NCBI GenBank assembly: GCA_029667085.1
Contig: JARUHJ010000001.1
Location: 744,001-808,000 of the forward strand
Direction: 5' to 3'
Origin: Deltaproteobacteria bacterium IMCC39524
Lineage (GTDB): Bacteria > Desulfobacterota > Desulfuromonadia > Desulfuromonadales > BM103
Length of the DNA stretch: 64,000 nt
Each line of letters starts with the position of its first letter. Within the stretch, counting starts at the first letter, position 1. Below the pieces are notes generated by a model. That model made no database searches, was not told the DNA's origin, and was given only the letters and a program-made list of their open reading frames with translations. Of the stretch, positions 1 to 64,000 are shown one piece after another. The position numbers and the translations under genes are program-made.

Positions 1-292
1 GCACGCCTCGCGCGTAGATAGCGTCTTCCATAGCTATCAGGTAGAGAGCCGACCCGGCGGCGATAAGCCCCAACAGGATGTCCAGGGCTCGCCAGGCGAT
101 GGTTGGGTTCCTGCGCAACGGGTAGACCAGCGAGGCCATCAGCGCAAAGCCGGCAAAATGCAGCGAGTTTTGCCAGAGTGAGGACAGCACTGTCACGACG
201 TTGAACCAGATGTGCATCAAAGAAATAGCGACACCGAGAATGATGAGGGAGCGGTTCAGATGGGTCGTAGGTTCGGTAGCAGGATCTGTCAT
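1..292 (-). CDS. TRAP transporter permease, N-terminal part (cut by window edge)
   Basis: Reading the minus strand from an ATG at 290-292 gives an open frame of about 97 codons that runs off the left edge. It begins MTDPATEPTTHLNRSLIILG and contains three hydrophobic stretches separated by short polar loops. This fits the N-terminus of a fused small/large-subunit permease of a tripartite ATP-independent periplasmic (TRAP) transporter. The call depends mainly on context, because a TAXI-type solute receptor lies immediately upstream in the same direction. In such systems the permease moves the receptor-bound solute, often a dicarboxylate or amino acid, across the inner membrane using an ion gradient. 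An AGAGGTG sequence just upstream can serve as ribosome-binding site. The substrate cannot be told from this fragment. Confidence 0.7.
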   Translation of the reverse strand, partial: MTDPATEPTTHLNRSLIILGVAISLMHIWFNVVTVLSSLWQNSLHFAGFALMASLVYPLRRNPTIAWRALDILLGLIAAGSALYLIAMEDAIYARGV

Positions 293-308
293 CACCTCTC
301 CTCAGAGA

Positions 309-345
309 AGAAAAAACACCCCGGCCGCAGCCATGGCGGCCGGGG
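309..345 (-). terminator. Hairpin plus U-tract between TAXI receptor and permease genes
   Basis: Positions 319-328 and 336-345 form a perfect 10-bp GC-rich stem (CCCCGGCCGC / GCGGCCGGGG) with a 7-nt loop. On the minus strand it is followed by a T-rich run (TGTTTTTTC). This has the form of an intrinsic terminator after the receptor gene. It probably acts as a partial terminator, giving more receptor than permease, but that is inferred from its position. Confidence 0.75.
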
Positions 346-357
346 ATTGCACTTAAC

Positions 358-1380
358 TTATTGAGCCAGCAACCTGGCGGGAATGGTGATGCCGACTTCC
401 TGGTAATACTTGGCCGCACCGGGGTGAAGCGGCATCGGCAGTCCGGCGATCGCTTTTTCAATCGCCATGGCCTTGGTGGCCCCGTGGATGGCGTTCAAAA
501 AAGGCAGGTTCTCGTAAATAGTCTTGGTGATCTGATAGACGGCATCCTCGTCCACATCGGCACGAACCGAGAGGAAATTCGGCTGGGCGATAGTCTTGAT
601 CTCTTTCGCCTGACCCGGGTAGGTTTCAGCCGGGATGACATAGCGGGTCCAAAGCTCCATGCCGCCATCGGCCTGCTTCATCTGCTCATCGGTGAAATCG
701 AGGACAACGACATCGTCACCCATGTTCGCCATCGCCTTGGTCACGGCACTGACCGGGGCCCCGGCCGGGGTGCTCATGCCGCCTGCCTGGCCATTCTGCA
801 TGGCGTCAGCTGATGGTCCATAGCCAACATAGATCAAGTTATAGTCCTTTTCGACATCGGCCCCAAGATTGGCCAGCAGCACCGTGTTGGAGCCAAGGGT
901 ACCGGAATTCTTTTTCCCCAGCGACAAGGTTTCGCCCTTCATCGCGACCATGTCTGAAACGGTACCGCTTTTGGCGAATTTCTTGTTGACAGCAAAATGC
1001 TCGACGTTCTGCCAGAGCATGGTCACCGCGCGCAGGTTTTTCTGCGGCCCTTCACTTTCGATGGGTCCGGTCCCCTTCCAGGCATAAGCGCCATAGAGAC
1101 CCTGAAGAATGGCGAACTGGACTTCGTTATCGCGCAGCAACTTGATATTTTCACCGGAACCGGCGGAGTTGATGGCCGACATGCCGATCTTCTGCTTCGG
1201 CTGCAGTTTGACCTTGACCAGGGTAGACAGGGCGACACCGACCGGGTAGTAGGTCCCACCGGTGGAGGCAGTGGCCATCAGGTAACTGCGATCATCCGCA
1301 GCCTGAACCGTGGTGATAGAACCGCACAGCAAGGTGACTGCCGCGACGACAAACATAAGCTGTCTGATCCGCATTTTCAT
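358..1380 (-). CDS. TAXI family TRAP transporter solute-binding protein
   Basis: This 340-residue secreted protein has a clear signal peptide, with a hydrophobic core at residues 8-22 and likely cleavage after TTVQA at 27. The mature start, STGGTYYPVGVALS, is the hallmark of the TAXI (TRAP-associated extracytoplasmic immunogenic) receptor family. It would capture a solute in the periplasm and hand it to the TRAP permease encoded next in the operon. A good ribosome-binding site (AGGAGGAAACA) precedes the ATG. Full length is typical of the family. A terminator-like hairpin separates it from the permease gene. Ligands of TAXI receptors are mostly unknown; glutamate-like or dicarboxylate solutes are common guesses and nothing here decides it. 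Confidence 0.92.
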   Translation of the reverse strand: MKMRIRQLMFVVAAVTLLCGSITTVQAADDRSYLMATASTGGTYYPVGVALSTLVKVKLQPKQKIGMSAINSAGSGENIKLLRDNEVQFAILQGLYGAYAWKGTGPIESEGPQKNLRAVTMLWQNVEHFAVNKKFAKSGTVSDMVAMKGETLSLGKKNSGTLGSNTVLLANLGADVEKDYNLIYVGYGPSADAMQNGQAGGMSTPAGAPVSAVTKAMANMGDDVVVLDFTDEQMKQADGGMELWTRYVIPAETYPGQAKEIKTIAQPNFLSVRADVDEDAVYQITKTIYENLPFLNAIHGATKAMAIEKAIAGLPMPLHPGAAKYYQEVGITIPARLLAQ

Positions 1381-1563
1381 TGTTTCCTCCTATAAGGTTA
1401 GTGGGATTGCTTCTCTCGAAACCGTTGCCCTCATCTATTGAGAACAAAGAGTTGATTGTGTTCATGATTAAAACTGTTTCCTCATTAAACTTACTGGAAA
1501 GTAGTCAAGTTGCAAGTATGGCTATCAAACCAGCATAGTTTTACGCCTCTCGAAGTTCCAGGA

Positions 1564-2349
1564 TCAATAGCCCTTGACCATGCCGCCATCAACCATAAGA
1601 GTACTGCCGGTCACGTAGGAACTGGCCCCGGAAGCGAGAAAACAGACCACCCTGGCAAACTCCTCGGTCTCGCCGTAACGTTTCAAGGGGATGTTCTGCA
1701 GCGATTCGGCAACCACCTGCTCCTTGCCGATTCCCCGTTTGTCTGCCTTGAGCTGGTCCAGGTAGTTTGTGCGGTCGGTCGCAATCCGTCCCGGAGCGAC
1801 GGTGTTGACCAGAATGTTGTAGGGGGCCAGTTCGTCGGCCAGGCTTTTTGCCAGACCGAGAATCCCCATGCGGAAAGCGTTGGAGAGAATCAGCCCTGGA
1901 ATCGGCTGCTTGATCGAGGAGGAGGTGACATTGATAATCCGCCCGCCCTTCTGCTTCATATCGGGCAGGACTTCACGGATCAAGCGAACATAGCTGAGCA
2001 GATTCAGCTCGAAGGCCTCCTGCCAGGCGGCATCATCAACCTGGTCAAATCCGCCACCCGGCGGGCCTCCGGCATTGTTGATCAGAATATCGACGGGGCC
2101 CAGCCGCTCGCGGGTCTCTGCGACCAGTTTTTGAATGTCGTCAAGGTTGGTGATATCGCAGGGGCAGCACTCCACCCTGCCATTGGCGCTCGGCAAGAGA
2201 TGCTGCCGTGCCACGGCCAGTTGCCCGGCGCTGCGGCTGGTCAGCATAACATCGCAGCCTTCTTCGGCTAGTTGCTTGGCGATCGCTTTACCCAGTCCCT
2301 TGCTTGACGCCACGATCAGGGCAATTTTACCGGTCAACTGCAGGTCCAT
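1564..2349 (-). CDS. Atypical short-chain dehydrogenase/reductase-like protein
   Basis: This 261-residue Rossmann-fold protein is of FabG-like length. The N-terminal glycine-rich motif reads ASSKGLG (14-20) instead of the usual TGxxxGIG. NNAG is present at 91-94, and so is the C-terminal V(T)GSTLMVDGG. The catalytic YxxxK is replaced by Ser156-NAF-Arg160, although VTSSS supplies the catalytic serine region. A known subgroup of BKR-like SDR proteins carries such changes, so this is probably a family trait and not decay. Whether it still reduces or oxidises a substrate is unclear. It stands alone between the TAXI receptor gene and pdxH, all on the minus strand, with about 180 bp upstream of the receptor holding nothing recognisable. 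Confidence 0.85.
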   Translation of the reverse strand: MDLQLTGKIALIVASSKGLGKAIAKQLAEEGCDVMLTSRSAGQLAVARQHLLPSANGRVECCPCDITNLDDIQKLVAETRERLGPVDILINNAGGPPGGGFDQVDDAAWQEAFELNLLSYVRLIREVLPDMKQKGGRIINVTSSSIKQPIPGLILSNAFRMGILGLAKSLADELAPYNILVNTVAPGRIATDRTNYLDQLKADKRGIGKEQVVAESLQNIPLKRYGETEEFARVVCFLASGASSYVTGSTLMVDGGMVKGY

Positions 2350-2484
2350 ATCAGACTCCTTTGGGGATGATCGCTTTTAATCGTCGTTGTTTTCGTTTGT
2401 TGTGCTGTTCTGTCCTCGGCATTTATCCAGGATCATAAAGTGCACATTAAAAATTGTAGCTGTGGCGTCAATGTCCCCGATGCT

Positions 2485-3084
2485 TCATGGCGCCAATCGC
2501 TCGATCACCCACTGGTCATTATCGATACGCCGATAACGCAGTCGGTCATGTAGTCGGTGCTCTCCTTCCTGCCAGAACTCCAACGTCTCCGGGAGAAGCC
2601 GATAGCCGCCCCAATGGGCGGGACGCGGTATCTCCTGACCGGCAAACATCTGAGTAAAGGTCTTAAACTGCTCTTCCAGGAACCCGCGGTCTTTGATGAC
2701 CTGGCTCTGGGACGAAGCATGGGCTTCAAGCTGATGCCCCCTGGGGCGACTGGCAAAATACCGGTCAGATTCATCGCTGGCCACCCTTTCCACGGCGCCT
2801 TCAACCCGAACCTGGCGTGACAAGGGTTGCCAATAGAACACCAGGGCAGCAAAGGGATTTTCCTTTAGTTCCCGGGCCTTTCGGCCCTGATAGTTTGTGT
2901 AAAAGACAAAGCCGCTCGCATCGACTTCTTTCAACAACACCATCCGCGCCGAAGGCTTGCCTGCACGGCTTGCCGTGGCGAGGGTCATCGCATTGTGCAA
3001 AGGCAGTTCAGCCTGCTCCGCGTCTGCAAACCAGCGCGCAAACTGTTTGAAAGGATCGGGATCGAGTTGTTGGTTCTCGGTCAT
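2485..3084 (-). CDS. pdxH: Pyridoxamine 5'-phosphate oxidase
   Basis: This 199-residue protein matches PdxH throughout. The N-terminal part has PSARMVLLKEVDASGFVFYTN (FMN-binding beta-barrel), the middle has YWQPLSRQVRVEG, and the C-terminus carries the signature RPAHWGGYRLLPETLEFWQ followed by RLHDRLRYRR. It oxidises pyridoxamine or pyridoxine 5'-phosphate to pyridoxal 5'-phosphate with FMN and oxygen in the cytoplasm. An oxygen-using enzyme suggests the organism meets oxygen at times. The length is usual for the family. It appears to be transcribed alone. The 160 bp between it and the tautomerase gene hold no clear signal beyond short degenerate repeats. Confidence 0.96.
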   Translation of the reverse strand: MTENQQLDPDPFKQFARWFADAEQAELPLHNAMTLATASRAGKPSARMVLLKEVDASGFVFYTNYQGRKARELKENPFAALVFYWQPLSRQVRVEGAVERVASDESDRYFASRPRGHQLEAHASSQSQVIKDRGFLEEQFKTFTQMFAGQEIPRPAHWGGYRLLPETLEFWQEGEHRLHDRLRYRRIDNDQWVIERLAP

Positions 3085-3244
3085 CGGTTGCTCCCCTCCT
3101 CGGGGTCAGGTTTAAATCTTGGTACGCGGGACATGGTCCGTGGTACGAGGAAAACCTTGGTACTAAAGCCTCTAGATAAACGTTAAGAGACAAACAAAGA
3201 CATCGGCAAAAAGAAACAGGCATTTTTGCAATGTCTTGTTACGG

Positions 3245-3625
3245 TTATTCCCGCCATTCCGGGCTGAAGCCGCCCAGGCCGGGGTGATACATCTCATCGC
3301 CCGCATGCTGGGTGAAGACTACATTCAAACGCTCAGCGCTCAGACCGAGAATATCGATGCAATCCTTGGACAGGGTTTTAGCCACATCCAGGCGAAGCTG
3401 TTCAGACCGGCCGCGCCGGATATCGCACATCAACACCGCAGCAGGCCGAGGTTCACCATCGATGGTCCGCCACAGACCGCCTTCGCCAAGTTCACGGATG
3501 GCGATACTGATGCGGCCAACGTCAACGTCCAGCATGCCTGAGTAGGTTTCACTCAATTTTGTGACCAGGCGTTTCTTCACTTCGACCGGGTAATGACCAT
3601 TCACATCGAGCTGAAGGTAGGGCAT
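3245..3625 (-). CDS. Tautomerase superfamily protein (Pro-1 type)
   Basis: This 126-residue protein starts MPYLQLDVNGHYP. After removal of Met the N-terminal proline would be the catalytic base of the tautomerase (4-oxalocrotonate tautomerase/MSAD) superfamily. The length of about 125 residues fits the double-length members, in which two beta-alpha-beta units are fused; LVTKLSETYSGMLDVD and VAKTLSKDCIDILGLS look like the two equivalent helices. Such enzymes catalyse keto-enol tautomerisation or related reactions on small unsaturated acids. The natural substrate cannot be told. It lies downstream of the flavoprotein gene at 3766-4902 but is separated by about 140 bp, so operon membership is uncertain. 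Confidence 0.75.
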   Translation of the reverse strand: MPYLQLDVNGHYPVEVKKRLVTKLSETYSGMLDVDVGRISIAIRELGEGGLWRTIDGEPRPAAVLMCDIRRGRSEQLRLDVAKTLSKDCIDILGLSAERLNVVFTQHAGDEMYHPGLGGFSPEWRE

Positions 3626-3765
3626 CTTGAGTGTCCTCCATAGATGAATGAAGCTTAGACCATCCTCTCGGCTGTCAACAAGAATAACAGTCCCTGAAAG
3701 GAAGTTTAATGGCTAGAAGACTCTTGGCAAACAGAAACAGGCCCAGGTCCTGTTCAGCCCCCCTT

Positions 3766-4902
3766 TCAGGCTTTGCTAGGGAAATCAAGGTAAGTATCGA
3801 CACCATTAAGAAACAGGTCGTACTGGGTTTCCATGCCATCCTTGATGACGCTTGCCGGGAATCCCCTGACCAGATTGCAGCGTAGACCGATCCAGCCAAT
3901 GGCATCGAGAGCCCCCAGGCTAACCAGGTAACCTTTTTCCTGGTAACGGTAAGTTTGCGGTTTTTTCCCGCCACCAAGCCGAACAATATTGCGAGCGACC
4001 AACTTGCCTTTTCTGACCGCTGCCTGAGCGGTCAGGTAATTCAGCCCCGAAGAGTCAAATTTGGAGCAATCCCCGGCTGACAAAATATTCTCCAGCGTTC
4101 TCCCGCTGCTCATGATCTGCCCGTAAGCATTGGTTTTCAGTGTTGAGGGGGTAGCAGACACCCCGGGAAACAGTAAAGTCTGCTGGGAAGGCAAGGAGTA
4201 TTCTCGCCCTGTCGCCAGCTCAGCCAATTGGATCTTTTCATCAGTATGACCGAGGTAGTTTGTGCCGGGAAGATAGTCTATCCCGCCCCGCCGCAGTTTC
4301 TTGGCAATGTACTTGTGCACCCCTTCGGGAAGGTTTGGTACCAGGCGTTGGTTCTGATCGATGAGCCGTAGCTTGCAGGGCACCCGTTTTCTCCGTAACT
4401 GTTCGTGCAGTTCGAACAACACCTGGACCCCGGTGGCCCCGCCGCCGACCAATGAAAGCTGCAGCGGTTCTGCCGCACCAGTTTCCAGTAAATCTTCCAG
4501 CAGCGCTTTTCCTTTGCCAAGGCGCAGCTCGTTTTGGCCGAAGCTACCCGGCCCGGAATGAAGCGGTATCGGCAAGGCGCCGGTCGCGACCACCAGCCAG
4601 TCGAACGGCAGCTCTTTCTGAGCTAAAGGAAGTTTCTGCTGCCGCTGCCAACGAGCAAGATCCTGCTCAGAGAAATCAAGCCTGTGCTGATGAAACGTGA
4701 AATTGAATTTCTTCGCCAACTCAGCGTAGCTGACGGTGAACTTTTCCAGCTCATGCTGGAAGGTTTTGTGCAGGTTGGTTATTTTGCAGTGGTCCGCACC
4801 TGCATCCAGCAGATGAAGCTCCAGGCTCTTGTCGTTTTTGCTCAGTTCGATCAGACATGCCAGCCCTGCGTAACCGCCTCCCAAAACAACAACTCTAGGC
4901 AT
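3766..4902 (-). CDS. NDH-2-like FAD-dependent pyridine nucleotide-disulfide oxidoreductase
   Basis: This 378-residue flavoprotein has an N-terminal FAD Rossmann motif (VVVLGGGYAGLA, 3-14). A second dinucleotide-binding motif, LSLVGGGATGVQVLFEL, lies mid-protein for NAD(P)H. A late GDCS motif resembles the GD motif that contacts FAD. The layout is that of type II NADH:quinone dehydrogenases and related sulfide:quinone or ferredoxin reductases. A C-terminal hydrophobic, amphipathic segment may touch the membrane. It would transfer electrons from NADH to quinone. It is the last gene of a tightly packed minus-strand run with the ADP-ribosylglycohydrolase, SRPBCC and renalase-like genes. The exact electron acceptor is inferred from family only. 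Confidence 0.82.
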   Translation of the reverse strand: MPRVVVLGGGYAGLACLIELSKNDKSLELHLLDAGADHCKITNLHKTFQHELEKFTVSYAELAKKFNFTFHQHRLDFSEQDLARWQRQQKLPLAQKELPFDWLVVATGALPIPLHSGPGSFGQNELRLGKGKALLEDLLETGAAEPLQLSLVGGGATGVQVLFELHEQLRRKRVPCKLRLIDQNQRLVPNLPEGVHKYIAKKLRRGGIDYLPGTNYLGHTDEKIQLAELATGREYSLPSQQTLLFPGVSATPSTLKTNAYGQIMSSGRTLENILSAGDCSKFDSSGLNYLTAQAAVRKGKLVARNIVRLGGGKKPQTYRYQEKGYLVSLGALDAIGWIGLRCNLVRGFPASVIKDGMETQYDLFLNGVDTYLDFPSKA

Positions 4903-4924
4903 TTGCCTTTCCTCCCTTTGCCGC

Positions 4925-6025
4925 TCAGAGATTTAAACCGGACCCCGTAAACAACCGGTTGATCTCGGCGGAAATCCGCTTTTGATCGGCCAACTGGTCA
5001 AAGAATTCAGCTATTGTAGCAGCATTTATCAGTCCCAGGACGACACCCAGCACTGCACCGCGATGAACATTATCCCCGCCGAGGTTTGTGTTGATCAGTA
5101 GCGCCTGTTTCGGCTCGGCCGCATATTTGTAGGCCAGGTAAAGAACACTCGGCCAGGAACCGCTGATGTAGCAGGCTGTAGAAAAAAGACTCCCGACCAC
5201 ATACCTGTCATCGTGTTTTTTTTCGACCAGTGCCGGCAGATCGAGCCCGATGCTGGCTTTCGCAGCCCGGGCAAGCAATTCGTGAGGCGACTGAGCCTGG
5301 TCGCGAAACAGCAAGGCATCGAGCAGTTCGACATAAACCGCGCAGATATAACCCAGCTCTTTATCCGGATGAGTCAGGAAAAGATGCTCCAGGCAGTGTT
5401 TCTGAACCTCGGTCAGTGGAAGACCTTGTAATCTTTCGCTCAGCACAAGCGGTGCGATGGTCACCAACCCTCCAATCGAGGGGGTATCGTGGGTGACCGC
5501 ACCACAGCGATCTTTCTCTTTGCCGCTTTCCAGGTTGGCAAAAAACCCGCGATGATAAGATTCGGCATAAGTGTCGGGGTGACGGGGCGGATCAGCGGTC
5601 ATAAAATCGATGTAGTCATCAAGAAAGCTCTGCTTGTCGTAACGTCCGGCGTTGGCCTGCAAGGTTCGCATGACAACTCTCGCGCAATGGGCGTTGAGGG
5701 TATTCTCTCCCGCCTGCATCTGCCGGTGATAATGCTGGTGAATGACACCCCAGTACTTCCGTCGGCCCTTAAGAATCACTTCACCGACAATCTCTCGTTG
5801 TCTCCCATGAGACGCTTGCACTCCCCGTCCACCTTTGGCCGTGGAGTGGAGTGACATGATCGATGCAGGATGATATTCAGGAGCCGCCTCCAACTGAGAG
5901 ATTCCACCGGGAAAGGCTTTTTCGATATCAAGCGGATTGTAATACCAGTGCACCGGCATCGCCAGGGCGTCAGCAACAAATAAACTTTTGAGTGCGGCGC
6001 TCGCTCTTCGTTGTTGCAGTTTCAT
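4925..6025 (-). CDS. ADP-ribosylglycohydrolase family protein
   Basis: This 366-residue protein has the all-helical ADP-ribosylglycohydrolase (ADPRH/DraG) pattern. The N-terminal SLFVADALAMPVHWYYN holds the first metal-binding acidic patch. The C-terminal NLGGDNVHRGAVLGVVLGLI corresponds to the GGDxxxxGxxxGxxxG motif. Family members remove ADP-ribose from proteins, DNA or small molecules using two divalent metals. Members of the branch with DALAMPVHWYYN are common but rarely characterised, so the substrate is not known. The gene is 22 bp upstream of the NDH-2-like gene and 32 bp downstream of the SRPBCC gene, suggesting cotranscription. Confidence 0.85.
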   Translation of the reverse strand: MKLQQRRASAALKSLFVADALAMPVHWYYNPLDIEKAFPGGISQLEAAPEYHPASIMSLHSTAKGGRGVQASHGRQREIVGEVILKGRRKYWGVIHQHYHRQMQAGENTLNAHCARVVMRTLQANAGRYDKQSFLDDYIDFMTADPPRHPDTYAESYHRGFFANLESGKEKDRCGAVTHDTPSIGGLVTIAPLVLSERLQGLPLTEVQKHCLEHLFLTHPDKELGYICAVYVELLDALLFRDQAQSPHELLARAAKASIGLDLPALVEKKHDDRYVVGSLFSTACYISGSWPSVLYLAYKYAAEPKQALLINTNLGGDNVHRGAVLGVVLGLINAATIAEFFDQLADQKRISAEINRLFTGSGLNL

Positions 6026-6057
6026 TTCTATATCCTTGCTTTTATGTTTCCATCTCT

Positions 6058-6429
6058 TTACTTGTCGAGCGCCAGACGGGCGATCCGATTGGCCGCCCGA
6101 CGGCAGATCAGAGCGTAAGGGAAAGCCACAAAAGGCAGTTCAAAAATAAGCTCGCAGCTGTTTTCGGTCAGTTTTTTCAAATGATGCCCGGTCGCCGTAA
6201 CCCCGGAAATTTTCCAGCCCCAGGAAACAGGTGCTTCGCAGCTAGTGATTTCGAAGGTCACCCAGATGCCAACGGCTGTTTTGAGCCGTCCCTGCAAACC
6301 CGAACAAATGTAACGCTGGGGGCACTCGACACAACGGACTGAGGGTCCCCAAGCCGGCCACTGCCAGGTGTCAGTCAGGATGTTCCAGACTCTTTCAAGT
6401 GGGGCATTAATGATTTTTTTAACCTGCAT
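6058..6429 (-). CDS. SRPBCC family (START/Bet v1-like) small protein
   Basis: This 123-residue protein opens MQVKKIINAPLERVWNILTD, the typical first strand and helix of SRPBCC (polyketide cyclase/START-like) folds, and continues with the short-strand pattern ending in a long amphipathic C-terminal helix. Such proteins bind hydrophobic ligands in a deep cavity and may transport or modify lipids, quinones or polyketides. Its stop directly abuts the start of the renalase-like flavoprotein gene (6429/6430), so the two are almost certainly cotranscribed. In many bacteria SRPBCC proteins sit beside light-responsive MerR regulators, which fits the CarH/LitR-like gene upstream. The ligand is unknown. 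Confidence 0.8.
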   Translation of the reverse strand: MQVKKIINAPLERVWNILTDTWQWPAWGPSVRCVECPQRYICSGLQGRLKTAVGIWVTFEITSCEAPVSWGWKISGVTATGHHLKKLTENSCELIFELPFVAFPYALICRRAANRIARLALDK

Positions 6430-7398
6430 TCAGGACTTTTCCTCTTCGAAATATTTCAACATCCGCACCGCCAGGTCGGCGCCGCTCTGCCAGGCATCCT
6501 CAACCCGCCGGCCGAGACACCAGTCACCACAGACACCTAAACTCAATTCAGCATCCCACAAGCAGGGCCTACCTAAAGGTGTTTCGGTGAAAGCATAGCG
6601 CCAGCGGTGGCTGAACAAGGTTTCGCTGCGACCCTCGCTGGAAACCAGCTGATCGAAGCGCTTTTGCAATTGATTGCCGACGTTCACGGCAGTCTCTTCG
6701 AGATGCGAAAGCGACCAGCTTTTGGTCGCCTGAACCAGGTAAACGTTGGTGTTCAGTCGCCCTGGTTTAGCGCTGTTGTGAACGATCCGACGGATCATCG
6801 AATCCTGGTAGACCGAAACATCGGCTTGACCCGTCAAACTGGTCTTGGAGCGGACTGCGGTAACCCAGCAGGGCTCCATTGTGACGGCACTGATTGCTTC
6901 GGCCAGCGGCGGTTGGTCCCGCAGCAAAGCCAACGCCTGGGGCGCTGGAACCGCGATCACAACCTGCGGCCAGCAACCCAGCAACGACTCTCCATCGTTG
7001 AACAGCTGCCAGCCGTCAGCAGAGGCGGCCAGCCGGGCAATCCGGGTTGAAGGTTGGAAGCGTAAGTCACCGAGCAGACCACGGGTTATTGCGCTGCTGC
7101 GTGGAACTCCGATCGAGTGGAGCTGCTCATCAGCCCCCAGCGTACCCATGACGTGTGGCTGCCAGAGCTGAAGGTTTTCGGCGGGAAGATGGGTGCGCAA
7201 GAACTCCGAAAATCCAGGTTGCTCGGAGGAGAAATAGGGCGCACCATGATCGATCCAGCCGCCTTCGAAAGAGCGGCTGGAAAGCCGGCCGCCCGTTCCT
7301 TTACTTTTATCGAAAACCGTAACAATGGCACCCGCAGCCTCCAATATCCTGGCAGCGGTCAAGCCCGCCATTCCTGAGCCAATAACTGCGACGTTCAT
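6430..7398 (-). CDS. Renalase-like NAD(P)/FAD-dependent oxidoreductase
   Basis: This 322-residue flavoprotein starts MNVAVIGSGMAGLTAARILEA, an FAD-binding GxGxxG motif. It continues with FDKSKGTGGRLSSR, the second signature of the renalase/amine-oxidase-like family, and GGWIDHGAPYF. A C-terminal FAD contact (SLGVCGDWCLGRRVEDAWQSG) is present. Human renalase oxidises alpha-NAD(P)H isomers; bacterial relatives may repair such isomers or oxidise other substrates. Relatives are often found beside photolyase or light-regulated MerR genes. Here it lies between the SRPBCC gene (immediately downstream) and a UbiB-like kinase gene 45 bp upstream, so it belongs to the run that starts near the CarH/LitR-like regulator. 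Confidence 0.82.
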   Translation of the reverse strand: MNVAVIGSGMAGLTAARILEAAGAIVTVFDKSKGTGGRLSSRSFEGGWIDHGAPYFSSEQPGFSEFLRTHLPAENLQLWQPHVMGTLGADEQLHSIGVPRSSAITRGLLGDLRFQPSTRIARLAASADGWQLFNDGESLLGCWPQVVIAVPAPQALALLRDQPPLAEAISAVTMEPCWVTAVRSKTSLTGQADVSVYQDSMIRRIVHNSAKPGRLNTNVYLVQATKSWSLSHLEETAVNVGNQLQKRFDQLVSSEGRSETLFSHRWRYAFTETPLGRPCLWDAELSLGVCGDWCLGRRVEDAWQSGADLAVRMLKYFEEEKS

Positions 7399-7443
7399 AA
7401 CTCACCTCACAATTCACGGGAATTGCTTTTGTTGACACACTCT

Positions 7444-9018
7444 TCACGTTTTTTTTCTCAACAGCGTCAGTGCCGATAACAGCAGGCAGCCCGCTGAGAG
7501 ATAATCGGCCCATTGCTGATGCAGCAGCTTAAAATAGAAGGCCAGCGCCAGAAAAAAAAGCAACCAGCCGAGCTTGCGCAGATATTTCCCGAGCCGTTCC
7601 AGCAGGTACTCGCGGTCTGCGGTTGCCATGCGCACCACCAGGTCACCCTGCTCTGCCAGTTCGATCACTTTTCGTGCTTTGATCGCTGTTATTGGCAGTT
7701 GGAGCAGTTCATACTTGAGCTTATCCAGTGGTAAACGATCTTCGCCGAGGGCACGTGGCAAGTTCTCTTTTAGAATCGGTAGGATATCTTTGATGCCGTT
7801 GAAATTATCGATGTACTGGGTACCCAGACCTTCGACCAGGGAGCTGACCCGCATCACGTAGATCACATCCTGCGGCAGCTTAAATGGCTGATCGTGCAGA
7901 ACATCGAGAATCCCAAAGGCCAGTTCCTGCATGCTGGAGGCATCGAGGTGATCACTGTCAAAAACTTCGAACAGGCTTTCGGCGACACTGTTCAATGCTC
8001 CGAAATCAGAGTCTTCGGTGAAAACCCCCATCTTCCGGGTCGCGCTGACCAGAAGCTCGAAATCCCTTTCATAAGCGGCTTTGACGGCGTAGATCATGGC
8101 CTGACGCATCTGTTGAGGAATCCGGCTGACCATGCCGAAATCGAGCAGGATCAATTCACCGGCCGGGCTGACCAGCAGGTTGCCCGGATGTGGATCGGCG
8201 TGAAAGTACCCCTTGACCAGCATCTGCTCGGTATAAAAAAGTACCAGCCGCTGCATCAACTCATCAAATGAGACATCGAGCCTGGAGACCGCTTCAACAT
8301 CATCGAAACGTGCTCCTTCTTCAAAACTCATCACCAGGGCCGTATCAGAACAATACTGCGGGTAAGGTTGCGGAAAACGGATCCCTGATTCGGCGTAGAC
8401 CTGGCTAAAATGTTCCAGGTTGGCCAACTCCTGCAGCATGCTCACTTCCTGCAGAATCACCCGGCTGAACGCTTGCAGAACCGATTCGATGGAATGTCGG
8501 GTCTGATCAGTAAAAAGCGGTCGCAAGATTCTCAAAAACAGGTTGAGCAAAAGGATGTCTATGCGAACCTTGAACTGGATGTTTTCGCGTAGCAGTTTGA
8601 CGGCAACGACTTCTCCGGTTTGTTTCAGTTGGGCTTTGTGGACTTGGCCGATGGAAGCACTGGCGATGGGTTGCTCATCGAACGAGGCAAAAACCTCTGG
8701 ATCGGGGAAGGCACGTCGGAAAACACGCTCGCGATTTTTATCAGTCATCGCCGGCATTTTGTCGTGCAACTGACGTAAAGCCTGCAAGTATTCCTGATCG
8801 AAAAAATCGGCGCGGGTGGCCAACACCTGTGCCAACTTGAGAAAGCTGGCGCCGAGAGAACGGATATTTTCAAGCAGGGCCTCCGGGCCCAAAGGTTTCC
8901 AGAGCAACCAGCGGCGGCGCCTGCGGAACAGGAGAAAAACCGTTACCAGGAACCTGAAGACCGCATAACTGCGTTGCGGCCGACAGTAATATATTGAGAT
9001 GAACAGACGACGGAGCAA
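7444..9018 (-). CDS. ABC1/UbiB-like atypical kinase
   Basis: This 524-residue protein belongs to the UbiB/ADCK family. It shows the alanine-rich loop (IASASIGQVHKAQL), the ATP lysine region (VVAVKLLR), the catalytic HADPHPGNLLV and the metal-binding LDFGMV. Two hydrophobic segments at the C-terminus (LGWLLFFLALAFYF and a second one) anchor it in the membrane. The family supports quinone or other isoprenoid lipid biosynthesis through ATPase or lipid-extraction activity. The family motif KxGQ reads K61-LA-Q64, with Ala in place of Gly, which may matter because this motif gates the active site. The phasin-like gene ends one base upstream, suggesting tight coupling. Confidence 0.9.
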   Translation of the reverse strand: MLRRLFISIYYCRPQRSYAVFRFLVTVFLLFRRRRRWLLWKPLGPEALLENIRSLGASFLKLAQVLATRADFFDQEYLQALRQLHDKMPAMTDKNRERVFRRAFPDPEVFASFDEQPIASASIGQVHKAQLKQTGEVVAVKLLRENIQFKVRIDILLLNLFLRILRPLFTDQTRHSIESVLQAFSRVILQEVSMLQELANLEHFSQVYAESGIRFPQPYPQYCSDTALVMSFEEGARFDDVEAVSRLDVSFDELMQRLVLFYTEQMLVKGYFHADPHPGNLLVSPAGELILLDFGMVSRIPQQMRQAMIYAVKAAYERDFELLVSATRKMGVFTEDSDFGALNSVAESLFEVFDSDHLDASSMQELAFGILDVLHDQPFKLPQDVIYVMRVSSLVEGLGTQYIDNFNGIKDILPILKENLPRALGEDRLPLDKLKYELLQLPITAIKARKVIELAEQGDLVVRMATADREYLLERLGKYLRKLGWLLFFLALAFYFKLLHQQWADYLSAGCLLLSALTLLRKKT

Positions 9019-9019
9019 A

Positions 9020-9295
9020 CTACTTTGCCAGTTCCTGTTTCAGCTTTTCCAGATCGTCTTTGGTCGCTAGGTTTAGCTCAGAGACCACCTCTTTGAGGAT
9101 ATCTTTGAGCCTCTCCTTGAACTGGTCCTTTTCCTCTTCGCCCCGCTGGGCCATCTCGTCTAAAAAAATCCGCGCCTTCTCTTCGCTCTTTTCCTGGCAG
9201 GCTTTGATCTCATCATTATTGGTTTCGATCTTTTCCTTAACGGCCAGGGCACCACCAAGAGCAGCATAAAAGAGTTGTTCGAGTTTTTTATCCAT
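9020..9295 (-). CDS. Phasin-like coiled-coil small protein
   Basis: This 91-residue protein is almost entirely charged helix. A short hydrophobic N-terminal part (LEQLFYAALGGALAVKEKIE) is followed by a long heptad-like coiled coil rich in Glu and Lys. This matches polyhydroxyalkanoate granule-associated or phasin-like accessory proteins often encoded just before UbiB-like kinases. It may bind lipid surfaces or scaffold the kinase, but no enzymatic motif is visible. The ribosome-binding site is GGAG, eight bases before the ATG. The gene is the first of the minus-strand run and faces the CarH/LitR-like regulator across a 94-bp divergent promoter region. Confidence 0.75.
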   Translation of the reverse strand: MDKKLEQLFYAALGGALAVKEKIETNNDEIKACQEKSEEKARIFLDEMAQRGEEEKDQFKERLKDILKEVVSELNLATKDDLEKLKQELAK

Positions 9296-9389
9296 TTGTA
9301 TTCTCCATAATCAAAGTCTAAATTTTGACTTGATTTATATTGTTTTTTATATAATATTCACAACATTACCCTTTTGTCTAGGACAAACA
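9296..9389. promoter_or_regulatory. Divergent promoter region with operator-like palindrome
   Basis: The 94 bp between the phasin-like gene and the MerR regulator are AT-rich. They contain the palindrome TTTGTC-TAG-GACAAA at 9373-9387, directly before the regulator start codon. The inverted pair AAGTC/GACTT lies nearer the other gene. A TTGACT...TATAAT arrangement with a long spacer runs towards the regulator. Autoregulation of both directions by the MerR protein is inferred. Confidence 0.55.
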
Positions 9390-10250
9390 ATGACGATTCA
9401 GCAATTGAGCAAGGAAATCGGTATCGGCATTGATACACTGAGGATCTGGGAGCGCCGATACGGCTACCCGATTCCCACTCGCAGCGCGCGCGGTCACCGC
9501 AGTTATTCCGCTGACCAGGTTGGCGAATTGCGGATCGTTAAAAAACTGCAGAGCCTTGGCTACCGACCGGGGAAGATCTTTACATTGAGTTCAGCCGAAC
9601 GGCGGGAACTGCTGATGGCAGCTGCAGAACAGGAGCGACCGCCCAACCGGGCTCTGCAATCATTGACAAAAGACTTCTCACCCGGTCAGATCGATGGAGA
9701 ACTTCGTGAACAACTACAGAAACTCGGGCTGATCAGCTTTATTCACCAGTATGCCCTGCCCTTGCTGCAAGCGCTCGATCAGGGCTGGACCGAAGGCAGC
9801 CTCAGCATTGCTCGCGAACATCTGATTTCCGACCGACTGGAACAACTGCTGCGGGAACAACTGGCCACTGAACGACCAGCAAATAACCAAAAGCAGTTGT
9901 TGTTCCTCACCCTGAGCGGCGAAAGACATAAGCTGGGGCTGCTGTTGGCAGCGGCTCTCTTCCATGCCGAGGGGATCAAATGCATTCTCCTCAATCAGGA
10001 ATTACCGCTCTCGGAGGTTCCGCTGCTGGCCAGCGATCTACAGGTCGATGGCGTTGCACTCTCCTTTAGCTTCCACTATTCAACACGACAGGCTAAAAAT
10101 GACTTGGCGAGCCTGAGAAATCAACTCGCTCCCCAGTTCAAGCTGATCGCTGGCGGACAAGCGGTCCAAGGCGGGATACAGATGCAGAACCTGACAATCT
10201 GCACTGCTTTGGAGCAGATCCCAGAGGTCTGCCGTAAACTTTTTGTGTAA
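9390..10250 (+). CDS. MerR-family regulator with CarH/LitR-like B12-binding domain
   Basis: The ATG at 9390 is chosen over an earlier in-frame start at 9330 because the MerR fold begins there (MTIQQLSKEIGIGIDTLRIW) and AGGA sits six bases upstream. The 286-residue protein has an N-terminal MerR winged helix (1-70), then a helical domain containing W133 with nine residues before E143-H144, the Wx9EH motif of CarH/LitR. A Rossmann-like cobalamin domain follows, with E178-x-H180-xx-G183 where the axial histidine would be H180. CarH/LitR proteins bind adenosylcobalamin in the dark, repress as tetramers and release DNA in light. A B12-independent or redox role is also possible. It faces the phasin/UbiB/renalase-like gene run, its likely target. 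Confidence 0.85.
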   Translation: MTIQQLSKEIGIGIDTLRIWERRYGYPIPTRSARGHRSYSADQVGELRIVKKLQSLGYRPGKIFTLSSAERRELLMAAAEQERPPNRALQSLTKDFSPGQIDGELREQLQKLGLISFIHQYALPLLQALDQGWTEGSLSIAREHLISDRLEQLLREQLATERPANNQKQLLFLTLSGERHKLGLLLAAALFHAEGIKCILLNQELPLSEVPLLASDLQVDGVALSFSFHYSTRQAKNDLASLRNQLAPQFKLIAGGQAVQGGIQMQNLTICTALEQIPEVCRKLFV

Positions 10251-10278
10251 TTCAAAAAGAGCATTCCCCGCCCCCATG

Positions 10279-11337
10279 TCATTCAATCCCGACCAGCGCC
10301 TTGATATATTGCATCCTCTCGTAATCTTCAGGGTCCTCACTGCGAGCCTGGCTCAACTGTCCACGGAAATCCGCCGGGCTCTGGAACCCATGACCCTGCA
10401 TCCACTCCTGAAGATGGTCGAGGATCAGGCCGATCTGGCTGAGTCCGTTGCGGTAAAGGGTTGAGCAAACCTGGACCACTGTTGCCCCTGCCAAGAGTTG
10501 CTTGATCATGTCGCTCCCATCGTGCACTCCGGTGGTAGCTGCCAGGTCGCAAGCCACTCGACCAGCCAGCAGGGAAATCCAGCGTAACGAAACGTGGAGT
10601 TCTTCAGACGTGCTATATGGGTTGCCTCCGGAAGGCTGCAGCTTGTCGAGATCAATATCAAAACGATAAAATCGATTGAACAACACCAGCGCATCTGCCC
10701 CCTGCCAGGTAACTTTCTTGTCGTTTTCTCCTGGACCGCACCAGCCCACGGTAAATGGTGGTCCGGTCATCCGGTCATTGCCGAGCTGTTTCGCCAGGTG
10801 CGCCAATGATGAGAAATATGGCCCGATCTTTAAAGCAACGGGAAGCGACACCTTAGTCCGCACTGCAGATAGAATATTGAGATAACGTTCTTCAACGTCA
10901 ACGCCGCTGATTGCGGAGTCATTCGGCAGAAAGCCGATGTTTAACTCCAGGCCATCAGCGCCAGCAGCGGCGAGTTTCCCGGCGTATTCGGTCCAACGCT
11001 CGGCGGTGACACAATTAACACTGGCGATAATCGGTACGGAAACAGCGGCTTTGGCATCGCTTACCAACTGCAGATACTCCCTGGGTCCGAAGGTCCGACC
11101 AAAGCCGTACAGGTAATCGTAGGTTTCGGTGTGTCCAGAATGCTGCGATTGTCGAGCCAGTTCCTCTGTTTCGGCGTCTATCTGCTCCTCGAATAACGAT
11201 TTCAGGACGATCGCCCCAGCACCTGCTTCGGCCGCCTGCTGTACCCCTTGCACTGTTTTGGTGAGTCCGCAGCTTGAAACGACAAGGGGGTTTTTGAGTT
11301 CCAGACCCATGTATCTTGTAGAGAGATTGCTCATCAT
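10279..11337 (-). CDS. Dihydroorotate dehydrogenase-like flavoprotein
   Basis: This 352-residue TIM-barrel protein starts NLSTRYMGLELKNPLVVSSCGLT and has SVNC, ELNIGF and a late glycine-rich FMN phosphate-binding section (DLAATTGVHDGSDMIKQLLAGATVVQVCSTL). It resembles class 1 dihydroorotate dehydrogenase but belongs to the 'dihydroorotate dehydrogenase-like' branch, which is longer and often not part of pyrimidine synthesis. It probably binds FMN and oxidises or reduces a cyclic substrate; the true substrate is unknown. No other pyrimidine gene lies nearby. Its 3' end converges on the MerR regulator gene, 28 bp apart. Confidence 0.82.
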   Translation of the reverse strand: MMSNLSTRYMGLELKNPLVVSSCGLTKTVQGVQQAAEAGAGAIVLKSLFEEQIDAETEELARQSQHSGHTETYDYLYGFGRTFGPREYLQLVSDAKAAVSVPIIASVNCVTAERWTEYAGKLAAAGADGLELNIGFLPNDSAISGVDVEERYLNILSAVRTKVSLPVALKIGPYFSSLAHLAKQLGNDRMTGPPFTVGWCGPGENDKKVTWQGADALVLFNRFYRFDIDLDKLQPSGGNPYSTSEELHVSLRWISLLAGRVACDLAATTGVHDGSDMIKQLLAGATVVQVCSTLYRNGLSQIGLILDHLQEWMQGHGFQSPADFRGQLSQARSEDPEDYERMQYIKALVGIE

Positions 11338-11555
11338 CAGGCTCCTCTAGCAGGCCGCAAGATCAGACCGTGAAGGTTGCGGTAGTGATTATCGTCGCTG
11401 TCAAATCAGAAAACATAAAGACCTTTGTCATATGAAAGTTTATCACAGGGACCGAGATGTACTATATCCGGGTCAGCTTTACTCCTCAGGAGATTGCCGA
11501 AATGAGCTCTTGTGATACGGTTAAGCTTTACACTCAAAGAAGAAAGGTTCCTGTC

Positions 11556-11801
11556 ATGGCAAATGAAACGAAAAACTTCTGCAAGGATATCGTAAGTCAC
11601 CATGTTCATCTCTGTACTCTCTCCGAAGAAGGCCGCGAGGATATGGTCGCCTGTCTTTCAGGACGCGCCGAATTCAAGTGTGGCAACTGTGGAGTGAAGG
11701 CTAATTTTGCGACTAACGTCTGTGATCCGGTTCAGCTCCCCGAGATCGATTGGTTGGGCGATGGTGCTGATAACATCAACCTGACCGGGCACAGTCGATA
11801 A
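11556..11801 (+). CDS. Small cysteine-rich hypothetical protein
   Basis: The ATG at 11556 (MANETKNFCKDIVSHHVHLC) is preferred to an upstream in-frame start at 11457 because a GAAAGG sequence lies just upstream and the earlier part is low-complexity. The 81-residue product has Cys residues at FCKD, HLCT, VACL, a CGNC pair (FKCGNCGVKANFATNVCDP) and adjacent histidines. This suggests a small metal-binding (zinc or iron) protein, but I do not recognise the family. It is followed by a 93-bp gap with an inverted repeat and then an SDR gene on the same strand. Confidence 0.6.
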   Translation: MANETKNFCKDIVSHHVHLCTLSEEGREDMVACLSGRAEFKCGNCGVKANFATNVCDPVQLPEIDWLGDGADNINLTGHSR

Positions 11802-11836
11802 GCAGGAACAAAGACAACCTTTGTCAAAAACTGGAG

Positions 11837-11881
11837 GTTAACCGCGCTATTTTAACTGCGTGAAATTTTTTTGCGGTTAAC
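11837..11881 (+). promoter_or_regulatory. Perfect 9-bp inverted repeat before SDR gene
   Basis: GTTAACCGC at 11837-11845 and GCGGTTAAC at 11873-11881 are perfect inverted copies with a 27-nt AT-rich spacer containing seven T residues. The right arm ends four bases before the GGGGTGG that could serve as ribosome-binding site for the SDR start at 11895. It may be an operator or an mRNA stem that modulates translation. Confidence 0.45.
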
Positions 11882-11894
11882 AGGGGTGGCTAAT

Positions 11895-12641
11895 ATGTCA
11901 AAAATTGCCTTAATTACAGGGTGTAGCGGCTCGCTCGGCGCGGCTGTTGCTCAACGACTGGCCACATCTGGCTACCGCTTGGTGATGACCGGCAGGGATG
12001 AAGAAAAGCTCAACGCGAACCCCATAGCCGATGGGTTGAAGTTCTCCGCAGATCTTTCCTGTTCGGAAGCAGTCGATCAGCTCTTTCATACGATCAACAG
12101 CCAATACGGTGAGCCCCCCACTCTGCTTGCTCACTGCGCGGGCAGTATCATAATCAGACCGATGCACCGCACGACACAGGAACAGTACCGATCCTGCCTG
12201 CAGAATAATCTGGACAGCGCCTTCTTCACCCTGCAGAAATTCATCCAGGGACTGTTAGATCATAAAACTAGAGGATCTGCTGTTTTGGTCAGTTCCATTG
12301 CCGGACGCATTGGGATTGGCAACCATGCGGCGATCGCAGCTGCAAAAGCAGGAGTGGAAGGGCTGATCCGAAGTGCTGCTGCTGATTATGCCGGTCGAGG
12401 AATACGCATTAACGGGATCGCTCCCGGCTTGATTCGCAGTGCGGCAACTGAAGGGTTTTTTAAAGGAGCAAAGGCCGAAGAACAGCTTGCTGCTCAATAT
12501 CCACTTGGCCGGTATGGTCATGTCGATGATGCGGCTAAGGCCATCTGCTGGTTACTCTCCAATGAGTCGGAATGGGTAACCGGCCAGGTTTTGGCTGTTG
12601 ACGGCGGCTTTAGCTCTATACGACCATTGGTCAAGACTTGA
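11895..12641 (+). CDS. SDR family oxidoreductase, atypical active site
   Basis: The start at 11895 (MSKIALITGCSGSLGAAVAQ) puts the dinucleotide motif TGxxGSLG at the normal distance; an upstream in-frame start at 11871 only adds an unrelated stub. The 248-residue FabG-like protein has AHCAGS in place of NNAG and a clear VSSIAGR serine segment. The YxxxK tyrosine is replaced by isoleucine (I147-AAA-K151). The C-terminal WVTGQVLAVDGGFS is normal. A subfamily of SDR proteins with this HxAIAAAK pattern exists, so this is probably a family feature. Without tyrosine the mechanism must differ or the protein may only bind substrate. It sits alone downstream of the cysteine-rich gene. Confidence 0.85.
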   Translation: MSKIALITGCSGSLGAAVAQRLATSGYRLVMTGRDEEKLNANPIADGLKFSADLSCSEAVDQLFHTINSQYGEPPTLLAHCAGSIIIRPMHRTTQEQYRSCLQNNLDSAFFTLQKFIQGLLDHKTRGSAVLVSSIAGRIGIGNHAAIAAAKAGVEGLIRSAAADYAGRGIRINGIAPGLIRSAATEGFFKGAKAEEQLAAQYPLGRYGHVDDAAKAICWLLSNESEWVTGQVLAVDGGFSSIRPLVKT

Positions 12642-12736
12642 GCTACATCCGTACTTAGTAGAAATTCAGAACAAAAGGGGAGGAACACCTCAATCAGTGA
12701 CAGGGTGCAGGTCTCCACATTCCACAAAACTTTCTT

Positions 12737-13918
12737 TTAAAGGAGCTGTTTCAGCTCCGCGACAAAGTGCTCAATTTCCCCAACTGTATTGTAGTAATGC
12801 GGCGAGACACGCAGCAAGGCCGGGTGGTGAAGCTTTTCAGAGCTGACAGGGTTGGCAGAGAAAGGCACGGTTGAGGTGTTGATCTGCCGAAGTGCCAGCT
12901 GTTGCTGCAACTGATCGGCAGGCATCTGTGCACAAGAGAAGGTGACGATAGCACACGGCCCGAGCCCCTGATCAGCAATGGTCACCCCATCGATATCGGC
13001 GAGTTTTTGGCGCAGTGTTGCAGCAAGGAATCTGACCCGCTCGCTGATAGCTCCGAGTCCCCAGGCGAGGGCATAGTCAATGGCGACACCGAGGGCAAGC
13101 TGAGCGGCATAGCTGCGTTCCCAACATTCAAAGCGTTTTGCATCGCTGCGGAGCTGGTAGTTGTTGGCAGACAGTAATGGTGCAGCGTGATGGTTGAGTT
13201 GGTTGGGTTCGAGTTGTTCGAGCAGGATTTTACGCACATAAAGCAGGCCGGTGCCGCGCGGGCCACGTAGAAACTTGCGACCGGTACCGCACAGAAGATC
13301 ACAGCCGAGCTGATCGACATCGACCGGCATCTGACCAAGAGCCTGGCAAGCATCCAGCAGGTAAGGGATGCCTGCCGCTTTTGCGACCTTGCCGACCTCT
13401 GCAGCAGGGTTGACCAAACCGCTACCTGAGGGGACCTGGGTGAGACAGATCAATTTGACCCGCTTGTCGATCTGGCTCTCAAGGCTGTTGATGTCGATCT
13501 GGCCCGTGGGGTCATCCGGCACCCAGGAGATCTCGGCCCCAAGGCGCTTTGCCTGGTGCAGAAGGGCCACCAAACTACTGCCATACTCGGCGCTGCTGGC
13601 GAGGATTTGGTCTCCCGGTTGAAAATCGAAGGCGTAGAAAGCGGCGTTCCAAGCCCGGGTGGCGCTGTCGGCAAAGGCGATTTCATCGGCCGAACAGTTG
13701 AGCAGCTGCGCGGCAGCGGTGTAAAAATGGTCCAGTTCCGCAGCACGCCGGGCCATGACTTCGTAGCCACCCTGCTCTTCCTCCTCGCGCAAATAGTCGT
13801 AGAGAGCATCGGCCACCGGAATTGGCGGCAGAGAGGCACCGGCGTTGTTGAAATGAATACGCTCTTCACAACCACGGGTTTCGCGGCGGGCTCGCTCAAT
13901 ATCAAAGGGGGGCGTCAT
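12737..13918 (-). CDS. PLP-dependent class V aminotransferase fold protein, probable ovothiol sulfoxide lyase
   Basis: This 393-residue PLP enzyme of the class V fold has HFNNAGAS near the N-terminus, LLDACQALGQ with D189 for the pyridine nitrogen, and GTGRKFLRGPRGTGLLYV with the Schiff-base lysine at K215. It resembles cysteine desulfurase/EgtE-type C-S lyases. Its start codon overlaps the ovoA stop (TGATG at 13916-13920), indicating translational coupling. In ovothiol synthesis OvoA makes 5-histidylcysteine sulfoxide, and a PLP lyase (OvoB) cleaves it to 5-thiohistidine, pyruvate and ammonia. That role is inferred from fold plus coupling. Other class V activities cannot be excluded by sequence alone. 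Confidence 0.78.
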   Translation of the reverse strand: MTPPFDIERARRETRGCEERIHFNNAGASLPPIPVADALYDYLREEEEQGGYEVMARRAAELDHFYTAAAQLLNCSADEIAFADSATRAWNAAFYAFDFQPGDQILASSAEYGSSLVALLHQAKRLGAEISWVPDDPTGQIDINSLESQIDKRVKLICLTQVPSGSGLVNPAAEVGKVAKAAGIPYLLDACQALGQMPVDVDQLGCDLLCGTGRKFLRGPRGTGLLYVRKILLEQLEPNQLNHHAAPLLSANNYQLRSDAKRFECWERSYAAQLALGVAIDYALAWGLGAISERVRFLAATLRQKLADIDGVTIADQGLGPCAIVTFSCAQMPADQLQQQLALRQINTSTVPFSANPVSSEKLHHPALLRVSPHYYNTVGEIEHFVAELKQLL

Positions 13919-16026
13919 CAGGAGATTCTCTCCCAGACGCTCAACTGCGAGATCGTATGTTGGAACTTGCGCGCCGTTTCGCGGATCACGAATTCGACAT
14001 CACGCGGTTCTTCGAGCATGCGGAAATGGCTGCCCAGTTGTTGCGTCAACCCATCCAGGGTGGTGAAGGGCTCACCAGCGAGGCGGATTCCGCCAACCCA
14101 GTTTTCTTTCTTGGTAAATTCTTCCAGCCAGGTATAGGGCGAAGCTAGCACCAGCAGCCCGCCGGGATTGATCCGCTCATGAATGCTCGACAGGAAATGT
14201 GACGGATCGTAGAGCCGATCAAGCAGATTGGCCGCCAGCACCAGGTCGTAACCGGTGAACTGCGGCTTCAGGTTATGGGCATCGCCTTGTACAAATTCAA
14301 TCCTATCGAGATTTTCGGAGAGGCCGAAGTCACTCAGACGCGTCTCGTGGAAAGAAACAATCTCACCTTCTTCCGGGAGCTGGTAATGGGTCACGCCCTT
14401 TTCCTGCAACTGGTGGGCGATGCGGATGAAGCGCGCAGAGAAGTCGATGCCTGTGACAAAGTTGAAATGCCTGGCCAACTCAAAGCTGGAGCGACCCACC
14501 GCGCAGCCAAGATCAAGGGCGCGGTTTTTCGGCCGTTCTGCCATGACTTCCAGGCAGATCTTCACCAACTGGGCAGAGAAGTTAGGCACACCGAATTTCA
14601 CCGGGCCGAAATGAGCGTCACAGTACTGGGCGACGGAATCGTCGGTCTCGTACATCGCTTCGGTGCCTTCCAGTTCCTGCTCAGCGGCAACATAGCGGAA
14701 GCCCGCATGTTGAAAGAAGTGCCGGCGAAAAGCGTAACGCGCATCGCGGGTCGCCTCGTTGCCGGTGGATATCCATGAGCCGCCCTTGATCAGGTTGTGT
14801 TGGGTGTCAAAGGTCGGCGTAGAAAAATCGTCGTACCAGGGGTGCACCTCGAAGCCGGTAAACCCGGAAATCGGTGTTTCAGTCCACTGCCAGGCGTTGC
14901 CGATCAGATCAAAAAATTCGCCAAAGGAGAAGCGGTTCACCGGACAGGAAGAGGCCCAGTACTCCAGGTTGATATTGCCCGGAGCTTGCTGCCAGTAGGG
15001 CTGATCGGGGATCTCATGCTGGTCGTGCAGCCGATACCATTCATCCTCGGTCGGCAAGCGGATCGGCAGACCGCTTTCTTTGGCCTTCCAGTTGCAGAAA
15101 GCCTTGGCTTCGAGGTAGTTGACCTCAACCGGCCAGTCCCAGGGCATGGCGATCTCCCGGGCCATAGTGCGCAAACGATAGCTGCTTCCGCTTTTGACCC
15201 AGAAGAGCGGTTGTTCGGCTTCGCTGAAACCAAGCCACCGCCAGCCTTCCTTGGTCCAACAGGTCTCGTTTCGGTAGCCGCCAGCCTCGACAAAAGCCAT
15301 GAATTCCCGGTTTGATACCAGGTACTTGCTGGCCTCGAAATCGTCCACATGAAACTGATGCCGACCAAACTCGTTGTCCCAGCCGTACAGTGCGTGGTCT
15401 TTGCCCTTGCCGAGAGTGACAGTGCCGCCGGCAACCGGCAAAAGTTGGTTTTGCGGAGCCACACCCGATTCCTCGCAGATCTCCCAGAGCGGCAACGGCC
15501 GCACCTGATCAAGGGGCAGACGGCGGATAATGACAGAAGAGGTTTCCAGATGGATGCGTGAATGTTCGATCCCCATCATGATCGCCCAAAAAGGGTTGTC
15601 CCAATCAATGGGCAGCGCGAAGGGGAGCGTCTCGATCACATGATCAACCATTGCCCGAACCTGGTCGCGGTAGGCCTTGACCTCGGCGACACTTGGCCAG
15701 TCATAGTTGTCGTCATTCAGATCATCCCACGACATCTCGTCGACGCCGATGGAAAACAGCGCCTCATAGTGGGGGTTGATGCGTTCCTCGATGATCTTGG
15801 CGACGATCAGCTTGTTGACGTAAAAGACCGCGGTGTGACCCAAATAGAAAATCAGCGGATGGCGCAGCGGCTCGGCACGCAGGTAGAAAGCCTGGTCGTT
15901 GGCCAGCGTTTCGTAAAGCCGCTCATCGATCGTGAAGGATTTCTGGAAATAATCACGGATTTCGGCACGCTTGTCTTCAACAGAGCCTTCGTTGAGGATA
16001 GTGGTGCGAGTGTTACGGAGATCCAT
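13918..16026 (-). CDS. ovoA: 5-histidylcysteine sulfoxide synthase / 4-mercaptohistidine N1-methyltransferase
   Basis: This 702-residue three-domain protein matches OvoA. The N-terminal DinB-like domain holds the iron ligands, seen as H155-xxx-H159-x-E161 (EHSRIHLE) with a further histidine at H64. A formylglycine-generating-enzyme-like (FGE-sulfatase) domain spans about 195-450 (VTLGKGKDHALYGWDNEFG to FRYVAAE). A C-terminal SAM methyltransferase domain carries ALDLGCAVGRSSFELA. OvoA joins cysteine to histidine C5 with oxygen and iron, and its methyltransferase domain later N-methylates the thiohistidine to ovothiol A, a strong antioxidant thiol. Full length is normal. The PLP lyase gene is coupled downstream, and an MFS gene diverges upstream. 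Confidence 0.93.
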   Translation of the reverse strand: MDLRNTRTTILNEGSVEDKRAEIRDYFQKSFTIDERLYETLANDQAFYLRAEPLRHPLIFYLGHTAVFYVNKLIVAKIIEERINPHYEALFSIGVDEMSWDDLNDDNYDWPSVAEVKAYRDQVRAMVDHVIETLPFALPIDWDNPFWAIMMGIEHSRIHLETSSVIIRRLPLDQVRPLPLWEICEESGVAPQNQLLPVAGGTVTLGKGKDHALYGWDNEFGRHQFHVDDFEASKYLVSNREFMAFVEAGGYRNETCWTKEGWRWLGFSEAEQPLFWVKSGSSYRLRTMAREIAMPWDWPVEVNYLEAKAFCNWKAKESGLPIRLPTEDEWYRLHDQHEIPDQPYWQQAPGNINLEYWASSCPVNRFSFGEFFDLIGNAWQWTETPISGFTGFEVHPWYDDFSTPTFDTQHNLIKGGSWISTGNEATRDARYAFRRHFFQHAGFRYVAAEQELEGTEAMYETDDSVAQYCDAHFGPVKFGVPNFSAQLVKICLEVMAERPKNRALDLGCAVGRSSFELARHFNFVTGIDFSARFIRIAHQLQEKGVTHYQLPEEGEIVSFHETRLSDFGLSENLDRIEFVQGDAHNLKPQFTGYDLVLAANLLDRLYDPSHFLSSIHERINPGGLLVLASPYTWLEEFTKKENWVGGIRLAGEPFTTLDGLTQQLGSHFRMLEEPRDVEFVIRETARKFQHTISQLSVWERIS

Positions 16027-16517
16027 AGCGCCCCTTTATTTGCTCATTGTATTTGCCAACCTCATTATAACAAAGCCACAAACAATTACTGTATGGCCTG
16101 AATAATTGTATCGGGTCACCTACTTTACTCAAGTTGAGACCTTAGTCACTGGGGCGTAACTATTTGCTTAACGAAAAGCTTAACGCAAAGACGCAAAGGA
16201 TAAAATAAAGTCGCAAAGAAAATATCTTTTCAGGAAAACATTTTTATTTTGCGTCCTGCTTGCCCTCTCTGCGTCTTACCTGCCCCCTTTGCGTCTTGAG
16301 TGAGTGCAACGAACGGGCGTTAAGATTTGTTCGTCTTGCTTACCCTCTCTGCGCCTTGCCAGCCCTCTTCGCGTCTTGAGTGAGTAAAACGAACGGGCGT
16401 TAAACAGGCGATAAGATTAATGTCCAGAAATTTTGCGTTGAACCGGCAAAGTTAGCTATCATGTAAACACAGTTGGTGATTCTAACCACTGCATCCCAAC
16501 AATGGATCCATACGATC
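16027..16517. repeat. Intergenic region with two imperfect 73-bp direct repeats
   Basis: The ovoA/MFS divergent region contains two related units at 16251-16323 and 16331-16403. They share CCCTCTCTGCG, GCGTCTTGAGTGAGT and the identical end AACGAACGGGCGTTAA. The preceding CGCAAAGACGCAAAGG (around 16184-16200) is roughly the inverse of the CCTTTGCGTCTTG within the first unit. Similar CGCAAAGACGC-type sequence recurs near 29310. This looks like a dispersed intergenic repeat family. No gene is seen. Confidence 0.7.
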
Positions 16518-17879
16518 ATGAACCAGGCCGTCACCTCACCCTTCCAGATTCCCAACGTTCGGCTGTTCATTATCTTTCGGGTTTTGTTCAACGCGCGTTT
16601 CTATTACCCGGTCTTCTCGATCCTGTTCCTCGATTTTGGTCTCACCCTTTCCCAATTTGCTATTTTGAATGCGGTGTGGGCGGCAACCATCGTGCTTTGC
16701 GAGGTCCCCTCAGGGGCCCTGGCCGACAGCTTCGGTCGCCGCAATCTGCTTGTCTTTGCCGGCAGCCTGATGGTGGTCGAGATCGCCCTCTGGGCCTTCG
16801 TGCCGCGCGGCAATCTGGATCTCTTGTTCTGGGCTTTTGTCGTCAACCGGATTCTCAGCGGCATGGCAGAGGCAGCGGCCAGCGGCGCCGACGAAGCCCT
16901 GGCCTACGACAGTTTGCAACAACAGGGTGACAGTGCCGATTGGGGTCGGGTGCTGGAACGACAGATCCAGATTCAATCGGCCGGCTTCGTCATCGCCATG
17001 ACCCTCGGCGGCTTGCTTTACGACCCGGTTTTGCTGCAGCGACTCATCAGCCTGGCTGGGCTTTCCTGGCAGATCACCGCCGACACCACGCTGCGGCTGC
17101 CGATCTACTTCACCCTCGGCACCGCGCTGTTGACCTTGTTGACGACCTTGAGGATGCGAGAAGTGACAACGGCAGGGCTCGCTCCAGGCAGCAGTAAAGA
17201 GACAACCAGGCAGGCCTTCCGGCTGGTCTGGCAGGCAAGCCGCTGGATTTTTCGCACCCCGTTTGTGCTGATGTTGCTGCTGTGTGGTCTGCTTGGAGAC
17301 AGCGTGATCCGCATGCTGCTGACCATGGCGAGCCAGTATTACCGACTGATCGAGATCCCCGAAGCCTTGTTTGGAGTGTTCGGCTCGCTTCTGGCGATGG
17401 GCGGTTTTGTCATGCCGGCGCTGGCGCGAAGACTGACGGAACGACGCACGCCTCTCTTTAACCTGCTCTTCACCGCAACCTTGATTCTGCTCGGTCTGAG
17501 CGGAATGTGTTTCGTCTGGCCCTGGGTCGGGCTGCTGCCGGCGCTGCTGCTCTTCAGCTGCATGTATCTGATGGGGTTTTTCCTCAGTCATTACCTGAAC
17601 CAGGCCACCAGCTCGGATCAGCGCGCTACGGTCTTAAGCTTCAAGGGTCTGTTCCTCAACCTGGGCTACGGTGGCATAGGTCTGCTCTATGCGCTGCTGC
17701 TTGCCTTTCTACGCGAGCAGACGATCCAGTCCCAACCGGGGCTGCTTGAAGCAGCACTGAAAAACCAGGTCTTTATCAACTCCCTGCCCTGGTTTGTTGG
17801 TTACTTTACACTCTTGTTGCTCCTGCTCTTGTTGGTCATGAGGGTGACGTTGCGTCAATCCGGAGCAGGAAGAACTTGA
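16518..17879 (+). CDS. MFS family transporter
   Basis: The start at ATG 16518 (MNQAVTSPFQIPNVRLFIIF) is chosen over an upstream in-frame start at 16473 because the first membrane helix follows it at the usual distance. The 453-residue protein has about twelve hydrophobic segments and the MFS motif A variant ADSFGRRNLL between helices 2 and 3. It has a long, hydrophilic central loop after helix 6 (TLRMREVTTAGLAPGSSKETTRQ). It would exchange a small molecule across the inner membrane. It diverges from ovoA, so a link to ovothiol or its precursors is conceivable, but nothing in the sequence indicates the substrate. It converges on umuC. Confidence 0.85.
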   Translation: MNQAVTSPFQIPNVRLFIIFRVLFNARFYYPVFSILFLDFGLTLSQFAILNAVWAATIVLCEVPSGALADSFGRRNLLVFAGSLMVVEIALWAFVPRGNLDLLFWAFVVNRILSGMAEAAASGADEALAYDSLQQQGDSADWGRVLERQIQIQSAGFVIAMTLGGLLYDPVLLQRLISLAGLSWQITADTTLRLPIYFTLGTALLTLLTTLRMREVTTAGLAPGSSKETTRQAFRLVWQASRWIFRTPFVLMLLLCGLLGDSVIRMLLTMASQYYRLIEIPEALFGVFGSLLAMGGFVMPALARRLTERRTPLFNLLFTATLILLGLSGMCFVWPWVGLLPALLLFSCMYLMGFFLSHYLNQATSSDQRATVLSFKGLFLNLGYGGIGLLYALLLAFLREQTIQSQPGLLEAALKNQVFINSLPWFVGYFTLLLLLLLLVMRVTLRQSGAGRT

Positions 17880-17941
17880 TCTTCTGGTCCATGGCTCGAA
17901 AGCTCGGAGGGACAGGTATGCAAAGTGATCACGGAAAGCTT

Positions 17942-19204
17942 TCATGTTACCTTAGGAAGACAGCTCCAACGTGTTGTATATGCAGGTGAAACATTCGCCT
18001 GCCTCATAAACCAATCCTTTTTCGGCCGTTGTCCGCCAAACCATATGTTGCCCTGGCCACCGTGGTTAATGGTGTCGATCACCTTCATTAAGGCCTCATT
18101 CTCTGAACGGCCTTTTTGACTGTCGAAGAGGCTGAGCTGAATATCGTTCGGCGAACAGAAGTCCCCCAACATCACCCCTGCTTTGGCATAGCGATAGCCG
18201 TCTCGCCAAACCATATCGAACAGTCGGATGGCCAGATCCAGGATCTTTCGCGTATCGGAGCTTGACTGGGTAAGTGTACCCGTCGCCGTGTTGGAGTAAC
18301 CAGGCCCCGTCTTATCGAAGGGGCTGGTGCGGATAAAAACGTTCACCATCATAGCCAGTTGCTTATCTCGACGCAGCTTTTCGGCCGCCCTTGCAGCAAA
18401 CTCACAGACGGACTCTTTCAGATCAGAGTATTGCGTCAACTTTTCACCGAACGATCGAGAACAGATGATCTGTTGCCTTGGCTGCCATGCCTCATCGAGT
18501 TCCAGGCAGCTTTCTCCGTTCAATTCGCTAATGGTCCTCTCCAGGACCACAGAGTGGCGTTGTCGGGCATAACGAGGCTCCATCTGGGCCAAACGCAAGG
18601 CCGTGTCAACGCCGATCTTTTGCAGACTTTCGGTCAGTTTACGACCAACGCCCCAGACCTCGGAGACCGGCGTAATCTGCATAAGGCGTTTTTGGCGCTC
18701 CGGGTCGGTGAGATCAACAACACCCCGGGTTGCCTTGAACTTCTTGGCCGCATTATTAGCCAGCTTGGAGAGTGTTTTGGTTGGTGCGATACCGACACAA
18801 ACAGGGACGCCGACATGTTGCATGACAATGGAGCGGATTAATTGGCCATGATCGCTCAAGGCACGGATGCCGGAGACATCCAGGAAGGCTTCATCGATAG
18901 AGTAGACTTCGACATGGGGGCTGAATTGCTCCAGCGTTTGCATGACCCGGGCAGAGATGTCGCCGTAGAGGGTGTAGTTGGAGGAAAAAACCTGAATGCC
19001 ATGCCTCTCGATCTCGTCTTTCGCTTTGAAAAGAGGCGTGCCCATCTTGATGCCAAGGGCCTTGACCTCCTGACTGCGCGCAACGATACAGCCATCGTTA
19101 TTGGAGAGAACCACTAGCGGGGTATTTTTCAAGTCTGGACGAAACAAGCGTTCGCAGCTTGCATAGAAATTATTGCAATCGACCAGGGCAAAGGTGGTGC
19201 TCAT
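17942..19204 (-). CDS. umuC: DNA polymerase V catalytic subunit (Y-family)
   Basis: This 420-residue Y-family polymerase begins FALVDCNNFYASCERLFRPDL, carrying the first metal-binding aspartate. It has VYSIDEAFLDVSG with the catalytic SxDE motif and the helix-hairpin-helix region VSEVWGVGRKLTESLQKIG. The C-terminal little-finger and UmuC-specific domain follow. It performs error-prone translesion synthesis with UmuD' after DNA damage. The start codon overlaps the umuD stop by four bases (ATGA), the standard umuDC arrangement. Length is typical. Confidence 0.95.
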   Translation of the reverse strand: MSTTFALVDCNNFYASCERLFRPDLKNTPLVVLSNNDGCIVARSQEVKALGIKMGTPLFKAKDEIERHGIQVFSSNYTLYGDISARVMQTLEQFSPHVEVYSIDEAFLDVSGIRALSDHGQLIRSIVMQHVGVPVCVGIAPTKTLSKLANNAAKKFKATRGVVDLTDPERQKRLMQITPVSEVWGVGRKLTESLQKIGVDTALRLAQMEPRYARQRHSVVLERTISELNGESCLELDEAWQPRQQIICSRSFGEKLTQYSDLKESVCEFAARAAEKLRRDKQLAMMVNVFIRTSPFDKTGPGYSNTATGTLTQSSSDTRKILDLAIRLFDMVWRDGYRYAKAGVMLGDFCSPNDIQLSLFDSQKGRSENEALMKVIDTINHGGQGNIWFGGQRPKKDWFMRQANVSPAYTTRWSCLPKVT

Positions 19205-19629
19205 GGCTTACGAAGGCTATGGATCACATTTGTAGCGACACCAAAGATTTCCAGATCTGCGCCCTCGGGAATAACGATCGGTGCATGCTGACTGTTCATG
19301 GGGACGAGCCTGGTTTGAGGCTTCGTCTCCAACAGCTTAACTGTTAGCTCACCGTTCACAGCAGCGATCACGATATCTCCATGTGACGCGTCGATCGACC
19401 GGTCTATGACCAGAACATCACCGGGGAAGATGCCCGCGTCAATCATGGAATCGCCCTGTGCACGCACAAAATAGGTCGCAGCCGGTTTTTGAATACAGAG
19501 TTCGTTAAGATCCAGCTTGCGTTCACAATAATCTGTTGCCGGGCTGGGAAAGCCCGCCGCTACGGCATCTGAAAACAGGGGAATGCCGAGCTGCGTAAAT
19601 TCACCACTCTCACCGATATTTGCAACCAT
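19201..19629 (-). CDS. umuD: UmuD, LexA-like self-cleaving subunit of polymerase V
   Basis: This 142-residue S24 peptidase-fold protein has the self-cleavage site Ala25-Gly26 (AVAAGFPSPATDY), the catalytic serine S61 (GDSMIDAG) and the lysine K98 (LTVKLLE). RecA filaments trigger its autocleavage to UmuD', which joins UmuC. It overlaps umuC by four bases. SOS control is expected, but I could not identify an unambiguous LexA box upstream. An inverted repeat GTTAC-N6-GTAAC lies at 19741-19756, about 110 bp upstream, and is only a candidate operator. Confidence 0.94.
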   Translation of the reverse strand: MVANIGESGEFTQLGIPLFSDAVAAGFPSPATDYCERKLDLNELCIQKPAATYFVRAQGDSMIDAGIFPGDVLVIDRSIDASHGDIVIAAVNGELTVKLLETKPQTRLVPMNSQHAPIVIPEGADLEIFGVATNVIHSLRKP

Positions 19630-20091
19630 CTACGTATCTCCTGGGGGGATCAATCAAGACTGAGCACAGCACTCATCATAGCCGCGATCCCCGGTTAGGT
19701 TGAGGCAACATCCGAACTCAGAGCTTAACCCTAAGCACTAGTTACCATAAAGTAACAGAGTGAATGAATAAGCGCTATATTTATCAATAGGTCAACCGAA
19801 TCCAGGCAGATAATACTTATCCCAAGGTTCGAGAACGGGAACCAGGTCAGGCAGCCTTAGGGCACAGCATTCGGCACGTGACAGCCCTAAAACCACCCGA
19901 AACAAGGCTTTTCAGAGGCAGATTCTTGATTCAGGGATCCGTAACTGTACCTGTCTGCGAATTCCGAAAAAACATACGACCGCCCCACCTTTACCCTGAA
20001 ACCTTATTGATGATAGGATTAGTCATACTTCAACCCCTTTTAACATGACGCGATCCTATCAGTGATCACGTCACTTCAGCGTGAGCATAAA
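19630..20091. other. Intergenic region between umuD and histidine kinase gene
   Basis: About 460 bp with no convincing coding frame. It holds the inverted repeat GTTAC-CATAAA-GTAAC (19741-19756), which might be an operator for umuDC, and GTTG-AGG-CAAC around 19698. The right part is the 5' region of the histidine kinase gene. No tRNA or recognised RNA motif was seen. Confidence 0.5.
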
Positions 20092-21261
20092 ATGCAAACA
20101 AAACCAAAATCCTCTGCCCTGACCAATCAGAACCAGGAGCGTCTCGATAAATGCAAGCGCTCATCAATCACCACCTTGCAGCTCGAGCTCTTCAACGAAG
20201 GCGTTGTTTCACGCAGCCTCCTCGATGCCGTGCCCAACCCGCTGCTGATCATAAACGAAAAATGGCAGGTTGTTTATGCCAATCCAGCAGTACGTGAACT
20301 CATCGACAAGGACGGAGGAAAACCTTTGCTGGGCCTTTCCGAGGGCGAGGCGTTTCACTGTGTACATGCGCGGCACAACCTTCAGGATGCCGGCAAACAT
20401 GAGTGCTGTCGTATCTGTGTCGTTGCCAAGGTGCTTTCACTTTCCCTTAAAGGCAAAGCCTCGAGTGAAGACTGTCGCCTCAACTGTGAACTCACCGGCA
20501 CAGCATCGAATCTCGATCTGCGTGTCTGGGCAACGCCGCTGGAGTTCCATGGAGAAAGGTTTTCCATTCTCAGTCTGGTTGATATCAGCGACAAGTATAA
20601 ACGCGAGATGCTTGAAAACATCTGTTTCCATGACCTGCTCAACACCCTCTCAAGCATCAAGGGCTTCCTCAGCATCATGAAAGATGGGGATTTCGAAGAC
20701 CAGGATGAGATCTGCGCACTGCTTGAAAGAACCACCCAGAATTCGATCGACGAGATCATCGCCATGCGCATGCTCGAGCAAGCCACCCACGATGAACTCG
20801 AAGTCAAAGCAGAACCACTCGAGACCTTGGATTTTATGGAAGTCATGCTCAAGACAGTGCAACGGCATCAAGCTGCCGAAGGGAAAAAGATCCAATTGTC
20901 CGAATCCAATTCCAGAGACTTTAACGCCGACCCCCTGCTGTTGCGCAGGGTCCTCAGCAATATGCTGATCAATGCTCTCGAAGCAACTCCCGACGGCGGC
21001 ACTGTCACGCTCGGCTGCAAGGCAGACCATGCTGTCTTGCGCTTCTGGGTACACAACGACCAGCTCATCAGCAACAAGGTTCGCAAGCAGATTTTCAAAC
21101 GGTCGGTTTCGGACAAGGGACATGGCCGGGGCAACGGGACCTATAGCATCAAACATTTAAGCGAGTTGCTGGGTGGGGATGCGTCCTTCACCAGTACTGA
21201 TAGTGACGGTACGGTTTTTTCTTTGTTGTTGAGGTTGGATGATCAAGATACAGGTGCGTAA
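20092..21261 (+). CDS. PAS-domain sensor histidine kinase
   Basis: The start at 20092 (MQTKPKSSALTNQNQERLDK) follows a GTGAG sequence; an in-frame ATG at 20062 is possible. The 389-residue cytoplasmic protein has a PAS-like domain (about 50-175; LLDAVPNPLLIINEKWQVVYANPAV) with several cysteines, including HECCRIC. A phosphoacceptor helix follows with the H-box FHDLLNTLSSIKGF. The HATPase domain has an N-box (LSNMLINALEATPDGG) and GRGNGTYSIKHLSELLGG. The phosphoacceptor histidine is in FHDLLN. The Cys residues in the PAS region may bind a metal or sense redox. No membrane helix and no response regulator gene adjoin it, so its partner is unknown. Confidence 0.88.
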   Translation: MQTKPKSSALTNQNQERLDKCKRSSITTLQLELFNEGVVSRSLLDAVPNPLLIINEKWQVVYANPAVRELIDKDGGKPLLGLSEGEAFHCVHARHNLQDAGKHECCRICVVAKVLSLSLKGKASSEDCRLNCELTGTASNLDLRVWATPLEFHGERFSILSLVDISDKYKREMLENICFHDLLNTLSSIKGFLSIMKDGDFEDQDEICALLERTTQNSIDEIIAMRMLEQATHDELEVKAEPLETLDFMEVMLKTVQRHQAAEGKKIQLSESNSRDFNADPLLLRRVLSNMLINALEATPDGGTVTLGCKADHAVLRFWVHNDQLISNKVRKQIFKRSVSDKGHGRGNGTYSIKHLSELLGGDASFTSTDSDGTVFSLLLRLDDQDTGA

Positions 21262-21283
21262 TCCAAAGTTCTGAATGCGGGAC

Positions 21284-21339
21284 GTGGTTTGTGGTTTGTG
21301 GTTTGTGGTTTGTGGTTTGTGGTTTGTGGTTTGTGGTTT
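21284..21339. repeat. Tandem heptamer array, eight copies of GTGGTTT
   Basis: Eight perfect, uninterrupted copies of the heptamer GTGGTTT occupy 21284-21339, directly after the histidine kinase gene and about 290 bp before the cyclic-nucleotide-binding protein gene. Seven-base units change reading frame when copy number varies, but no gene start depends on it here. The array may vary between strains by slippage. Confidence 0.95.
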
Positions 21340-21629
21340 GTGCCCTAAGGGGCGACCCCTTTTAGCCCCCTGCATCCTTGTTAAACATTTTATAGCGGAA
21401 CACATCTTATCTGATGTGCACGTCACCACCGGAGTGCATCCCGTACCCTGCAATCCATATCCCAGCGGGCCCAAAAGTTATTCCTTCCAAACCTTTACAA
21501 ATAAATTTGAACCTGTAGCTGTGTGCATAAACTGTTGCATAGACATGCAATCGCTGAAAAAACAGGTATTATTAGAATATATGGGCTGTATTGGCTGCTT
21601 GCTATTCGACGCAAGAAAGGGAGGTGTTT

Positions 21630-22106
21630 ATGAGTAATACCACGGCATTGTTTGCAGAGGGTCTCTTTAAAGGTTTGGCTCCAGACGAAACAACAGCTTT
21701 TTTGCGCCAGTGTCAGGAGAAAACCTACAAAGATGGCACCCGGTTGTTCATGGAGCAGTCAGAGGCCAAAAAGCTTTACCTGATCTTAAGCGGAGGGATC
21801 AGCCTCCACTTTGAGATGCCGCAGAGGGAGAACGCCGACACGACCATCGCGTCACTCAAACCCGGGTCAACCGTCGGTTGGTCGATGATTGTGCCGCCAT
21901 ATCAGTACCGGCTCTCCGGCTATTGCAACGGCGAAACCAGACTGCTTGAAATCGACCGGGAAACTCTCGAGAAGCTCTTCGAAACCAACTACCACCTGGC
22001 CTATATCTTCATGCGCAACATCGCTGCACTCACAGCTCAACGCTTGAACCAGGTTCAGGACAAATTGGCCATTGTCCTTGCCAACGAAGCGGCCACGGGC
22101 TGGTAG
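21630..22106 (+). CDS. Cyclic nucleotide-binding domain protein without DNA-binding domain
   Basis: The start at 21630 follows a strong GGGAGG ribosome-binding site; an upstream in-frame frame to 21591 lacks one. The 158-residue protein is a single cNMP-binding fold: FKGLAPDETTAFLRQ, then GTRLFMEQSEAKKLYLILSG and GSTVGWSMI. Arg or Glu of the canonical phosphate cassette (FGExxLL...R) are not conserved: the cassette reads VGWSMIVPPYQYRLSG. There is no C-terminal helix-turn-helix, so it is not a CRP-type transcription factor by itself. It may sense a nucleotide or act as a partner protein. Function unknown. Confidence 0.8.
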   Translation: MSNTTALFAEGLFKGLAPDETTAFLRQCQEKTYKDGTRLFMEQSEAKKLYLILSGGISLHFEMPQRENADTTIASLKPGSTVGWSMIVPPYQYRLSGYCNGETRLLEIDRETLEKLFETNYHLAYIFMRNIAALTAQRLNQVQDKLAIVLANEAATGW

Positions 22107-22132
22107 TAGAGATGCCACATATTGTTTTAAAG

Positions 22133-22164
22133 GGGCGCAATAAAATTAATTATTGTGCCCTTTA
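22133..22164 (+). terminator. Terminator-like hairpin before zinc-ribbon gene
   Basis: GGGCGCAATAA (22133-22143) and TTATTGTGCCC (22150-22160) pair over 11 positions (one G-T) with a 6-nt loop, then TTTATTC. It likely ends the cyclic-nucleotide-binding gene transcript, or acts as partial read-through into the zinc-ribbon gene 20 bp later. Confidence 0.65.
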
Positions 22165-22179
22165 TTCGAGGGAGAACCT

Positions 22180-22350
22180 ATGAGCGAAGAGATTCACAGG
22201 GTCACGATAACTGATGAGTTCAAGATTTGCCCTTTATGCGGCTACAAAGATGGTTTTCATTCCGCCTTCAGAAAGGAACAGGACACCACCAAGTGGCTCT
22301 TTGTCTGTCCATCCTGTCAGGCTGTTTTTGATGTTGGTTATTCAGTGTGA
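22180..22350 (+). CDS. Small zinc-ribbon protein
   Basis: The start at 22180 follows GAGGGAG. The 56-residue protein is a single zinc ribbon with two CxxC knuckles: CPLCGYKDGFHSAF and CPSCQAVFDVGY. Such small proteins are often regulators or partner proteins that bind DNA or RNA, but no specific family was recognised. It is preceded by a terminator-like hairpin and followed by a long non-coding stretch. Confidence 0.7.
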   Translation: MSEEIHRVTITDEFKICPLCGYKDGFHSAFRKEQDTTKWLFVCPSCQAVFDVGYSV

Positions 22351-23002
22351 GACTTTATTACAACTTTTAATCTGTTGCACTTTTGTTGAATTTTACCGGG
22401 CTTAAGGATAGGAGCTAAATCGACGGGTCGCGTCCCGTCTGACGCCATACTCTTTTGAAGCCCCAAAAGAGTATGCAGAAAATGGCTGCGCTGCGCTTGG
22501 CATGTTTTGCGCGAGGTGGTCTACTGGTAAAAATCTAAGTAACAAGATTTTAGTGGCCTACGCTTCCCCCGTTAGCCCCGAGGCCCTTGAGGTCCTCTTC
22601 AGCAGTGTTTGCTTGCACGTTTGGTGTTGTTTATTTTCTTGCTGTAAAAAAGCAGTACTGAGAGGCCCCCCTGAAACGGGCCGGATTCCATTCTCTTCAT
22701 TTTATAGAAACCACTGAAATCAGGCGAAAGAATATGCCCTCCGCTAGGAGACGGCACTTTTGCTTACTTTTGCTGCCGGGCAAAAGTACGGCGTCTGGCG
22801 GGACGCAACCCGCCGGTTTCACTCTTGTCCTTAAAAATGCAAGATCCAACAATAAAACGCGACAGAATAATGATCTGCGGCACATAGGTCTTGCAACTTC
22901 AACAATTCTCCCCATCTTGAAAAAAATGCCAACAATCACTTCTATCCTACCGTCAGAACGAGCTTTTTTTGACACATAAGCCTGCCTTGATATGATTGAA
23001 GA
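22351..23002. repeat. Non-coding stretch with hairpins and repeat-like sequence
   Basis: 650 bp with no supported gene. A perfect 12-bp inverted repeat CATACTCTTTTG / CAAAAGAGTATG lies at 22446-22475 with a 6-nt loop. AAAATCT/AGATTTT forms another weak hairpin near 22530. The block at about 22740-22820 (GGCACTTTTGCTTACTTTTG, then GGCAAAAGTACGGCG and CCGGGACGC-type words) has the look of widely dispersed intergenic repeats that produce false open frames. Nothing else was recognised. Confidence 0.6.
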
Positions 23003-24370
23003 ATGCTAAAGCCTGTCTACCTCAGCAGCCTGGTGATCCTGGTGCTGTTAAGCACAGGATTACTGCTCAAGGCCGAAGAAATCACTGTCCCTGGGACTAT
23101 CAGAGTGGTGCGTGTCGCCGGGGTCATCAACCCGGTACTGGCCGACTTCATCAGTGTCGAACTGGATGAAGCCAATAATGGCAGCGCGCAGGCCTTTCTG
23201 ATTGAACTCGACACGCCAGGCGGGCTCGACAGTTCGATGCGCGTCATTATCCAGAAGATCCTCGCTTCTAAAATTCCGGTCATCGTTTACGTTTACCCTT
23301 CGGGAGCCCGGGCAGCCTCAGCCGGGGCCCTGATCACCCTTGCCTCGGACTTTGCGGCAATGGCTCCCGGCACCAATATCGGAGCGGCTCATCCGGTATC
23401 GATAGGCGTTGGTGGAACCGGTGACAGCGAACAGGGCAAGACCGTGATGGAAAAGGTGGTAAACGATGCGGTCGCCTACGCTCGAAGTCTCGCAGAGCAA
23501 CGAGGTAGAAATCGTGATTGGGCCGAGCAGATCGTACGCGATTCAATCTCAACCGCGGCTCAAGAGGCGCTTCAACTCAAGGCGATCGACCTGATCGCAA
23601 CAAATGAACAAGAACTCCTTAAAAAACTCAACGACAGAACTTATCTGCGCAACGGCCAGGCCCGGAAACTGGTCACCCGTGGAGCAGTGCTCAGCTACGC
23701 TGAGATGACCTGGCGACAGGAAATATTCAACACCTTGAGCGACCCGAATGTTGCTTACATGCTTCTGATGCTCGGCATCCTCGGTATCTTCTTCGAAATC
23801 TCCCAGCCGGGCGTAATTTTACCCGGAGCCATCGGCTCCCTCGCACTGCTGCTCGCCTTTCTCGGTTTCCAGACCCTTCCGGTTAACTATATTGGCGTTC
23901 TGCTGATTCTGCTCGCCATCATCCTCTTTATCCTCGAGATCAAGGTGGTCTCCTACGGCATGCTCACAGTCGGCGGCCTGATCGCGCTGACCTTCGGCTC
24001 ACTGATCCTGGTCGACAGCCCTGAGCCTTACCTGCAGATCTCACGTTCGGTCATCGCTGCAACAGTGTTGACCTGTGCCAGTGTCATCAGCCTGGTCCTC
24101 TTTTTCGTCGTACGCGTGCAGAAGACCCGTTTCGTCTCCGGACTCGAAGGAATGATCGGAGAACGCGGCCAGGCGGTCACGGCGTTGAATCCACGCGGTC
24201 GGGTCTATGTGCATGGTGAATATTGGGACGCCCATGCCGATGAACGGATCGCTTCCGGCAGCGAAATCGAAATCGTACGCAGCGAAGCCAACCTGAGACT
24301 GCTGGTCCGTGCTGTCCAAGACAACTCCACAGACTCTACGGCAAAGGAGAAAGACTATGATTCCGACTGA
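23003..24370 (+). CDS. NfeD family membrane protease
   Basis: This 455-residue protein has a signal peptide, then a ClpP-class serine protease domain ([17 protein letters not shown]; serine in [21 protein letters not shown]). A cluster of four or five membrane helices follows (about 250-365), then a C-terminal OB-like NfeD domain ([16 protein letters not shown]). Long NfeD proteins cleave partners such as stomatin/slipin C-termini. It overlaps the slipin gene by 14 bases, the usual nfeD-slipin operon that organises membrane microdomains. Length is normal for the 1510-type/NfeD1b family. Confidence 0.92.
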
Positions 24371-25121
24371 TCTGATTGGCTGGGCGATTATCCTGGTGTT
24401 TATCATCAGCATTATCAGCAGTGCCGTGCGCGTTCTCTTCGAATACCAGCGCGGTGTCGTGTTCCGTCTTGGTCGTTTCGCCATGGTCAAGGGCCCGGGA
24501 TTACGCTTTGTCATTCCTGTGATCGACAAAATCATCAAAGTCAGCCTGCGTACCGTAGCCATGGATGTTCCGCCGCAGGATGTAATCACCAAGGACAACG
24601 TCTCGGTCAAGGTCAACGCGGTCCTTTACTTTCGTGTTGTGGAGCCCGAAAAAGCTTTGATCGAGGTCGAAGACTACCTCTATGCCACCAGCCAACTGGC
24701 CCAGACCTCTTTGCGCAGCGTGCTGGGCCAGTGCGAACTCGACGAGCTGCTCTCACACCGCGACCGCATTAACCTGCAGTTGCAGGAAATCCTTGACCGC
24801 CAGACAGATCCCTGGGGGGTGAAGATCTCCAACGTTGAGATCAAGCACGTTGACCTGCCGCAGGAGATGCAGCGCGCCATGGCCCGCCAGGCCGAGGCCG
24901 AGCGTGAGCGACGGGCCAAAGTCATCCACGCTGAAGGTGAATTCCAAGCCTCACAGAAACTTGCCGACGCCGCCGGGGTGATCTCCAAAGAGAGCGGTGC
25001 TCTGCAACTGCGCTTCTTGCAAACACTGACCGAGATCGCCACCGAGAAAAATTCAACGATCATCTTCCCGGTACCGCTCGACTTGCTTAAACCGTTTCTG
25101 GATATGGAGAAAAAAGGTTAA
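24357..25121 (+). CDS. Slipin (SPFH/stomatin-like membrane protein)
   Basis: The start at 24357 is preceded by AAAGGAGAAAGACT and gives a 254-residue protein starting [19 protein letters not shown], with one N-terminal membrane hairpin. The SPFH domain follows ([28 protein letters not shown]), then a long Arg/Glu/Ala-rich coiled coil ([24 protein letters not shown]) and a hydrophobic C-terminal tail. Slipins form ring-like oligomers in membrane domains and are substrates of the NfeD protease encoded just upstream. An earlier in-frame start at 24309 is inside nfeD and has no such ribosome-binding site. Confidence 0.92.
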
Positions 25122-25366
25122 AAAAGGAGGCGTTAAGAACCGGGACGCTTTACCAGAGACACGCAACGCGGCAAGTAATGCAACCTAACGCCTTGACTCT
25201 AAAACCATGGCAGCGTCACATTGACTTATCTTCGCCCTGGCTCTTCAGATCAATACTTTTTTTTCATGACGAGAGACAGGACAGACTCCATAGGGTAAAT
25301 TTAACAACAGAGTCACCGACTCATATTTTTGGTGGTAAAGTTTCCACTTAATATAAAGGAAAAACA

Positions 25367-27868
25367 ATGGACGCTAAGACGTTACAACACAAATTCGACG
25401 CAAGCCTGACTGACCTACCCTCTCTCGGCATGGACGTGCATAGCATGGTGGAGGATTTTCGTCGCTACTATACCCACACCCTGGGCCGTGACCGCCACTC
25501 GCGGTCGTCACACTACGCCTACCAAGCCTTGGTGTTGAGCCTACGAGACCGGCTGATGGAGCGCTGGAAGAACACCCGCTACGCCTACGAAGCCGCTGAT
25601 TCCAGCCATGCCTACTACCTGTCATTGGAATTCCTGATGGGACGCACCCTGGGTAATGCCGCCCTGAACATCGGGCTCGATGAAACGGCAGAGTTGGCCA
25701 TGCGCTGCCTGGGATTAGAGCTGGAGGAACTGGCCGAGAACGAACACGATGCCGGGCTTGGCAACGGTGGCCTGGGCCGTCTGGCAGCCTGTTTCCTCGA
25801 CAGCTGCGCCACTTTGCAGCTGCCGGTCACAGGCTACGGCATCCGCTACGAGTACGGCATGTTCCGCCAGCTGATCAACGGTGGTGAGCAGGTTGAAGAA
25901 CCCGACCACTGGTTGCGCGAGGGCAACCCCTGGGAGTTGGAGCGGCCCGAGTATACCCAGCGAGTGCGCTTTGAAGGACGCACGGAGTGGGCACGTACCA
26001 ACGGCAGCAGTCGGCCGCGCTGGGTGGAGACCCATGATGTGCTGGCGGTTCCCTACGACGTGCCGATCCCGGGTTACCACAACGGCACCGTTAACACCTT
26101 AAGGCTCTGGAAAGCCTGTTCAACAGACGAATTCGACCTCGGTGAGTTCAACGCCGGCCTCTATCCCGAATCGGTGGCGGCAAAAAACTCGGCCGAACTG
26201 ATTACCCTGGTCCTTTATCCCAACGACTCCAGTGAGAGCGGCAAGGAGCTGCGCCTGCGCCAGCAGTATTTTCTCGCCTCGGCCAGTCTGCAGGACATCC
26301 TCGCCCGCTGGGTCGGCACTCACGGAGAAGACTTTACCGACTTTGCCGAGAAGAACCGCTTCCAGCTCAACGACACCCATCCGAGTTGCGCTGTGCCCGA
26401 ACTGATGCGCCTGCTCATGGACGAGCATGGACTGGTGTGGGAGGACGCCTGGAAGATCACCAGCGCCACCATGGCCTACACCAACCACACCTTGTTGCCC
26501 GAAGCCCTTGAGCGCTGGCCTGTGGCGACTTTCGCCCGGCTGCTGCCGCGTTTGCTTGACATCATCTTTGAAATCAACGCTGCCTTCCTGGCCAAGGTTG
26601 CCCGGCGCTGGCCCGGTGACGCCGAAAGGCAACGCCGCATGTCGATCATAGAGGAAGGCAAAGAACCACAGGTGCGCATGGCCTACCTCGCCATCGTTGC
26701 CAGCTTCTCCGTTAACGGTGTCGCAGCCCTCCACTCACAGCTGCTCATAGAAGGCCTGTTTAAGGACTTTTACGCGCTCTGGCCGGAGAAGTTCAACAAC
26801 AAGACCAACGGCGTTACCCCACGTCGCTGGCTCTCCCTATGCAACCCGGACCTCTCCCAACTGATCACGGAGACGATTGGTGATGACTGGACCTCCAACC
26901 TCTCCCGACTGACCCGCCTGGCTCAGTTCATTAACGAAGAGAATTTCTGTAACCGCTGGCGGGAGGTGAAGCAGGAGAACAAGCGGCGACTGGCGAAGAT
27001 GGTCGAGACCGAATGCGGCGTCACCTTCAACCTTGAGGCGATTTTTGATGTACAGGTCAAGCGTATTCATGAGTACAAGCGTCAATTACTCAACGTCCTG
27101 CACGTCATTCACCTCTATGACCGTCTTAAGCGGGGAGATGACAGCAACTGGACACCCCGCTGCGTTCTCATAGGTGGTAAGGCTGCACCCGGCTACTATA
27201 TGGCCAAGCGCATTATCAAGCTGATCAACAACGTCGCTGCCGTAATCAACAACGATGCGGTCACCAGCGACCGGTTGCGACTTGCCTTTCTGCCCAACTA
27301 CCGGGTGACAACCATGGAGATCATCACCCCGGGAGCTGACCTCTCGGAGCAGGTTTCCACCGCCGGCAAAGAGGCCTCCGGAACCGGCAACATGAAGTTC
27401 ATGATGAACGGCGCTTTAACTATCGGCACCCTTGACGGCGCCAACATCGAGATTCGTGAGGAGGTGGGAGCGGAGAACTTCTTCCTCTTCGGTCTCTCAG
27501 CAGAAGAAGTAGACGAGCTGCGTGGTCATTTTGACCCCGCGGCAATCATCGCAGCCGACGAAGATCTGCACCGGGTGGTACAACTGATCAAGAGTGGTCA
27601 CTTTAACCAATTCGAGCCCGGCATCTTCGACCCGATTCTGCATGCAATCACCAGCCCGGACGACCCGTGGATGACAACAGTCGACTTCCGCAGCTACATC
27701 GATGCGCAGAAACAGGTCTCGGAGGCCTATAAAGACCAGAAACAATGGACCCGCATGAGCATCCTCAACACTGCCGCCAGCGGCCGGTTTTCCTCGGACC
27801 GCACGATTGCCGAGTATAATCAGGAGATCTGGAAACTGAAATCGCTGCCGCCAGTCGCAGGAGATTAA
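25367..27868 (+). CDS. glgP: Glycogen/starch/maltodextrin phosphorylase
   Basis: This 833-residue GT35 enzyme shows GNGGLGRLAACFLDS, the N-terminal dimer and substrate region, NDTHPSCAVPELMRLL, and TNGVTPRRWL. The PLP-binding EASGTGNMKFMMNGALTIGT carries a lysine at about 676. It cleaves alpha-1,4 glucans with phosphate to glucose 1-phosphate. Length fits the family. The 245 bp upstream after slipin contain nothing recognised. A strong terminator hairpin follows the stop at 27919-27949, so it is likely a single-gene unit. Confidence 0.96.
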   Translation: MDAKTLQHKFDASLTDLPSLGMDVHSMVEDFRRYYTHTLGRDRHSRSSHYAYQALVLSLRDRLMERWKNTRYAYEAADSSHAYYLSLEFLMGRTLGNAALNIGLDETAELAMRCLGLELEELAENEHDAGLGNGGLGRLAACFLDSCATLQLPVTGYGIRYEYGMFRQLINGGEQVEEPDHWLREGNPWELERPEYTQRVRFEGRTEWARTNGSSRPRWVETHDVLAVPYDVPIPGYHNGTVNTLRLWKACSTDEFDLGEFNAGLYPESVAAKNSAELITLVLYPNDSSESGKELRLRQQYFLASASLQDILARWVGTHGEDFTDFAEKNRFQLNDTHPSCAVPELMRLLMDEHGLVWEDAWKITSATMAYTNHTLLPEALERWPVATFARLLPRLLDIIFEINAAFLAKVARRWPGDAERQRRMSIIEEGKEPQVRMAYLAIVASFSVNGVAALHSQLLIEGLFKDFYALWPEKFNNKTNGVTPRRWLSLCNPDLSQLITETIGDDWTSNLSRLTRLAQFINEENFCNRWREVKQENKRRLAKMVETECGVTFNLEAIFDVQVKRIHEYKRQLLNVLHVIHLYDRLKRGDDSNWTPRCVLIGGKAAPGYYMAKRIIKLINNVAAVINNDAVTSDRLRLAFLPNYRVTTMEIITPGADLSEQVSTAGKEASGTGNMKFMMNGALTIGTLDGANIEIREEVGAENFFLFGLSAEEVDELRGHFDPAAIIAADEDLHRVVQLIKSGHFNQFEPGIFDPILHAITSPDDPWMTTVDFRSYIDAQKQVSEAYKDQKQWTRMSILNTAASGRFSSDRTIAEYNQEIWKLKSLPPVAGD

Positions 27869-27918
27869 TGATTCTTTCGGCTCAGGGATGAAGATTTACG
27901 ATAAAGACAAACAATCAG

Positions 27919-27949
27919 CGGGGACACACAAATTGTGTGTCCCCGTTTT
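27919..27949 (+). terminator. Intrinsic terminator after glgP
   Basis: CGGGGACACACAA (27919-27931) and TTGTGTGTCCCCG (27933-27945) are near-perfect inverted arms separated by one base, followed by TTTT. A real loop would open the central A-T pairs. It ends the glgP transcript. Confidence 0.85.
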
Positions 27950-27958
27950 CCATCATCA

Positions 27959-28456
27959 CTACTCGAGCCCAGTCAGTGGTATCAGTACCAGATCGAATTG
28001 CCCCTCCCCTGCATTTTTAACAGGATAATGCTGTGTCACCATCGGCTTAAAGCCTTCGGCTGACACCCTGATATGAATATGCGGGCGGCGACTGCCAAAC
28101 TCGGTTGCGGCATGACTCGTAAAATAGTAAGTGCCGTTCTTGGCGCTAAAGAGAGTGGCCCACCATTCATCTCCATACTGACCTTCCGGTCCAGTCATCC
28201 AGAGTTCAATCATCGCAGCGGAGACCGGCTTGCAATCCACTGCCGACTTGACCGTACCAAACAACAGGTAGCCCGTACCGACGCTATGACGATAAGGCGC
28301 TCCAGGCTTATAGAAGGGGCCCATTTCATCTTCCAGAGTCGGAGCGCATGCAAAGGGTTGTTCTGCAGCAGACAAAGGTGCCAAGCAAAGGGTGACAAGG
28401 GATATGATGAGGAGGAGGATGGGGATCTTTATGAAGAGTTGTTCAAAGGAGATCAT
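27959..28456 (-). CDS. Secreted intradiol dioxygenase-like protein
   Basis: The likely start is ATG 28456 (MISFEQLFIKIPILLLIISL), giving 165 residues and overlapping the phhB stop by 14 bases; a longer frame begins at 28489. It has a signal peptide ending near SAAEQ. The mature part resembles the intradiol ring-cleavage dioxygenase core (GTVKSAVDCKPVSAAMIELW, YGDEWWATLF) and carries RRPHIHIRVS, the HxH iron-ligand pair. Known enzymes of the fold cleave catechols with iron and oxygen. Exported relatives are common but uncharacterised. A non-catalytic, binding role is possible. It is transcribed with phhB and the holin-like gene. Confidence 0.72.
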   Translation of the reverse strand: MISFEQLFIKIPILLLIISLVTLCLAPLSAAEQPFACAPTLEDEMGPFYKPGAPYRHSVGTGYLLFGTVKSAVDCKPVSAAMIELWMTGPEGQYGDEWWATLFSAKNGTYYFTSHAATEFGSRRPHIHIRVSAEGFKPMVTQHYPVKNAGEGQFDLVLIPLTGLE

Positions 28457-28778
28457 CAGTTTTTGCCGCCATGATAAAGTCATTGGCATGTAACCCGGCG
28501 ATCTTGTGAGTCCACCAGGTCACGGTCACCTTGCCCCACTCTGTCAGTATGGCCGGGTGATGATTTTCTGCTTCGGCGATTGCTCCGACCTGGTTGGTAA
28601 ACTTTAGCGCCTGTGCGAAGTTTTTAAAGCTATAGACTTTTTGTAAATGATTAACACCGGCAACCTCAAGCATTTGCCAGCCAGCGAGTTGAGACATATA
28701 TTCGGCGATCTCCTGCCGGGTCGCCAGAGGGGCACCTAACCTGCAGACTTCACAGTGTTTAACAGATAAAGAAGCCAT
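28443..28778 (-). CDS. phhB: 4a-hydroxytetrahydrobiopterin dehydratase (PCD)
   Basis: This protein of about 111 residues shows the pterin-4a-carbinolamine dehydratase pattern, with GWQMLE, SFKNFAQALKFTNQVGAIAEAENHHPAI and VTWWTHKIAGLHANDFIMA. The ENHHP motif contains the catalytic histidines. It dehydrates 4a-hydroxytetrahydropterins made by aromatic hydroxylases, or acts in molybdopterin or pterin salvage. A GTG three bases earlier is an alternative start. Cysteines at HCEVCRLG near the N-terminus are unusual extras. Overlap with both neighbours suggests a three-gene operon. Confidence 0.88.
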   Translation of the reverse strand: MASLSVKHCEVCRLGAPLATRQEIAEYMSQLAGWQMLEVAGVNHLQKVYSFKNFAQALKFTNQVGAIAEAENHHPAILTEWGKVTVTWWTHKIAGLHANDFIMAAKTDDLL

Positions 28779-28780
28779 CA

Positions 28781-29182
28781 CTACTCCCAGTGATTGCCAC
28801 GGCGTCGCTGCAGTTCGATATCGAGTGATTCGACTCGGCCCCGATCGCTGACAAACGAACTGAGCAGCAAGCTGACCAGGCTGATGATCAGGGAACCGAA
28901 CAGGGCGGAAGCAAATCCGTCCACCACGAGACCGCCAATAACGCCCGAAGTCATCAACAGCAACACAGCATTAATCACAAACGTGAAGAGACCCAGGGAT
29001 AACACATTAATCGGTAGAGTCAGGATGAACAGAATCGGTCGGAAAAACGCATTCAGAATCCCCAGCACTAGAGCGGCAAAGAGCGCGGAACCGAAACCGC
29101 TGACATGAATTCCGGGGAACAGATAGGCGGCTGTCATAATGGCCAAGGTGAGAATAAGCCATCTAAGCAAAAGACCTCTCAT
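28781..29182 (-). CDS. Phage holin family (superfamily IV)-like membrane protein
   Basis: This 133-residue protein has four hydrophobic segments with GI(H)VSGFGSALFAALVLGILNAFFRPILFILTLPINVLSLGLF, the signature of the widespread YvlD/phage holin IV-like family. These integral membrane proteins are chromosomal and of unknown function; the holin name is historical. It begins the phhB/dioxygenase-like gene group, whose start overlaps its stop. Confidence 0.88.
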   Translation of the reverse strand: MRGLLLRWLILTLAIMTAAYLFPGIHVSGFGSALFAALVLGILNAFFRPILFILTLPINVLSLGLFTFVINAVLLLMTSGVIGGLVVDGFASALFGSLIISLVSLLLSSFVSDRGRVESLDIELQRRRGNHWE

Positions 29183-29440
29183 TCGTTAACCTCCATGCTT
29201 ATTATAACGCTTGAAACGAGTTACACAATTTATGTGCTCCCGTTTTGCTGTCTTTAATCTTCGGACCTATCACAAAAAAAAGGCAAGTAAACTGGGACTA
29301 TTTATTAACGCAAAGACGCGGAGGAGCAGAGAGCAATAATCAGAACTAAAGCATTCTTAAACGTTTAAAGGGTTTTCCCTCTGCGTTCTTTCCGACTCTG
29401 CATTAAACATTTTTTTGGGGTTATAGAACCATAAAGCTTC
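29183..29440. other. Intergenic region with CGCAAAGACGC-type repeat fragment
   Basis: The 258 bp between the holin-like gene and the CDP-alcohol phosphatidyltransferase gene contain TTAACGCAAAGACGC near 29309 and CCCTCTGCGTTCTTTCC near 29380. Both are similar to the repeat units in the ovoA/MFS region. No gene was seen. Confidence 0.5.
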
Positions 29441-30757
29441 CTATGCCCTACGCTTTCTGGTTATGAGTCCAAACAGAGGAGAGACCAGATAACCCATGGC
29501 CGGGACAAAGGAGAGGATGAGGGGCACGGTATAGTGATCACGATGGACGCCCAGGGCCAAAAGGAAAAGAAACACGCCGAGGAAAAGTACCCGCACGACT
29601 TTGGGAATTTTCGGCAATATGGAACGACCGAAGTGGGCATAAGGAACCCGGGAGACCATCAGCAGAGCGGTTATGACAATGATAATGCCGCTGGTCGCAT
29701 CGTTGGCAATTAACACACAGGTCGTGCCCACGACCAGCGCGGCGGCGGGTGACGGCAAGCCCGAGAAGGTGGTGACTCCACCGAGGATGCCTTCTTTTCT
29801 TTTTTCGACGACAAAGCGAATCAGGCGATACACCGTAGCAGCAACGTACACACACCCCAGCACAATTCCGACCCACGTGTGACTAAACGATGCGGCGGCG
29901 ATCAGACCGGTGGTGAGACCGAAGCTCGTCCCGTCGGCGACATCGTCGAAGATCTCCCCTTTAGGAGTAGACCCCCACCTTTCTGCAGCACGGCCGTCGA
30001 AGAGATCAAGAAACTGTCCCAGGAACACCAGGCCGAGGGCGTAGACCAGGGGATGGCCGGCGAGCACCACCCAACAACCTGCGAGGCCACAGAGCAGATT
30101 CATAATGCTCAGGATATTGGCATACCAGTAATTAGGGACAAGCTTGAAGGCCGTGGAGCAAAAGGCGAGGCCTGTGCAAATACCTAAAAGCGGCAGGATC
30201 GTGCGGCCGAGGAACGGCAGCGGACCATAGATCCAAACGAGACCAACGACAATCAGGAGCACGACCACAAGAAACGTCTTGGCTTTACCGAACAGGTTCG
30301 CCGCCTTGATCTTAGTGAAACGCCTGGAGACCTGGCCGGTGATATCAAAAGCCAGAAACAGGGACACCAGCACCGGATCCAGCCATCCTCGCCAGGCCAG
30401 GTAGACCAGCATGGGAGAGTACATCAGTTTATCGGAGAAGGGGTCTATCGACTCCCCCTCTTCGGTGTGCAGGTCGCACTTGCGGGCGATATCGCCATCG
30501 GTGATATCGGTGATCATCCAGAAGGTGAAGAAGAGAAAACAAAGCCGCGGATAGCCCATATGCAGGAACATGACGGAGATAAATCCCATGGGGTAACGGG
30601 CCCGGCTGATGGCGTTGGGATGGAGCCAGGAGCGGCTGCGGACCCAAGCGATCTGTTTGGGTGTGCGGAGAAAACGGACCACGGCGAAGCGTTCCAGGCC
30701 CAGCATCAGCAGAACAGGAATCGCGATCTCAATAAGAATTGAATTGTAGGGGATCAT
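29441..30757 (-). CDS. CDP-alcohol phosphatidyltransferase with two tandem domains
   Basis: This 438-residue membrane protein contains two CDP-alcohol phosphatidyltransferase signatures. The first is perfect: D84-xx-D87-G88-xx-A91-R92, then G101-xxx-D105-xxx-D109. The second, after a stretch of membrane helices, reads D251-xx-D254-G255-xx-A258-E259, then G267-xxx-D271-xxx-D275. It has Glu where Arg is normal and is one residue shorter. Single-domain enzymes such as PssA or PgsA are about 200-250 residues, so this is a duplication or fusion. The first domain is probably catalytic; the second may be degenerate or specialised. The product lipid is unknown. No neighbouring lipid gene helps. Confidence 0.85.
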   Translation of the reverse strand: MIPYNSILIEIAIPVLLMLGLERFAVVRFLRTPKQIAWVRSRSWLHPNAISRARYPMGFISVMFLHMGYPRLCFLFFTFWMITDITDGDIARKCDLHTEEGESIDPFSDKLMYSPMLVYLAWRGWLDPVLVSLFLAFDITGQVSRRFTKIKAANLFGKAKTFLVVVLLIVVGLVWIYGPLPFLGRTILPLLGICTGLAFCSTAFKLVPNYWYANILSIMNLLCGLAGCWVVLAGHPLVYALGLVFLGQFLDLFDGRAAERWGSTPKGEIFDDVADGTSFGLTTGLIAAASFSHTWVGIVLGCVYVAATVYRLIRFVVEKRKEGILGGVTTFSGLPSPAAALVVGTTCVLIANDATSGIIIVITALLMVSRVPYAHFGRSILPKIPKVVRVLFLGVFLFLLALGVHRDHYTVPLILSFVPAMGYLVSPLFGLITRKRRA

Positions 30758-30905
30758 GTAGTCTCGAAGAAATTGTTAAATTGGGGTTCACGATTCAATA
30801 GTTGCTGCTAATATACGGGCATCATACACGACAATCCGCAGCAGGGAGAGGATATTTTAGTGCTTCGTTGCAGCTTTTCTCTACACCCACACCGACTCGA
30901 TTCCA

Positions 30906-31304
30906 CTACTGTTCAGTGCCAAGATCGGGGCGCATACCGTTGACAACTTTATAGATGTTTTCCCTGGAACCTTCATTGATACCGGAGAAGGTCACATAAT
31001 ATTCTTTGTCATCGACAGCGACTTCATAGTTAATCGGCAAATAATACTTTTTTATAAGCATCAACCTGGCGGTACACATTCTTCCTTCCTCGGTGATTTT
31101 GACGGTTTCAATGTCTTTAAAATCTAAAGAATTATAAAATCTGCGCTGATCACCACCTTGAGCAATATCGCGATACAAAGCGCCTTTAACACCCGCCAGA
31201 ACGGTCTCATTGTCGCATTTTGGCGAAACGTTATCTTCCGAACAAGAGGCCAGCAAGCACATAAGGCTCAGGGCAATGGCCCTAACCAGTAAATTTGAAT
31301 CCAT
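30906..31304 (-). CDS. Small lipoprotein
   Basis: This 132-residue protein has a lipoprotein signal peptide ending in LLASC (lipobox, Cys21) and then a short, soluble domain with two further cysteines (PKCDNE, RMCTAR) that may form a disulfide. No enzymatic motif or known family was recognised. A tiny membrane protein gene lies 63 bp upstream in the same direction and may be cotranscribed. Confidence 0.75.
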   Translation of the reverse strand: MDSNLLVRAIALSLMCLLASCSEDNVSPKCDNETVLAGVKGALYRDIAQGGDQRRFYNSLDFKDIETVKITEEGRMCTARLMLIKKYYLPINYEVAVDDKEYYVTFSGINEGSRENIYKVVNGMRPDLGTEQ

Positions 31305-31367
31305 TCTTTATCTTTCTTATTGGGTCATTTTATCCGTCAAACAAATCCACGGAAACAGCTAAAGCCA

Positions 31368-31457
31368 CTAACTCAACATCTGCAACTGTGTATAGGCCAA
31401 AAAGCCCGCGAGAATGATTACAGCGATAAAGATGATAAACATAACCTGCTTTGGCAT
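31368..31457 (-). CDS. 29-residue single-helix membrane microprotein
   Basis: This short frame starts at ATG 31455-31457 and ends at TAG 31368-31370. It is preceded by a strong ribosome-binding site (AGGGAGAAAAA). The product MPKQVMFIIFIAVIILAGFL continues AYTQLQMLS and would be a single transmembrane helix. It is too short for standard ORF calling. Similar tiny membrane proteins often modulate larger membrane complexes, but no partner can be named. The lipoprotein gene lies downstream. Confidence 0.55.
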   Translation of the reverse strand: MPKQVMFIIFIAVIILAGFLAYTQLQMLS

Positions 31458-31635
31458 TTTTTCTCCCTATCCAAGAGTTGGAATTGGGGCAATCCGATAT
31501 TGGTACCCCTCCCCTGTTTCTACTCTCACATTAAACTAAATAATTACCAGATCTTCAATCAAAGTATTGAAGACCTTTGCTTTTAAAGATATAAACTGAT
31601 GGTGAATAATTGTTTGCCTCTTTTAAGGACTCGGA

Positions 31636-32277
31636 ATGAAAGACCTCTTTTTTGCTGCAGACCTTTTGACAGTGTTTCGACGCGACACATATTACGGCGA
31701 TTATAAGAACATATCCGTCGCATTGCGTAAAGTTAGCTTAACAGCCGTCGACCGCACCGACAGCATCGAACAAATGCTTCACGCATTGGTTGTTCATATC
31801 ATGGACCAACGTGGTGAAACAGAGCCGTTCCTCGCAGGAACATTCATTTACCCGGAAGCTGTCGTTGAGCTGCTCAAAGAACATGGTTTGCCTGTTCCTG
31901 CCACTCTGCAGCCTGCGAGCACAGGAAAAAGCAACAGCAAAGAATCGATCGATCAGGCTCAGCTCGAACAATACTTCGATATTGTCTGCCGCAACTGCGG
32001 GACGGTCACCGACCCTCTCGCCACATCCTATCGCACCCCGATTGGGCGATTAATTTTTCGCACCTTCTTGGAGACGCGCCAGAACCTGAGCATCAACGCC
32101 ACGGGAAGGTACGTACTCGAACATCTCACGGAGTTTGATACCGACAAGATCGTCACAGCTGTCAACGAAGACTCGGTGACCTGGTTATGCGATGAATCAA
32201 AAGAGAAATTAACATCGGTTGAGACCATTGCGAAGTTTGTTTTAAATTTCAATCGCCAGCTTGAAACCCTCTTGTGA
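31636..32277 (+). CDS. Hypothetical protein, 213 residues
   Basis: An intact, well-formed frame preceded by an AAGGACTCGGA sequence. The product has no signal peptide or membrane helix. It contains an isolated CRNCGTVTD pair near residue 119 and otherwise looks like two mixed helical segments joined by a Ser/Lys-rich linker (ASTGKSNSKESIDQ) at about 100. I do not recognise the family. It is flanked by a terminator-like element downstream and stands alone. Confidence 0.7.
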   Translation: MKDLFFAADLLTVFRRDTYYGDYKNISVALRKVSLTAVDRTDSIEQMLHALVVHIMDQRGETEPFLAGTFIYPEAVVELLKEHGLPVPATLQPASTGKSNSKESIDQAQLEQYFDIVCRNCGTVTDPLATSYRTPIGRLIFRTFLETRQNLSINATGRYVLEHLTEFDTDKIVTAVNEDSVTWLCDESKEKLTSVETIAKFVLNFNRQLETLL

Positions 32278-32293
32278 TCGCCATGAACTGGCA

Positions 32294-32327
32294 TAAAAAA
32301 AGGGGCCCACTATCTTGAGAGCCCCCA
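32294..32327 (-). terminator. Terminator-like hairpin between hypothetical gene and acyl-CoA dehydrogenase
   Basis: GGGGCCC and GAGAGCCCC pair imperfectly (GGGGC/GCCCC core) and are followed on the minus strand by seven T residues (32295-32301 on plus is an A-run). It lies about 80 bp past the acyl-CoA dehydrogenase stop, so it probably ends that gene, though converging use is possible. Confidence 0.6.
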
Positions 32328-32403
32328 GGTCCTTATATACAATGCCCAACAGACAACATGAAGCAGTACTGCAAGATTCACATTTCTGACGAAACAAGCA
32401 AAC

Positions 32404-33549
32404 TCACTTTACCAACAGAGAGCCAATAACCATCCGCTGAATCTCACTGGTCCCCTCGTAAATTTCCGTGATTTTGGCATCGCGCATCATGCGCTCTACA
32501 GGAAATTCTCGGGTGTAACCATAACCACCATGAATCTGTACCGCCTGAGTCGTCACCTTCATCGCCGTTTCACTGGCAAAGAGCTTGGCCATCGCTGACT
32601 CTTTTGAATAGCTGAGCCCATGACTGGCCCGGTAGGCGGCATTGTAAACAACCAACCTCGCCGCTTCGACCTGGGTCGCCATATCGGCCAATTGAAACTG
32701 CACACCCTGAAAAGCCGCTATTGGAGTATCGAACTGTTTGCGTTCTTTTGAGTAGACTAAAGACGCATCCAGGGCCCCTTGAGCAATGCCAAGAGCCTGT
32801 GCCGCAATGCCGACACGGCCCCCATCAAGGGTCTTCATGGCGATCCGGAAGCCCTGTCCCTCTTCACCAAGCAAAGCCTCTTTGGCAATTCGGCAATTTT
32901 CAAAAACCAATTCCAGGGTGGGAGAAGAACGAATCCCCATCTTCTTCTCTTTTTTGCCGAAAGAGAATCCAGGCGCGCCTTTCTCGATGATAAAAGCACT
33001 GATACCGTGATGCTTTTCAGCCTCTTTATCGGTCCGGGCAAAGACAATATAGGTGTCTGCATCACCGCCATTGGTGGTGAAGATTTTACTACCGTTGATG
33101 AGCCACTCATCACCATCGAGAACCGCGGTGGTTTTGGTGCCGCCTGCATCAGAACCTGCGGAGGGCTCGGTGAGAGCAAAAGCTCCAAGCTTAGAACCCT
33201 CGGCCAGAGGCAACAGGTACGTTTGCTTTTGCTGGTCGTTACCAAAGATATAGATGGGGTTGGCGCAGAGGGAAAGATGTGCGGAGAGAGTTACGCCTGT
33301 AGAAGCACAGACCCGGGAGAGCTCCTCAATAGCAATAGCGTAACTGATGTAATCGGCACCGGCGCCGCCGAATTGCTCGGGGATGATCATCCCAGCCAGG
33401 CCAAGCTCACCGAGTTTGTCGAACATCAACTCACGATCAAAACGTTCTTCTTCATCACGTTCTGCAGCGCTCTGCAAAACCTCCTGCTCGGCAAAACTAC
33501 GCACCATATTGCGAATCAGGTTTTGTTCTTCACTAAGCTGAAAATCCAT
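32404..33549 (-). CDS. Acyl-CoA dehydrogenase (short-chain type)
   Basis: The start at ATG 33549 ([20 protein letters not shown]) is preceded by GGGGAGGG; a longer frame from 33585 adds only a stub. The 381-residue flavoprotein has [20 protein letters not shown] (FAD), [17 protein letters not shown] and the C-terminal [15 protein letters not shown] with the catalytic Glu at about 365. It oxidises acyl-CoA to enoyl-CoA and passes electrons to electron-transfer flavoprotein. Length and motifs fit butyryl/short-chain enzymes. No neighbouring beta-oxidation gene is seen, so the physiological substrate is uncertain. Confidence 0.92.
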
Positions 33550-33751
33550 CAATCCCTCCCCGGCAGCTTTATATGTAACAATCAACAGGATAACTACTTA
33601 AAGTATTATAGCGGATAGAATCAGAGATGCCTTCAACTATGATAAATCACCATAGGATCGCACCCTTTAAAGCTCGGCAAGTTTTTATGTGGAAACAATC
33701 AGCCAATCTTTATTATGATAAGAAATCACGTCAATCTTCCTCGAGGACTCT

Positions 33752-34327
33752 ATGAAGAAATTTTTTTTGATATCAGCCTTCATTCTGCTGTCGACTTCTG
33801 TTAATGCTAAAATTTACAAATGGGTCGATGAAAACGGATCCGTTCACTTTAGTGACAAGCCCTACTCACAAGAGGCAAAAGAAGTGAAGGTACAAGGGAC
33901 CGGCATATCGGTTCAGAAATCGGAAGCAGTACTTAAAGCAGAGAAAGCTCGCGAGGAAAAACGGCAGAAAGAGATGCTGAAGCAGAAAACAGCAACTCAA
34001 ACCAAACCTGAGCCGGCAAAGGATCAATCGGACGTTGAAAAGGATATCACAGAAGCAGACTATCGGATCTCTTCAAGCGTTGGGAAACTGGGCGCTGACA
34101 TCATGAGTATCTCTGGTCGAATCAGCTCAGGCCCACGCTGTAAGGACATGTCTGTTACAGCCACGGCTACGAATGACAATGGACTGAAAGCGACCATTAC
34201 AGATAATGTAAGCAAAACCAACTCATTCGGTTCTACGACCTTTGAGGGTAATGCAAGGGTCTCCGGGAGTGCCGAAGACTACGGTTTCTGGAAGGTTGAT
34301 TCTGTGATTGTGCGTTGTAATGACTAA
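33752..34327 (+). CDS. DUF4124 domain secreted protein
   Basis: This 191-residue protein has a signal peptide (KKFFLISAFILLSTSVNA) and an N-terminal DUF4124 domain (KIYKWVDENGSVHFSDKPYSQEAKEVK). A charged coiled-coil linker (KAEKAREEKRQKEMLKQKTA) follows, then a C-terminal beta-rich domain (about 95-191). DUF4124 is common in periplasmic or secreted proteins of unknown role. A decayed copy of its linker region occurs about 2 kb downstream at 36010-36190. Its 3' end converges on the beta-barrel gene. Confidence 0.82.
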   Translation: MKKFFLISAFILLSTSVNAKIYKWVDENGSVHFSDKPYSQEAKEVKVQGTGISVQKSEAVLKAEKAREEKRQKEMLKQKTATQTKPEPAKDQSDVEKDITEADYRISSSVGKLGADIMSISGRISSGPRCKDMSVTATATNDNGLKATITDNVSKTNSFGSTTFEGNARVSGSAEDYGFWKVDSVIVRCND

Positions 34328-34366
34328 CAACTTTCAATCACTCCCCTGTTTCACGCAGGGTGTTTA

Positions 34367-35764
34367 TCAAAGGGCTGCAGTCAAACGCACAAATACTCTG
34401 TTACTCGTATAGTCATTGTCGTCAAGGTTGGAGTCGCGTTCTTCATATTCATAGCCGACACTGGCATTCAGCCAACGGGTGACGGTATAACCGACGGCGG
34501 CAACAAAACCATAACTATCATCTTCGCGTTTGTTGGCTTCAATACCAACAAGAATATTATCTTTATAATCATTGTTCACATACTTGAAAGCCATTTCCCC
34601 GCGCAATTTGGGCGTGAAGCGCTGCCGGTAGCCAAGCTGAGTACGGTAGGTGAGGATACTGTTTGTGCCTATGGAATCACTCACGATTAATCCGCGACTA
34701 CCCCTCAGGTAGAAGGATGTTTTGGGAGTAAAAAAATAATCCAAGCGGGCCTCAGCCAGCAATTCATTCCGATCATCCAGATTGTTGTCATCATAGTCCA
34801 TGCCACCATAACCAAGCTTTACTCGGCCACGCAATTTTTTAGAGGTTCTCATTTGGGCACCAATGAAATAATTCATCACATCGCTATCACTGTTGATGTC
34901 TTCATCATAATCGATAGAGATATATTCGGCTTGAATGAAAACTGAAGTTTTGGGTGTCAGGTCGTAAAAAAGATATGCTGAGACGCTGTTATCTGTGCGA
35001 TTGCGATATTGGTTCCGATCTTTATCGTAATCAAGGTAGTAGTTGCCATAATCTAACCGCAACGAAGTTTTCGGTGTGAACTGATAGACAAGAATAGTCT
35101 GATAAAGGTTTGCATCGAACTTATCAAGCCTACGGTCAGGCGTTCCACCCGTTCCATAGGGGTCTCTGTTGATTTCGTAGACATCAAGCATCTCCAGAGA
35201 GAGACCGCCTCTGAGGTTAACCTTAAAAGACCCTTCAGCACGGTGGTCGGTTCGGTCATCATCTGAGTATTTATCATGTTTGCGAATATCAGCGCGGTAA
35301 AGAGCATAACCTTGAAAGCGTCGAGAGCCTTCTGTACGAAAGCGACTCAAGGCAAGCCCACCAGGGGCCGTGTTCATAGTGTCGACTTCTATCAACTTCT
35401 GTCGCATTTCCGGCAAAGCAAACCAAATACCGGGAGTGATAATTGCTACGTTGTCTGACTTCTTGTTCCCGTCCGTCTCGAATAAATTGTCGGTGTAGAA
35501 TCCACCAACTGACAAGAAGGGATGGACATACCCTGTGCGGGCACCAAGGACCTCTCCAGAAACAATCCGGTCACTTCTCACAGGAGATCCATATCCTTCT
35601 GTACCTATGCCTATTGTATCCACCACATCAATTGGCGGAACGGCTGCGTCTGTTGCCTCTACCGTCGCGTCGCTCAAGACCGCAGTTTCGGTTTCCTGAC
35701 ACCACGCATTTCCCGTTGACAACACCAAAACCATGATAAGCATACATAGAGTAGACAAACGCAT
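34367..35764 (-). CDS. Outer-membrane beta-barrel porin of the BBP2_2 type (EPS-associated)
   Basis: The start at ATG 35764 (MRLSTLCMLIMVLVLSTGNA) follows AGGAGGAGAATC; the longer frame to 35875 lacks a ribosome-binding site. The 465-residue product has a signal peptide and a long series of amphipathic strands with alternating aromatic residues and Asp/Asn-rich turns (DYDEDINSDSDVMNYF). It ends in VRLTAAL, which resembles outer-membrane barrel termini. This is the pattern of the putative beta-barrel porin 2 family, often found in exopolysaccharide gene clusters. A role in EPS export or anchoring is likely from context: the matrix module and EPS cluster follow. Confidence 0.82.
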   Translation of the reverse strand: MRLSTLCMLIMVLVLSTGNAWCQETETAVLSDATVEATDAAVPPIDVVDTIGIGTEGYGSPVRSDRIVSGEVLGARTGYVHPFLSVGGFYTDNLFETDGNKKSDNVAIITPGIWFALPEMRQKLIEVDTMNTAPGGLALSRFRTEGSRRFQGYALYRADIRKHDKYSDDDRTDHRAEGSFKVNLRGGLSLEMLDVYEINRDPYGTGGTPDRRLDKFDANLYQTILVYQFTPKTSLRLDYGNYYLDYDKDRNQYRNRTDNSVSAYLFYDLTPKTSVFIQAEYISIDYDEDINSDSDVMNYFIGAQMRTSKKLRGRVKLGYGGMDYDDNNLDDRNELLAEARLDYFFTPKTSFYLRGSRGLIVSDSIGTNSILTYRTQLGYRQRFTPKLRGEMAFKYVNNDYKDNILVGIEANKREDDSYGFVAAVGYTVTRWLNASVGYEYEERDSNLDDNDYTSNRVFVRLTAAL

Positions 35765-36009
35765 GATTCTCCTCCTTACTTGATGATAACAACTATTCAA
35801 GTGAATCAATCTCATCGTCGATTTTGTTCGAAAACAAAAAAAGCCCAAACTTGGGTTACACTTCAATCCAGTCAAAAGTTGGTGGATTTAATAACGCTTC
35901 AATGCTATCAGTTAGGTTACGTTTGTCAAATTTGTTTTAGGCCTTTTTCTCAATGGTTAAAGGTATTTGTATGACTTTTTGTTTGGTGTGACTCGTGCTT
36001 TCAGTTCAG
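35765..36009. other. Upstream region of beta-barrel gene
   Basis: About 245 bp upstream of the beta-barrel gene start, AT-rich. I see no gene. The beta-barrel promoter presumably lies here, but no clear consensus was found. Confidence 0.4.
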
Positions 36010-36190
36010 AAATTAGTCGGTGACAATATTAATCCTCCTGGCAATAGAGAAGTGAATATGCAAGAGATCAGCATATCGATTCAAAGATCGGAAGAAGATC
36101 TCAAAGAAGATCGTACTCAATAAAAAAAAGAGGGAAAAGCAGATAGCGAAAAAAACCATTACCGAAGCGGTCTATAGAACATACGAGTGA
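36010..36190 (+). pseudogene. Decayed DUF4124-protein paralogue fragment
   Basis: The segment 36010-36190 resembles the linker part of the DUF4124 gene at 33752-34327. The words GAAGTGAA, CATATCG-TTCA-A-GATCGGAAG and GAGGGAAAAGCAGA-AG recur with substitutions. Translation gives EISISIQRSEEDLKEDRTQ, then a stop and a frameshift before KKTITEAVYRTYE. The signal peptide and C-terminal domain are missing. It looks like the remains of a second copy. Confidence 0.65.
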
Positions 36191-36245
36191 AGAACTAACG
36201 CTCCCCTAGGCTAAATTCCAGACTCTTCAGTCCCCTAAAAGGGGG

Positions 36246-36271
36246 CTGTTAAATTATAGCTAATTTAACAG
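36246..36271. repeat. Perfect 11-bp inverted repeat
   Basis: CTGTTAAATTA (36246-36256) and TAATTTAACAG (36261-36271) are perfect inverted arms around TAGC. CCCCTAAAAGGGGG just before it is a second small hairpin. They lie between the DUF4124 fragment and the LuxR-type gene's 3' end and may end transcription, but there is no clear U-tract. Confidence 0.5.
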
Positions 36272-36375
36272 CTCAACAATATTTGAAGGAAACACGAAGG
36301 TTCATAAAGAGCAGATTATTAAGACTTCTGGAACAGCTATTTTTTTAAACATATCAGTAAAATGCAATCATCAAT

Positions 36376-37002
36376 CTAGTGTAAGTTGGCCATTCCAGAT
36401 AAGTGGGCCGGTGCGGAAACGGCCAACTTAAGTCGGCTTGTTACACCGAACTTCTTAAAGAGATGATTACAATGTGACTTGACTGTCTGCTCACAGATAT
36501 ACAACTTGTTAGCGATTTCCTTGTTCGTTAAACCTTCACAGATGCATTCCAAAATCTCAACTTCTTTCTTCGTCAGCTGAACTTTCTGACTTACCTGCTT
36601 ACTACTAAAGACCTCTTTCAGTGTCTGGCGATCAATCCAAAGCTCCCCTTCGTTAAGCTTCTTTATGGCCTTTCTGAACAATCGGCTATCCGACTCTCTT
36701 GGTAAAAGACCACCAAGCCCCTCTGCAATCATCAATCGAAGATCACCACCGTCGAGAGAAATTTCTTTATCGTTTAGGAGTAGGACGCACTTTCTTTCTG
36801 TGCCAGGCAACAAATCTATAACTTTTTTGCAGTTTTCCAGGTCGGCCACGATGATATCTGGATGCATACCGATTAAGCTCTCAAGGCCACCGTTTTCGGT
36901 AGAAACTCCTAAAACGTTAATTTCGTCATCTTCTTCTAAAAGTTTGCAAATACCTTCAGCATATAAATGGACTTGACAACAGATAGCGACGCTTACTTCC
37001 AT
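36376..37002 (-). CDS. LuxR/NarL-type regulator with degenerate receiver
   Basis: The start at ATG 37002 (MEVSVAICCQVHLYAEGI) follows GGAGGAGGCT. The 208-residue protein has a receiver-like domain (1-120) and a C-terminal GerE/LuxR helix-turn-helix (LTKKEVEILECICEGLTNKEIANKLYICEQTVKSHCNHLFKKFGV). The usual acidic pair at the receiver N-terminus (DD) is replaced by Cys-Gln, though an aspartate (VADLENC) sits at the phosphorylation position. Unlike standard FixJ proteins it has many cysteines. Regulators of this shape (CsgD/VpsT-like) often control biofilm genes. Here it lies next to the c-di-GMP riboswitch module and may act on it or the beta-barrel gene. Confidence 0.8.
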   Translation of the reverse strand: MEVSVAICCQVHLYAEGICKLLEEDDEINVLGVSTENGGLESLIGMHPDIIVADLENCKKVIDLLPGTERKCVLLLNDKEISLDGGDLRLMIAEGLGGLLPRESDSRLFRKAIKKLNEGELWIDRQTLKEVFSSKQVSQKVQLTKKEVEILECICEGLTNKEIANKLYICEQTVKSHCNHLFKKFGVTSRLKLAVSAPAHLSGMANLH

Positions 37003-37446
37003 AGCCTCCTCCCATCTCCCACGTAACACCCACTCTCCTCAAAGCCTCAGGATGGGCTCCTTGAAACCTACTGACATGATTCCATTGTTAAAACCTATCA
37101 TCAAATATTATTGGCGCAAGCAAATGACGGCTAAATTAATGTTTTTGCGTTATTTTTTTTCGATTTCAGCTTTTCTCGGCCGACGTTTATGTATTTAAAA
37201 TCTCCTACAACGTTAGGATCAATGTGACGATAACGCGTTCCATAAAACTTTAGTTTTATGGCTGATCTTTTGTGTGTGGCTATTGTGCGTACTAAAGGTG
37301 ACAAATAAAACACACCTCAAGTTTGAGGAAAATTTCAGCCCTTGTTGAAGAAGAAAAACAACACCAGACCGAAAGTTTTTATTGGTTGAATAATTCCGGC
37401 AAGTTGAGCCTATCAAACCAATGAAAAACATACCCCAACTAAAGGC
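37003..37446. other. Intergenic region before the riboswitch promoter
   Basis: About 445 bp, AT-rich, without a convincing gene; open frames in it are short and lack ribosome-binding sites. It must contain the LuxR-type gene promoter and any upstream activating sites for the sigma-54-like promoter at 37447. No clear enhancer repeat was identified by eye. Confidence 0.5.
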
Positions 37447-37463
37447 TTGGCATGTAACCTGCT
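37447..37463 (+). promoter_or_regulatory. Sigma-54-like -24/-12 promoter
   Basis: TTGGCATGTAACCTGCT fits the consensus YTGGCACGRNNNTTGCW at the invariant GG and GC dinucleotides, which are separated by ten bases. It has three mismatches at less critical positions. It predicts a start of transcription near 37474-37476, just before the GEMM aptamer. Its position makes it a strong candidate for the riboswitch promoter. Confidence 0.72.
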
Positions 37464-37487
37464 AAATAATAAAAGAAATATTTTCGA

Positions 37488-37560
37488 AAAAGGCAAAACC
37501 AGGGAGACCTGGTGACGCAAAGCCATGGGCCCAAGTTCAACGGGTAGCCAGGCTGCCGAA
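37488..37560 (+). ncRNA. GEMM-I cyclic-di-GMP riboswitch aptamer
   Basis: The segment has the class-I c-di-GMP aptamer pattern. GGCAAA precedes a stem ACCAGG/CCTGGT capped by a GAGA tetraloop; the conserved GACGCAAAGCC follows; a second stem ends in GGGTAGCC-AGGCTGCCGA. Compared with the Vibrio Vc2 aptamer, the ligand-contacting G20 appears to be kept (G at 37492), which favours c-di-GMP over 3',3'-cGAMP. It is followed by a terminator at 37580 and controls the downstream MopE/CBM gene. Direction of control (on or off) is not certain from eye. Confidence 0.92.
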
Positions 37561-37579
37561 TGATTTAAGTGTGATTTAA

Positions 37580-37615
37580 AACGCTCATCTCTGCCGGCGA
37601 GATGAGCGTTTTTTT
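37580..37615 (+). terminator. Intrinsic terminator of the riboswitch expression platform
   Basis: AACGCTCATCTC (37580-37591) and GAGATGAGCGTT (37599-37610) form a perfect 12-bp stem around TGCCGGC, followed by a T-run to 37615. It lies 20 bp past the GEMM aptamer and about 95 bp before the gene start. Ligand binding presumably changes access to this hairpin. Confidence 0.92.
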
Positions 37616-37711
37616 GCGTTTAGGACATAACCAAAAACCGGTTGTAACCACATAGACATCCAGATGCTTACCGAATCAGGCAAATTTCAAGCTTCAAATG
37701 GAGAACAAAGA

Positions 37712-39814
37712 ATGAAGAACTTGGCATGTAACAACACAAAACAGAAGCTATCGACAATGATCATTGGCCTCACCCTACTCCTTATGAGTGTTGCAAATAT
37801 TTCATTTGCAAAAGATGTCACACTGGCCTGGGACGCAAATCAGGAGTCAGATGTAGCCGGGTATAAAGTTTACTACGGAACAAATCCAGGAACCTACACT
37901 GGGGCTGAAGCAATGGAAGGCCCCTCGCCAGTCGAAATGGGCAACGGAACCAGCGCAACCTTTGTGGGTCTTGACGACACCAAGACACATTATTTCACTG
38001 TAACCGCTTTTAACTTTAACGGAGAAGAGAGCGCATACGCAAACGAAGTCAACGCCCCAGCTCGGTCAAATGAAGATTCCGATGGGGACGGCTATGTTTA
38101 TTCCGTTGACTGCGACGACTACAATGCTGCGATCAACCCGGGTGCGTCTGAAATCCCCGGCAATGGCATCGACGAGAACTGCAACGGCATGGCAGATGAT
38201 GTTGTTACCACCGCCCCTGCAGGTGCCATAGAAGCGGAAAGCGGCTCCCTGACGGCACCGATGCAAATTGTTGCCGACAGTGCAGCGGCAGGCGGACGTT
38301 ATATCCAGACAACCACCTTTAGCGCGGGCTCCGCGGTTTACAACTTCAATGTTCCCACGGCCGGTCAGTACAAGTTCGTCGCCAGGACCATGGCCCTCGA
38401 CGGAACTTCGGACTCGTTCTTTATCAATGTTGATGGTGCGGGCGATGTTCGATGGAAAGTCCCCGGCGCATATAATGTCTGGAGCGAAGGCGAAGTGACC
38501 ACGATGGAACTTGCCGCAGGCGCTCATACAATCAGCTTCAACGGCCGCGAGACGAATACCAAGCTCGACTATTTCTACGTGGTCAAAGTCGGTGATGTAA
38601 CTCCCACGACCGATGCCGATCAAGACGGTTACGATGTTAACGGCGACTGCAACGACAATAATCCAGCAATCAACCCCGGCGCTCAGGAAATCACCTACAA
38701 TGGTGTTGACGAGAACTGCAACGGCATGGCCGACGATGACGACCTGGACCTGGATGGCTACAGCTTTGCACAAGAGTGCAACGACCAGGATGCCAGCATC
38801 AACCCGGGTGCGACTGAAATCCCCGGCAATGGCATTGATGAAAACTGCAACGGTATGGACGATGATGTTGTCACCAACGCCCCTGCAGGTGCCATAGAAG
38901 CGGAAAGCGGCTCCCTGACGGCACCGATGCAAATTGTTGCCGACAGTGCAGCGGCAGGCGGACGTTATATCCAGACAACCACCTTTAGCGCGGGCTCCGC
39001 GGTTTACAACTTCAATGTTCCCACGGCCGGTCAGTACAAGTTCGTCGCCAGGACCATGGCCCTCGACGGAACTTCGGACTCGTTCTTTATCAATGTTGAT
39101 GGTGCGGGCGATGTTCGATGGAAAGTCCCCGGCGCATATAATGTCTGGAGCGAAGGCGAAGTGACCACGATGGAACTTGCCGCAGGCGCTCATACAATCA
39201 GCTTCAACGGCCGCGAGACGAACACCAAGCTCGACTATTTCTACATGGTCAAAGTCGGTGATGTCACTGTGTTGGATGCCGACAAAGACGGTTACGACGT
39301 CAATAGCGACTGCAACGATAATAATCCAGAGATCAACCCCGGCGCTCAGGAAGTCACTTATAATGGTGTTGACGAGAACTGTAACGGCATGACCGACGAT
39401 GACGACCTGGACATGGATGGCTACAGCCTTGCACAAGAGTGCAACGATCAGGATGCCAGCATCAACCCGGATGCGACTGAAATCCCCGGCAATGGCATCG
39501 ACGAGAACTGCAACGGCATGGCCGATGATGCAGCGGTAGACACAGTTGCTCCAACGATTACCAGCATCAACCCTGCCGACGGCACCCAACTCAAGGGACG
39601 CTGGTGCACGATTCAAGTCGAGGCGACTGACGATGTAATTGTTATGAAGATTGAAATTTACATCGACGGAACACTTGCACTGGAAGAACCGGGGAATATT
39701 GCGCAAATGCCGCTGGACCTTAAAACAATATCTAAAGGAAACCACACCATCTCAGCGAAAGCTTACGATCAGGCCGGGAATGTGGATACGCATACCATTA
39801 CTGTAGTAAAGTAA
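37712..39814 (+). CDS. Secreted FN3 / MopE calcium-binding / carbohydrate-binding protein
   Basis: The start at ATG 37712 (MKNLACNNTKQKLSTMIIGL) follows GGAGAACAAAGA; a longer frame from 37664 is not needed. The 700-residue protein has a signal peptide (cleaved near FA-KD, about 33), an FN3 domain (about 34-118), and five MopE-type putative metal-binding motifs (DxDGDGY...DCDD...NPGA.EI..NGIDENCNG.ADD). Two large beta-rich repeats (AGAIEAESGSLTAPMQIVAD) look like CBM6-type carbohydrate-binding domains. The C-terminal part (about 612-700) is Ig-like. It is probably an extracellular matrix or adhesion protein that binds calcium and polysaccharide. A GEMM-I riboswitch and a sigma-54-like promoter control it. 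Confidence 0.87.
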   Translation: MKNLACNNTKQKLSTMIIGLTLLLMSVANISFAKDVTLAWDANQESDVAGYKVYYGTNPGTYTGAEAMEGPSPVEMGNGTSATFVGLDDTKTHYFTVTAFNFNGEESAYANEVNAPARSNEDSDGDGYVYSVDCDDYNAAINPGASEIPGNGIDENCNGMADDVVTTAPAGAIEAESGSLTAPMQIVADSAAAGGRYIQTTTFSAGSAVYNFNVPTAGQYKFVARTMALDGTSDSFFINVDGAGDVRWKVPGAYNVWSEGEVTTMELAAGAHTISFNGRETNTKLDYFYVVKVGDVTPTTDADQDGYDVNGDCNDNNPAINPGAQEITYNGVDENCNGMADDDDLDLDGYSFAQECNDQDASINPGATEIPGNGIDENCNGMDDDVVTNAPAGAIEAESGSLTAPMQIVADSAAAGGRYIQTTTFSAGSAVYNFNVPTAGQYKFVARTMALDGTSDSFFINVDGAGDVRWKVPGAYNVWSEGEVTTMELAAGAHTISFNGRETNTKLDYFYMVKVGDVTVLDADKDGYDVNSDCNDNNPEINPGAQEVTYNGVDENCNGMTDDDDLDMDGYSLAQECNDQDASINPDATEIPGNGIDENCNGMADDAAVDTVAPTITSINPADGTQLKGRWCTIQVEATDDVIVMKIEIYIDGTLALEEPGNIAQMPLDLKTISKGNHTISAKAYDQAGNVDTHTITVVK
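38213..38556 (+). repeat. First copy of a 344-bp perfect internal repeat
   Basis: Positions 38213-38556 are identical, base for base, to 38879-39222 (offset 666 bp). Beyond these limits the flanking MopE segments of the 666-bp unit still match but with substitutions. The repeat encodes one CBM-like domain. Identity at third codon positions implies recent duplication or gene conversion. Confidence 0.95.
38879..39222 (+). repeat. Second copy of the 344-bp perfect internal repeat
   Basis: This is the second CBM-like domain of the same gene, identical to 38213-38556. The first difference after the copies is T/C at 38557/39223. The two copies are in phase, so protein repeats are equally spaced by 222 residues. 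Confidence 0.95.
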
Positions 39815-39832
39815 ACAAGAAAAGAAAAACTA

Positions 39833-39861
39833 GGGGTAGGGGTTGCTTTTTGCCCCTCCCC
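39833..39861. repeat. GC-rich hairpin between matrix protein and lyase genes
   Basis: GGGG-T-A-GGGG (39833-39842) pairs with CCCC-T-CCCC (39853-39861) around TTGCTTTTTG, allowing for a bulged T. A T-tract follows only on the minus strand. It may stabilise or end the mRNA of the upstream gene, but read-through to the lyase gene is possible. Confidence 0.55.
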
Positions 39862-39909
39862 AACCCTAAAAATAAAAAAAGTCCGAGTTAAATCTCAAGG
39901 AGACTAGTA

Positions 39910-41340
39910 ATGATTATAAAAACAATAACAACAAAAATGAAAAGAACCTTATTTTCAACCTTATCCATGAAACGCTACTTAATCACTTTCGCACTCGCAT
40001 TGAGTGTAGTCACATCAATGTCGGGACTTGCATATGCCCTTCCAGCATTCCCTGGCGCAGAAGGATTTGGATCAACCACTATAGGTGGACGGGGCGGTAG
40101 GGTTATCCATGTTACTAATCTCAATAATAGCGGGCCAGGGAGTTTCCGCGCAGCAGTTGAAGCTTCTGGTCCTCGAATCATTGTTTTTGATGTTGCTGGC
40201 TATATAGATATAACACGAGGGGATGAAATTGTAATTGACGAACCTTATATAACCATAGCAGGGCAAACAGCACCTGGTGATGGCATAACATTCAGAGGCG
40301 AATCCATAGCCATTAAGACACACGATGTTATCTTAAGGGGTGTTAGGATTCGTGCTGGGCTTGGGGCGAGTGACGTATTACATGTATTGCCTCGTAATAT
40401 TCCAGGTGCTGTAGAAGTTTATAACGTTATTATCGATCATTGTTCCTTGAGTTGGTCACCGGATGAAAACTTCGGTGTTTGGTATGATGCTCATGATATT
40501 ACCCTCCAAAGAAACATAATAAGCGAAGGTCTAGGTGGAACTGAGCAAACCCCCCAAGGGAAAGGTGCATTATTCGGTAGCGAGGATGCACCCGGTGGCT
40601 TACCTAGCAACATCTCCTTTCACCACAATCTTATGGCGCACAATGCCGATAGAAGTATTAGGACAAGCGTATATACAGAAGTTGAGATGATCAATAACCT
40701 CATTTATGGGTGGAACTATTGGGCAACCAGAGCCGGTGCAGCTATGAATATTATTGGCAACCACTATATAAAGTCTCCGGCAACAGGAGGTGGTGAGCCT
40801 GTACGTGTTAATGAAGCTGGCCCTAATACCATTTATGTTCTTAACAATATAGGCCCTGGTAGACCGACTAACACAGGTGATGAGTGGGATATTGCTAGGG
40901 CGAGTGAGAGTTCCGCACAAGCAAGTTCCCCGACATTCCCTTTATCGAACGTAACCATTAATAACGTTAAAGATGTCTATGATAATATTCTTGCAGATGT
41001 TGGTGTGACTGCCCCTGCACAGGATGATGTCGATATCAGAATTATCAATGATGTTATTAACAAAACTGGGACATGGGACATTGATAATCCAAATCAGGTT
41101 GGTGGCTATCCTACCTTAGATGCAGGAACGAACCCAAAGGACACCGATAATGATGGAATGCCGGATAGTTGGGAGATTGCTAGAGGACTAAATCCATCAA
41201 GCGCATCAGATGTAAATGGTGACGATGATGGGGATGGCTACACCAATATTGAGGAATATATAAATAGCTTTTATGCTACGCTTGGAGGTGACAGGCCGTC
41301 ACCACCCAGAAACCTCAAAATCACCAGTCTAAATCAATGA
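39910..41340 (+). CDS. Secreted pectate-lyase-like beta-helix protein
   Basis: The ATG at 39910 follows AAGGAGACTAGTA. The 476-residue protein has an N-terminal export signal (FALALSVVTSMSGLAYA) and then the pectate lyase-type right-handed beta-helix: FPGAEGFGSTTIGGRGGRVIHVTNLNNSGPGSFR, IAGQTAPGDGITFRG and IIDHCSLSWSPDENFGV. Near the C-terminus lies a calcium-binding repeat (DNDGMPDSWEIARGLNPSS..DDDGDGYTNIEEY). It may cleave uronic-acid-containing polysaccharide by beta-elimination, possibly trimming the matrix made by the nearby EPS cluster. Substrate is inferred only. It follows the riboswitch-controlled gene by 95 bp and could share its transcript. Confidence 0.87.
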   Translation: MIIKTITTKMKRTLFSTLSMKRYLITFALALSVVTSMSGLAYALPAFPGAEGFGSTTIGGRGGRVIHVTNLNNSGPGSFRAAVEASGPRIIVFDVAGYIDITRGDEIVIDEPYITIAGQTAPGDGITFRGESIAIKTHDVILRGVRIRAGLGASDVLHVLPRNIPGAVEVYNVIIDHCSLSWSPDENFGVWYDAHDITLQRNIISEGLGGTEQTPQGKGALFGSEDAPGGLPSNISFHHNLMAHNADRSIRTSVYTEVEMINNLIYGWNYWATRAGAAMNIIGNHYIKSPATGGGEPVRVNEAGPNTIYVLNNIGPGRPTNTGDEWDIARASESSAQASSPTFPLSNVTINNVKDVYDNILADVGVTAPAQDDVDIRIINDVINKTGTWDIDNPNQVGGYPTLDAGTNPKDTDNDGMPDSWEIARGLNPSSASDVNGDDDGDGYTNIEEYINSFYATLGGDRPSPPRNLKITSLNQ

Positions 41341-41364
41341 TGGTCAGATCCTGAATAGTCCTTT

Positions 41365-41415
41365 CAGAGGCCCCTTGCCGCTGCAGTCCTACTTGGCAGA
41401 AGCAAGGGGCCTCTG
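41365..41415. repeat. 14-bp perfect inverted repeat after lyase gene
   Basis: CAGAGGCCCCTTGC (41365-41378) and GCAAGGGGCCTCTG (41402-41415) are perfect inverted arms around a 23-nt loop. It is a strong hairpin, likely a terminator for the lyase gene transcript, lying directly next to the IS256-like remnant. Confidence 0.75.
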
Positions 41416-41471
41416 GGTGAACCGGGTAGAGTAAAAAATCTTTCGCTTTTTTTGTCCGCGCCCCAATCGGT

Positions 41472-41762
41472 TTAACCTGCGTCCGCCTCCAGCATTTGTT
41501 CTAAATCCCGCTCTTTGAGCAGATCCGTATTCAGATAGCGTTTCTGGCTCCATTTGGTTCAAGCAATGTGACGCAGCCTGGCCGCGCACAGCACCAAGAC
41601 GGAATGCCCGCCAGGGAAAGCGCCAACCACTTTGGTGCGACGGCGGATTTCCTTCACAATCCGCTCCAAAGCGTTATTGGTTCGAATCCGGCTGTGATGG
41701 CTGCGTGGAAAATCGTAGTACGTCAGGGACTCACAATCCTTGTCCACGGCAGTGTTCTCCAT
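41472..41762 (-). pseudogene. IS256-family transposase C-terminal remnant with internal stop
   Basis: The minus-strand frame from 41762 to 41472 encodes LTYYDFPRSHHSRIRTNNAL and IRRRTKVVGAFPGGHS, both typical of IS256-type transposase ends. An in-frame TGA at 41559-41561 interrupts what should be ARLRHIA-G-TKWSQKRYLN. After it TKWSQKRYLNTDLLKERDLE continues to TAA at 41472-41474. The N-terminal two-thirds are missing, so it is a dead fragment. Confidence 0.85.
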
Positions 41763-41795
41763 GCGGTTAGGGTTTACGCAATTTAACCTCTTGAA

Positions 41796-41840
41796 GCACT
41801 GCCGTGTCTTTCAAAAAAGCGAAAAATATTTTACGTTATC
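41796..41840. repeat. 45-bp direct repeat, left copy
   Basis: Starts GCACTGCCGTGTCTTTC and ends ATATTTTACGTTATC. It is identical to 42945-42989. It contains the IS256-like end. The pair brackets the sulfotransferase gene. Confidence 0.97.
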
Positions 41841-42047
41841 TTTTTTATCAGTAATGTAAACATATTGTCTCAGTCTGAAACCGGGAAAAAGGTCGGAGTC
41901 CATCGGCTCTCTCTGGCAAAAAAGTCCTTGCTGCCAACTGCCAGTCCCTCCAGCAAAAGTTAGCGGCTCTCCCTGGAGAAGCACTAGAGGGCTAATCCGG
42001 GGCCAGAAGCCGAAACTTTTCACTGTTTCCTCAATTTCCAAACTGTT

Positions 42048-42860
42048 TCAGGCAAAGCGGTTGAGTTCCGTCATAAGGCCCTCGCACAGGGTTCTGACGG
42101 CGGGTGTAATCTCTGGATAAACGTTTTTTGAAATGGAGTCTGGGTGAATAAATCGATAAATGCTTGAATCGGGCCTCAGACCGGAAAATTCAAACAGATG
42201 GTTGAAGAACTCATTGGGTTTGGTTGCGATATCCTCATATTTGGTGAGAATGAGATTGGGAACAGAGTATAATTTCTGTTCGATGAATATCCTGTTACGC
42301 ACCCACCAGGCCAGGCACAAAAGATCAAATTCAGACAGGTGGGGGGAGTAGATCTCTCTCACGATTTCGGCGGACTCTGTTGATACGCCCTCCTGAAACC
42401 ATCCCCCCCCTGTCTGGCCAGTGCAGACGATCCTAATGGCGCGGGTCGCATGGGGAAACTTTTTAAGGGCGGAGTTTGCAACATCCCGATAATCCCTGTA
42501 TATCCATATAAAACATCCCTGGGGGAACCGGGCAATGAACTCCGTAGCCAGATGACTGTCGGCTATCGGCTTGAAACATACAAACGTAAACCGACTCTGT
42601 TGCACCAACTCTTCAACAACTTCGAAACTCCGAATTCGATGGTTTCGAAATGCCCGACTGTTGCGGTTTTCATCAAAGATCTCAATATCTCGATGAAGAT
42701 GAAATGCATTCATGAGCATGGTCGTGCCGGACCGTTGTCTTCCAAATACGAAAACAGGTATAGTTTCACGAGGCTGTCTCAACAGATAAATTGCTTTTTT
42801 ACTTGCTATTGAAAAATACTTGTTTCGTTTCTGTTTATCTAAAATCGCACTGATCTTCAT
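42048..42860 (-). CDS. Sulfotransferase family protein
   Basis: This 270-residue protein has the 5'-phosphosulfate-binding loop of PAPS sulfotransferases near the N-terminus (VFVFGRQRSGTTMLMNAF) and a 3'-phosphate-binding segment (IYRDYRDVANSALKKF). It would transfer sulfate from PAPS to a hydroxyl or amino group, here most likely on the polysaccharide. It is the last gene of the EPS cluster. It lies between two 45-bp direct repeats carrying an IS end, hinting that it arrived or can be lost with IS elements. Length is typical. Confidence 0.85.
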   Translation of the reverse strand: MKISAILDKQKRNKYFSIASKKAIYLLRQPRETIPVFVFGRQRSGTTMLMNAFHLHRDIEIFDENRNSRAFRNHRIRSFEVVEELVQQSRFTFVCFKPIADSHLATEFIARFPQGCFIWIYRDYRDVANSALKKFPHATRAIRIVCTGQTGGGWFQEGVSTESAEIVREIYSPHLSEFDLLCLAWWVRNRIFIEQKLYSVPNLILTKYEDIATKPNEFFNHLFEFSGLRPDSSIYRFIHPDSISKNVYPEITPAVRTLCEGLMTELNRFA

Positions 42861-42944
42861 GTAAAGCTCCCTTTTTTAGAGCCAGCAATCATGAACGTCT
42901 ATATGCGCCACCCATCCCCAAAAAACCAGGTTCATAGAAGAGGG

Positions 42945-42989
42945 GCACTGCCGTGTCTTTCAAAAAAGCGAAAAATATTTTACGTTATC
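42945..42989. repeat. 45-bp direct repeat, right copy
   Basis: Identical to 41796-41840 at 1149 bp distance. It represents another IS256-like end without an adjacent transposase. The sequence after it (to 43139) has no homologous element and no clear gene. Confidence 0.97.
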
Positions 42990-43139
42990 GTGAATCGGAG
43001 AAACATAAACATTGGCCTCGAAAGAAAGCGTTTTACAATTCATTAGGCAGCGGTGAGCTTACCCAGGATCAACGAAAAACAGTTCGTCAAAAATCGAGAA
43101 ATTATATTATTGGGAAAAATACAATTTCCTGCTTGTTTT

Positions 43140-44240
43140 TCAACGGCCTTCCAGGGAGGCCCGATACAGTAGGTGATTCAAAATCATTGAAAGATAGCGT
43201 GGATATGATCGGCGATCAGTCAAAGCACCATAGGATTTTCTTGAAAAACTGAACCCTCCATCTGCACTCTGGTGCGTAAGAGCATGCTCAAAACATCGCT
43301 CACTTTTTTTCAAATAGTCTCCTAGGCCCAACTGATGGGCTTGGCGAAGGGCAGCTGCTAAAGCAGTTGTCCAGTAGTTGACTTCTGGGAATATTTTAAA
43401 ACAGTTAAAGCGACAATGACCCTTTTCGGTCACACCTGAGGAAAGGAATCGGGCAAGTTTTTCCAAGATCGACCTGACAACAGAATCGCTGGTAAATGTA
43501 TAATAATTTGCCAGGTCCATAAACTGAAATGCGTTGTATTGGTAGCACATAAAGTGGATACGCTCAAGTTCGTAGGGCAATTCGCCACTTTCAAGCTGAC
43601 TGTCGGCAATAAAACGAATCATTTTTTCATTGTATTCTAGATACTTAGGATCGCCGGAAACCTGGAAGAGTTCTTCCGCCAACCAAATCACCTTGGTCGT
43701 GACGTTCGGAACCTTCACAGTCGAATGCGAATAATAGTTCGCCGCCAAACCCGCGCCGACGTGCTGAAATCCCGATTGATTAATTTGGTAGTCGAACCAC
43801 TTCTGCGCCGCCTCCAAATATGAAAGCTTACCTGTTTTTTTGAAGGCAGAGATGAGACCTAGGCCAGCCCACGACCCTTCCACAGTTGAAATAAAGCCCT
43901 TTCTGAATCGAATGGGTGGATGCAGCCACGCCCCGCTATCAAGCTGATCTTCGACAATATAGTCTGCACAGCGATTGATCATATCCATGCACGACTCTTT
44001 TCCTGTCAATTCAGCTAATGCAATATTATTTCTAATCCAGTAAGCTTGTGCCTGAAGGTATCGGTAACGATCATCAAATGGTAGCCAAGACAAATAGCTT
44101 CTTGCAAAACGAGTAACGCGCCAATGGATCTTCCCGACAGGATCAGGCCCCGTTAATACATGGCCATCCCAGTGATTATCCTCAATGTAGCTGTAAAGTT
44201 TCTTGGCGGTTTCAATATACTTATTGTTCTGGGAACTCAT
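43140..44240 (-). CDS. Alpha/alpha-toroid (glycosidase-like/epimerase-like) EPS cluster protein
   Basis: ATG 44240 (MSSQNNKYIETAKKLYSYIE) is preferred because GGAG lies six bases upstream; the frame is open to a TTG at 44294 that overlaps the glycosyltransferase stop. The 366-residue protein repeats paired helices: AAQKWFDYQINQSG, VIWLAEELFQVSGDPKYLEY, RCFEHALTHQSADGGFSFSR. This is the alpha/alpha-toroid pattern of glycosidases, lyases and D-glucuronyl C5-epimerase-like proteins. Conserved QHVGAGLAANYYSHS and WAGLGLISAFKKTG segments occur in family members seen in EPS clusters. Exact reaction unknown: perhaps modification or hydrolysis of polymer. It follows the GT4 gene. Confidence 0.6.
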   Translation of the reverse strand: MSSQNNKYIETAKKLYSYIEDNHWDGHVLTGPDPVGKIHWRVTRFARSYLSWLPFDDRYRYLQAQAYWIRNNIALAELTGKESCMDMINRCADYIVEDQLDSGAWLHPPIRFRKGFISTVEGSWAGLGLISAFKKTGKLSYLEAAQKWFDYQINQSGFQHVGAGLAANYYSHSTVKVPNVTTKVIWLAEELFQVSGDPKYLEYNEKMIRFIADSQLESGELPYELERIHFMCYQYNAFQFMDLANYYTFTSDSVVRSILEKLARFLSSGVTEKGHCRFNCFKIFPEVNYWTTALAAALRQAHQLGLGDYLKKSERCFEHALTHQSADGGFSFSRKSYGALTDRRSYPRYLSMILNHLLYRASLEGR

Positions 44241-44290
44241 CAGGGTCTCCATATGAAAAAGTGAGGGAGCTTGCCATAGGGAAAAGGGCT

Positions 44291-45409
44291 TCAATTTGGA
44301 GCGGATTTGTCGAAATCATGATCTTGCATACATATTCGATGGACCTCAAGTTGCCGCTGTACCATGACATCCAACCCAAAATTCTTCTCCAGCCTCAAAC
44401 GACCAGCCTCACCCATTCGGTGAGCCACCGTTTGATTTTCGAGCAACGAGGTAATACTTTTCGCCATCCCGCCTATGTCACCAGGATCTAAAACATATCC
44501 AGTTTCACCATCTACCACCAGTTCCTCTGTTCCACCTCCACGTGTCACCACAACTGGCTTCCCTCCAGCCATATATTCCATGATCGAGTTGGAGATGCCT
44601 TCCCTGGGCGTTGAGAGAACTCCAACAGTCAGAACACTGACAATTGATTCGACATCATCACGTCGGCCTGCAAACAGTATCCGGTCAACAAAGACAGGGT
44701 CTACTTCGGACTCACACGCGGTCCTTTTTTCACCATCCCCAACGAACAGGAATGTCACATTGTTTCGTTGTCTAAGAATATGGTGGGCAGCCTTGATCAG
44801 AGCACTCTGATCCTTGAGAGCTGTAAATGATGCAACCATTCCAATTACGTATTGCGATTCAATTCCGAGCTCTTGCCGAATTATGGCAGGGTCTTTAAGA
44901 TTCTTCATACGCTTAAAATCAAATCCGTTGTACACACAATATGTTTTATGCCGAGGAGGATTAAAGAAGTTTATTCCAGCCTGGGAATTACTGATAATAA
45001 TATCGGAAAACGGAAACGTAATACGTGGGAAGGTCCAGCGCCTGAACCAGGGTCCCGCTCTTGACCCAGCGTTTCGGATAATATTGTTGATTAGCTTGAT
45101 GCCCAACAACTTCACAACGGGAATCGCGTAAAAGGTGCACATTGATTCGCAACTGTGGACTATGTCTGGGCGATAGGCTCTGCATATCTTGAAAAGACGA
45201 AAAAATATAGTTGGGTCCTTCTTGATATGGCGCTTAAGCACACAAATATCGATAGCAAGATCGTCCAATTCTGGATATTCATTACAATCTGACAACATGA
45301 CAAGCTTGTAAGAAATCTCAGGATATGCTTTCAGTCCCTTCAAAAATTCTAGCAATTGACGTTGCCGGCCGCCAGCCTTGAAACCGTCTGTGATAAAGAG
45401 AATTTTCAT
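44291..45409 (-). CDS. Glycosyltransferase family 4
   Basis: This 372-residue GT-B enzyme begins MKILFITDGFKAGGRQRQLLEFLKGL and has IGMVASFTALKDQSALIKAAHHI, then the nucleotide-sugar donor site TPREGISNSIMEYMAGGKPVVVTRGGG with the E-x7-E type motif. It would add one sugar to the lipid-linked repeat unit on the cytoplasmic face. Its stop overlaps the open frame of the toroid gene. The specific sugar cannot be told. Confidence 0.9.
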   Translation of the reverse strand: MKILFITDGFKAGGRQRQLLEFLKGLKAYPEISYKLVMLSDCNEYPELDDLAIDICVLKRHIKKDPTIFFRLFKICRAYRPDIVHSCESMCTFYAIPVVKLLGIKLINNIIRNAGSRAGPWFRRWTFPRITFPFSDIIISNSQAGINFFNPPRHKTYCVYNGFDFKRMKNLKDPAIIRQELGIESQYVIGMVASFTALKDQSALIKAAHHILRQRNNVTFLFVGDGEKRTACESEVDPVFVDRILFAGRRDDVESIVSVLTVGVLSTPREGISNSIMEYMAGGKPVVVTRGGGTEELVVDGETGYVLDPGDIGGMAKSITSLLENQTVAHRMGEAGRLRLEKNFGLDVMVQRQLEVHRICMQDHDFDKSAPN

Positions 45410-45509
45410 GGCCTGCCTCGCAATATGTAGAGTTAGTAATGATGTTCTAGGGACGATTATTTATATCTGATCGCTAAAACCATCCCACAATATAAAGATC
45501 AGGTGGAGG

Positions 45510-45650
45510 GCACTGTGTCTCACAGTTTGATCAATAAATAGAAGGCTTGGAACCCATTTATGTTTAAATGATATCGTCAAAAACCAAAATAACGACATGG
45601 AGTTCCAAGCCATGGCACATTGTTACACTAACTTTCCAGTCATCCCTTAA
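45510..45650 (+). mobile_element. Possible IS4-type 5'-end remnant
   Basis: A 10-bp inverted repeat GGCTTGGAAC (45544-45553) / GTTCCAAGCC (45602-45611) is followed by an ATG at 45612 that starts MAHCYTNFPVIP and then stops. Similar MAH-N-T starts are seen on IS4-like transposases with a DUF4372 domain. The element would be cut at the flippase gene end. The call rests on a very short stretch. Confidence 0.35.
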
Positions 45651-46933
45651 TTACCTTTCCTAGTGATAACAAATGCATTAAAAATGAAATATAAATTCAT
45701 AACAACACCCGATATTGAGAATAACAAGACTGTATATAGGGCATCATGAAAAATTAAATAACCTAAATAAAGCGAGAACAACCTAACAATAATAAGAAGA
45801 TAATTAAAATACATTAAAAATCTGAGCTTTTGCTTAACTATATAAATTTGATTTGATGGCCGATTAATTAGCGCTATAAATAACCAAGGAGCCAAGACCT
45901 GAGCATACAATCCCGCCTCTGCCCAATTTATTCCGAAAATATATCCAAATATCCACTTCCCACCCAAAGTCAAAAGAAAAAACGGCAAAAATCCTATTGC
46001 AACGAGTCCAAGAGTGGTTTTTTTAAGACTGATATATAAGTCTCCACCCTGATTTTGTATTTCAGAAGATTTTTGTAAAAAAACTTTACCAAGAGATTGT
46101 GACATCAAACTTACAGGCCTTTTTAAAATTAGGCTTGCAAGCCCATAAAATCCCACGACTTCATTTGAATAAAAAAAGGTCAGTAAAAAAACAGGTAACG
46201 ATTGAGAAATGTTATTAACGAAATTTGTTGGCATATTATATTGGGGAAACCTGCGGTAATTCCTTGCTACAATTTTCATATTTGCTAGATTTACATTATT
46301 TTTAATTTCTGGGAAAAGACCAACAATAAAATAAACAAGAAACATCGCAGCGGCAATAGAACCTAAAGCATTTCCAACAATAAGCCAGAAAGCTGATGCT
46401 GTAAATAAAAGAGCTGCGATAATTTTGGTGGATGCTGTTACAAAAGGAACAAGAAAGGTTGAAATAGCGATTATTCTAAATTTTTTCAGTCTTGTATGAA
46501 AGTAAACAAGAACATCTTTAACACTTGAACAAGCCACTACTAATGGGATAAATAGTAAGTAATTTTTGTATCCTTGGAAGCCAGTAATATTTGCAATTGG
46601 ATCAATAAATAGCAGAATAAAAAGCATAAGAAGTGACGACGTAATAATAACTGTAAACATTGACAGTATGAATAAATTGTATCCCTCACTATCCTCTTTA
46701 GGCAGTACAATCGCACTACGATAACGAAAACACGCAATAACGGAAAAGGCTCCTGCAACAGCTTGGATAAAAACCATTATTCCAAATTGTTCTGGAGAAT
46801 AAAGTCTTGTAATAACAGGAGCAGCAAGTAAACCAATAAATTGTGCAGCAACATTTCCAGTAAGCATAGTGGCTACACTCCTGATAAAGTTGCTTTCAAT
46901 CAATCGCCTAACGACAGAATAACTAGAAAACAT
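45647..46933 (-). CDS. Wzx-type polysaccharide flippase
   Basis: The ATG at 46933 (MFSSYSVVRRLIESNFIRSV) is preferred to a TTG at 46951. The 428-residue protein has about twelve hydrophobic helices with the MATE/MVF-type start NVAAQFIGLLAAPVITRLYSPEQFG. It would flip undecaprenyl-linked repeat units across the inner membrane. It is strongly AT-rich. With the O-antigen-polymerase-like gene at 51100 it indicates a Wzx/Wzy-dependent pathway. Confidence 0.9.
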   Translation of the reverse strand: MFSSYSVVRRLIESNFIRSVATMLTGNVAAQFIGLLAAPVITRLYSPEQFGIMVFIQAVAGAFSVIACFRYRSAIVLPKEDSEGYNLFILSMFTVIITSSLLMLFILLFIDPIANITGFQGYKNYLLFIPLVVACSSVKDVLVYFHTRLKKFRIIAISTFLVPFVTASTKIIAALLFTASAFWLIVGNALGSIAAAMFLVYFIVGLFPEIKNNVNLANMKIVARNYRRFPQYNMPTNFVNNISQSLPVFLLTFFYSNEVVGFYGLASLILKRPVSLMSQSLGKVFLQKSSEIQNQGGDLYISLKKTTLGLVAIGFLPFFLLTLGGKWIFGYIFGINWAEAGLYAQVLAPWLFIALINRPSNQIYIVKQKLRFLMYFNYLLIIVRLFSLYLGYLIFHDALYTVLLFSISGVVMNLYFIFNAFVITRKGN

Positions 46934-47130
46934 ATTTCCATATAATTTCAAGATTCTACCTAATTGAAGATGTTATTTTTCCAAATCAATACTAATAAAA
47001 ATGCCATTTCAACTAAATATAGTCATACTAAACCAACCAATTACAACAATTTATAATATTACTGAAAAACAACTCTTAATCATATCCACTCCATATTTTA
47101 ATTACTGTAATACAAAAGTTTATTGAATAA

Positions 47131-48225
47131 TTATGATGAGTGTTTGGATAAAATTGTATTATATAATCGTTCAAAGCGCCCGGCGGCTTGAGAAGCTAGG
47201 AAATTCTCCGTGGCATATGAGTGATTCGCATTTGAAATTTTTTTATATAGATCTTCATCAAGTAGCAGTTTCTCAATTAAACCTGCAATTTTTTTTGGTT
47301 TTTTACTCGCGGTTAAAAACCCATGCTTCCCATCAAGAAAAAAGTCAGGAATACCACCTACGGGCCTTGTCACTATCGGCAAACCAAAGGCCATGGCCTC
47401 GACAATTGAATTAGGTAAACCTTCATTATGATAGGTCGGGAAACAGAAAATGTGACATTTCGTCAGAATTGTGTTTTTTTCTTCATCACGGACATCTCCA
47501 GTAAATGTTATGTCAGAGATAGATTTTTCAAAAACATATTTTTTTGCACTTTGCAATTCTGGACCATCGCCTGCAATGACAAGCTCAAGCCTAGGATACT
47601 TAGCTTTTAAAATATTAAAAGCTTCGATGATTTCATATATCCCTTTTTGTTTAAATATTCTAGAAAGAAAAAGTATTCGCCAACATTTTGAGTTGATACG
47701 GGTTTCAATTGAATGATCGATGTCAAACATATCGAGACAATTATCATCTAGAACCGTATTTTCTTTATAAATAGCCTGAGAACAACCCCAGCCCTTGAGG
47801 GTACGCACAAAACCATCAGATAGCACAATAAAGGCGTCTGTCTTACCGTACAAGGCCCTCAATAACCATAAATAATGGTTATTAATTTTTCCTTCAAACC
47901 CCTTATCCCACCCACGAAAAAAAGTTATAGTTTTCTTTTTTTTAAATTTGGCTAAAACGACAAAAAGACCCTCACGGACAAAACTTTTAAATTCAAAAGA
48001 TGGATTTACCTGAACAATGTCAATGTTACAATTGCTTAAAGTATTCAGAAATGAAAAATAATCCTTAAAAAGTCGGTAAATCTTTAAAAAATGTCCTCTC
48101 TCTCCCGGTCTCCTGCCAATGGTAAAATGTTGCACAGGAACAGAGTAGTGCTTCCACATTTTAGTGTAATAACACTCAATGCCACCAAGGCGCCTCAAGT
48201 CAGGATGTAAAATAAGTACATTCAT
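47131..48225 (-). CDS. Glycosyltransferase family 4
   Basis: This 364-residue GT-B protein begins MNVLILHPDLRRLGGIECYY and has ILFLSRIFKQKGIYEIIEAFNILKAKYPRLELVIAGDGPEL. The donor site is FCFPTYHNEGLPNSIVEAMAFGLPIVTRPVGGIPDF. It is an inverting/retaining GT4-type enzyme for the EPS repeat unit. The gene is AT-rich and lies between flippase and CapK-like genes on the minus strand. Acceptor and donor unknown. Confidence 0.9.
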   Translation of the reverse strand: MNVLILHPDLRRLGGIECYYTKMWKHYSVPVQHFTIGRRPGERGHFLKIYRLFKDYFSFLNTLSNCNIDIVQVNPSFEFKSFVREGLFVVLAKFKKKKTITFFRGWDKGFEGKINNHYLWLLRALYGKTDAFIVLSDGFVRTLKGWGCSQAIYKENTVLDDNCLDMFDIDHSIETRINSKCWRILFLSRIFKQKGIYEIIEAFNILKAKYPRLELVIAGDGPELQSAKKYVFEKSISDITFTGDVRDEEKNTILTKCHIFCFPTYHNEGLPNSIVEAMAFGLPIVTRPVGGIPDFFLDGKHGFLTASKKPKKIAGLIEKLLLDEDLYKKISNANHSYATENFLASQAAGRFERLYNTILSKHSS

Positions 48226-48353
48226 TATTCAACTCCAAAATATAATTGAATAAGCGTCTTGATTTTTTATTAACATTGATAATTTTAAAATTTGTTCTTT
48301 TAGTCATCACTATATTATTAAAAGCCTTCTATCATAAACAAGAAAACCACATT

Positions 48354-49709
48354 TCATAATTTAGATATGGTATATCTATATTTACCACTAACCCTGTTCG
48401 TTTCAATTTTATCTAAATAATTAATTATTATACTAGAACTACTATCAAGGACTTCCAAACATTCTTTTATGATTTTTTTTTCGTTGTGCTTGTCAAATTC
48501 TGGCCCACAAACGAGATTAACACTAAAATATTCCAGGGATTCTTGAACAAACTGAAATGATTTAACTCCTTTCATTCCATAAAAAATATGTGTGAAATAT
48601 TCACCGTGTATAATTCTTCCTGTAGCAGTTTTAATTGAATCAGAGGATCTACCAACAATCTTATCAAGAAGATAACCTTGAATCCCACATTCACAGTGAC
48701 CCTCAGAAAACACACCCAAATCTCCTATTTCATACCGAATAATTGGCATGGCATAGTTGTTTAAAGATGTAACCAATATCCTACCTTCTTCATCAAAAAC
48801 CTGTCGATTCTGATCGTCAACAACCTCAACAATGTGATCATACATATGCAAATGCAGGCCATTCTTCTTTTGACACTCTGTGGCAATACAACCAACTTCT
48901 CGGCTCCCATATCTATTTAATACGTTAGCATTAAAAACACTTTCTATTTCATCTCGCATATGTGGAAATAAAATTTCTGCTGAACTGATAATTCCTCGTA
49001 ATCTAGTTTTAATATTTAAATTATTTTCTTTAATAAACTTAGCTAGAATATAAATAGATGAAGCGTATGCAATTATAACTTCGGGTTTTATTTTATTAAT
49101 CGTTTCAACCATTTCAGTCATTTCATTTTCACCCATATCAAATGAGTCAAGCCACGTTAAGTTCTTTAACCACATTCTAAATTGCGCCCGAGGTCCCTTA
49201 ATAAGGCTGAAATCTTTTGGGGCGCCCCATAAACGAACCTCCCTACACCCCTGGTACCATCCCTGCATCCGATCTGAAACAAACTTGGTTGCCCTACTCT
49301 GCATGTAGTAATTTTCATCTTGCCAAATGTTAACTGGAATCCCAGTAGACCCTCCACTAGAGTTCATGTAGACTCTCTTTGCTTTTGTATTTAAAAGAGA
49401 ATCAAACTTTTCTTGAATTTCACTTTTTTGCAAAATCGGGAAATTTGATATATATTTTTCGATATCAAAGTTTGTATTTTTAGGAATCCCGACTCGCTTT
49501 ATAATGTCACCGTAAACATCATTCTTTAGGTGAACCTCAAGAAGCTTTAATAAGTTTACTTTTTGCAATTCTAGAAGGCTGCATTTATCAATACCGTACA
49601 AGTATTTTTCTTTTTGTTGACTAATTTTCAATATATCAACATTACTTTTTTTAAATTTATTACGATAAAAAGGATAATATAATCTCTTAGAAACGCAATC
49701 CCTAACCAT
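48354..49709 (-). CDS. CapK/PaaK-like adenylate-forming enzyme
   Basis: This 451-residue protein resembles phenylacetate-CoA ligase/CapK, with MNSSGGSTGIPVNIWQDENYY (P-loop-like) and RYGSREVGCIATECQ (ANL family A5 region). Later come RILVTSLNNYAMPIIRYEIGDLG and VGRSSDSIKTATGRIIHGEYFTHIFYG. It would activate a carboxylic acid as an adenylate, and may transfer it to CoA or directly to an amine or hydroxyl. CapK-like proteins are frequent in capsule clusters and their substrates are mostly unknown. The gene is AT-rich. About 290 bp upstream of it hold no gene. Confidence 0.82.
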   Translation of the reverse strand: MVRDCVSKRLYYPFYRNKFKKSNVDILKISQQKEKYLYGIDKCSLLELQKVNLLKLLEVHLKNDVYGDIIKRVGIPKNTNFDIEKYISNFPILQKSEIQEKFDSLLNTKAKRVYMNSSGGSTGIPVNIWQDENYYMQSRATKFVSDRMQGWYQGCREVRLWGAPKDFSLIKGPRAQFRMWLKNLTWLDSFDMGENEMTEMVETINKIKPEVIIAYASSIYILAKFIKENNLNIKTRLRGIISSAEILFPHMRDEIESVFNANVLNRYGSREVGCIATECQKKNGLHLHMYDHIVEVVDDQNRQVFDEEGRILVTSLNNYAMPIIRYEIGDLGVFSEGHCECGIQGYLLDKIVGRSSDSIKTATGRIIHGEYFTHIFYGMKGVKSFQFVQESLEYFSVNLVCGPEFDKHNEKKIIKECLEVLDSSSSIIINYLDKIETNRVSGKYRYTISKL

Positions 49710-49999
49710 ACCAAATCTCCATTAACAACTTATATAAAACTACTGATGCCAAATAATTTTTATAACGAACTTTCTTTAAATTATTTTTGCTTATATTATC
49801 GAAATGATTTGCACAAGCCAGATTTGACGTTAAATATTTTTACTTTCGCAATAACCTTTTTATATATTTCGAGATAAATAATTAGGCATGTATTTATTCA
49901 AAATAATATCTCAGCTATTAATTTATATACCCTGATTCTTTCTTTTAATTTTACATAAATAAGATTACTAGTTGTGGCAGATCAGCAGGGTTATTATTT
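49710..49999. other. AT-rich gap inside EPS cluster
   Basis: 290 bp of very AT-rich DNA between the CapK-like gene and the next glycosyltransferase. I see no gene, repeat or clear terminator. An internal promoter for the downstream half of the cluster may lie here. Confidence 0.4.
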
Positions 50000-51103
50000 T
50001 TAAGAAATATTCGATACAGATTTAAATACTTTTTCATATTCATCAACTAGACCATCAATAGTTAAATTATTATTATAAAACTCCTGTATTCTAAGTGGTG
50101 AAAAGACAATTTTATTATTAACTATACTGTCAACGGCGTTAATCATTTCATCGAAACTTTTAACAGAAATACCGAGTCGATTTCTTGATATTAATGAATC
50201 AGGATCAACAAAAGAAACAACAGGAAGACCTTTTTGCCACGCCTGCAGAAAGCTATTCGGAAAACCTTCATAACTAGAAGTATTTACAAACAGTTTTGCT
50301 CTAAGAAAAAATTGTTCAACTTTTCCAATTGGAAGATATCCATAGAAATTGAGATTTGGAATCTGCCTAGCCTCCTCGGCAATAACATTAAAGTCTTCCT
50401 GCTCCGGCCTACCACCTATCATGATAAATTGACAATTAGGTAGACTTCTTGCGAGATTTAAAAAAAGTTTTGGATTTTTAGATTTCCTAAAATTTGCAAC
50501 CCACAATACTCCTTCTGAAAAAGATGAGAGTGATTTTGAACGAAAATAACCATTATGGATAATTCGTACGTTGACACCTGACCTCATTAATGCAGTTTTT
50601 TTTTGAATATTATTCTGCGCAATAATAAAATCACACCTTTTTAATGCCCAAAAATAAGCAATCTTGTCTCTATAGTGTGGAAGTTTAATTTTACTTGGAT
50701 CGAAATTCGTATCATTAGCTCCACAAAAAACTACTTTTTTATTATACAATTTTGCATATACAACTAAGGGAGCTAAATAAAATCCGGCACCACGTATGTA
50801 GTATATATCTGCATTTACCTTAACAAGAGCAAGCCAAACCTTAAAAAGTCTAGGATAGATAAATCGTAAAACAGGAAAACCATCTTTCTGTCTAAATGTC
50901 GGAACTATATTGAACTGCGGGTATGCCCATTGGCATTTACTGTCTGGTGATAAAGTTATAAATGATATTTTATAGCCCCGCACAACCATCTCTTTTGCAA
51001 TTATTAGTTGTTGTAGTTCAGCTCCCCCCAAGACCTCAGTATTACTATCACGGAGAAGTGATGTAAGTAGGTTAAACGAAAAAAAGCACACTTTTGGCTT
51101 CAT
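50000..51103 (-). CDS. Glycosyltransferase family 4
   Basis: This 367-residue GT-B protein starts MKPKVCFFSFNLLTSLLRDS and has ELQQLIIAKEMVVRGYKISF, GVLWVANFRKSKNPKLFLNLARSLPNCQFIMIGG and FVNTSSYEGFPNSFLQAWQKGLPVVSF as donor site. It overlaps the polymerase gene by four bases (51100-51103, ATGA), so the two are coupled. Sugar unknown. Confidence 0.9.
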   Translation of the reverse strand: MKPKVCFFSFNLLTSLLRDSNTEVLGGAELQQLIIAKEMVVRGYKISFITLSPDSKCQWAYPQFNIVPTFRQKDGFPVLRFIYPRLFKVWLALVKVNADIYYIRGAGFYLAPLVVYAKLYNKKVVFCGANDTNFDPSKIKLPHYRDKIAYFWALKRCDFIIAQNNIQKKTALMRSGVNVRIIHNGYFRSKSLSSFSEGVLWVANFRKSKNPKLFLNLARSLPNCQFIMIGGRPEQEDFNVIAEEARQIPNLNFYGYLPIGKVEQFFLRAKLFVNTSSYEGFPNSFLQAWQKGLPVVSFVDPDSLISRNRLGISVKSFDEMINAVDSIVNNKIVFSPLRIQEFYNNNLTIDGLVDEYEKVFKSVSNIS

Positions 51104-52539
51104 AATTCCTCTTTAAGCGACACAGAGGTAGTTAAATTTGCAACGGAAACAGTCATCCCCAGCACGATCCAAAAGAGAAAATTACTAAGCCTTGGGAAAA
51201 AACAAGAACCTGACATCCCCGCAAGAAGAAAGGTCATTATAGATATAAGTAACATTCCCCTTAGCTCAGCTTGGTGGTTAAATAAAGAAGATGTTTTATT
51301 CTTAAAGAGTGTCCAAAAAAATGAAAAAATCCTTGGCACAATAAGAAAAAAACCTATTAAACCTATATCAAAAATTAGTTCTAAATACATATTATGAACG
51401 TTAAAAACATTCAGGATTATATTTCTTTTCATTGCATCGGATGAAGCTATAGCATACCTTCCTTCACCAAAAATAAGCTTCTCAGGGCTATCTATAAATT
51501 CTAAAACTAATGGCTTCCAAATATTATCAATCCTGCCAGAGGAAACTTCATTAGCATTAATCCCATTACTATCGAGTCCAGTTAACAATCGATCACTCAC
51601 TATGGAATTAAAGGAAAACATACTGACAACAAAAATTATTATCGCAAGAGAAATTAATTTATTATTCTTAATTATAAATAAGTATGCTGCTATAAATAAA
51701 AACAAGGCAGCATAACCAGTCCTTGAAAAAAGAATAGCGATAGCGAATATATTTAACAGAAGCAAAACAATACTCAACCAGCTTTTCGATATATGGTATT
51801 TATAAACCAAAAGGGGAAATCCGACAATAAAATATGATGCAATTTGATTTCTATGCATCCCAAAAAACTCAGCATAAATCGTTGAAATTCCCCTGAATTC
51901 TGTATAAAAATTACTTTTCATAAAGAATAAATATATTAGGCATAAAGAAATCAAGGACAAGGAAATAGAGATGGCATCAGTTAGTAAATCAATATCTTTC
52001 TGACCCTTTATACATTTTATAACCAAAATAAATGGCATGAAAAAAACAAGCGGTTTTAAATAGTGTGAAAGCAGGTAACCACTTAATGATAATTCTAAAA
52101 CTGAGAATTTCTGAATTTCATGTAAGTTTGGTAGAGATCGAAAAATAGAAAGAGTAAATATTCCAATAAATATTAATACAAAAACTCTACTATTTTTTGG
52201 CATAGGAACTTTTTTATTTTCACTTAAAATAAAAACTATCAAAGCATAGACAGCAATTATAATTAAAGGCTTTGCCCCAGGAATATCTACAACCCTTTCC
52301 CGTAAAAATTCCGTTTCGGCAAACGGGACAATTAATACCATTAAGCTTACAGCCCTCAACGGTTCTTTATAACTCCAATAAACGATCGGTATCAAAAACA
52401 ATATTAAAATACTTATGTAGGATGAATAAACTACAATCGCACCAGTTACTATTGAACAAAAAATAGTAAATATTATCATAGTGGCGCTTGACAGAGAATC
52501 GTATCTATTATCAATATAACTTTTCACAAAAAGCCCCAT
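51100..52539 (-). CDS. O-antigen ligase/polymerase (Wzy-like) membrane protein
   Basis: The product of about 479 residues (MGLFVKSYIDNRYDSLSSAT) has about twelve hydrophobic helices and a long periplasmic loop before the last helices (LVLEFIDSPEKLIFGEGRYAIASSDAMKRN...VHNMYLELIFDIGLIGF). The HNMYLE motif is typical of the O-antigen ligase/Wzy superfamily. It would polymerise repeat units in the periplasm with the Wzx flippase. It could be a WaaL-type ligase; sequence alone cannot separate them. AT-rich. Confidence 0.85.
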   Translation of the reverse strand: MGLFVKSYIDNRYDSLSSATMIIFTIFCSIVTGAIVVYSSYISILILFLIPIVYWSYKEPLRAVSLMVLIVPFAETEFLRERVVDIPGAKPLIIIAVYALIVFILSENKKVPMPKNSRVFVLIFIGIFTLSIFRSLPNLHEIQKFSVLELSLSGYLLSHYLKPLVFFMPFILVIKCIKGQKDIDLLTDAISISLSLISLCLIYLFFMKSNFYTEFRGISTIYAEFFGMHRNQIASYFIVGFPLLVYKYHISKSWLSIVLLLLNIFAIAILFSRTGYAALFLFIAAYLFIIKNNKLISLAIIIFVVSMFSFNSIVSDRLLTGLDSNGINANEVSSGRIDNIWKPLVLEFIDSPEKLIFGEGRYAIASSDAMKRNIILNVFNVHNMYLELIFDIGLIGFFLIVPRIFSFFWTLFKNKTSSLFNHQAELRGMLLISIMTFLLAGMSGSCFFPRLSNFLFWIVLGMTVSVANLTTSVSLKEEL

Positions 52540-52637
52540 AGTAAGCAATATGAATTATTTTATTATTTTCAAAACCTTAAAATAACTACGTAATATTGAT
52601 TCTATCGAAACTATTCTATCTATCAGGAAAAATACTA

Positions 52638-53837
52638 CTATAATGAATCATATGCAGTTATAAGACGTTTTTTTTGGTGTACCCAACTAAGTTGTTCTTC
52701 AACCCTTCGACTACCCACCTCCCCCATAGTTCTACATAATTCTGGATTATCTATAAGCTTTACTATTTTCTTCGCAAAATCTTCCTCATCATTCTTTTTG
52801 GCATAAAGGGCCGCACCTTGTGCTGAATACCTTCCTTCTGTTGTTTCAAACTGAACAATTGGTTTACCTAAGGCCATATATTCCATAATTTTAATCATTG
52901 TTGATTTATCATTCATTTCATTTACTGCATCTGGGTTTACACAAACATCTGCAGTATTCAGTATTTCTATCATTTCACTATCTGGAATGTAGCCCGTGAA
53001 AGTCACAAACTCAGCAACGTTAATTTCCTTAGCATAATTCTTTAGACAAGGAATCTCGTCGCCAGAACCTATCAAACAAAAATGGATATCAGTTCGCTCT
53101 AATCCATTAACGATATAGCTCACTACACGTAACAATCCATCAATCCCTTCTTGCTTACTCATGAGGCCTACATAACCCACTAGGAAATCACGACCATTTT
53201 TGAGTGCATGATTCGGGGCCATTGCCTTAATTCGCCCCGGGTCAGGCCCGTTTCTAACAATATGTATTTTCGAAAGGTCTACACCCCCACGCTCATGGGC
53301 TATTTTTTTATATGACTCATTTGTCGATATAACTATATCGCATGTCTTAAATGTGAATTTTTCAAACGCCAGCAGAAGCTTGTAGATATATCTCTTCTTT
53401 CCGAACTTCATCTCAAATAATTCAGGACTTATATCATGATGGTCAAAAACAAATTTAACGCCCAAAAGCTTAAAAGGGAGAGCAACTAAAAAGATATTGT
53501 CTGGTGGATTACTGGCGTGGATTACGTCAAATCCATTTTTGATGTACACATATATGGAGAAAAAAAACTCATAAAACAGGGAAATCCCATACTCACCTAA
53601 GTAACCAAACACTGAACGCCCTCGAAAAGGAAGCGGATGCCGAAATATATGGACTCCATGAAGAATCTCCTTCCCAGGTGTCTGATTGGCGGCTTGGTCA
53701 ACAGGGCATATAATCGAAACCAAAAACCCTAAATCCCTCAACGCACAGGCCTCCTGCCAAACACGCGGATCTTTTGGAATTACGGAATTTTGCAAAATTA
53801 TTAATACTTTTTTTGTGCTACCAGCAGATTCCTTCAT
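52638..53837 (-). CDS. Glycosyltransferase family 4
   Basis: This 399-residue GT-B protein has KKVLIILQNSVIPKDPRVWQEACALRDLGF, FKLLGVKFVFDHHDISPELF and GYVGLMSKQEGIDGLLRVVSYI. The donor site is NDKSTMIKIMEYMALGKPIVQFETTEGRYSA. Its start overlaps the AlgD-like gene by 20 bases. It may be the enzyme using GDP-mannuronate, since it is coupled with GDP-mannose dehydrogenase, but this is inference. Confidence 0.9.
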   Translation of the reverse strand: MKESAGSTKKVLIILQNSVIPKDPRVWQEACALRDLGFLVSIICPVDQAANQTPGKEILHGVHIFRHPLPFRGRSVFGYLGEYGISLFYEFFFSIYVYIKNGFDVIHASNPPDNIFLVALPFKLLGVKFVFDHHDISPELFEMKFGKKRYIYKLLLAFEKFTFKTCDIVISTNESYKKIAHERGGVDLSKIHIVRNGPDPGRIKAMAPNHALKNGRDFLVGYVGLMSKQEGIDGLLRVVSYIVNGLERTDIHFCLIGSGDEIPCLKNYAKEINVAEFVTFTGYIPDSEMIEILNTADVCVNPDAVNEMNDKSTMIKIMEYMALGKPIVQFETTEGRYSAQGAALYAKKNDEEDFAKKIVKLIDNPELCRTMGEVGSRRVEEQLSWVHQKKRLITAYDSL

Positions 53838-55131
53838 AAAGCTCTTCTCCCCTTAATTCTTCGTCAAGTCTGACAAGGTCAAAAATATTTTTTGTGTTAT
53901 TTATTTTAGACAAAGGCAAGAGATAATCATTTGAACTGCTACTTATTACGACAGTATCTCCGTGATTAATTACTTCTTCAATTGTATTAACCATCAAATT
54001 AGAAATATGTGGAATAGTATTCAAAATATAATCTTTATTTGCTCCAAATATTTTTGCCAAATTTACACATCTATCGTACAACCGCAAATCGTAGCCCTTG
54101 CCGATTAGATGCTCTACTATAGCTACGGTAGGACTTTCTCTCAAATCGTCAGTTTCATCTTTGAAACTTATGCCAAGAAAACCAACCTTCTTAGATCCAA
54201 GATCCTCTATTATATTTATTGCTCTGTTTATTTGAGATTTATTACTTGGCATAATCGAGTTAAGCAAAGGAAGTTCTATGTCAAGGGTCTTACCAAGGTA
54301 AACTAGAGCATTAAGATCCTTCGGAAGGCAAGACCCTCCGAAAGCAAAGCCTGGTTTAAGGTAAGCGGTTGAAATGTTCAGCTTCATATCTGAACAGAAA
54401 ATATCCATAAGGACATGACTGTCTATTCCATTGGCTTTGCTTATGGCACCAATTTCATTAGCAAAAGCAACTTTTAAAGCATGCCAAGAGTTATCTGCAT
54501 ACTTCACCATCTCCGCTGTCTGCATGTCTGTCATAAACAGAGGGGCATCGATACCTTTGTAGAGTTGAGCTAAACACTTGCCACTTTTTGAGTCATTTTG
54601 GCCTATAACAGTTTTGGGCGGATGGTTGTAGTCATGGACTGCGGTGCCCTCTCGCAAAAACTCTGGATTGTTACATACACCAAAATCTTCACCAGCTTTC
54701 TTTCCAGAATATTTTTCTAAAGTTGGGATTACTAATTCCTTCATTGTTCCTGGCAAGACAGTACTTCGTAGAACCACTACATGGTATTTTGACTTTGTTG
54801 ATAAAGATGATCCGATTTCTTCACAGACTCGACCTACAAACCCGATGTTCAAGCTTCCATTTTTTTTGCATGGAGTACCAACGCAAATTAATGATATGTC
54901 TGTCTCACTTATGGCCTTTTGCACATCTTCAGTCGCTTTCAAATTGCCCGAGGACTTCCCCCGTTTGATCAGGTCAGCCAATCCCGGTTCGATAATCGGG
55001 CTATGCCCACTTTCGATCATATCGATCTTTGTTTTCTGATTATCCACCCCAACGACATAATGCCCATCACTTGAAAGGCAACCAGCGGAAACCACACCAA
55101 CATACCCAAGACCAAAAATGCTAACTCTCAT
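53818..55131 (-). CDS. algD: GDP-mannose 6-dehydrogenase (AlgD-like)
   Basis: The start at 55131 (MRVSIFGLGYVGVVSAGCLS) gives 437 residues, nearly the length of Pseudomonas AlgD; an earlier frame adds a non-homologous stub. The NAD motif GLGYVG, VCNNPEFLREGTAVHDY, the active-site cysteine C268 in GGSCLPKD, SFKDETDDLRESP and the terminal EGICW all match AlgD more closely than UDP-glucose dehydrogenases. It oxidises GDP-mannose to GDP-mannuronate in two steps with NAD. Hence the polymer probably contains mannuronic acid. No alginate-type synthase is seen, so it feeds a Wzy-type polymer. Confidence 0.88.
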   Translation of the reverse strand: MRVSIFGLGYVGVVSAGCLSSDGHYVVGVDNQKTKIDMIESGHSPIIEPGLADLIKRGKSSGNLKATEDVQKAISETDISLICVGTPCKKNGSLNIGFVGRVCEEIGSSLSTKSKYHVVVLRSTVLPGTMKELVIPTLEKYSGKKAGEDFGVCNNPEFLREGTAVHDYNHPPKTVIGQNDSKSGKCLAQLYKGIDAPLFMTDMQTAEMVKYADNSWHALKVAFANEIGAISKANGIDSHVLMDIFCSDMKLNISTAYLKPGFAFGGSCLPKDLNALVYLGKTLDIELPLLNSIMPSNKSQINRAINIIEDLGSKKVGFLGISFKDETDDLRESPTVAIVEHLIGKGYDLRLYDRCVNLAKIFGANKDYILNTIPHISNLMVNTIEEVINHGDTVVISSSSNDYLLPLSKINNTKNIFDLVRLDEELRGEELYEGICW

Positions 55132-55208
55132 GTCATGTCCTCTCAGAATACGTTTAGCCATTACAACCAATGGATAGTTGCTTTCTTAAAGTAGGGGAAT
55201 GCGAACCT

Positions 55209-55868
55209 TTATCTCTCACCATTAGCTATTTCGTGACATTCCTTGCTTCTTGCCATCTCATAAGTCGCATATCTTTTAATTAAATAAGCCGAAAGCTCCT
55301 CATACCCAAGCAGTCTATGAACCCAAAGAGCAGGTGTATTGTCTTTTAAAAAATACCCGTAAGCCTTTTTAATTCCACGCTCCTTTAGCTCACCCAAGAC
55401 AAGGCTCATAAATGTAGTCGCTGTAGCCCGACCTCTTTTGTCTTGTGCTAAATAAAGATCAAACATATAGACTTCATCAGGCATGAGATCTATTTGGAAT
55501 AAATTTAGATCTTTATGTTTTGCCGTTGTCGATGATCCATCTACATACCAGACATCTGCCAAGACAAAGTCTTGATCTAGCAGGGCGTAGGATTTAATTC
55601 CTTTTTTTAAGTTATAATTAGCCTTTTGCCCCCTGCTTTTCAGTGGATAATGCAATCGTAGCGATTTTATTGTTTCTAGTGATATTTCTACTAACCTTAA
55701 GCTGTCTCCAAGGTCGAATGATTTCAAATCCTTCAAGGTTGACAGATCTTTGCACACCGGAATCGCTTCCTTGTTCTCATAAAGGCACGCTTTCAACGTT
55801 GGCCAAAGACCATTACTTTTACTTAGTTCAGCGATTTGATTCGACCTGATCCGTAATTTTTCGATCAT
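55209..55868 (-). CDS. GNAT family N-acyltransferase
   Basis: This 219-residue protein has the GNAT fold C-terminally: VYMFDLYLAQDKRGRATATTFMSLVLGELKERGIKKAYGYFLKDNTPALWVHRLLGYEEL. The acyl-CoA/pantetheine loop is DKRGRATATT. The N-terminal 90 residues are of unknown fold. Its first 41 bases overlap the amidohydrolase gene. It probably transfers an acyl group to an amine of an amino sugar; the donor could be acetyl-CoA or the carrier-protein-bound acyl made by the neighbouring ligase/ACP/dehydrogenase enzymes. This is inferred from position. Confidence 0.82.
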   Translation of the reverse strand: MIEKLRIRSNQIAELSKSNGLWPTLKACLYENKEAIPVCKDLSTLKDLKSFDLGDSLRLVEISLETIKSLRLHYPLKSRGQKANYNLKKGIKSYALLDQDFVLADVWYVDGSSTTAKHKDLNLFQIDLMPDEVYMFDLYLAQDKRGRATATTFMSLVLGELKERGIKKAYGYFLKDNTPALWVHRLLGYEELSAYLIKRYATYEMARSKECHEIANGER

Positions 55869-56937
55869 TTTTATTCTCCCCTGGAAAAAGTTTGAGGGGG
55901 TTGCTGCTTGCGACCTTGATTAGTGAGTCCTCGGGATTAATGACTGATTGTTGTAAGGCGCACCACATCTTAAGCATTTCTATCCACTGCTTCTCATAAA
56001 GGGTGTCGGACCCAAAACAAATCCTGTCGGTATTGATGTTCTTGAAGACAAGCGAAAGCAAATCGACCTCTAGTGCGGAGGTATCGACGACAAGGTTTTC
56101 GTAATGGGACAATAGCCTATTCAGGGAGGGAAGAACGTCTCGACTGACTTCTGCCGGGCTATGTCCATAGGAGCCTGCGTGTGCAATGACAACAGTCTCA
56201 GAAGTTATTGACCAGTCAATGTGTTGAAGATTACTGACTGCACCGTACGCGACGGCGTGAGCATCCTTACAATCCAGGCTCAGGCCGCCATGAATGATAA
56301 CTTTCAAGCTTTCCTCTTTTGCTGCGGCAAGGATACTCTCTATTCTGTCTTTCCCTTCTGTTCTTGACGGGTTAATACCCTGCAAACTCGGATGAATTTT
56401 CAAGACCTCCACATTGTATTCGTTGACGACCCGCTTGATTTTTCCAGAAATTTCGTTGACTGAAATATCGTTGGGGACACAATAGCCAAGCAAAAATCTG
56501 TCATCGCCACCAAACATATCGGACAGCAGACGCAACTGTTGGTCGCCATATTCGTCTTTCGCCATGACTGGAAGAAGGACGACCTTGTCGACTCCGGACA
56601 ATTTCATCTGATCGCAAAACACCTTAGGTCCGTTATGCGCGTAGATTCGCCTTCTGTTCAGCTGCAACATCTTGTTTAATATTTTTTTATCGTGGTAGTC
56701 GCCGACTAGCTTTTCTTTTTTCTTTAGATCTAAATCGGATATTTCCGGCATGACATATTCTGCTGCCACAGAGCTATATAACCCGTAACAAGTCGACGAG
56801 CGGACATAGTTGATTGCTCCATCCATAACTTCGAATGGATGAACATGGACATCATAAAAAGTATAGGAACCCTTGATATCCCTGATTAAGTCCAATGCAT
56901 ACTCAACATTTTTTCTGTCCATATTAATTCCAGCCAT
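55828..56937 (-). CDS. TIM-barrel amidohydrolase in the carrier-protein module
   Basis: The ATG at 56937 or 56922 starts the homologous part; the open frame to 56967 uses a TTG. The protein of about 369 residues is an amidohydrolase-2 fold metal hydrolase: DVHVHPFE gives the first HxH, VIIHGGLS and VVIAHAGSYGHSP supply further metal-ligand histidines, and RICFGSDTLY the catalytic aspartate. Such enzymes hydrolyse, decarboxylate or lactonise small substrates. Placed between the adenylation enzyme and GNAT genes it likely processes the unusual acyl precursor, or the amino acid before activation. Reaction unknown. Confidence 0.8.
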   Translation of the reverse strand: MAGINMDRKNVEYALDLIRDIKGSYTFYDVHVHPFEVMDGAINYVRSSTCYGLYSSVAAEYVMPEISDLDLKKKEKLVGDYHDKKILNKMLQLNRRRIYAHNGPKVFCDQMKLSGVDKVVLLPVMAKDEYGDQQLRLLSDMFGGDDRFLLGYCVPNDISVNEISGKIKRVVNEYNVEVLKIHPSLQGINPSRTEGKDRIESILAAAKEESLKVIIHGGLSLDCKDAHAVAYGAVSNLQHIDWSITSETVVIAHAGSYGHSPAEVSRDVLPSLNRLLSHYENLVVDTSALEVDLLSLVFKNINTDRICFGSDTLYEKQWIEMLKMWCALQQSVINPEDSLIKVASSNPLKLFPGENKNDRKITDQVESNR

Positions 56938-56979
56938 ATTGTTCTGCGGGGCTAGTTGTAACAACAAATCGCACGGAAA

Positions 56980-58563
56980 CTAAGAATCAATGTGCATGTT
57001 CAAGTCGTCATATTTTATTTTCCCACGGTTGCAGCGCGGGATCCTATCCAGCTGAATAAATCGCTTTGGGATCATATAAACAGGTAAATAATTTTTTAAT
57101 CGATTGAGTTCCCTCAAGTCAGTCGAAGGGCCTGAAGCCTCGACGAATGCAATGATCCCCGTTGCTCCCTCGTAAAGTTTTGATTGATGCAGAATCACCG
57201 CTGCGTCGCTAATCCCGTCCAGGGACAAAATTGCATGTTCGACCTCACCTGCCTCTATGCGATATCCCATAAACTTCAACTGTCTGTCTTTCCTGCCGAT
57301 GAATTGATAATTGCCGCAAGGCAACAAAACAGCAAGATCTCCGGTTTTGTAAATTCTTTCGTTTGCTCCAATAGCGTCATTGAAAACGAAAACTGCGTCC
57401 GTCTTTACCTGGTCATTCAGATACCCCTTCGATAAACCCAGACCGGCAAGACACAATTCGCCAACCTCTCCGATATTGACCGGAGTATTATCTTCCGCGA
57501 GAAGAGTGACATATGTCCCTTCACAAGGGATTCCGATCGGTATTTTTTCTTGTGGATTTTTCGGCACCTGCTCCACTCGATAGCATAAGGAAATGCCGGT
57601 TGCCTCTGTTGGTCCATAGCCGTTGTAAAAAATTTTCTCCGGGTACTCGTTCATCCACTTCAATAAATATTTCGTGGGGAAAGGCTCGCCGGCAAATATG
57701 ATTTGCTTCAAGCTGCGCATACGGTTTTTTCCAATGACATTCGCCTTGGCCATATACAGGAGCAACGACGAAACACCTTTCCAGAGAGTGATTTCTTCTT
57801 TTTCAACAAAATCAACGAGTTTCTTTGGGAATAGTGTAGATTCTTCACTCGCAATACAAAGGGTGCCTCCGGCTTTCAACGAACAGTAGATGTCAAAAGT
57901 CGACATGTCGAAATGAAATGGCGCGGTCCCTAAAATCCTATCCTTTTCATTAATTTGAAAGTAATTGACTGCCCAATTTATATAGTTACTGATATTTTGA
58001 TGCGAAATCATCACACCCTTCGGCTTACCTGTTGAACCGGAGGTGTAAAGGATGTAGGCAATATCCGACTCATTATTGTGATAACTCGGTTGATGATCTC
58101 TATATTTTCCGGTCCGGCTATTGATCGAATCCCATCCAAAACCAGCCCCATCAAGATTGCATTCGGGATCAAGCTGCAAAATTGGCGTCACAGACCCTAG
58201 TTTATCTATTAGCTGCACAGTTTCGCTTCTGTTCCGGCTATCGCATACCACCGCTGTCGGCGAGCAGTCAGCCAGAATATCTTGCCAGCGATCAAGCGGG
58301 GCTTTACAGTCGATCGGTACGTATATGGCATCAGCTTTAAGGATCCCTAAAATAACAACCAGAACTTCGACCGACCGATTTAGACAAAAGGCAACGCGGT
58401 CTTGCCTTTTAACTCCGCAAGCGATCAATCCATTTGCGAGTCGGTTCGAATACAGTTCCAGATCACGATAACTGAGAGTCGTCCTCCCATCAGTTACGGC
58501 GACATTTGACTGTTTCTCGCATGTCGCAAGATCAAGATATTGCTGAACAAGTAGTGTCTTCAA
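56980..58563 (-). CDS. Amino-acid adenylation enzyme (DltA-like, stand-alone)
   Basis: This 527-residue ANL-family protein begins at a TTG (58563), eight bases after AGGA, just behind the dehydrogenase stop; no in-frame ATG is available before the conserved part. It has all adenylation motifs: YILYTSGSTGKPKGV (A3), YNGYGPTEATG (A5), GELCLAGLGLSKGYL, RIYKTGDLA (A7), GRKDRQLKFMGYRIEAGEVE (A8) and the C-terminal lysine in NRGKIKYD (A10). The A4 motif FDMSTFD keeps the aspartate that binds the amino group of amino acids. By hand the selectivity positions read about D-M-F-K-I-A-G-G-I-K, not a code I recognise. It likely loads an amino acid onto the ACP. Confidence 0.87.
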   Translation of the reverse strand: MKTLLVQQYLDLATCEKQSNVAVTDGRTTLSYRDLELYSNRLANGLIACGVKRQDRVAFCLNRSVEVLVVILGILKADAIYVPIDCKAPLDRWQDILADCSPTAVVCDSRNRSETVQLIDKLGSVTPILQLDPECNLDGAGFGWDSINSRTGKYRDHQPSYHNNESDIAYILYTSGSTGKPKGVMISHQNISNYINWAVNYFQINEKDRILGTAPFHFDMSTFDIYCSLKAGGTLCIASEESTLFPKKLVDFVEKEEITLWKGVSSLLLYMAKANVIGKNRMRSLKQIIFAGEPFPTKYLLKWMNEYPEKIFYNGYGPTEATGISLCYRVEQVPKNPQEKIPIGIPCEGTYVTLLAEDNTPVNIGEVGELCLAGLGLSKGYLNDQVKTDAVFVFNDAIGANERIYKTGDLAVLLPCGNYQFIGRKDRQLKFMGYRIEAGEVEHAILSLDGISDAAVILHQSKLYEGATGIIAFVEASGPSTDLRELNRLKNYLPVYMIPKRFIQLDRIPRCNRGKIKYDDLNMHIDS

Positions 58564-58565
58564 CG

Positions 58566-59711
58566 CTACAATCCTAAGAATTTAGAAATAATGTTCTGTT
58601 GGATTTCTGATGTCCCTGAATAAATTGTAGATGCAATGCTATCTCGCAGATCTCTTTCTACCTCATATTCTTTAATGTATCCGTATCCACCGTGTATTTG
58701 AACTGCATCCAAGCTTGCTTGCTTCAAACTTTCACTTATGAAAAGTTTACATATAGATGACTCAAGAGTTGCTCTCTTTTCTTTATCTTTTAATACAGAA
58801 CAGCTCCAAAGAATTCTTTTTCCAAGTTCAACATTAACCTTCATACGGCTTAATTTGTTTGAGATTGACTGATAACTTCCTATTGTATTTCCGAAGGCTT
58901 TGCGTTCTTTTGCATATTTTACTGATGTTTCAAGTATTCGCTCCATTGTCCCCAGATGTGCAGCCGGAAGCAGACTTCTCTCCCACTCCATAGATTCATT
59001 GAAGATGATCCCTCCCTGGCCTTCTTTGCCAAGAATGTTTGCACTGGGTACCATGCAGTTATCGAAAAACAACTCACCATTCTGTAAAGTGGTCAGCCCC
59101 ATTTTCTCCAGAGGCTTACCTTTTACAAAGCCCTCTAAACCTTCATCAACGATAAAGCAGGAAACCCGACCAAGTGACTTTCTCTCCGGATCGGTAACGG
59201 CGAAGACAATGGCCACATTGGCCAAGGGACCATTGGTGATAAAAGTCTTACTGCCATTCAGGAGATAGTTCCCCCTTTCCCTCACAGCCCTGGTCCGCAT
59301 TGATAGAGCATCCGAACCTGTATCAGGCTCGGTTATTGCCTGGGCAAAAACCTTTTCACCACGGCAAAGAGCTGGTAGATACCTGGTCTTCAACTCGTCA
59401 CTGCCAAAAAGATGGATCTGCAAACCGCACAATAGCTGTGTGGCGATAGCATGAACCAACCCCGCATCTTTACATGCGTACCCAAATGCCTTCAGGAACA
59501 GGGTTGTGGTAAGAAGATCCACCCCGCACCCTCCGTATTTTTCTGGGATCGGCACAGCCATAAAATTCATTTCTGCACACTTTTTCCATGCCTCCCAGGG
59601 AAACTCGCCACTTTTTTCATAGCAGTCGATGCTATATGTGAGCTCCTGCCGACAAAAATTGACGACGGTATCTGTTAAGATTTTCTGCTCATCAGTCAAT
59701 TGAAGATCCAT
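58566..59711 (-). CDS. Acyl-CoA dehydrogenase-like flavoprotein, prolyl-carrier-dehydrogenase type
   Basis: The start at 59711 (MDLQLTDEQKILTDTVVNFC) gives 381 residues with normal FAD motifs (AQAITEPDTGSDALSMRTRA, FITNGPLANVAIVFAV). The usual catalytic glutamate of short-chain enzymes in IYEGTSEIQ is replaced (IYSGTSEIQ). Instead there is E244 in the SMEWERSLL segment. That is the catalytic position used by isovaleryl-CoA dehydrogenase and by PltE/RedW-type dehydrogenases that oxidise prolyl-carrier proteins to pyrrole. It likely oxidises an aminoacyl group on the adjacent ACP. It lies between ACP and adenylation genes with one- to two-base gaps. Confidence 0.87.
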   Translation of the reverse strand: MDLQLTDEQKILTDTVVNFCRQELTYSIDCYEKSGEFPWEAWKKCAEMNFMAVPIPEKYGGCGVDLLTTTLFLKAFGYACKDAGLVHAIATQLLCGLQIHLFGSDELKTRYLPALCRGEKVFAQAITEPDTGSDALSMRTRAVRERGNYLLNGSKTFITNGPLANVAIVFAVTDPERKSLGRVSCFIVDEGLEGFVKGKPLEKMGLTTLQNGELFFDNCMVPSANILGKEGQGGIIFNESMEWERSLLPAAHLGTMERILETSVKYAKERKAFGNTIGSYQSISNKLSRMKVNVELGKRILWSCSVLKDKEKRATLESSICKLFISESLKQASLDAVQIHGGYGYIKEYEVERDLRDSIASTIYSGTSEIQQNIISKFLGL

Positions 59712-59712
59712 G

Positions 59713-59973
59713 TCAGGCCTCTGGCTGACCGGCACACTTTTGTGCGATCAATGCGGAAATGGAGGCAATTGATTCAAAATTTTCCGGAAGTAAATCGTCT
59801 GCTGAGACCTGAACAGAGAATTTATCCTCCAGGAACCCCAGCAAAGACATGATTCCAAATGAATCAACAATACCAGTTTCAAGAAGCAGATCGGTGTCAG
59901 ACAAATGAGTACCATCAGTGTCAACAATTAACTCCGAGGTGATAAAAGAACGAATAATATCTCTGGTCGTCAT
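59713..59973 (-). CDS. Stand-alone acyl carrier protein
   Basis: The start at 59973 (MTTRDIIRSFITSELIVDTD) follows AGGAGGAC; the longer frame to 59997 is unneeded. The 86-residue, acidic, helical protein has ETGIVDSFGIMSLLGFLEDKF with the serine for 4'-phosphopantetheine (DSFG). It resembles DltC-like or peptidyl carrier proteins. It would hold the amino acid activated by the neighbouring adenylation enzyme while the dehydrogenase acts on it. Tight packing with both genes supports this. No phosphopantetheinyl transferase is seen in the window. Confidence 0.9.
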   Translation of the reverse strand: MTTRDIIRSFITSELIVDTDGTHLSDTDLLLETGIVDSFGIMSLLGFLEDKFSVQVSADDLLPENFESIASISALIAQKCAGQPEA

Positions 59974-60013
59974 CTCAGTCCTCCTCTCCTTACTCAAGAG
60001 CCCTTAATCAGAA

Positions 60014-60922
60014 TTAGAATGTCGACCTCAAATATTTGGTCAAATCTTTAGGCAGCGCCATCCAATACTGACCCCGATAACACTCAATGAGATGTTTTAA
60101 AAAATCAGAATAGAAGCTGGAAGGATAGAATTCGGCTTTTCTCGGGCAATTATGAAAGGCAAGATAGTCAGGATGTACATTCAAAACCACAGCCCCACCA
60201 TTGCAAGCAACCCAAGCGAGCTTTTCTTTCCAAAGGTCAATTGTCTTATGTTTAAGAAGAATAAAGAGACAGAAATCTTGCGGAAGCGTGTAAGGAATCT
60301 CCAAGTATTTTTGCCCTGATGGCCCATTCACCCAAAAAGGGAAAATAGTGTTAGTGCCGTCTGAGTACGGTTCAAACGGATCGGTATCAAAAGTTGAAGA
60401 ATCATATTCAATGTTCAGTTCGTGTAACCATTCCAGATTATGATGCATAGAAGGCGACCTAAACCCAACCGCGCCCCACTCTTTTAAATAATGATTGATC
60501 TTGGCTGCTCGCTCTAAAAATATGCGCCTGGAATTATATAACTTGCCATCATGATTCAACCCATGCACGCCTATCTCAAACCCGTTCTCCATCAGGTCCT
60601 CAAAGATTTCAGCAGAAACGTCATAACGTTCTGGGACAAAATTAAAACTCGATCTAAATCCTAGTCTTTGCTCTAGATCTTTCAGCTTGATACAGTTTTC
60701 CTGGCCAGTAGCAGTATCAACATCGTGGGTCAAAACCAGAGCAAAGCTCTTTCCTTCAGGCCACCCAGGCCAGCCATCAGGCTTCTTTCCGCTTGTTGGG
60801 TCAATCGGCCAGCGGTCCAAGACTCTCTTAAGCTGCAGTTCAGCAACAAATTGTCGCATCGAAATCTGCACCGACCTGGGAATTGCCGGTTTCATATAGT
60901 AATAGAGTCTGTTACCCAACAT
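60014..60922 (-). CDS. Polysaccharide deacetylase-like (NodB fold) protein
   Basis: ATG 60922 (MLGNRLYYYMKPAIPRSVQI) is chosen; a GTG at 60940 is an alternative. The protein of about 302 residues has the NodB-homology metal site: LTHDVDTATGQ with the catalytic and metal aspartates, EIGVHGLNHDG with the metal histidines, and VGFRSPSMHHN. NVHPDYLAFH near the C-terminus carries the final histidine. It would remove acetyl groups from an N-acetylated sugar or precursor, possibly freeing an amine for the acyl group made nearby. Its start overlaps the FemAB-like gene. Lack of a signal peptide suggests a cytoplasmic or membrane-associated role. Confidence 0.85.
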   Translation of the reverse strand: MLGNRLYYYMKPAIPRSVQISMRQFVAELQLKRVLDRWPIDPTSGKKPDGWPGWPEGKSFALVLTHDVDTATGQENCIKLKDLEQRLGFRSSFNFVPERYDVSAEIFEDLMENGFEIGVHGLNHDGKLYNSRRIFLERAAKINHYLKEWGAVGFRSPSMHHNLEWLHELNIEYDSSTFDTDPFEPYSDGTNTIFPFWVNGPSGQKYLEIPYTLPQDFCLFILLKHKTIDLWKEKLAWVACNGGAVVLNVHPDYLAFHNCPRKAEFYPSSFYSDFLKHLIECYRGQYWMALPKDLTKYLRSTF

Positions 60923-61946
60923 GTCTGTAGAGTACCCCACCTAGAAAGTTTGAAACTGTCACAGGAGCGGCCTTAAAAAAGCCTGTACTGAGTGATCCTG
61001 GCCCCTTCTCTTTCACGACGAACTTATTATCTTTGATCTTGTATCTGTAGTAACTGATTGATTTTTGTTCTGGAGCCCAGCCGTTTTTATATCTCACCAA
61101 TCCAGCATTATTTTTTTCCGTTCTTCCCAAGCTAAGACTTGTATAGTTTCTTTTAGATAACCATTTTATTGCTTCCCACATCACCAAGTTGTTGGCTCTC
61201 AAATAGCCTTCTTCTTTTTTTGACGCCCCGTATTTGTAAATTGCACTTTTCCCGAAAAGGAAATAAATTGATCCGGCAACAACCTCTCCACGCTTTTTAG
61301 CAGTCACAATGATGCCTTTTCCATCGCTGATTACATACTTATATAGGTTTTCAAAGAATCTATATGGCTGTGATGGAATGCCATGCCTCTTCCTGGTAAT
61401 AGAATTCAAGTGGTAGAATTCATCGACTGATTCCATATCATGGCGAATCTCAATTTCTACACCCTCCCTAATTGCCTTTTTTATATTCCTTCTATTGTTG
61501 TTACTAAATTGAGAAAACATTTGATCAGCGTCTTCCATTAGCCGAATATCATGCTGATAAAAACTATCGTAAACGCTTCCTATCGCCTGGTCACCGACAT
61601 CTCCGCGCAAATCGATGTGCTGCCAATGGGACTTTTTTGCATGTTCAATCAACTCTTGCCAAAGTTGTTGCAGCTCCTCTGGTCTTGATACAATGGGCCG
61701 AACGTAGTCAGTAAAGGGTAACGACACACCACGTCGTCCGGTGAAAAGGCTCTTTATTTCCATTATTGGCAGCAGAAAGCACAACTTATCTTCAGCAAAA
61801 ATCGAAAAGTATCGTGGCTCATAGCCATAGGTATCGCTCAGCAACTTAGCCCAAGATTGGGAGTGAAAAAAAGTTGCGTCCTGATGGCAGGAGATAAGGC
61901 TATCCCAATTTTCGATATTCAATGGATTAAGAACCTTGTAGCTCAT
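60912..61946 (-). CDS. FemAB/GNAT-like (peptidyl- or acyl-transfer) protein
   Basis: The start at 61946 (MSYKVLNPLNIENWDSLISC) gives 344 residues. It resembles the FemAB-related GNAT double-fold proteins of EPS clusters: FFHSQSWAKLLSDTYGYEPRYFSI at the start, NNRRNIKKAIREGVEIEI in the middle, and then KRGEVVAGSIYFLFGKSAIYKYGAS. Family members transfer aminoacyl or acyl groups, from aminoacyl-tRNA in Fem proteins. Here it might move the carrier-bound aminoacyl onto an amino sugar. That is only a hypothesis from family and location. Confidence 0.82.
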   Translation of the reverse strand: MSYKVLNPLNIENWDSLISCHQDATFFHSQSWAKLLSDTYGYEPRYFSIFAEDKLCFLLPIMEIKSLFTGRRGVSLPFTDYVRPIVSRPEELQQLWQELIEHAKKSHWQHIDLRGDVGDQAIGSVYDSFYQHDIRLMEDADQMFSQFSNNNRRNIKKAIREGVEIEIRHDMESVDEFYHLNSITRKRHGIPSQPYRFFENLYKYVISDGKGIIVTAKKRGEVVAGSIYFLFGKSAIYKYGASKKEEGYLRANNLVMWEAIKWLSKRNYTSLSLGRTEKNNAGLVRYKNGWAPEQKSISYYRYKIKDNKFVVKEKGPGSLSTGFFKAAPVTVSNFLGGVLYRHVG

Positions 61947-61970
61947 GCTAGAACACTCCATCGTATCTCA

Positions 61971-63071
61971 TTAAAAAGTTTCCCTAACATGATGTGATAC
62001 ATACTCTATCTGTTCCACGCTCAATTCTGGGCACATAGGCAGAGAAACGAATTCTTTTGCACAACTTTCCGCAACAGGATAACTCCCCTGAGCACAGCCT
62101 AACCCCGCGTAAGCTCTTTGCGTATGAACAGGATTTGGATAATGAATCCCACATGAAATATCCTTGCTCGTTAGAGATGCCATAAACTCAGTTCGGTTTG
62201 GGACTCGGACAGAATAAATATGATAAACGTGTTTATTGTGCACTTTTGAACTTGGCACCCTCAGCTCTTTAATATCAGACAAAAAACTGTTGTAGTGGCT
62301 GGCGTTGTCTCTGCGAGATTGATTCCACCCTGCCAGTCGCTTTAGTTTCACACTTAAAACGGCTGCCTGGATTCCATCCATACGGCCATTCCAACCGATA
62401 ACACTGTGGTCATACTTTTTACTCTGACCATGATCACGTAAGAGATGAATCATCTGAGCAACTTTTGGGTTATTTGTCGTCACTGCACCAGCCTCACCAA
62501 AGGCGCCAAGATTCTTGCCAGGATAAAAGCTGAAACAGCCCGCATCCCCAATTGAGCCAGCAGTCCGCTGCTTATATTCAGCGCCATGTGCCTGACAAGC
62601 ATCCTCCACAACAAAAAGCCCATATTCCTTTGCGATGGTCATAATGGAGTCCATATCAGCCATCTGTCCAAATATGTGCACAGGAACAATTGCTTTGGTC
62701 TTGGGAGTGATGGCGGCTTCAATTAACTCCGGATTGATCGTGTAGCTATGATCATCAATGTCAACGAATACTGGTTTAGCACCGCAAAAACTGATCGCTT
62801 CAGCCGTTGCGATAAAAGTATTGGGGGCTGTAATGACTTCGTCACCTTCACCTATTCCGAGTGCCATCAGGGCCATCCATAAAGCCTCGGTACCACTCCC
62901 CACGCCGACGGCATAATCACACTGGGTGAATGCAGCAAACTGCTTCTCAAAAGTTTCTACAAACGGGCCACCGGAAAAAGCACAGCTTGCAATAACCTCA
63001 TTAATCGATGTTTGAATTTCATCATTTATGGAAGCGTGCAGAGCCTTGAGGTCCATAAAAGGGACTTTCAT
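61971..63071 (-). CDS. DegT/DnrJ/EryC1 sugar aminotransferase (WbpE-like)
   Basis: This 366-residue PLP enzyme begins MKVPFMDLKALHASINDEIQ after GGGAGGAG. It shows GVGSGTEALWMALMALGIGEGDEVITAPNTFIAT, VVEDACQAHGAEYKQRTAG and SFYPGKNLGAFGEAGAV with the Schiff-base K186. It transfers an amino group from glutamate to a keto sugar nucleotide. With the adjacent WbpB-like oxidoreductase and WbpD-like acetyltransferase it fits the C3-amination step toward UDP-2,3-diacetamido-2,3-dideoxy-glucuronic acid. Sequence similarity alone does not exclude other sugars such as Qui4N. Confidence 0.9.
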   Translation of the reverse strand: MKVPFMDLKALHASINDEIQTSINEVIASCAFSGGPFVETFEKQFAAFTQCDYAVGVGSGTEALWMALMALGIGEGDEVITAPNTFIATAEAISFCGAKPVFVDIDDHSYTINPELIEAAITPKTKAIVPVHIFGQMADMDSIMTIAKEYGLFVVEDACQAHGAEYKQRTAGSIGDAGCFSFYPGKNLGAFGEAGAVTTNNPKVAQMIHLLRDHGQSKKYDHSVIGWNGRMDGIQAAVLSVKLKRLAGWNQSRRDNASHYNSFLSDIKELRVPSSKVHNKHVYHIYSVRVPNRTEFMASLTSKDISCGIHYPNPVHTQRAYAGLGCAQGSYPVAESCAKEFVSLPMCPELSVEQIEYVSHHVRETF

Positions 63072-63081
63072 AGTCTCCTCC

Positions 63082-63546
63082 CTATTGTTGTTTCATAACT
63101 CTGGCAGGATTGCCGGCGACAACGGAATTAGCTGCGACATCTTTGGTAACGACGCTACCAGCGCCAACAATTGCGTTCTCACCTACGGTGACACCACACA
63201 ATAAAGTCGCACTGGAACCAATAGACGCGCCCTGTTTAATCAGTGTTGGGACACAGGCCCAATCGTCCTCAGTCTGTAGTTCTCCATCTTCTGAAGTAGA
63301 ACGCGGATACCTATCATTGATGAAGGTTACGTTATGACCAACAAAGACCCCGGCCTCTATAGTAACTCCTTCACAAATGAATGTATGGCTGGAGATCTTA
63401 CAGTTATTGCCGATAACAGCCCCTTTCTGGATTTCGACAAAGGTTCCTATTTTCGAGTTATCGCCAATTGTACAGCCGTACAAATTGACAAAATCGTAGA
63501 TTTTCACATCAACTCCAAGTTGAACGTCAGGAGCAATATTTTTCAT
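63082..63546 (-). CDS. Left-handed beta-helix N-acetyltransferase (WbpD/WlbB-like)
   Basis: Starting at 63546 (MKNIAPDVQLGVDVKIYDFV) after GGAGG, this 154-residue hexapeptide-repeat protein has repeats such as CTIGDNSKIGTFVEIQKGAV, GHNVTFINDRYPRS and ATLLCGVTVGENAIVGAGSVV. It resembles WbpD/WlbB, which acetylates the C3 amine of UDP-GlcNAc3NA using acetyl-CoA. The NDRYPRS segment is typical of that branch. The genes on both sides are the aminotransferase and Gfo/Idh enzymes of the same pathway. Confidence 0.88.
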   Translation of the reverse strand: MKNIAPDVQLGVDVKIYDFVNLYGCTIGDNSKIGTFVEIQKGAVIGNNCKISSHTFICEGVTIEAGVFVGHNVTFINDRYPRSTSEDGELQTEDDWACVPTLIKQGASIGSSATLLCGVTVGENAIVGAGSVVTKDVAANSVVAGNPARVMKQQ

Positions 63547-63565
63547 GGACCAAGCCTCCAATGAG

Positions 63566-64000
63566 TTAACCTAAATTACCGATAGAAACAGCGGCACCAT
63601 TCTGTTTAAGGGATTCTGAAGCTGCCGAAAGGATCTGGACGACTTTCAGTCCTTCGAGTCCGCCGGAGATGGATTTACATTTGGTCTTTATGCAATCTAT
63701 GAAATGCTGGCACTCTTCTTTTAAGGGTTCAAATTGCTTAAGATATGGCGAATACATGTCACCATAATGGTAGGAATAATGGAATTCAGCAAAGGTGTCA
63801 TAATGAGGAGGCTTTTCAACTCTTTTGTCATATATTTTAATTTTCTCAATCGGCTCTAAATCGTTATAAACAAGCATTCTTTTTTCACCAACAAAGGTCA
63901 TTTCACGAATTTTATTAGGGTCAAGCCAACTACTCTGAATCGTACAAAACCCCCCATTGGCAAAATTAATCGTCATATTACAAACGTCCTCGACCCCTTT
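63566..64000 (-). CDS. Gfo/Idh/MocA oxidoreductase, C-terminal part (WbpB/WlbA-like; cut by window edge)
   Basis: The minus-strand frame is open to the right edge (AAAGGGGTCGAG in frame), so only the C-terminal 144 codons are visible. FANGGFCTIQSSWLDPNKIREMTFVGEKRMLVYNDLEPIEKI and EPLKEECQHFIDCIKTKCK are typical of the second domain of WbpB/WlbA-type NAD-dependent sugar dehydrogenases. These oxidise C3 of UDP-GlcNAcA before amination. The N-terminal Rossmann domain lies outside the window. The next two genes fit the following steps. Confidence 0.85.
   Translation of the reverse strand, partial: KGVEDVCNMTINFANGGFCTIQSSWLDPNKIREMTFVGEKRMLVYNDLEPIEKIKIYDKRVEKPPHYDTFAEFHYSYHYGDMYSPYLKQFEPLKEECQHFIDCIKTKCKSISGGLEGLKVVQILSAASESLKQNGAAVSIGNLG

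Follow-up and report, generated by a model that had tools for sequence, protein, structure and literature searches.

Pyrrole formation on a thiotemplate, as in the Pig, Plt, Red, Bmp and AnaB systems, employs a stand-alone adenylation (A) enzyme, a carrier protein and a dehydrogenase of the acyl-CoA dehydrogenase (ACAD) fold with a catalytic Glu, which subjects L-prolyl-PCP to a four-electron oxidation; the names AnaB, PigA, PigI and LigW are used here for PDB entries matched in this work. A stand-alone A enzyme and a carrier also act in D-alanylation of teichoic acids, where DltA and DltC decorate a cell-surface polymer, and A enzyme, carrier and transferase are combined on a surface glycolipid by AlmE, AlmF and AlmG, which transfer glycine to Vibrio lipid A. 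In the glutaryl-CoA dehydrogenase system, an ACAD desaturates a dicarboxylic acyl thioester, which is followed by glutaconyl decarboxylation.

The gene cassette described here had the same three components as the pyrrole systems, to whose ACADs its own formed a sister clade, but differed from them in a non-proline pocket with K278, an extra amidohydrolase and GNAT, a polysaccharide setting and ETF partners. Decoration of a surface polymer, as proposed for the cassette, is shared with DltA/DltC, to which the cassette adds a dehydrogenase and an amidohydrolase, and with AlmE/AlmF/AlmG, which unlike the cassette lack an oxidation step and have another acceptor and transferase family. The chemistry proposed is that of the glutaryl-CoA system, although the latter works on acyl-CoA instead of aminoacyl-ACP and with another decarboxylase. 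Membership in the Dlt system was rejected, with scores below the cut-offs for DltA (286.8 of 476 and 278 of 559.85) and DltC (24.3 of 68 and 21.9 of 52.35); no DltB-type MBOAT was found in the cassette operon, the one MBOAT match of the genome being located at C1:165710-166300, about 633 kb away. The parts of the cassette are known and the combination seems new; no published description of such a gene set was found among the matches listed from one open-access library.

In the window, i.e. the whole stretch of 64,000 nucleotides analysed, genes for the ACP, ACAD, A enzyme, amidohydrolase and GNAT-like protein were packed on the minus strand at 55209-59973, with spacing from overlap to a 12-base gap. 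This agrees with the preliminary description, which had reported five same-strand packed genes including an A enzyme with a TTG start; the NodB-like and FemAB-like genes that it had placed upstream were likewise present in the ORF list, with the Pfam and NCBIfam scores given here. The features are as follows.

53818..55170, minus strand: nucleotide-sugar dehydrogenase (TIGR03026, 406.7 bits, cut-off 189.8)
55209..55868, minus strand: GNAT-fold acyltransferase, predicted to pass an acyl group carried by ACP to an amine; overlaps the amidohydrolase gene (AlphaFold2 and Foldseek)
55828..56967, minus strand: Amidohydro_2 metal-dependent enzyme, predicted decarboxylase/hydratase; 12-base gap (PF04909, 40.4 bits, cut-off 26.4)
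56980..58563, minus strand: stand-alone amino-acid adenylation (A) enzyme, TTG start, 2 bases after the ACAD gene (TIGR01733, Pfam AMP-binding)
58566..59735, minus strand: aminoacyl-carrier-protein dehydrogenase of the ACAD fold, overlapping the ACP frame (Pfam ACAD, PDB match, tree and motif)
59713..59997, ATG at 59973, minus strand: stand-alone acyl/peptidyl carrier protein, ACP (PF00550, 21.9 bits, cut-off 20.8)
60014..60940, minus strand: NodB-like polysaccharide deacetylase (weak TIGR03006 score, 21.3 bits, cut-off 276.2; no Pfam match)
60912..61961, minus strand: FemAB-like transferase (TIGR03019, 136.7 bits, below the cut-off of 260.35; PF02388 and PF13480 above cut-off)
61971..63071, minus strand: DegT/DnrJ/EryC1 nucleotide-sugar aminotransferase, amino-sugar synthesis (PF01041, 414.3 bits)
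63082..63561, minus strand: hexapeptide-repeat acyltransferase (PF00132, 85.5 bits)

The PF00550 score of the ACP was barely above the cut-off; its phosphopantetheine Ser was located in GIVDSFG, and the DS motif was kept across the family alignment. Among the neighbours, the FemAB-like protein is a candidate second acyl/aminoacyl transferase, the NodB-like deacetylase could free an acceptor amine, and the position of the hexapeptide-repeat acyltransferase would suit a WbpD-like role. From these neighbours we infer attachment to an amino sugar, a weak pointer because aminotransferases are common in polysaccharide clusters.

The ACP, ACAD and A genes were found together in 17 of 17 related loci, and the amidohydrolase gene came next in 15 of 15; the GNAT was present in 12 of the 14 loci with enough flanking sequence (absent from L009 and L108), and a NodB-like homologue adjoined the cassette in L007 and L011. 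A survey of 136 genomes from the order detected the A enzyme in 14 at E up to 1e-100 and the amidohydrolase in 14 at E up to 1e-50. Of the 15 genomes having either gene, 13 had both, and in the two others the locus was at a contig end. A phylum-wide search for the A enzyme, with three candidates scored per genome, covered 395 genomes and returned one, that of the window. Because it recurs as a unit, the gene set is not a chance grouping and, judged from these sequences, is a conserved unit in Desulfuromonadales-type bacteria.

The cassette was situated inside a polysaccharide cluster with flippase, Wzy-like, Wzz and Wza genes, and polysaccharide genes, largely assigned by cluster membership, were observed in 13 of the 14 loci longer than 9 kb (window included), so that the setting given in the preliminary description was borne out. 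The exception, L014, had no sugar genes and was a contig of 9.7 kb. This distribution speaks against a free or lipid-linked small molecule as the product, with the polysaccharide locus a matter of chance or co-regulation, a reading that we consider unlikely, if worth keeping in view: ACP-ACAD-A sets elsewhere occur in natural-product-type clusters, and L110 has an A-T-thioesterase protein directly after the GNAT. In L106 (by Pfam) and L108 (by clustering), an exosortase gene and one for DUF3485 were located close to the cassette, a likeness to XrtA/PEP-CTERM EPS loci. An exosortase link was rejected as a general feature, since only these two relatives have one and exosortase gave no match in the window's genome, and membership in TIGR03098 (XrtA EPS acyl-CoA ligase) was also rejected, the A enzyme scoring 222.6, far below the cut-off of 592.35.

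In the window's ACAD, YSGT replaces EGT, and a Glu was present in a WER motif (E252 of the 389-aa ORF, E244 from the ATG), both as read in the preliminary description. All 23 cassette rows, with duplicates counted, had the WER Glu and the Ser of YSGT. A Glu at the WER column was likewise found in 17 of 17 rows labelled WER-type, one of which (L104) passed the PigA cut-off among six tested, and the EGT Glu was missing from both sets. Both changes were also seen in two (L025 and L026) of the 55 generic ACADs, and therefore the motif by itself cannot identify the type. The best PDB match was 4irn, a prolyl-ACP dehydrogenase (347.7 bits), followed by a generic ACAD (289.1). In the ACAD tree, 16 cassette rows formed one clade at 100/100, sister to and outside the WER-type clade (98/83) that holds PigA, and cassette and 17 WER-type rows together split at 100/100 from 22 generic ACADs, which were a selection from 55 aligned generic rows, all among the query's own matches. 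The kinship with prolyl-carrier-protein dehydrogenases proposed earlier thus stood as to the grouping, but the cassette ACADs formed a clade of their own and the window's protein fell below both curated cut-offs, scoring 368.4 versus 500 bits on NF053553 (PigA) and 325.3 versus 650 bits on NF045652 (RedW). A Pseudoalteromonas control reached 690.4 bits on NF053553, five other WER-type proteins were also below both cut-offs, and the score on an acryloyl-CoA reductase model (318.3) was close to that on RedW.

Grouping with ordinary acyl-CoA dehydrogenases, named in the preliminary description as the outcome that would tell against it, was not observed, an ordinary fatty acyl-CoA dehydrogenase being ruled out by tree and PDB ranking. 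Although the ACAD and ACP folds alone would be compatible with ordinary fatty acyl-ACP dehydrogenation and a polymer decorated with an unsaturated fatty acid, such a function is extremely improbable, as the ACAD stands apart from the 22 generic ACADs and the A enzyme scores above the cut-off for amino-acid adenylation and has D235. Oxidation of a carrier-bound aminoacyl group, as first proposed, is very likely from the 100/100 grouping with prolyl-type dehydrogenases, and the loading and oxidation of an amino acid on the carrier are well supported at the level of sequence. H95, Q100, Q106 and Q132 were present in 17 of 17 cassette ACAD rows, whereas 17, 15, 17 and 17 of the 17 WER-type rows carry other residues at these positions, which suggests that they may have changed in step with the A pocket. 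In the excerpted text of PMC11177257, the WER-type glutamate is called essential in AnaB and Bmp3.

The A enzyme scored 381.3 bits on TIGR01733 (cut-off 317.4) and had the pocket code DMFKIAGGIK, in which the K278 equivalent is residue 262. D235, M236, F239, K278, G330 and K517 were kept in 14 of 14 distinct full-length A enzymes, all with the pattern DMFK(L/I)(A/G)xGxK, the count being made without L005/L086, L007, L008 and L012, whose A genes are incomplete or split. The best single-domain PDB match was 6o6e, an L-proline ligase with DLLYLALVC at the nine aligned positions; compared with proline codes, K278 replaces Y, and G330 and M236 also differ, in all 14 members. K278 occurred in none of 12 sister-group A enzymes (12 of the 17 WER-type rows read), whose codes were proline-like in eight, DIFY in three and DIFF in one, the outgroup 330/331 columns being offset by one between two A-enzyme alignments. 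In the A tree, the cassette was placed beside general NRPS domains at 92/86, and proline-type rows were split over more than one group. The full code had no match among the published codes compared; K278 is also present in Asn-specific pockets. In Table 7 of PMC9113097, all 14 acidic entries (Asp/methyl-Glu) have lysine at code position 4, as against none of the 46 others; the acidic entries comprise four different codes, which belong to a single group of antibiotics and were in many cases assigned by homology. By code comparison, K278 points to an amino acid of acidic or Asn type, perhaps an acidic one, as the substrate.

These pockets bear directly on the pyrrole product of the preliminary description, in which L-proline would be loaded, oxidised to pyrrole-2-carboxyl-ACP by PltF/PltE/PltL logic and attached to the polymer. 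The sister relationship of the ACAD to the WER-type clade holding PigA, its retained catalytic Glu and the 6o6e match would all agree with such a route, but the non-proline pocket of all 14 distinct members displaced it from first place, and it appears improbable, the ACAD also being under the PigA and RedW cut-offs. To our knowledge, pyrrole formation requires no amidohydrolase. Identity as an L-proline--PCP ligase (PigI/PltF) was rejected, the proline code being absent in all 14.

H41, H43, H226, H263 and D321 of the amidohydrolase were invariant in 11 of 11 rows, which we take to be the metal-ligand pattern HxH, His, His, Asp. With its AlphaFold2 model (pLDDT 86.2), the top Foldseek rows were 5-carboxyvanillate decarboxylase, IDCase and ACMSD, with LigJ hydratase at rank 13 and hydrolases and an isomerase lower among the best 50 rows, TM being mostly 0.43-0.56 by query length; its profile gave 0 matches to PDB sequences at E 0.01. 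A decarboxylase or hydratase is predicted from the model. The GNAT-like protein had no Pfam or NCBIfam match and weak profile matches to PDB (best E 0.0053), and its model (pLDDT 84.5) had the GNAT fold by Foldseek.

An ETF-alpha homologue was beside 9 of 16 loci and a large FeS protein in 4, these assignments being below NCBIfam cut-offs with one member per cluster scanned, and of the nine loci with ETF, three (L013, L014 and L112) were from one genus code. The window copy had no adjoining ETF genes, the only ETF pair of the genome being about 334 kb away. That ETF genes flank many copies argues against aminoacylation without oxidation, in which the ACAD-fold protein would have a different role, such as that of a reductase or an N-oxygenase, and the acidic aminoacyl group attached would be an ordinary one. 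ACAD-fold proteins with other chemistries exist, such as ChmG, in which, according to the excerpted text of PMC11177257, the catalytic Glu is lost, whereas it is kept in the cassette ACADs; this alternative has a small probability.

Our main reading, given a probability of about 0.45, is that the cassette builds, on a carrier protein, a modified aminoacyl group destined for polysaccharide assembly, an acidic substrate being loaded, desaturated, decarboxylated or hydrated, and transferred. The A enzyme would activate an acidic alpha-amino acid of the Asp/Glu type and load it onto the ACP. The WER glutamate of the ACAD would then take the alpha hydrogen, with hydride passing to FAD, to give an alpha,beta-dehydroaminoacyl-ACP, and the electrons might reach the quinone pool via ETF. 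This unsaturated acidic group would presumably be the substrate of the amidohydrolase, which might hydrate it but would most probably decarboxylate it, Asp then yielding a dehydroalanyl/2-iminopropionyl group. Finally, and before the sugars are polymerised, the GNAT may move the product from the ACP to the amine of a sugar that the nearby aminotransferase has made or the deacetylase has uncovered. A surface substituent formed in this way, with ETF and quinones driving the oxidative decarboxylation or the hydration of an acidic amino acid bound to the carrier (Asp to dehydroalanyl/iminopropionyl, Glu to a vinylglycyl-type group), is a tentative and rather doubtful specification of the main reading.

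If the main reading is true, template-bound amino-acid oxidation, used for pyrrole pigments and antibiotics, would have a second use, in decorating the sugar coats of bacteria of the Desulfuromonadales type; the substrate would differ, and so, probably, would the electron acceptor. The extracellular polymers of these bacteria would then be expected to bear a new group that is reactive or alters their charge, and the reading of A-enzyme pockets (here K278) could be tested clearly on proteins other than peptide synthetases. Assembly-line oxidation of amino acids would then serve the building of cell-surface glycans, not of an antibiotic or pigment.

The cassette comprises five genes, which had previously been described as packed on one strand within an exopolysaccharide cluster; both points were borne out.

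55209-59997, minus strand: ACP, acyl-CoA-dehydrogenase-like protein (ACAD), stand-alone amino-acid adenylation enzyme (A enzyme), amidohydrolase and GNAT-like protein; genes overlapping or with gaps of at most 12 bases

The upstream genes encode NodB-like, FemAB-like, DegT aminotransferase, hexapeptide-repeat and Gfo/Idh proteins. Past the window's edge, this strand continues with genes for Wzz and a Wza-type export protein, together with those for a sugar transferase, an AAA protein and an Exo_endo_phos protein. On the downstream side, four glycosyltransferases and a Wzy_C protein are encoded, as are a nucleotide-sugar dehydrogenase and a flippase-type protein. The setting is therefore a Wzx/Wzy-type polysaccharide cluster. 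No exosortase match was found in the window's genome. Polysaccharide genes were present in 13 of the 14 loci longer than 9 kb (the window counted), the sole exception being L014 (9.7 kb). At the far end of the cluster, a sulfotransferase-family gene was located (42048-42860), and the polymer may be sulfated. A PaaK/F390-synthetase-like AMP ligase within the cluster (48354-49709) fell below its NCBIfam cut-offs and had no Pfam match; two further short AMP-binding matches were located at G000:C1:816886 and 818696 in the window's genome. The cluster is bordered by genes for a LuxR/NarL-type regulator (36376-37029) and a PelZ-like pectate lyase (39910-41340), neither of which reached its NCBIfam cut-offs.

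With the ACAD as query against genome contigs, 80 loci were kept, 12 of which (L005-L016; ACAD identity 59-73%) carried ACP, ACAD and A enzyme together. Profile comparison of 18 distinct loci from the contig scan and genome searches showed ACP-ACAD-A in 17/17 loci uncut in that stretch, the amidohydrolase after A in 15/15 with contig long enough, and the GNAT in 12/14 with enough flank, after the amidohydrolase in nine and upstream of ACP in three (L005, L006, L106). Among 136 genomes of the order, the A enzyme and the amidohydrolase were each encoded in 14, and both in 13; in the two genomes with only one of them (G512 and G509), the gene lay at a contig end. The cassette genes form a real unit. 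In the window's own genus, the cassette was present in 2 of 11 genomes, several of the rest being incomplete, and such patchy occurrence suits a variable surface locus. In L005 (11119-13864; a MAG), an in-frame stop breaks up the A reading frame, and two frames are needed to cover the amidohydrolase; a stop was likewise flagged in genome G470. The 4.9 kb contig L008, recorded under an Ignavibacteria MAG, encodes a cassette ACAD 66% identical to that of the window, reflecting either mis-binning or transfer. Near the L013 cassette, the stretch 3649-5953 encodes an Orn/DAP-type PLP decarboxylase and a PylC-like ATP-grasp protein, clusters of this region being common to L015 and L112.

The best PDB match of the ACAD was prolyl-ACP dehydrogenase 4irn (AnaB; 347.7 bits), followed by a generic ACAD (289.1) and 5zw0 (PigA; 254.2). 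In a tree of 55 sequences, the 16 cassette rows formed one clade (100/100), sister to a clade (98/83) of 17 WER-type rows, i.e. ACADs with the catalytic Glu in W-E-R/K, including Pseudoalteromonas PigA above its cut-off; together they split at 100/100 from 22 generic ACADs, chosen from 55 aligned generic rows that all came from the query's own matches. The grouping with prolyl-type enzymes thus agrees with the preliminary description. The W-E-R column held E in 23/23 cassette and 17/17 WER-type rows, none of which had the EGT glutamate; the same two changes occurred in 2 of the 55 generic rows (L025, L026), and the motif therefore supports, and does not prove, a prolyl-carrier type. PMC11177257 gives this glutamate as the proposed base taking the C2 hydrogen from prolyl thioesters. 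The window ACAD scored below both PigA and RedW cut-offs, and nearly as high against the acryloyl-CoA reductase model; it is predicted from its sequence to be of the prolyl-carrier-protein type, yet outside the named family. A second ACAD, outside the cassette (32404-33585), was nearest to acryloyl-CoA reductase (NF042972, 519.2 bits; cut-off 640).

Of the 16 loci whose sequence extends upstream of the cassette, nine have an adjoining ETF-alpha homologue and eight ETF-beta; three of the nine ETF-bearing loci (L013, L014, L112) are from one genus code. In four loci the cassette neighbours a large FeS protein with distant likeness to subunits of the fumarate-reductase and GlpC types. These ETF and FeS assignments were below NCBIfam cut-offs, with one member per cluster scanned. 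No ETF genes adjoin the window's cassette, one pair being located about 334 kb away. The electron-transfer genes beside many cassettes support true dehydrogenation.

The A enzyme scored above the amino-acid adenylation model cut-off, with L-proline ligase 6o6e as best single-domain PDB match. Its pocket code was DMFKIAGGIK, and D235, M236, F239, K278, G330 and K517 were invariant in 14 distinct members, a set without the truncated or split A genes of L005/L086, L007, L008 and L012. None of 12 A enzymes adjoining WER-type ACADs possessed K278; eight resembled 6o6e in reading DLFYLAL or DLLYLAL, and the rest read DIFY (three) or DIFF (one). In Table 7 of PMC9113097, K occupies code position 4 in every one of the 14 acidic entries (methyl-Glu in 13 and Asp in one, with four different codes) and in 0/46 others. 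In the A tree, the cassette clade (100/99) adjoined general NRPS domains at 92/86, and proline-type rows formed no single common group. Of the earlier proposal, the ACAD clade and W-E-R glutamate make oxidation of a carrier-bound aminoacyl group very likely, whereas a proline substrate, and with it pyrrole, is disfavored by the K278 pocket of the 14 members. H95, Q100, Q106 and Q132 of the cassette ACADs were invariant in 17/17 rows and rare or absent in WER-type rows, so the ACAD appears to have changed in step with the A-enzyme pocket. We infer from these changes that the substrate has shifted to an amino acid of acidic type; Asn pockets likewise carry a K278-type lysine.

The amidohydrolase shared H41, H43, K190, H192, H226, H263 and D321 with its family (eleven members). 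For its AlphaFold2 model (pLDDT 86.2), the upper part of the 50 fold matches listed contained 5-carboxyvanillate decarboxylase, IDCase, zinc-dependent decarboxylase, LigJ hydratase and ACMSD, with isomerase and dihydroorotase further down and TM by query length mostly 0.43-0.56; its profile had no match among PDB sequences. The carboxylate that ACMSD removes lies next to an enamine, and a dehydroaspartyl thioester would, by analogy, offer the same arrangement. Given this fold likeness and chemistry, the most economical proposal is a third step in which oxidised Asp would be decarboxylated by the amidohydrolase, or a vinylogous reaction would occur with Glu; hydration and thioester hydrolysis are the alternatives.

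Transfer is the weakest step of the proposal. The top structural matches of the GNAT-like protein place it in the GNAT fold, at 8-16% identity and a TM of about 0.5-0.6 by query length; RG and N-x-PA-x-W-x-HR are invariant in its family. Where this GNAT is lacking, another GNAT and a membrane acyltransferase adjoin the cassette in L108, and no replacement was found at the L009 locus. An amino-sugar acceptor is plausible because aminotransferases, deacetylases and FemAB-like proteins neighbour the cassette. In L110 (2802-5381; genome G513), an A-T-thioesterase protein directly 3' of the cassette GNAT perhaps adds a second amino acid.

The gene set is real and conserved, and the open-access literature searched held no description of such a set. 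On a Roseovarius pelagicus plasmid (L103:5739-9916), an ACP, a WER-type ACAD, a methyltransferase and an A enzyme (DIFFIGSNMK) adjoin YjbH/YjbF genes, a possible second case in which aminoacyl oxidation on a carrier is tied to a locus of polysaccharide type. As proposed here, the cassette couples amino-acid oxidation on a carrier to surface decoration resembling that of Dlt/Alm systems, with a substrate that has probably changed.
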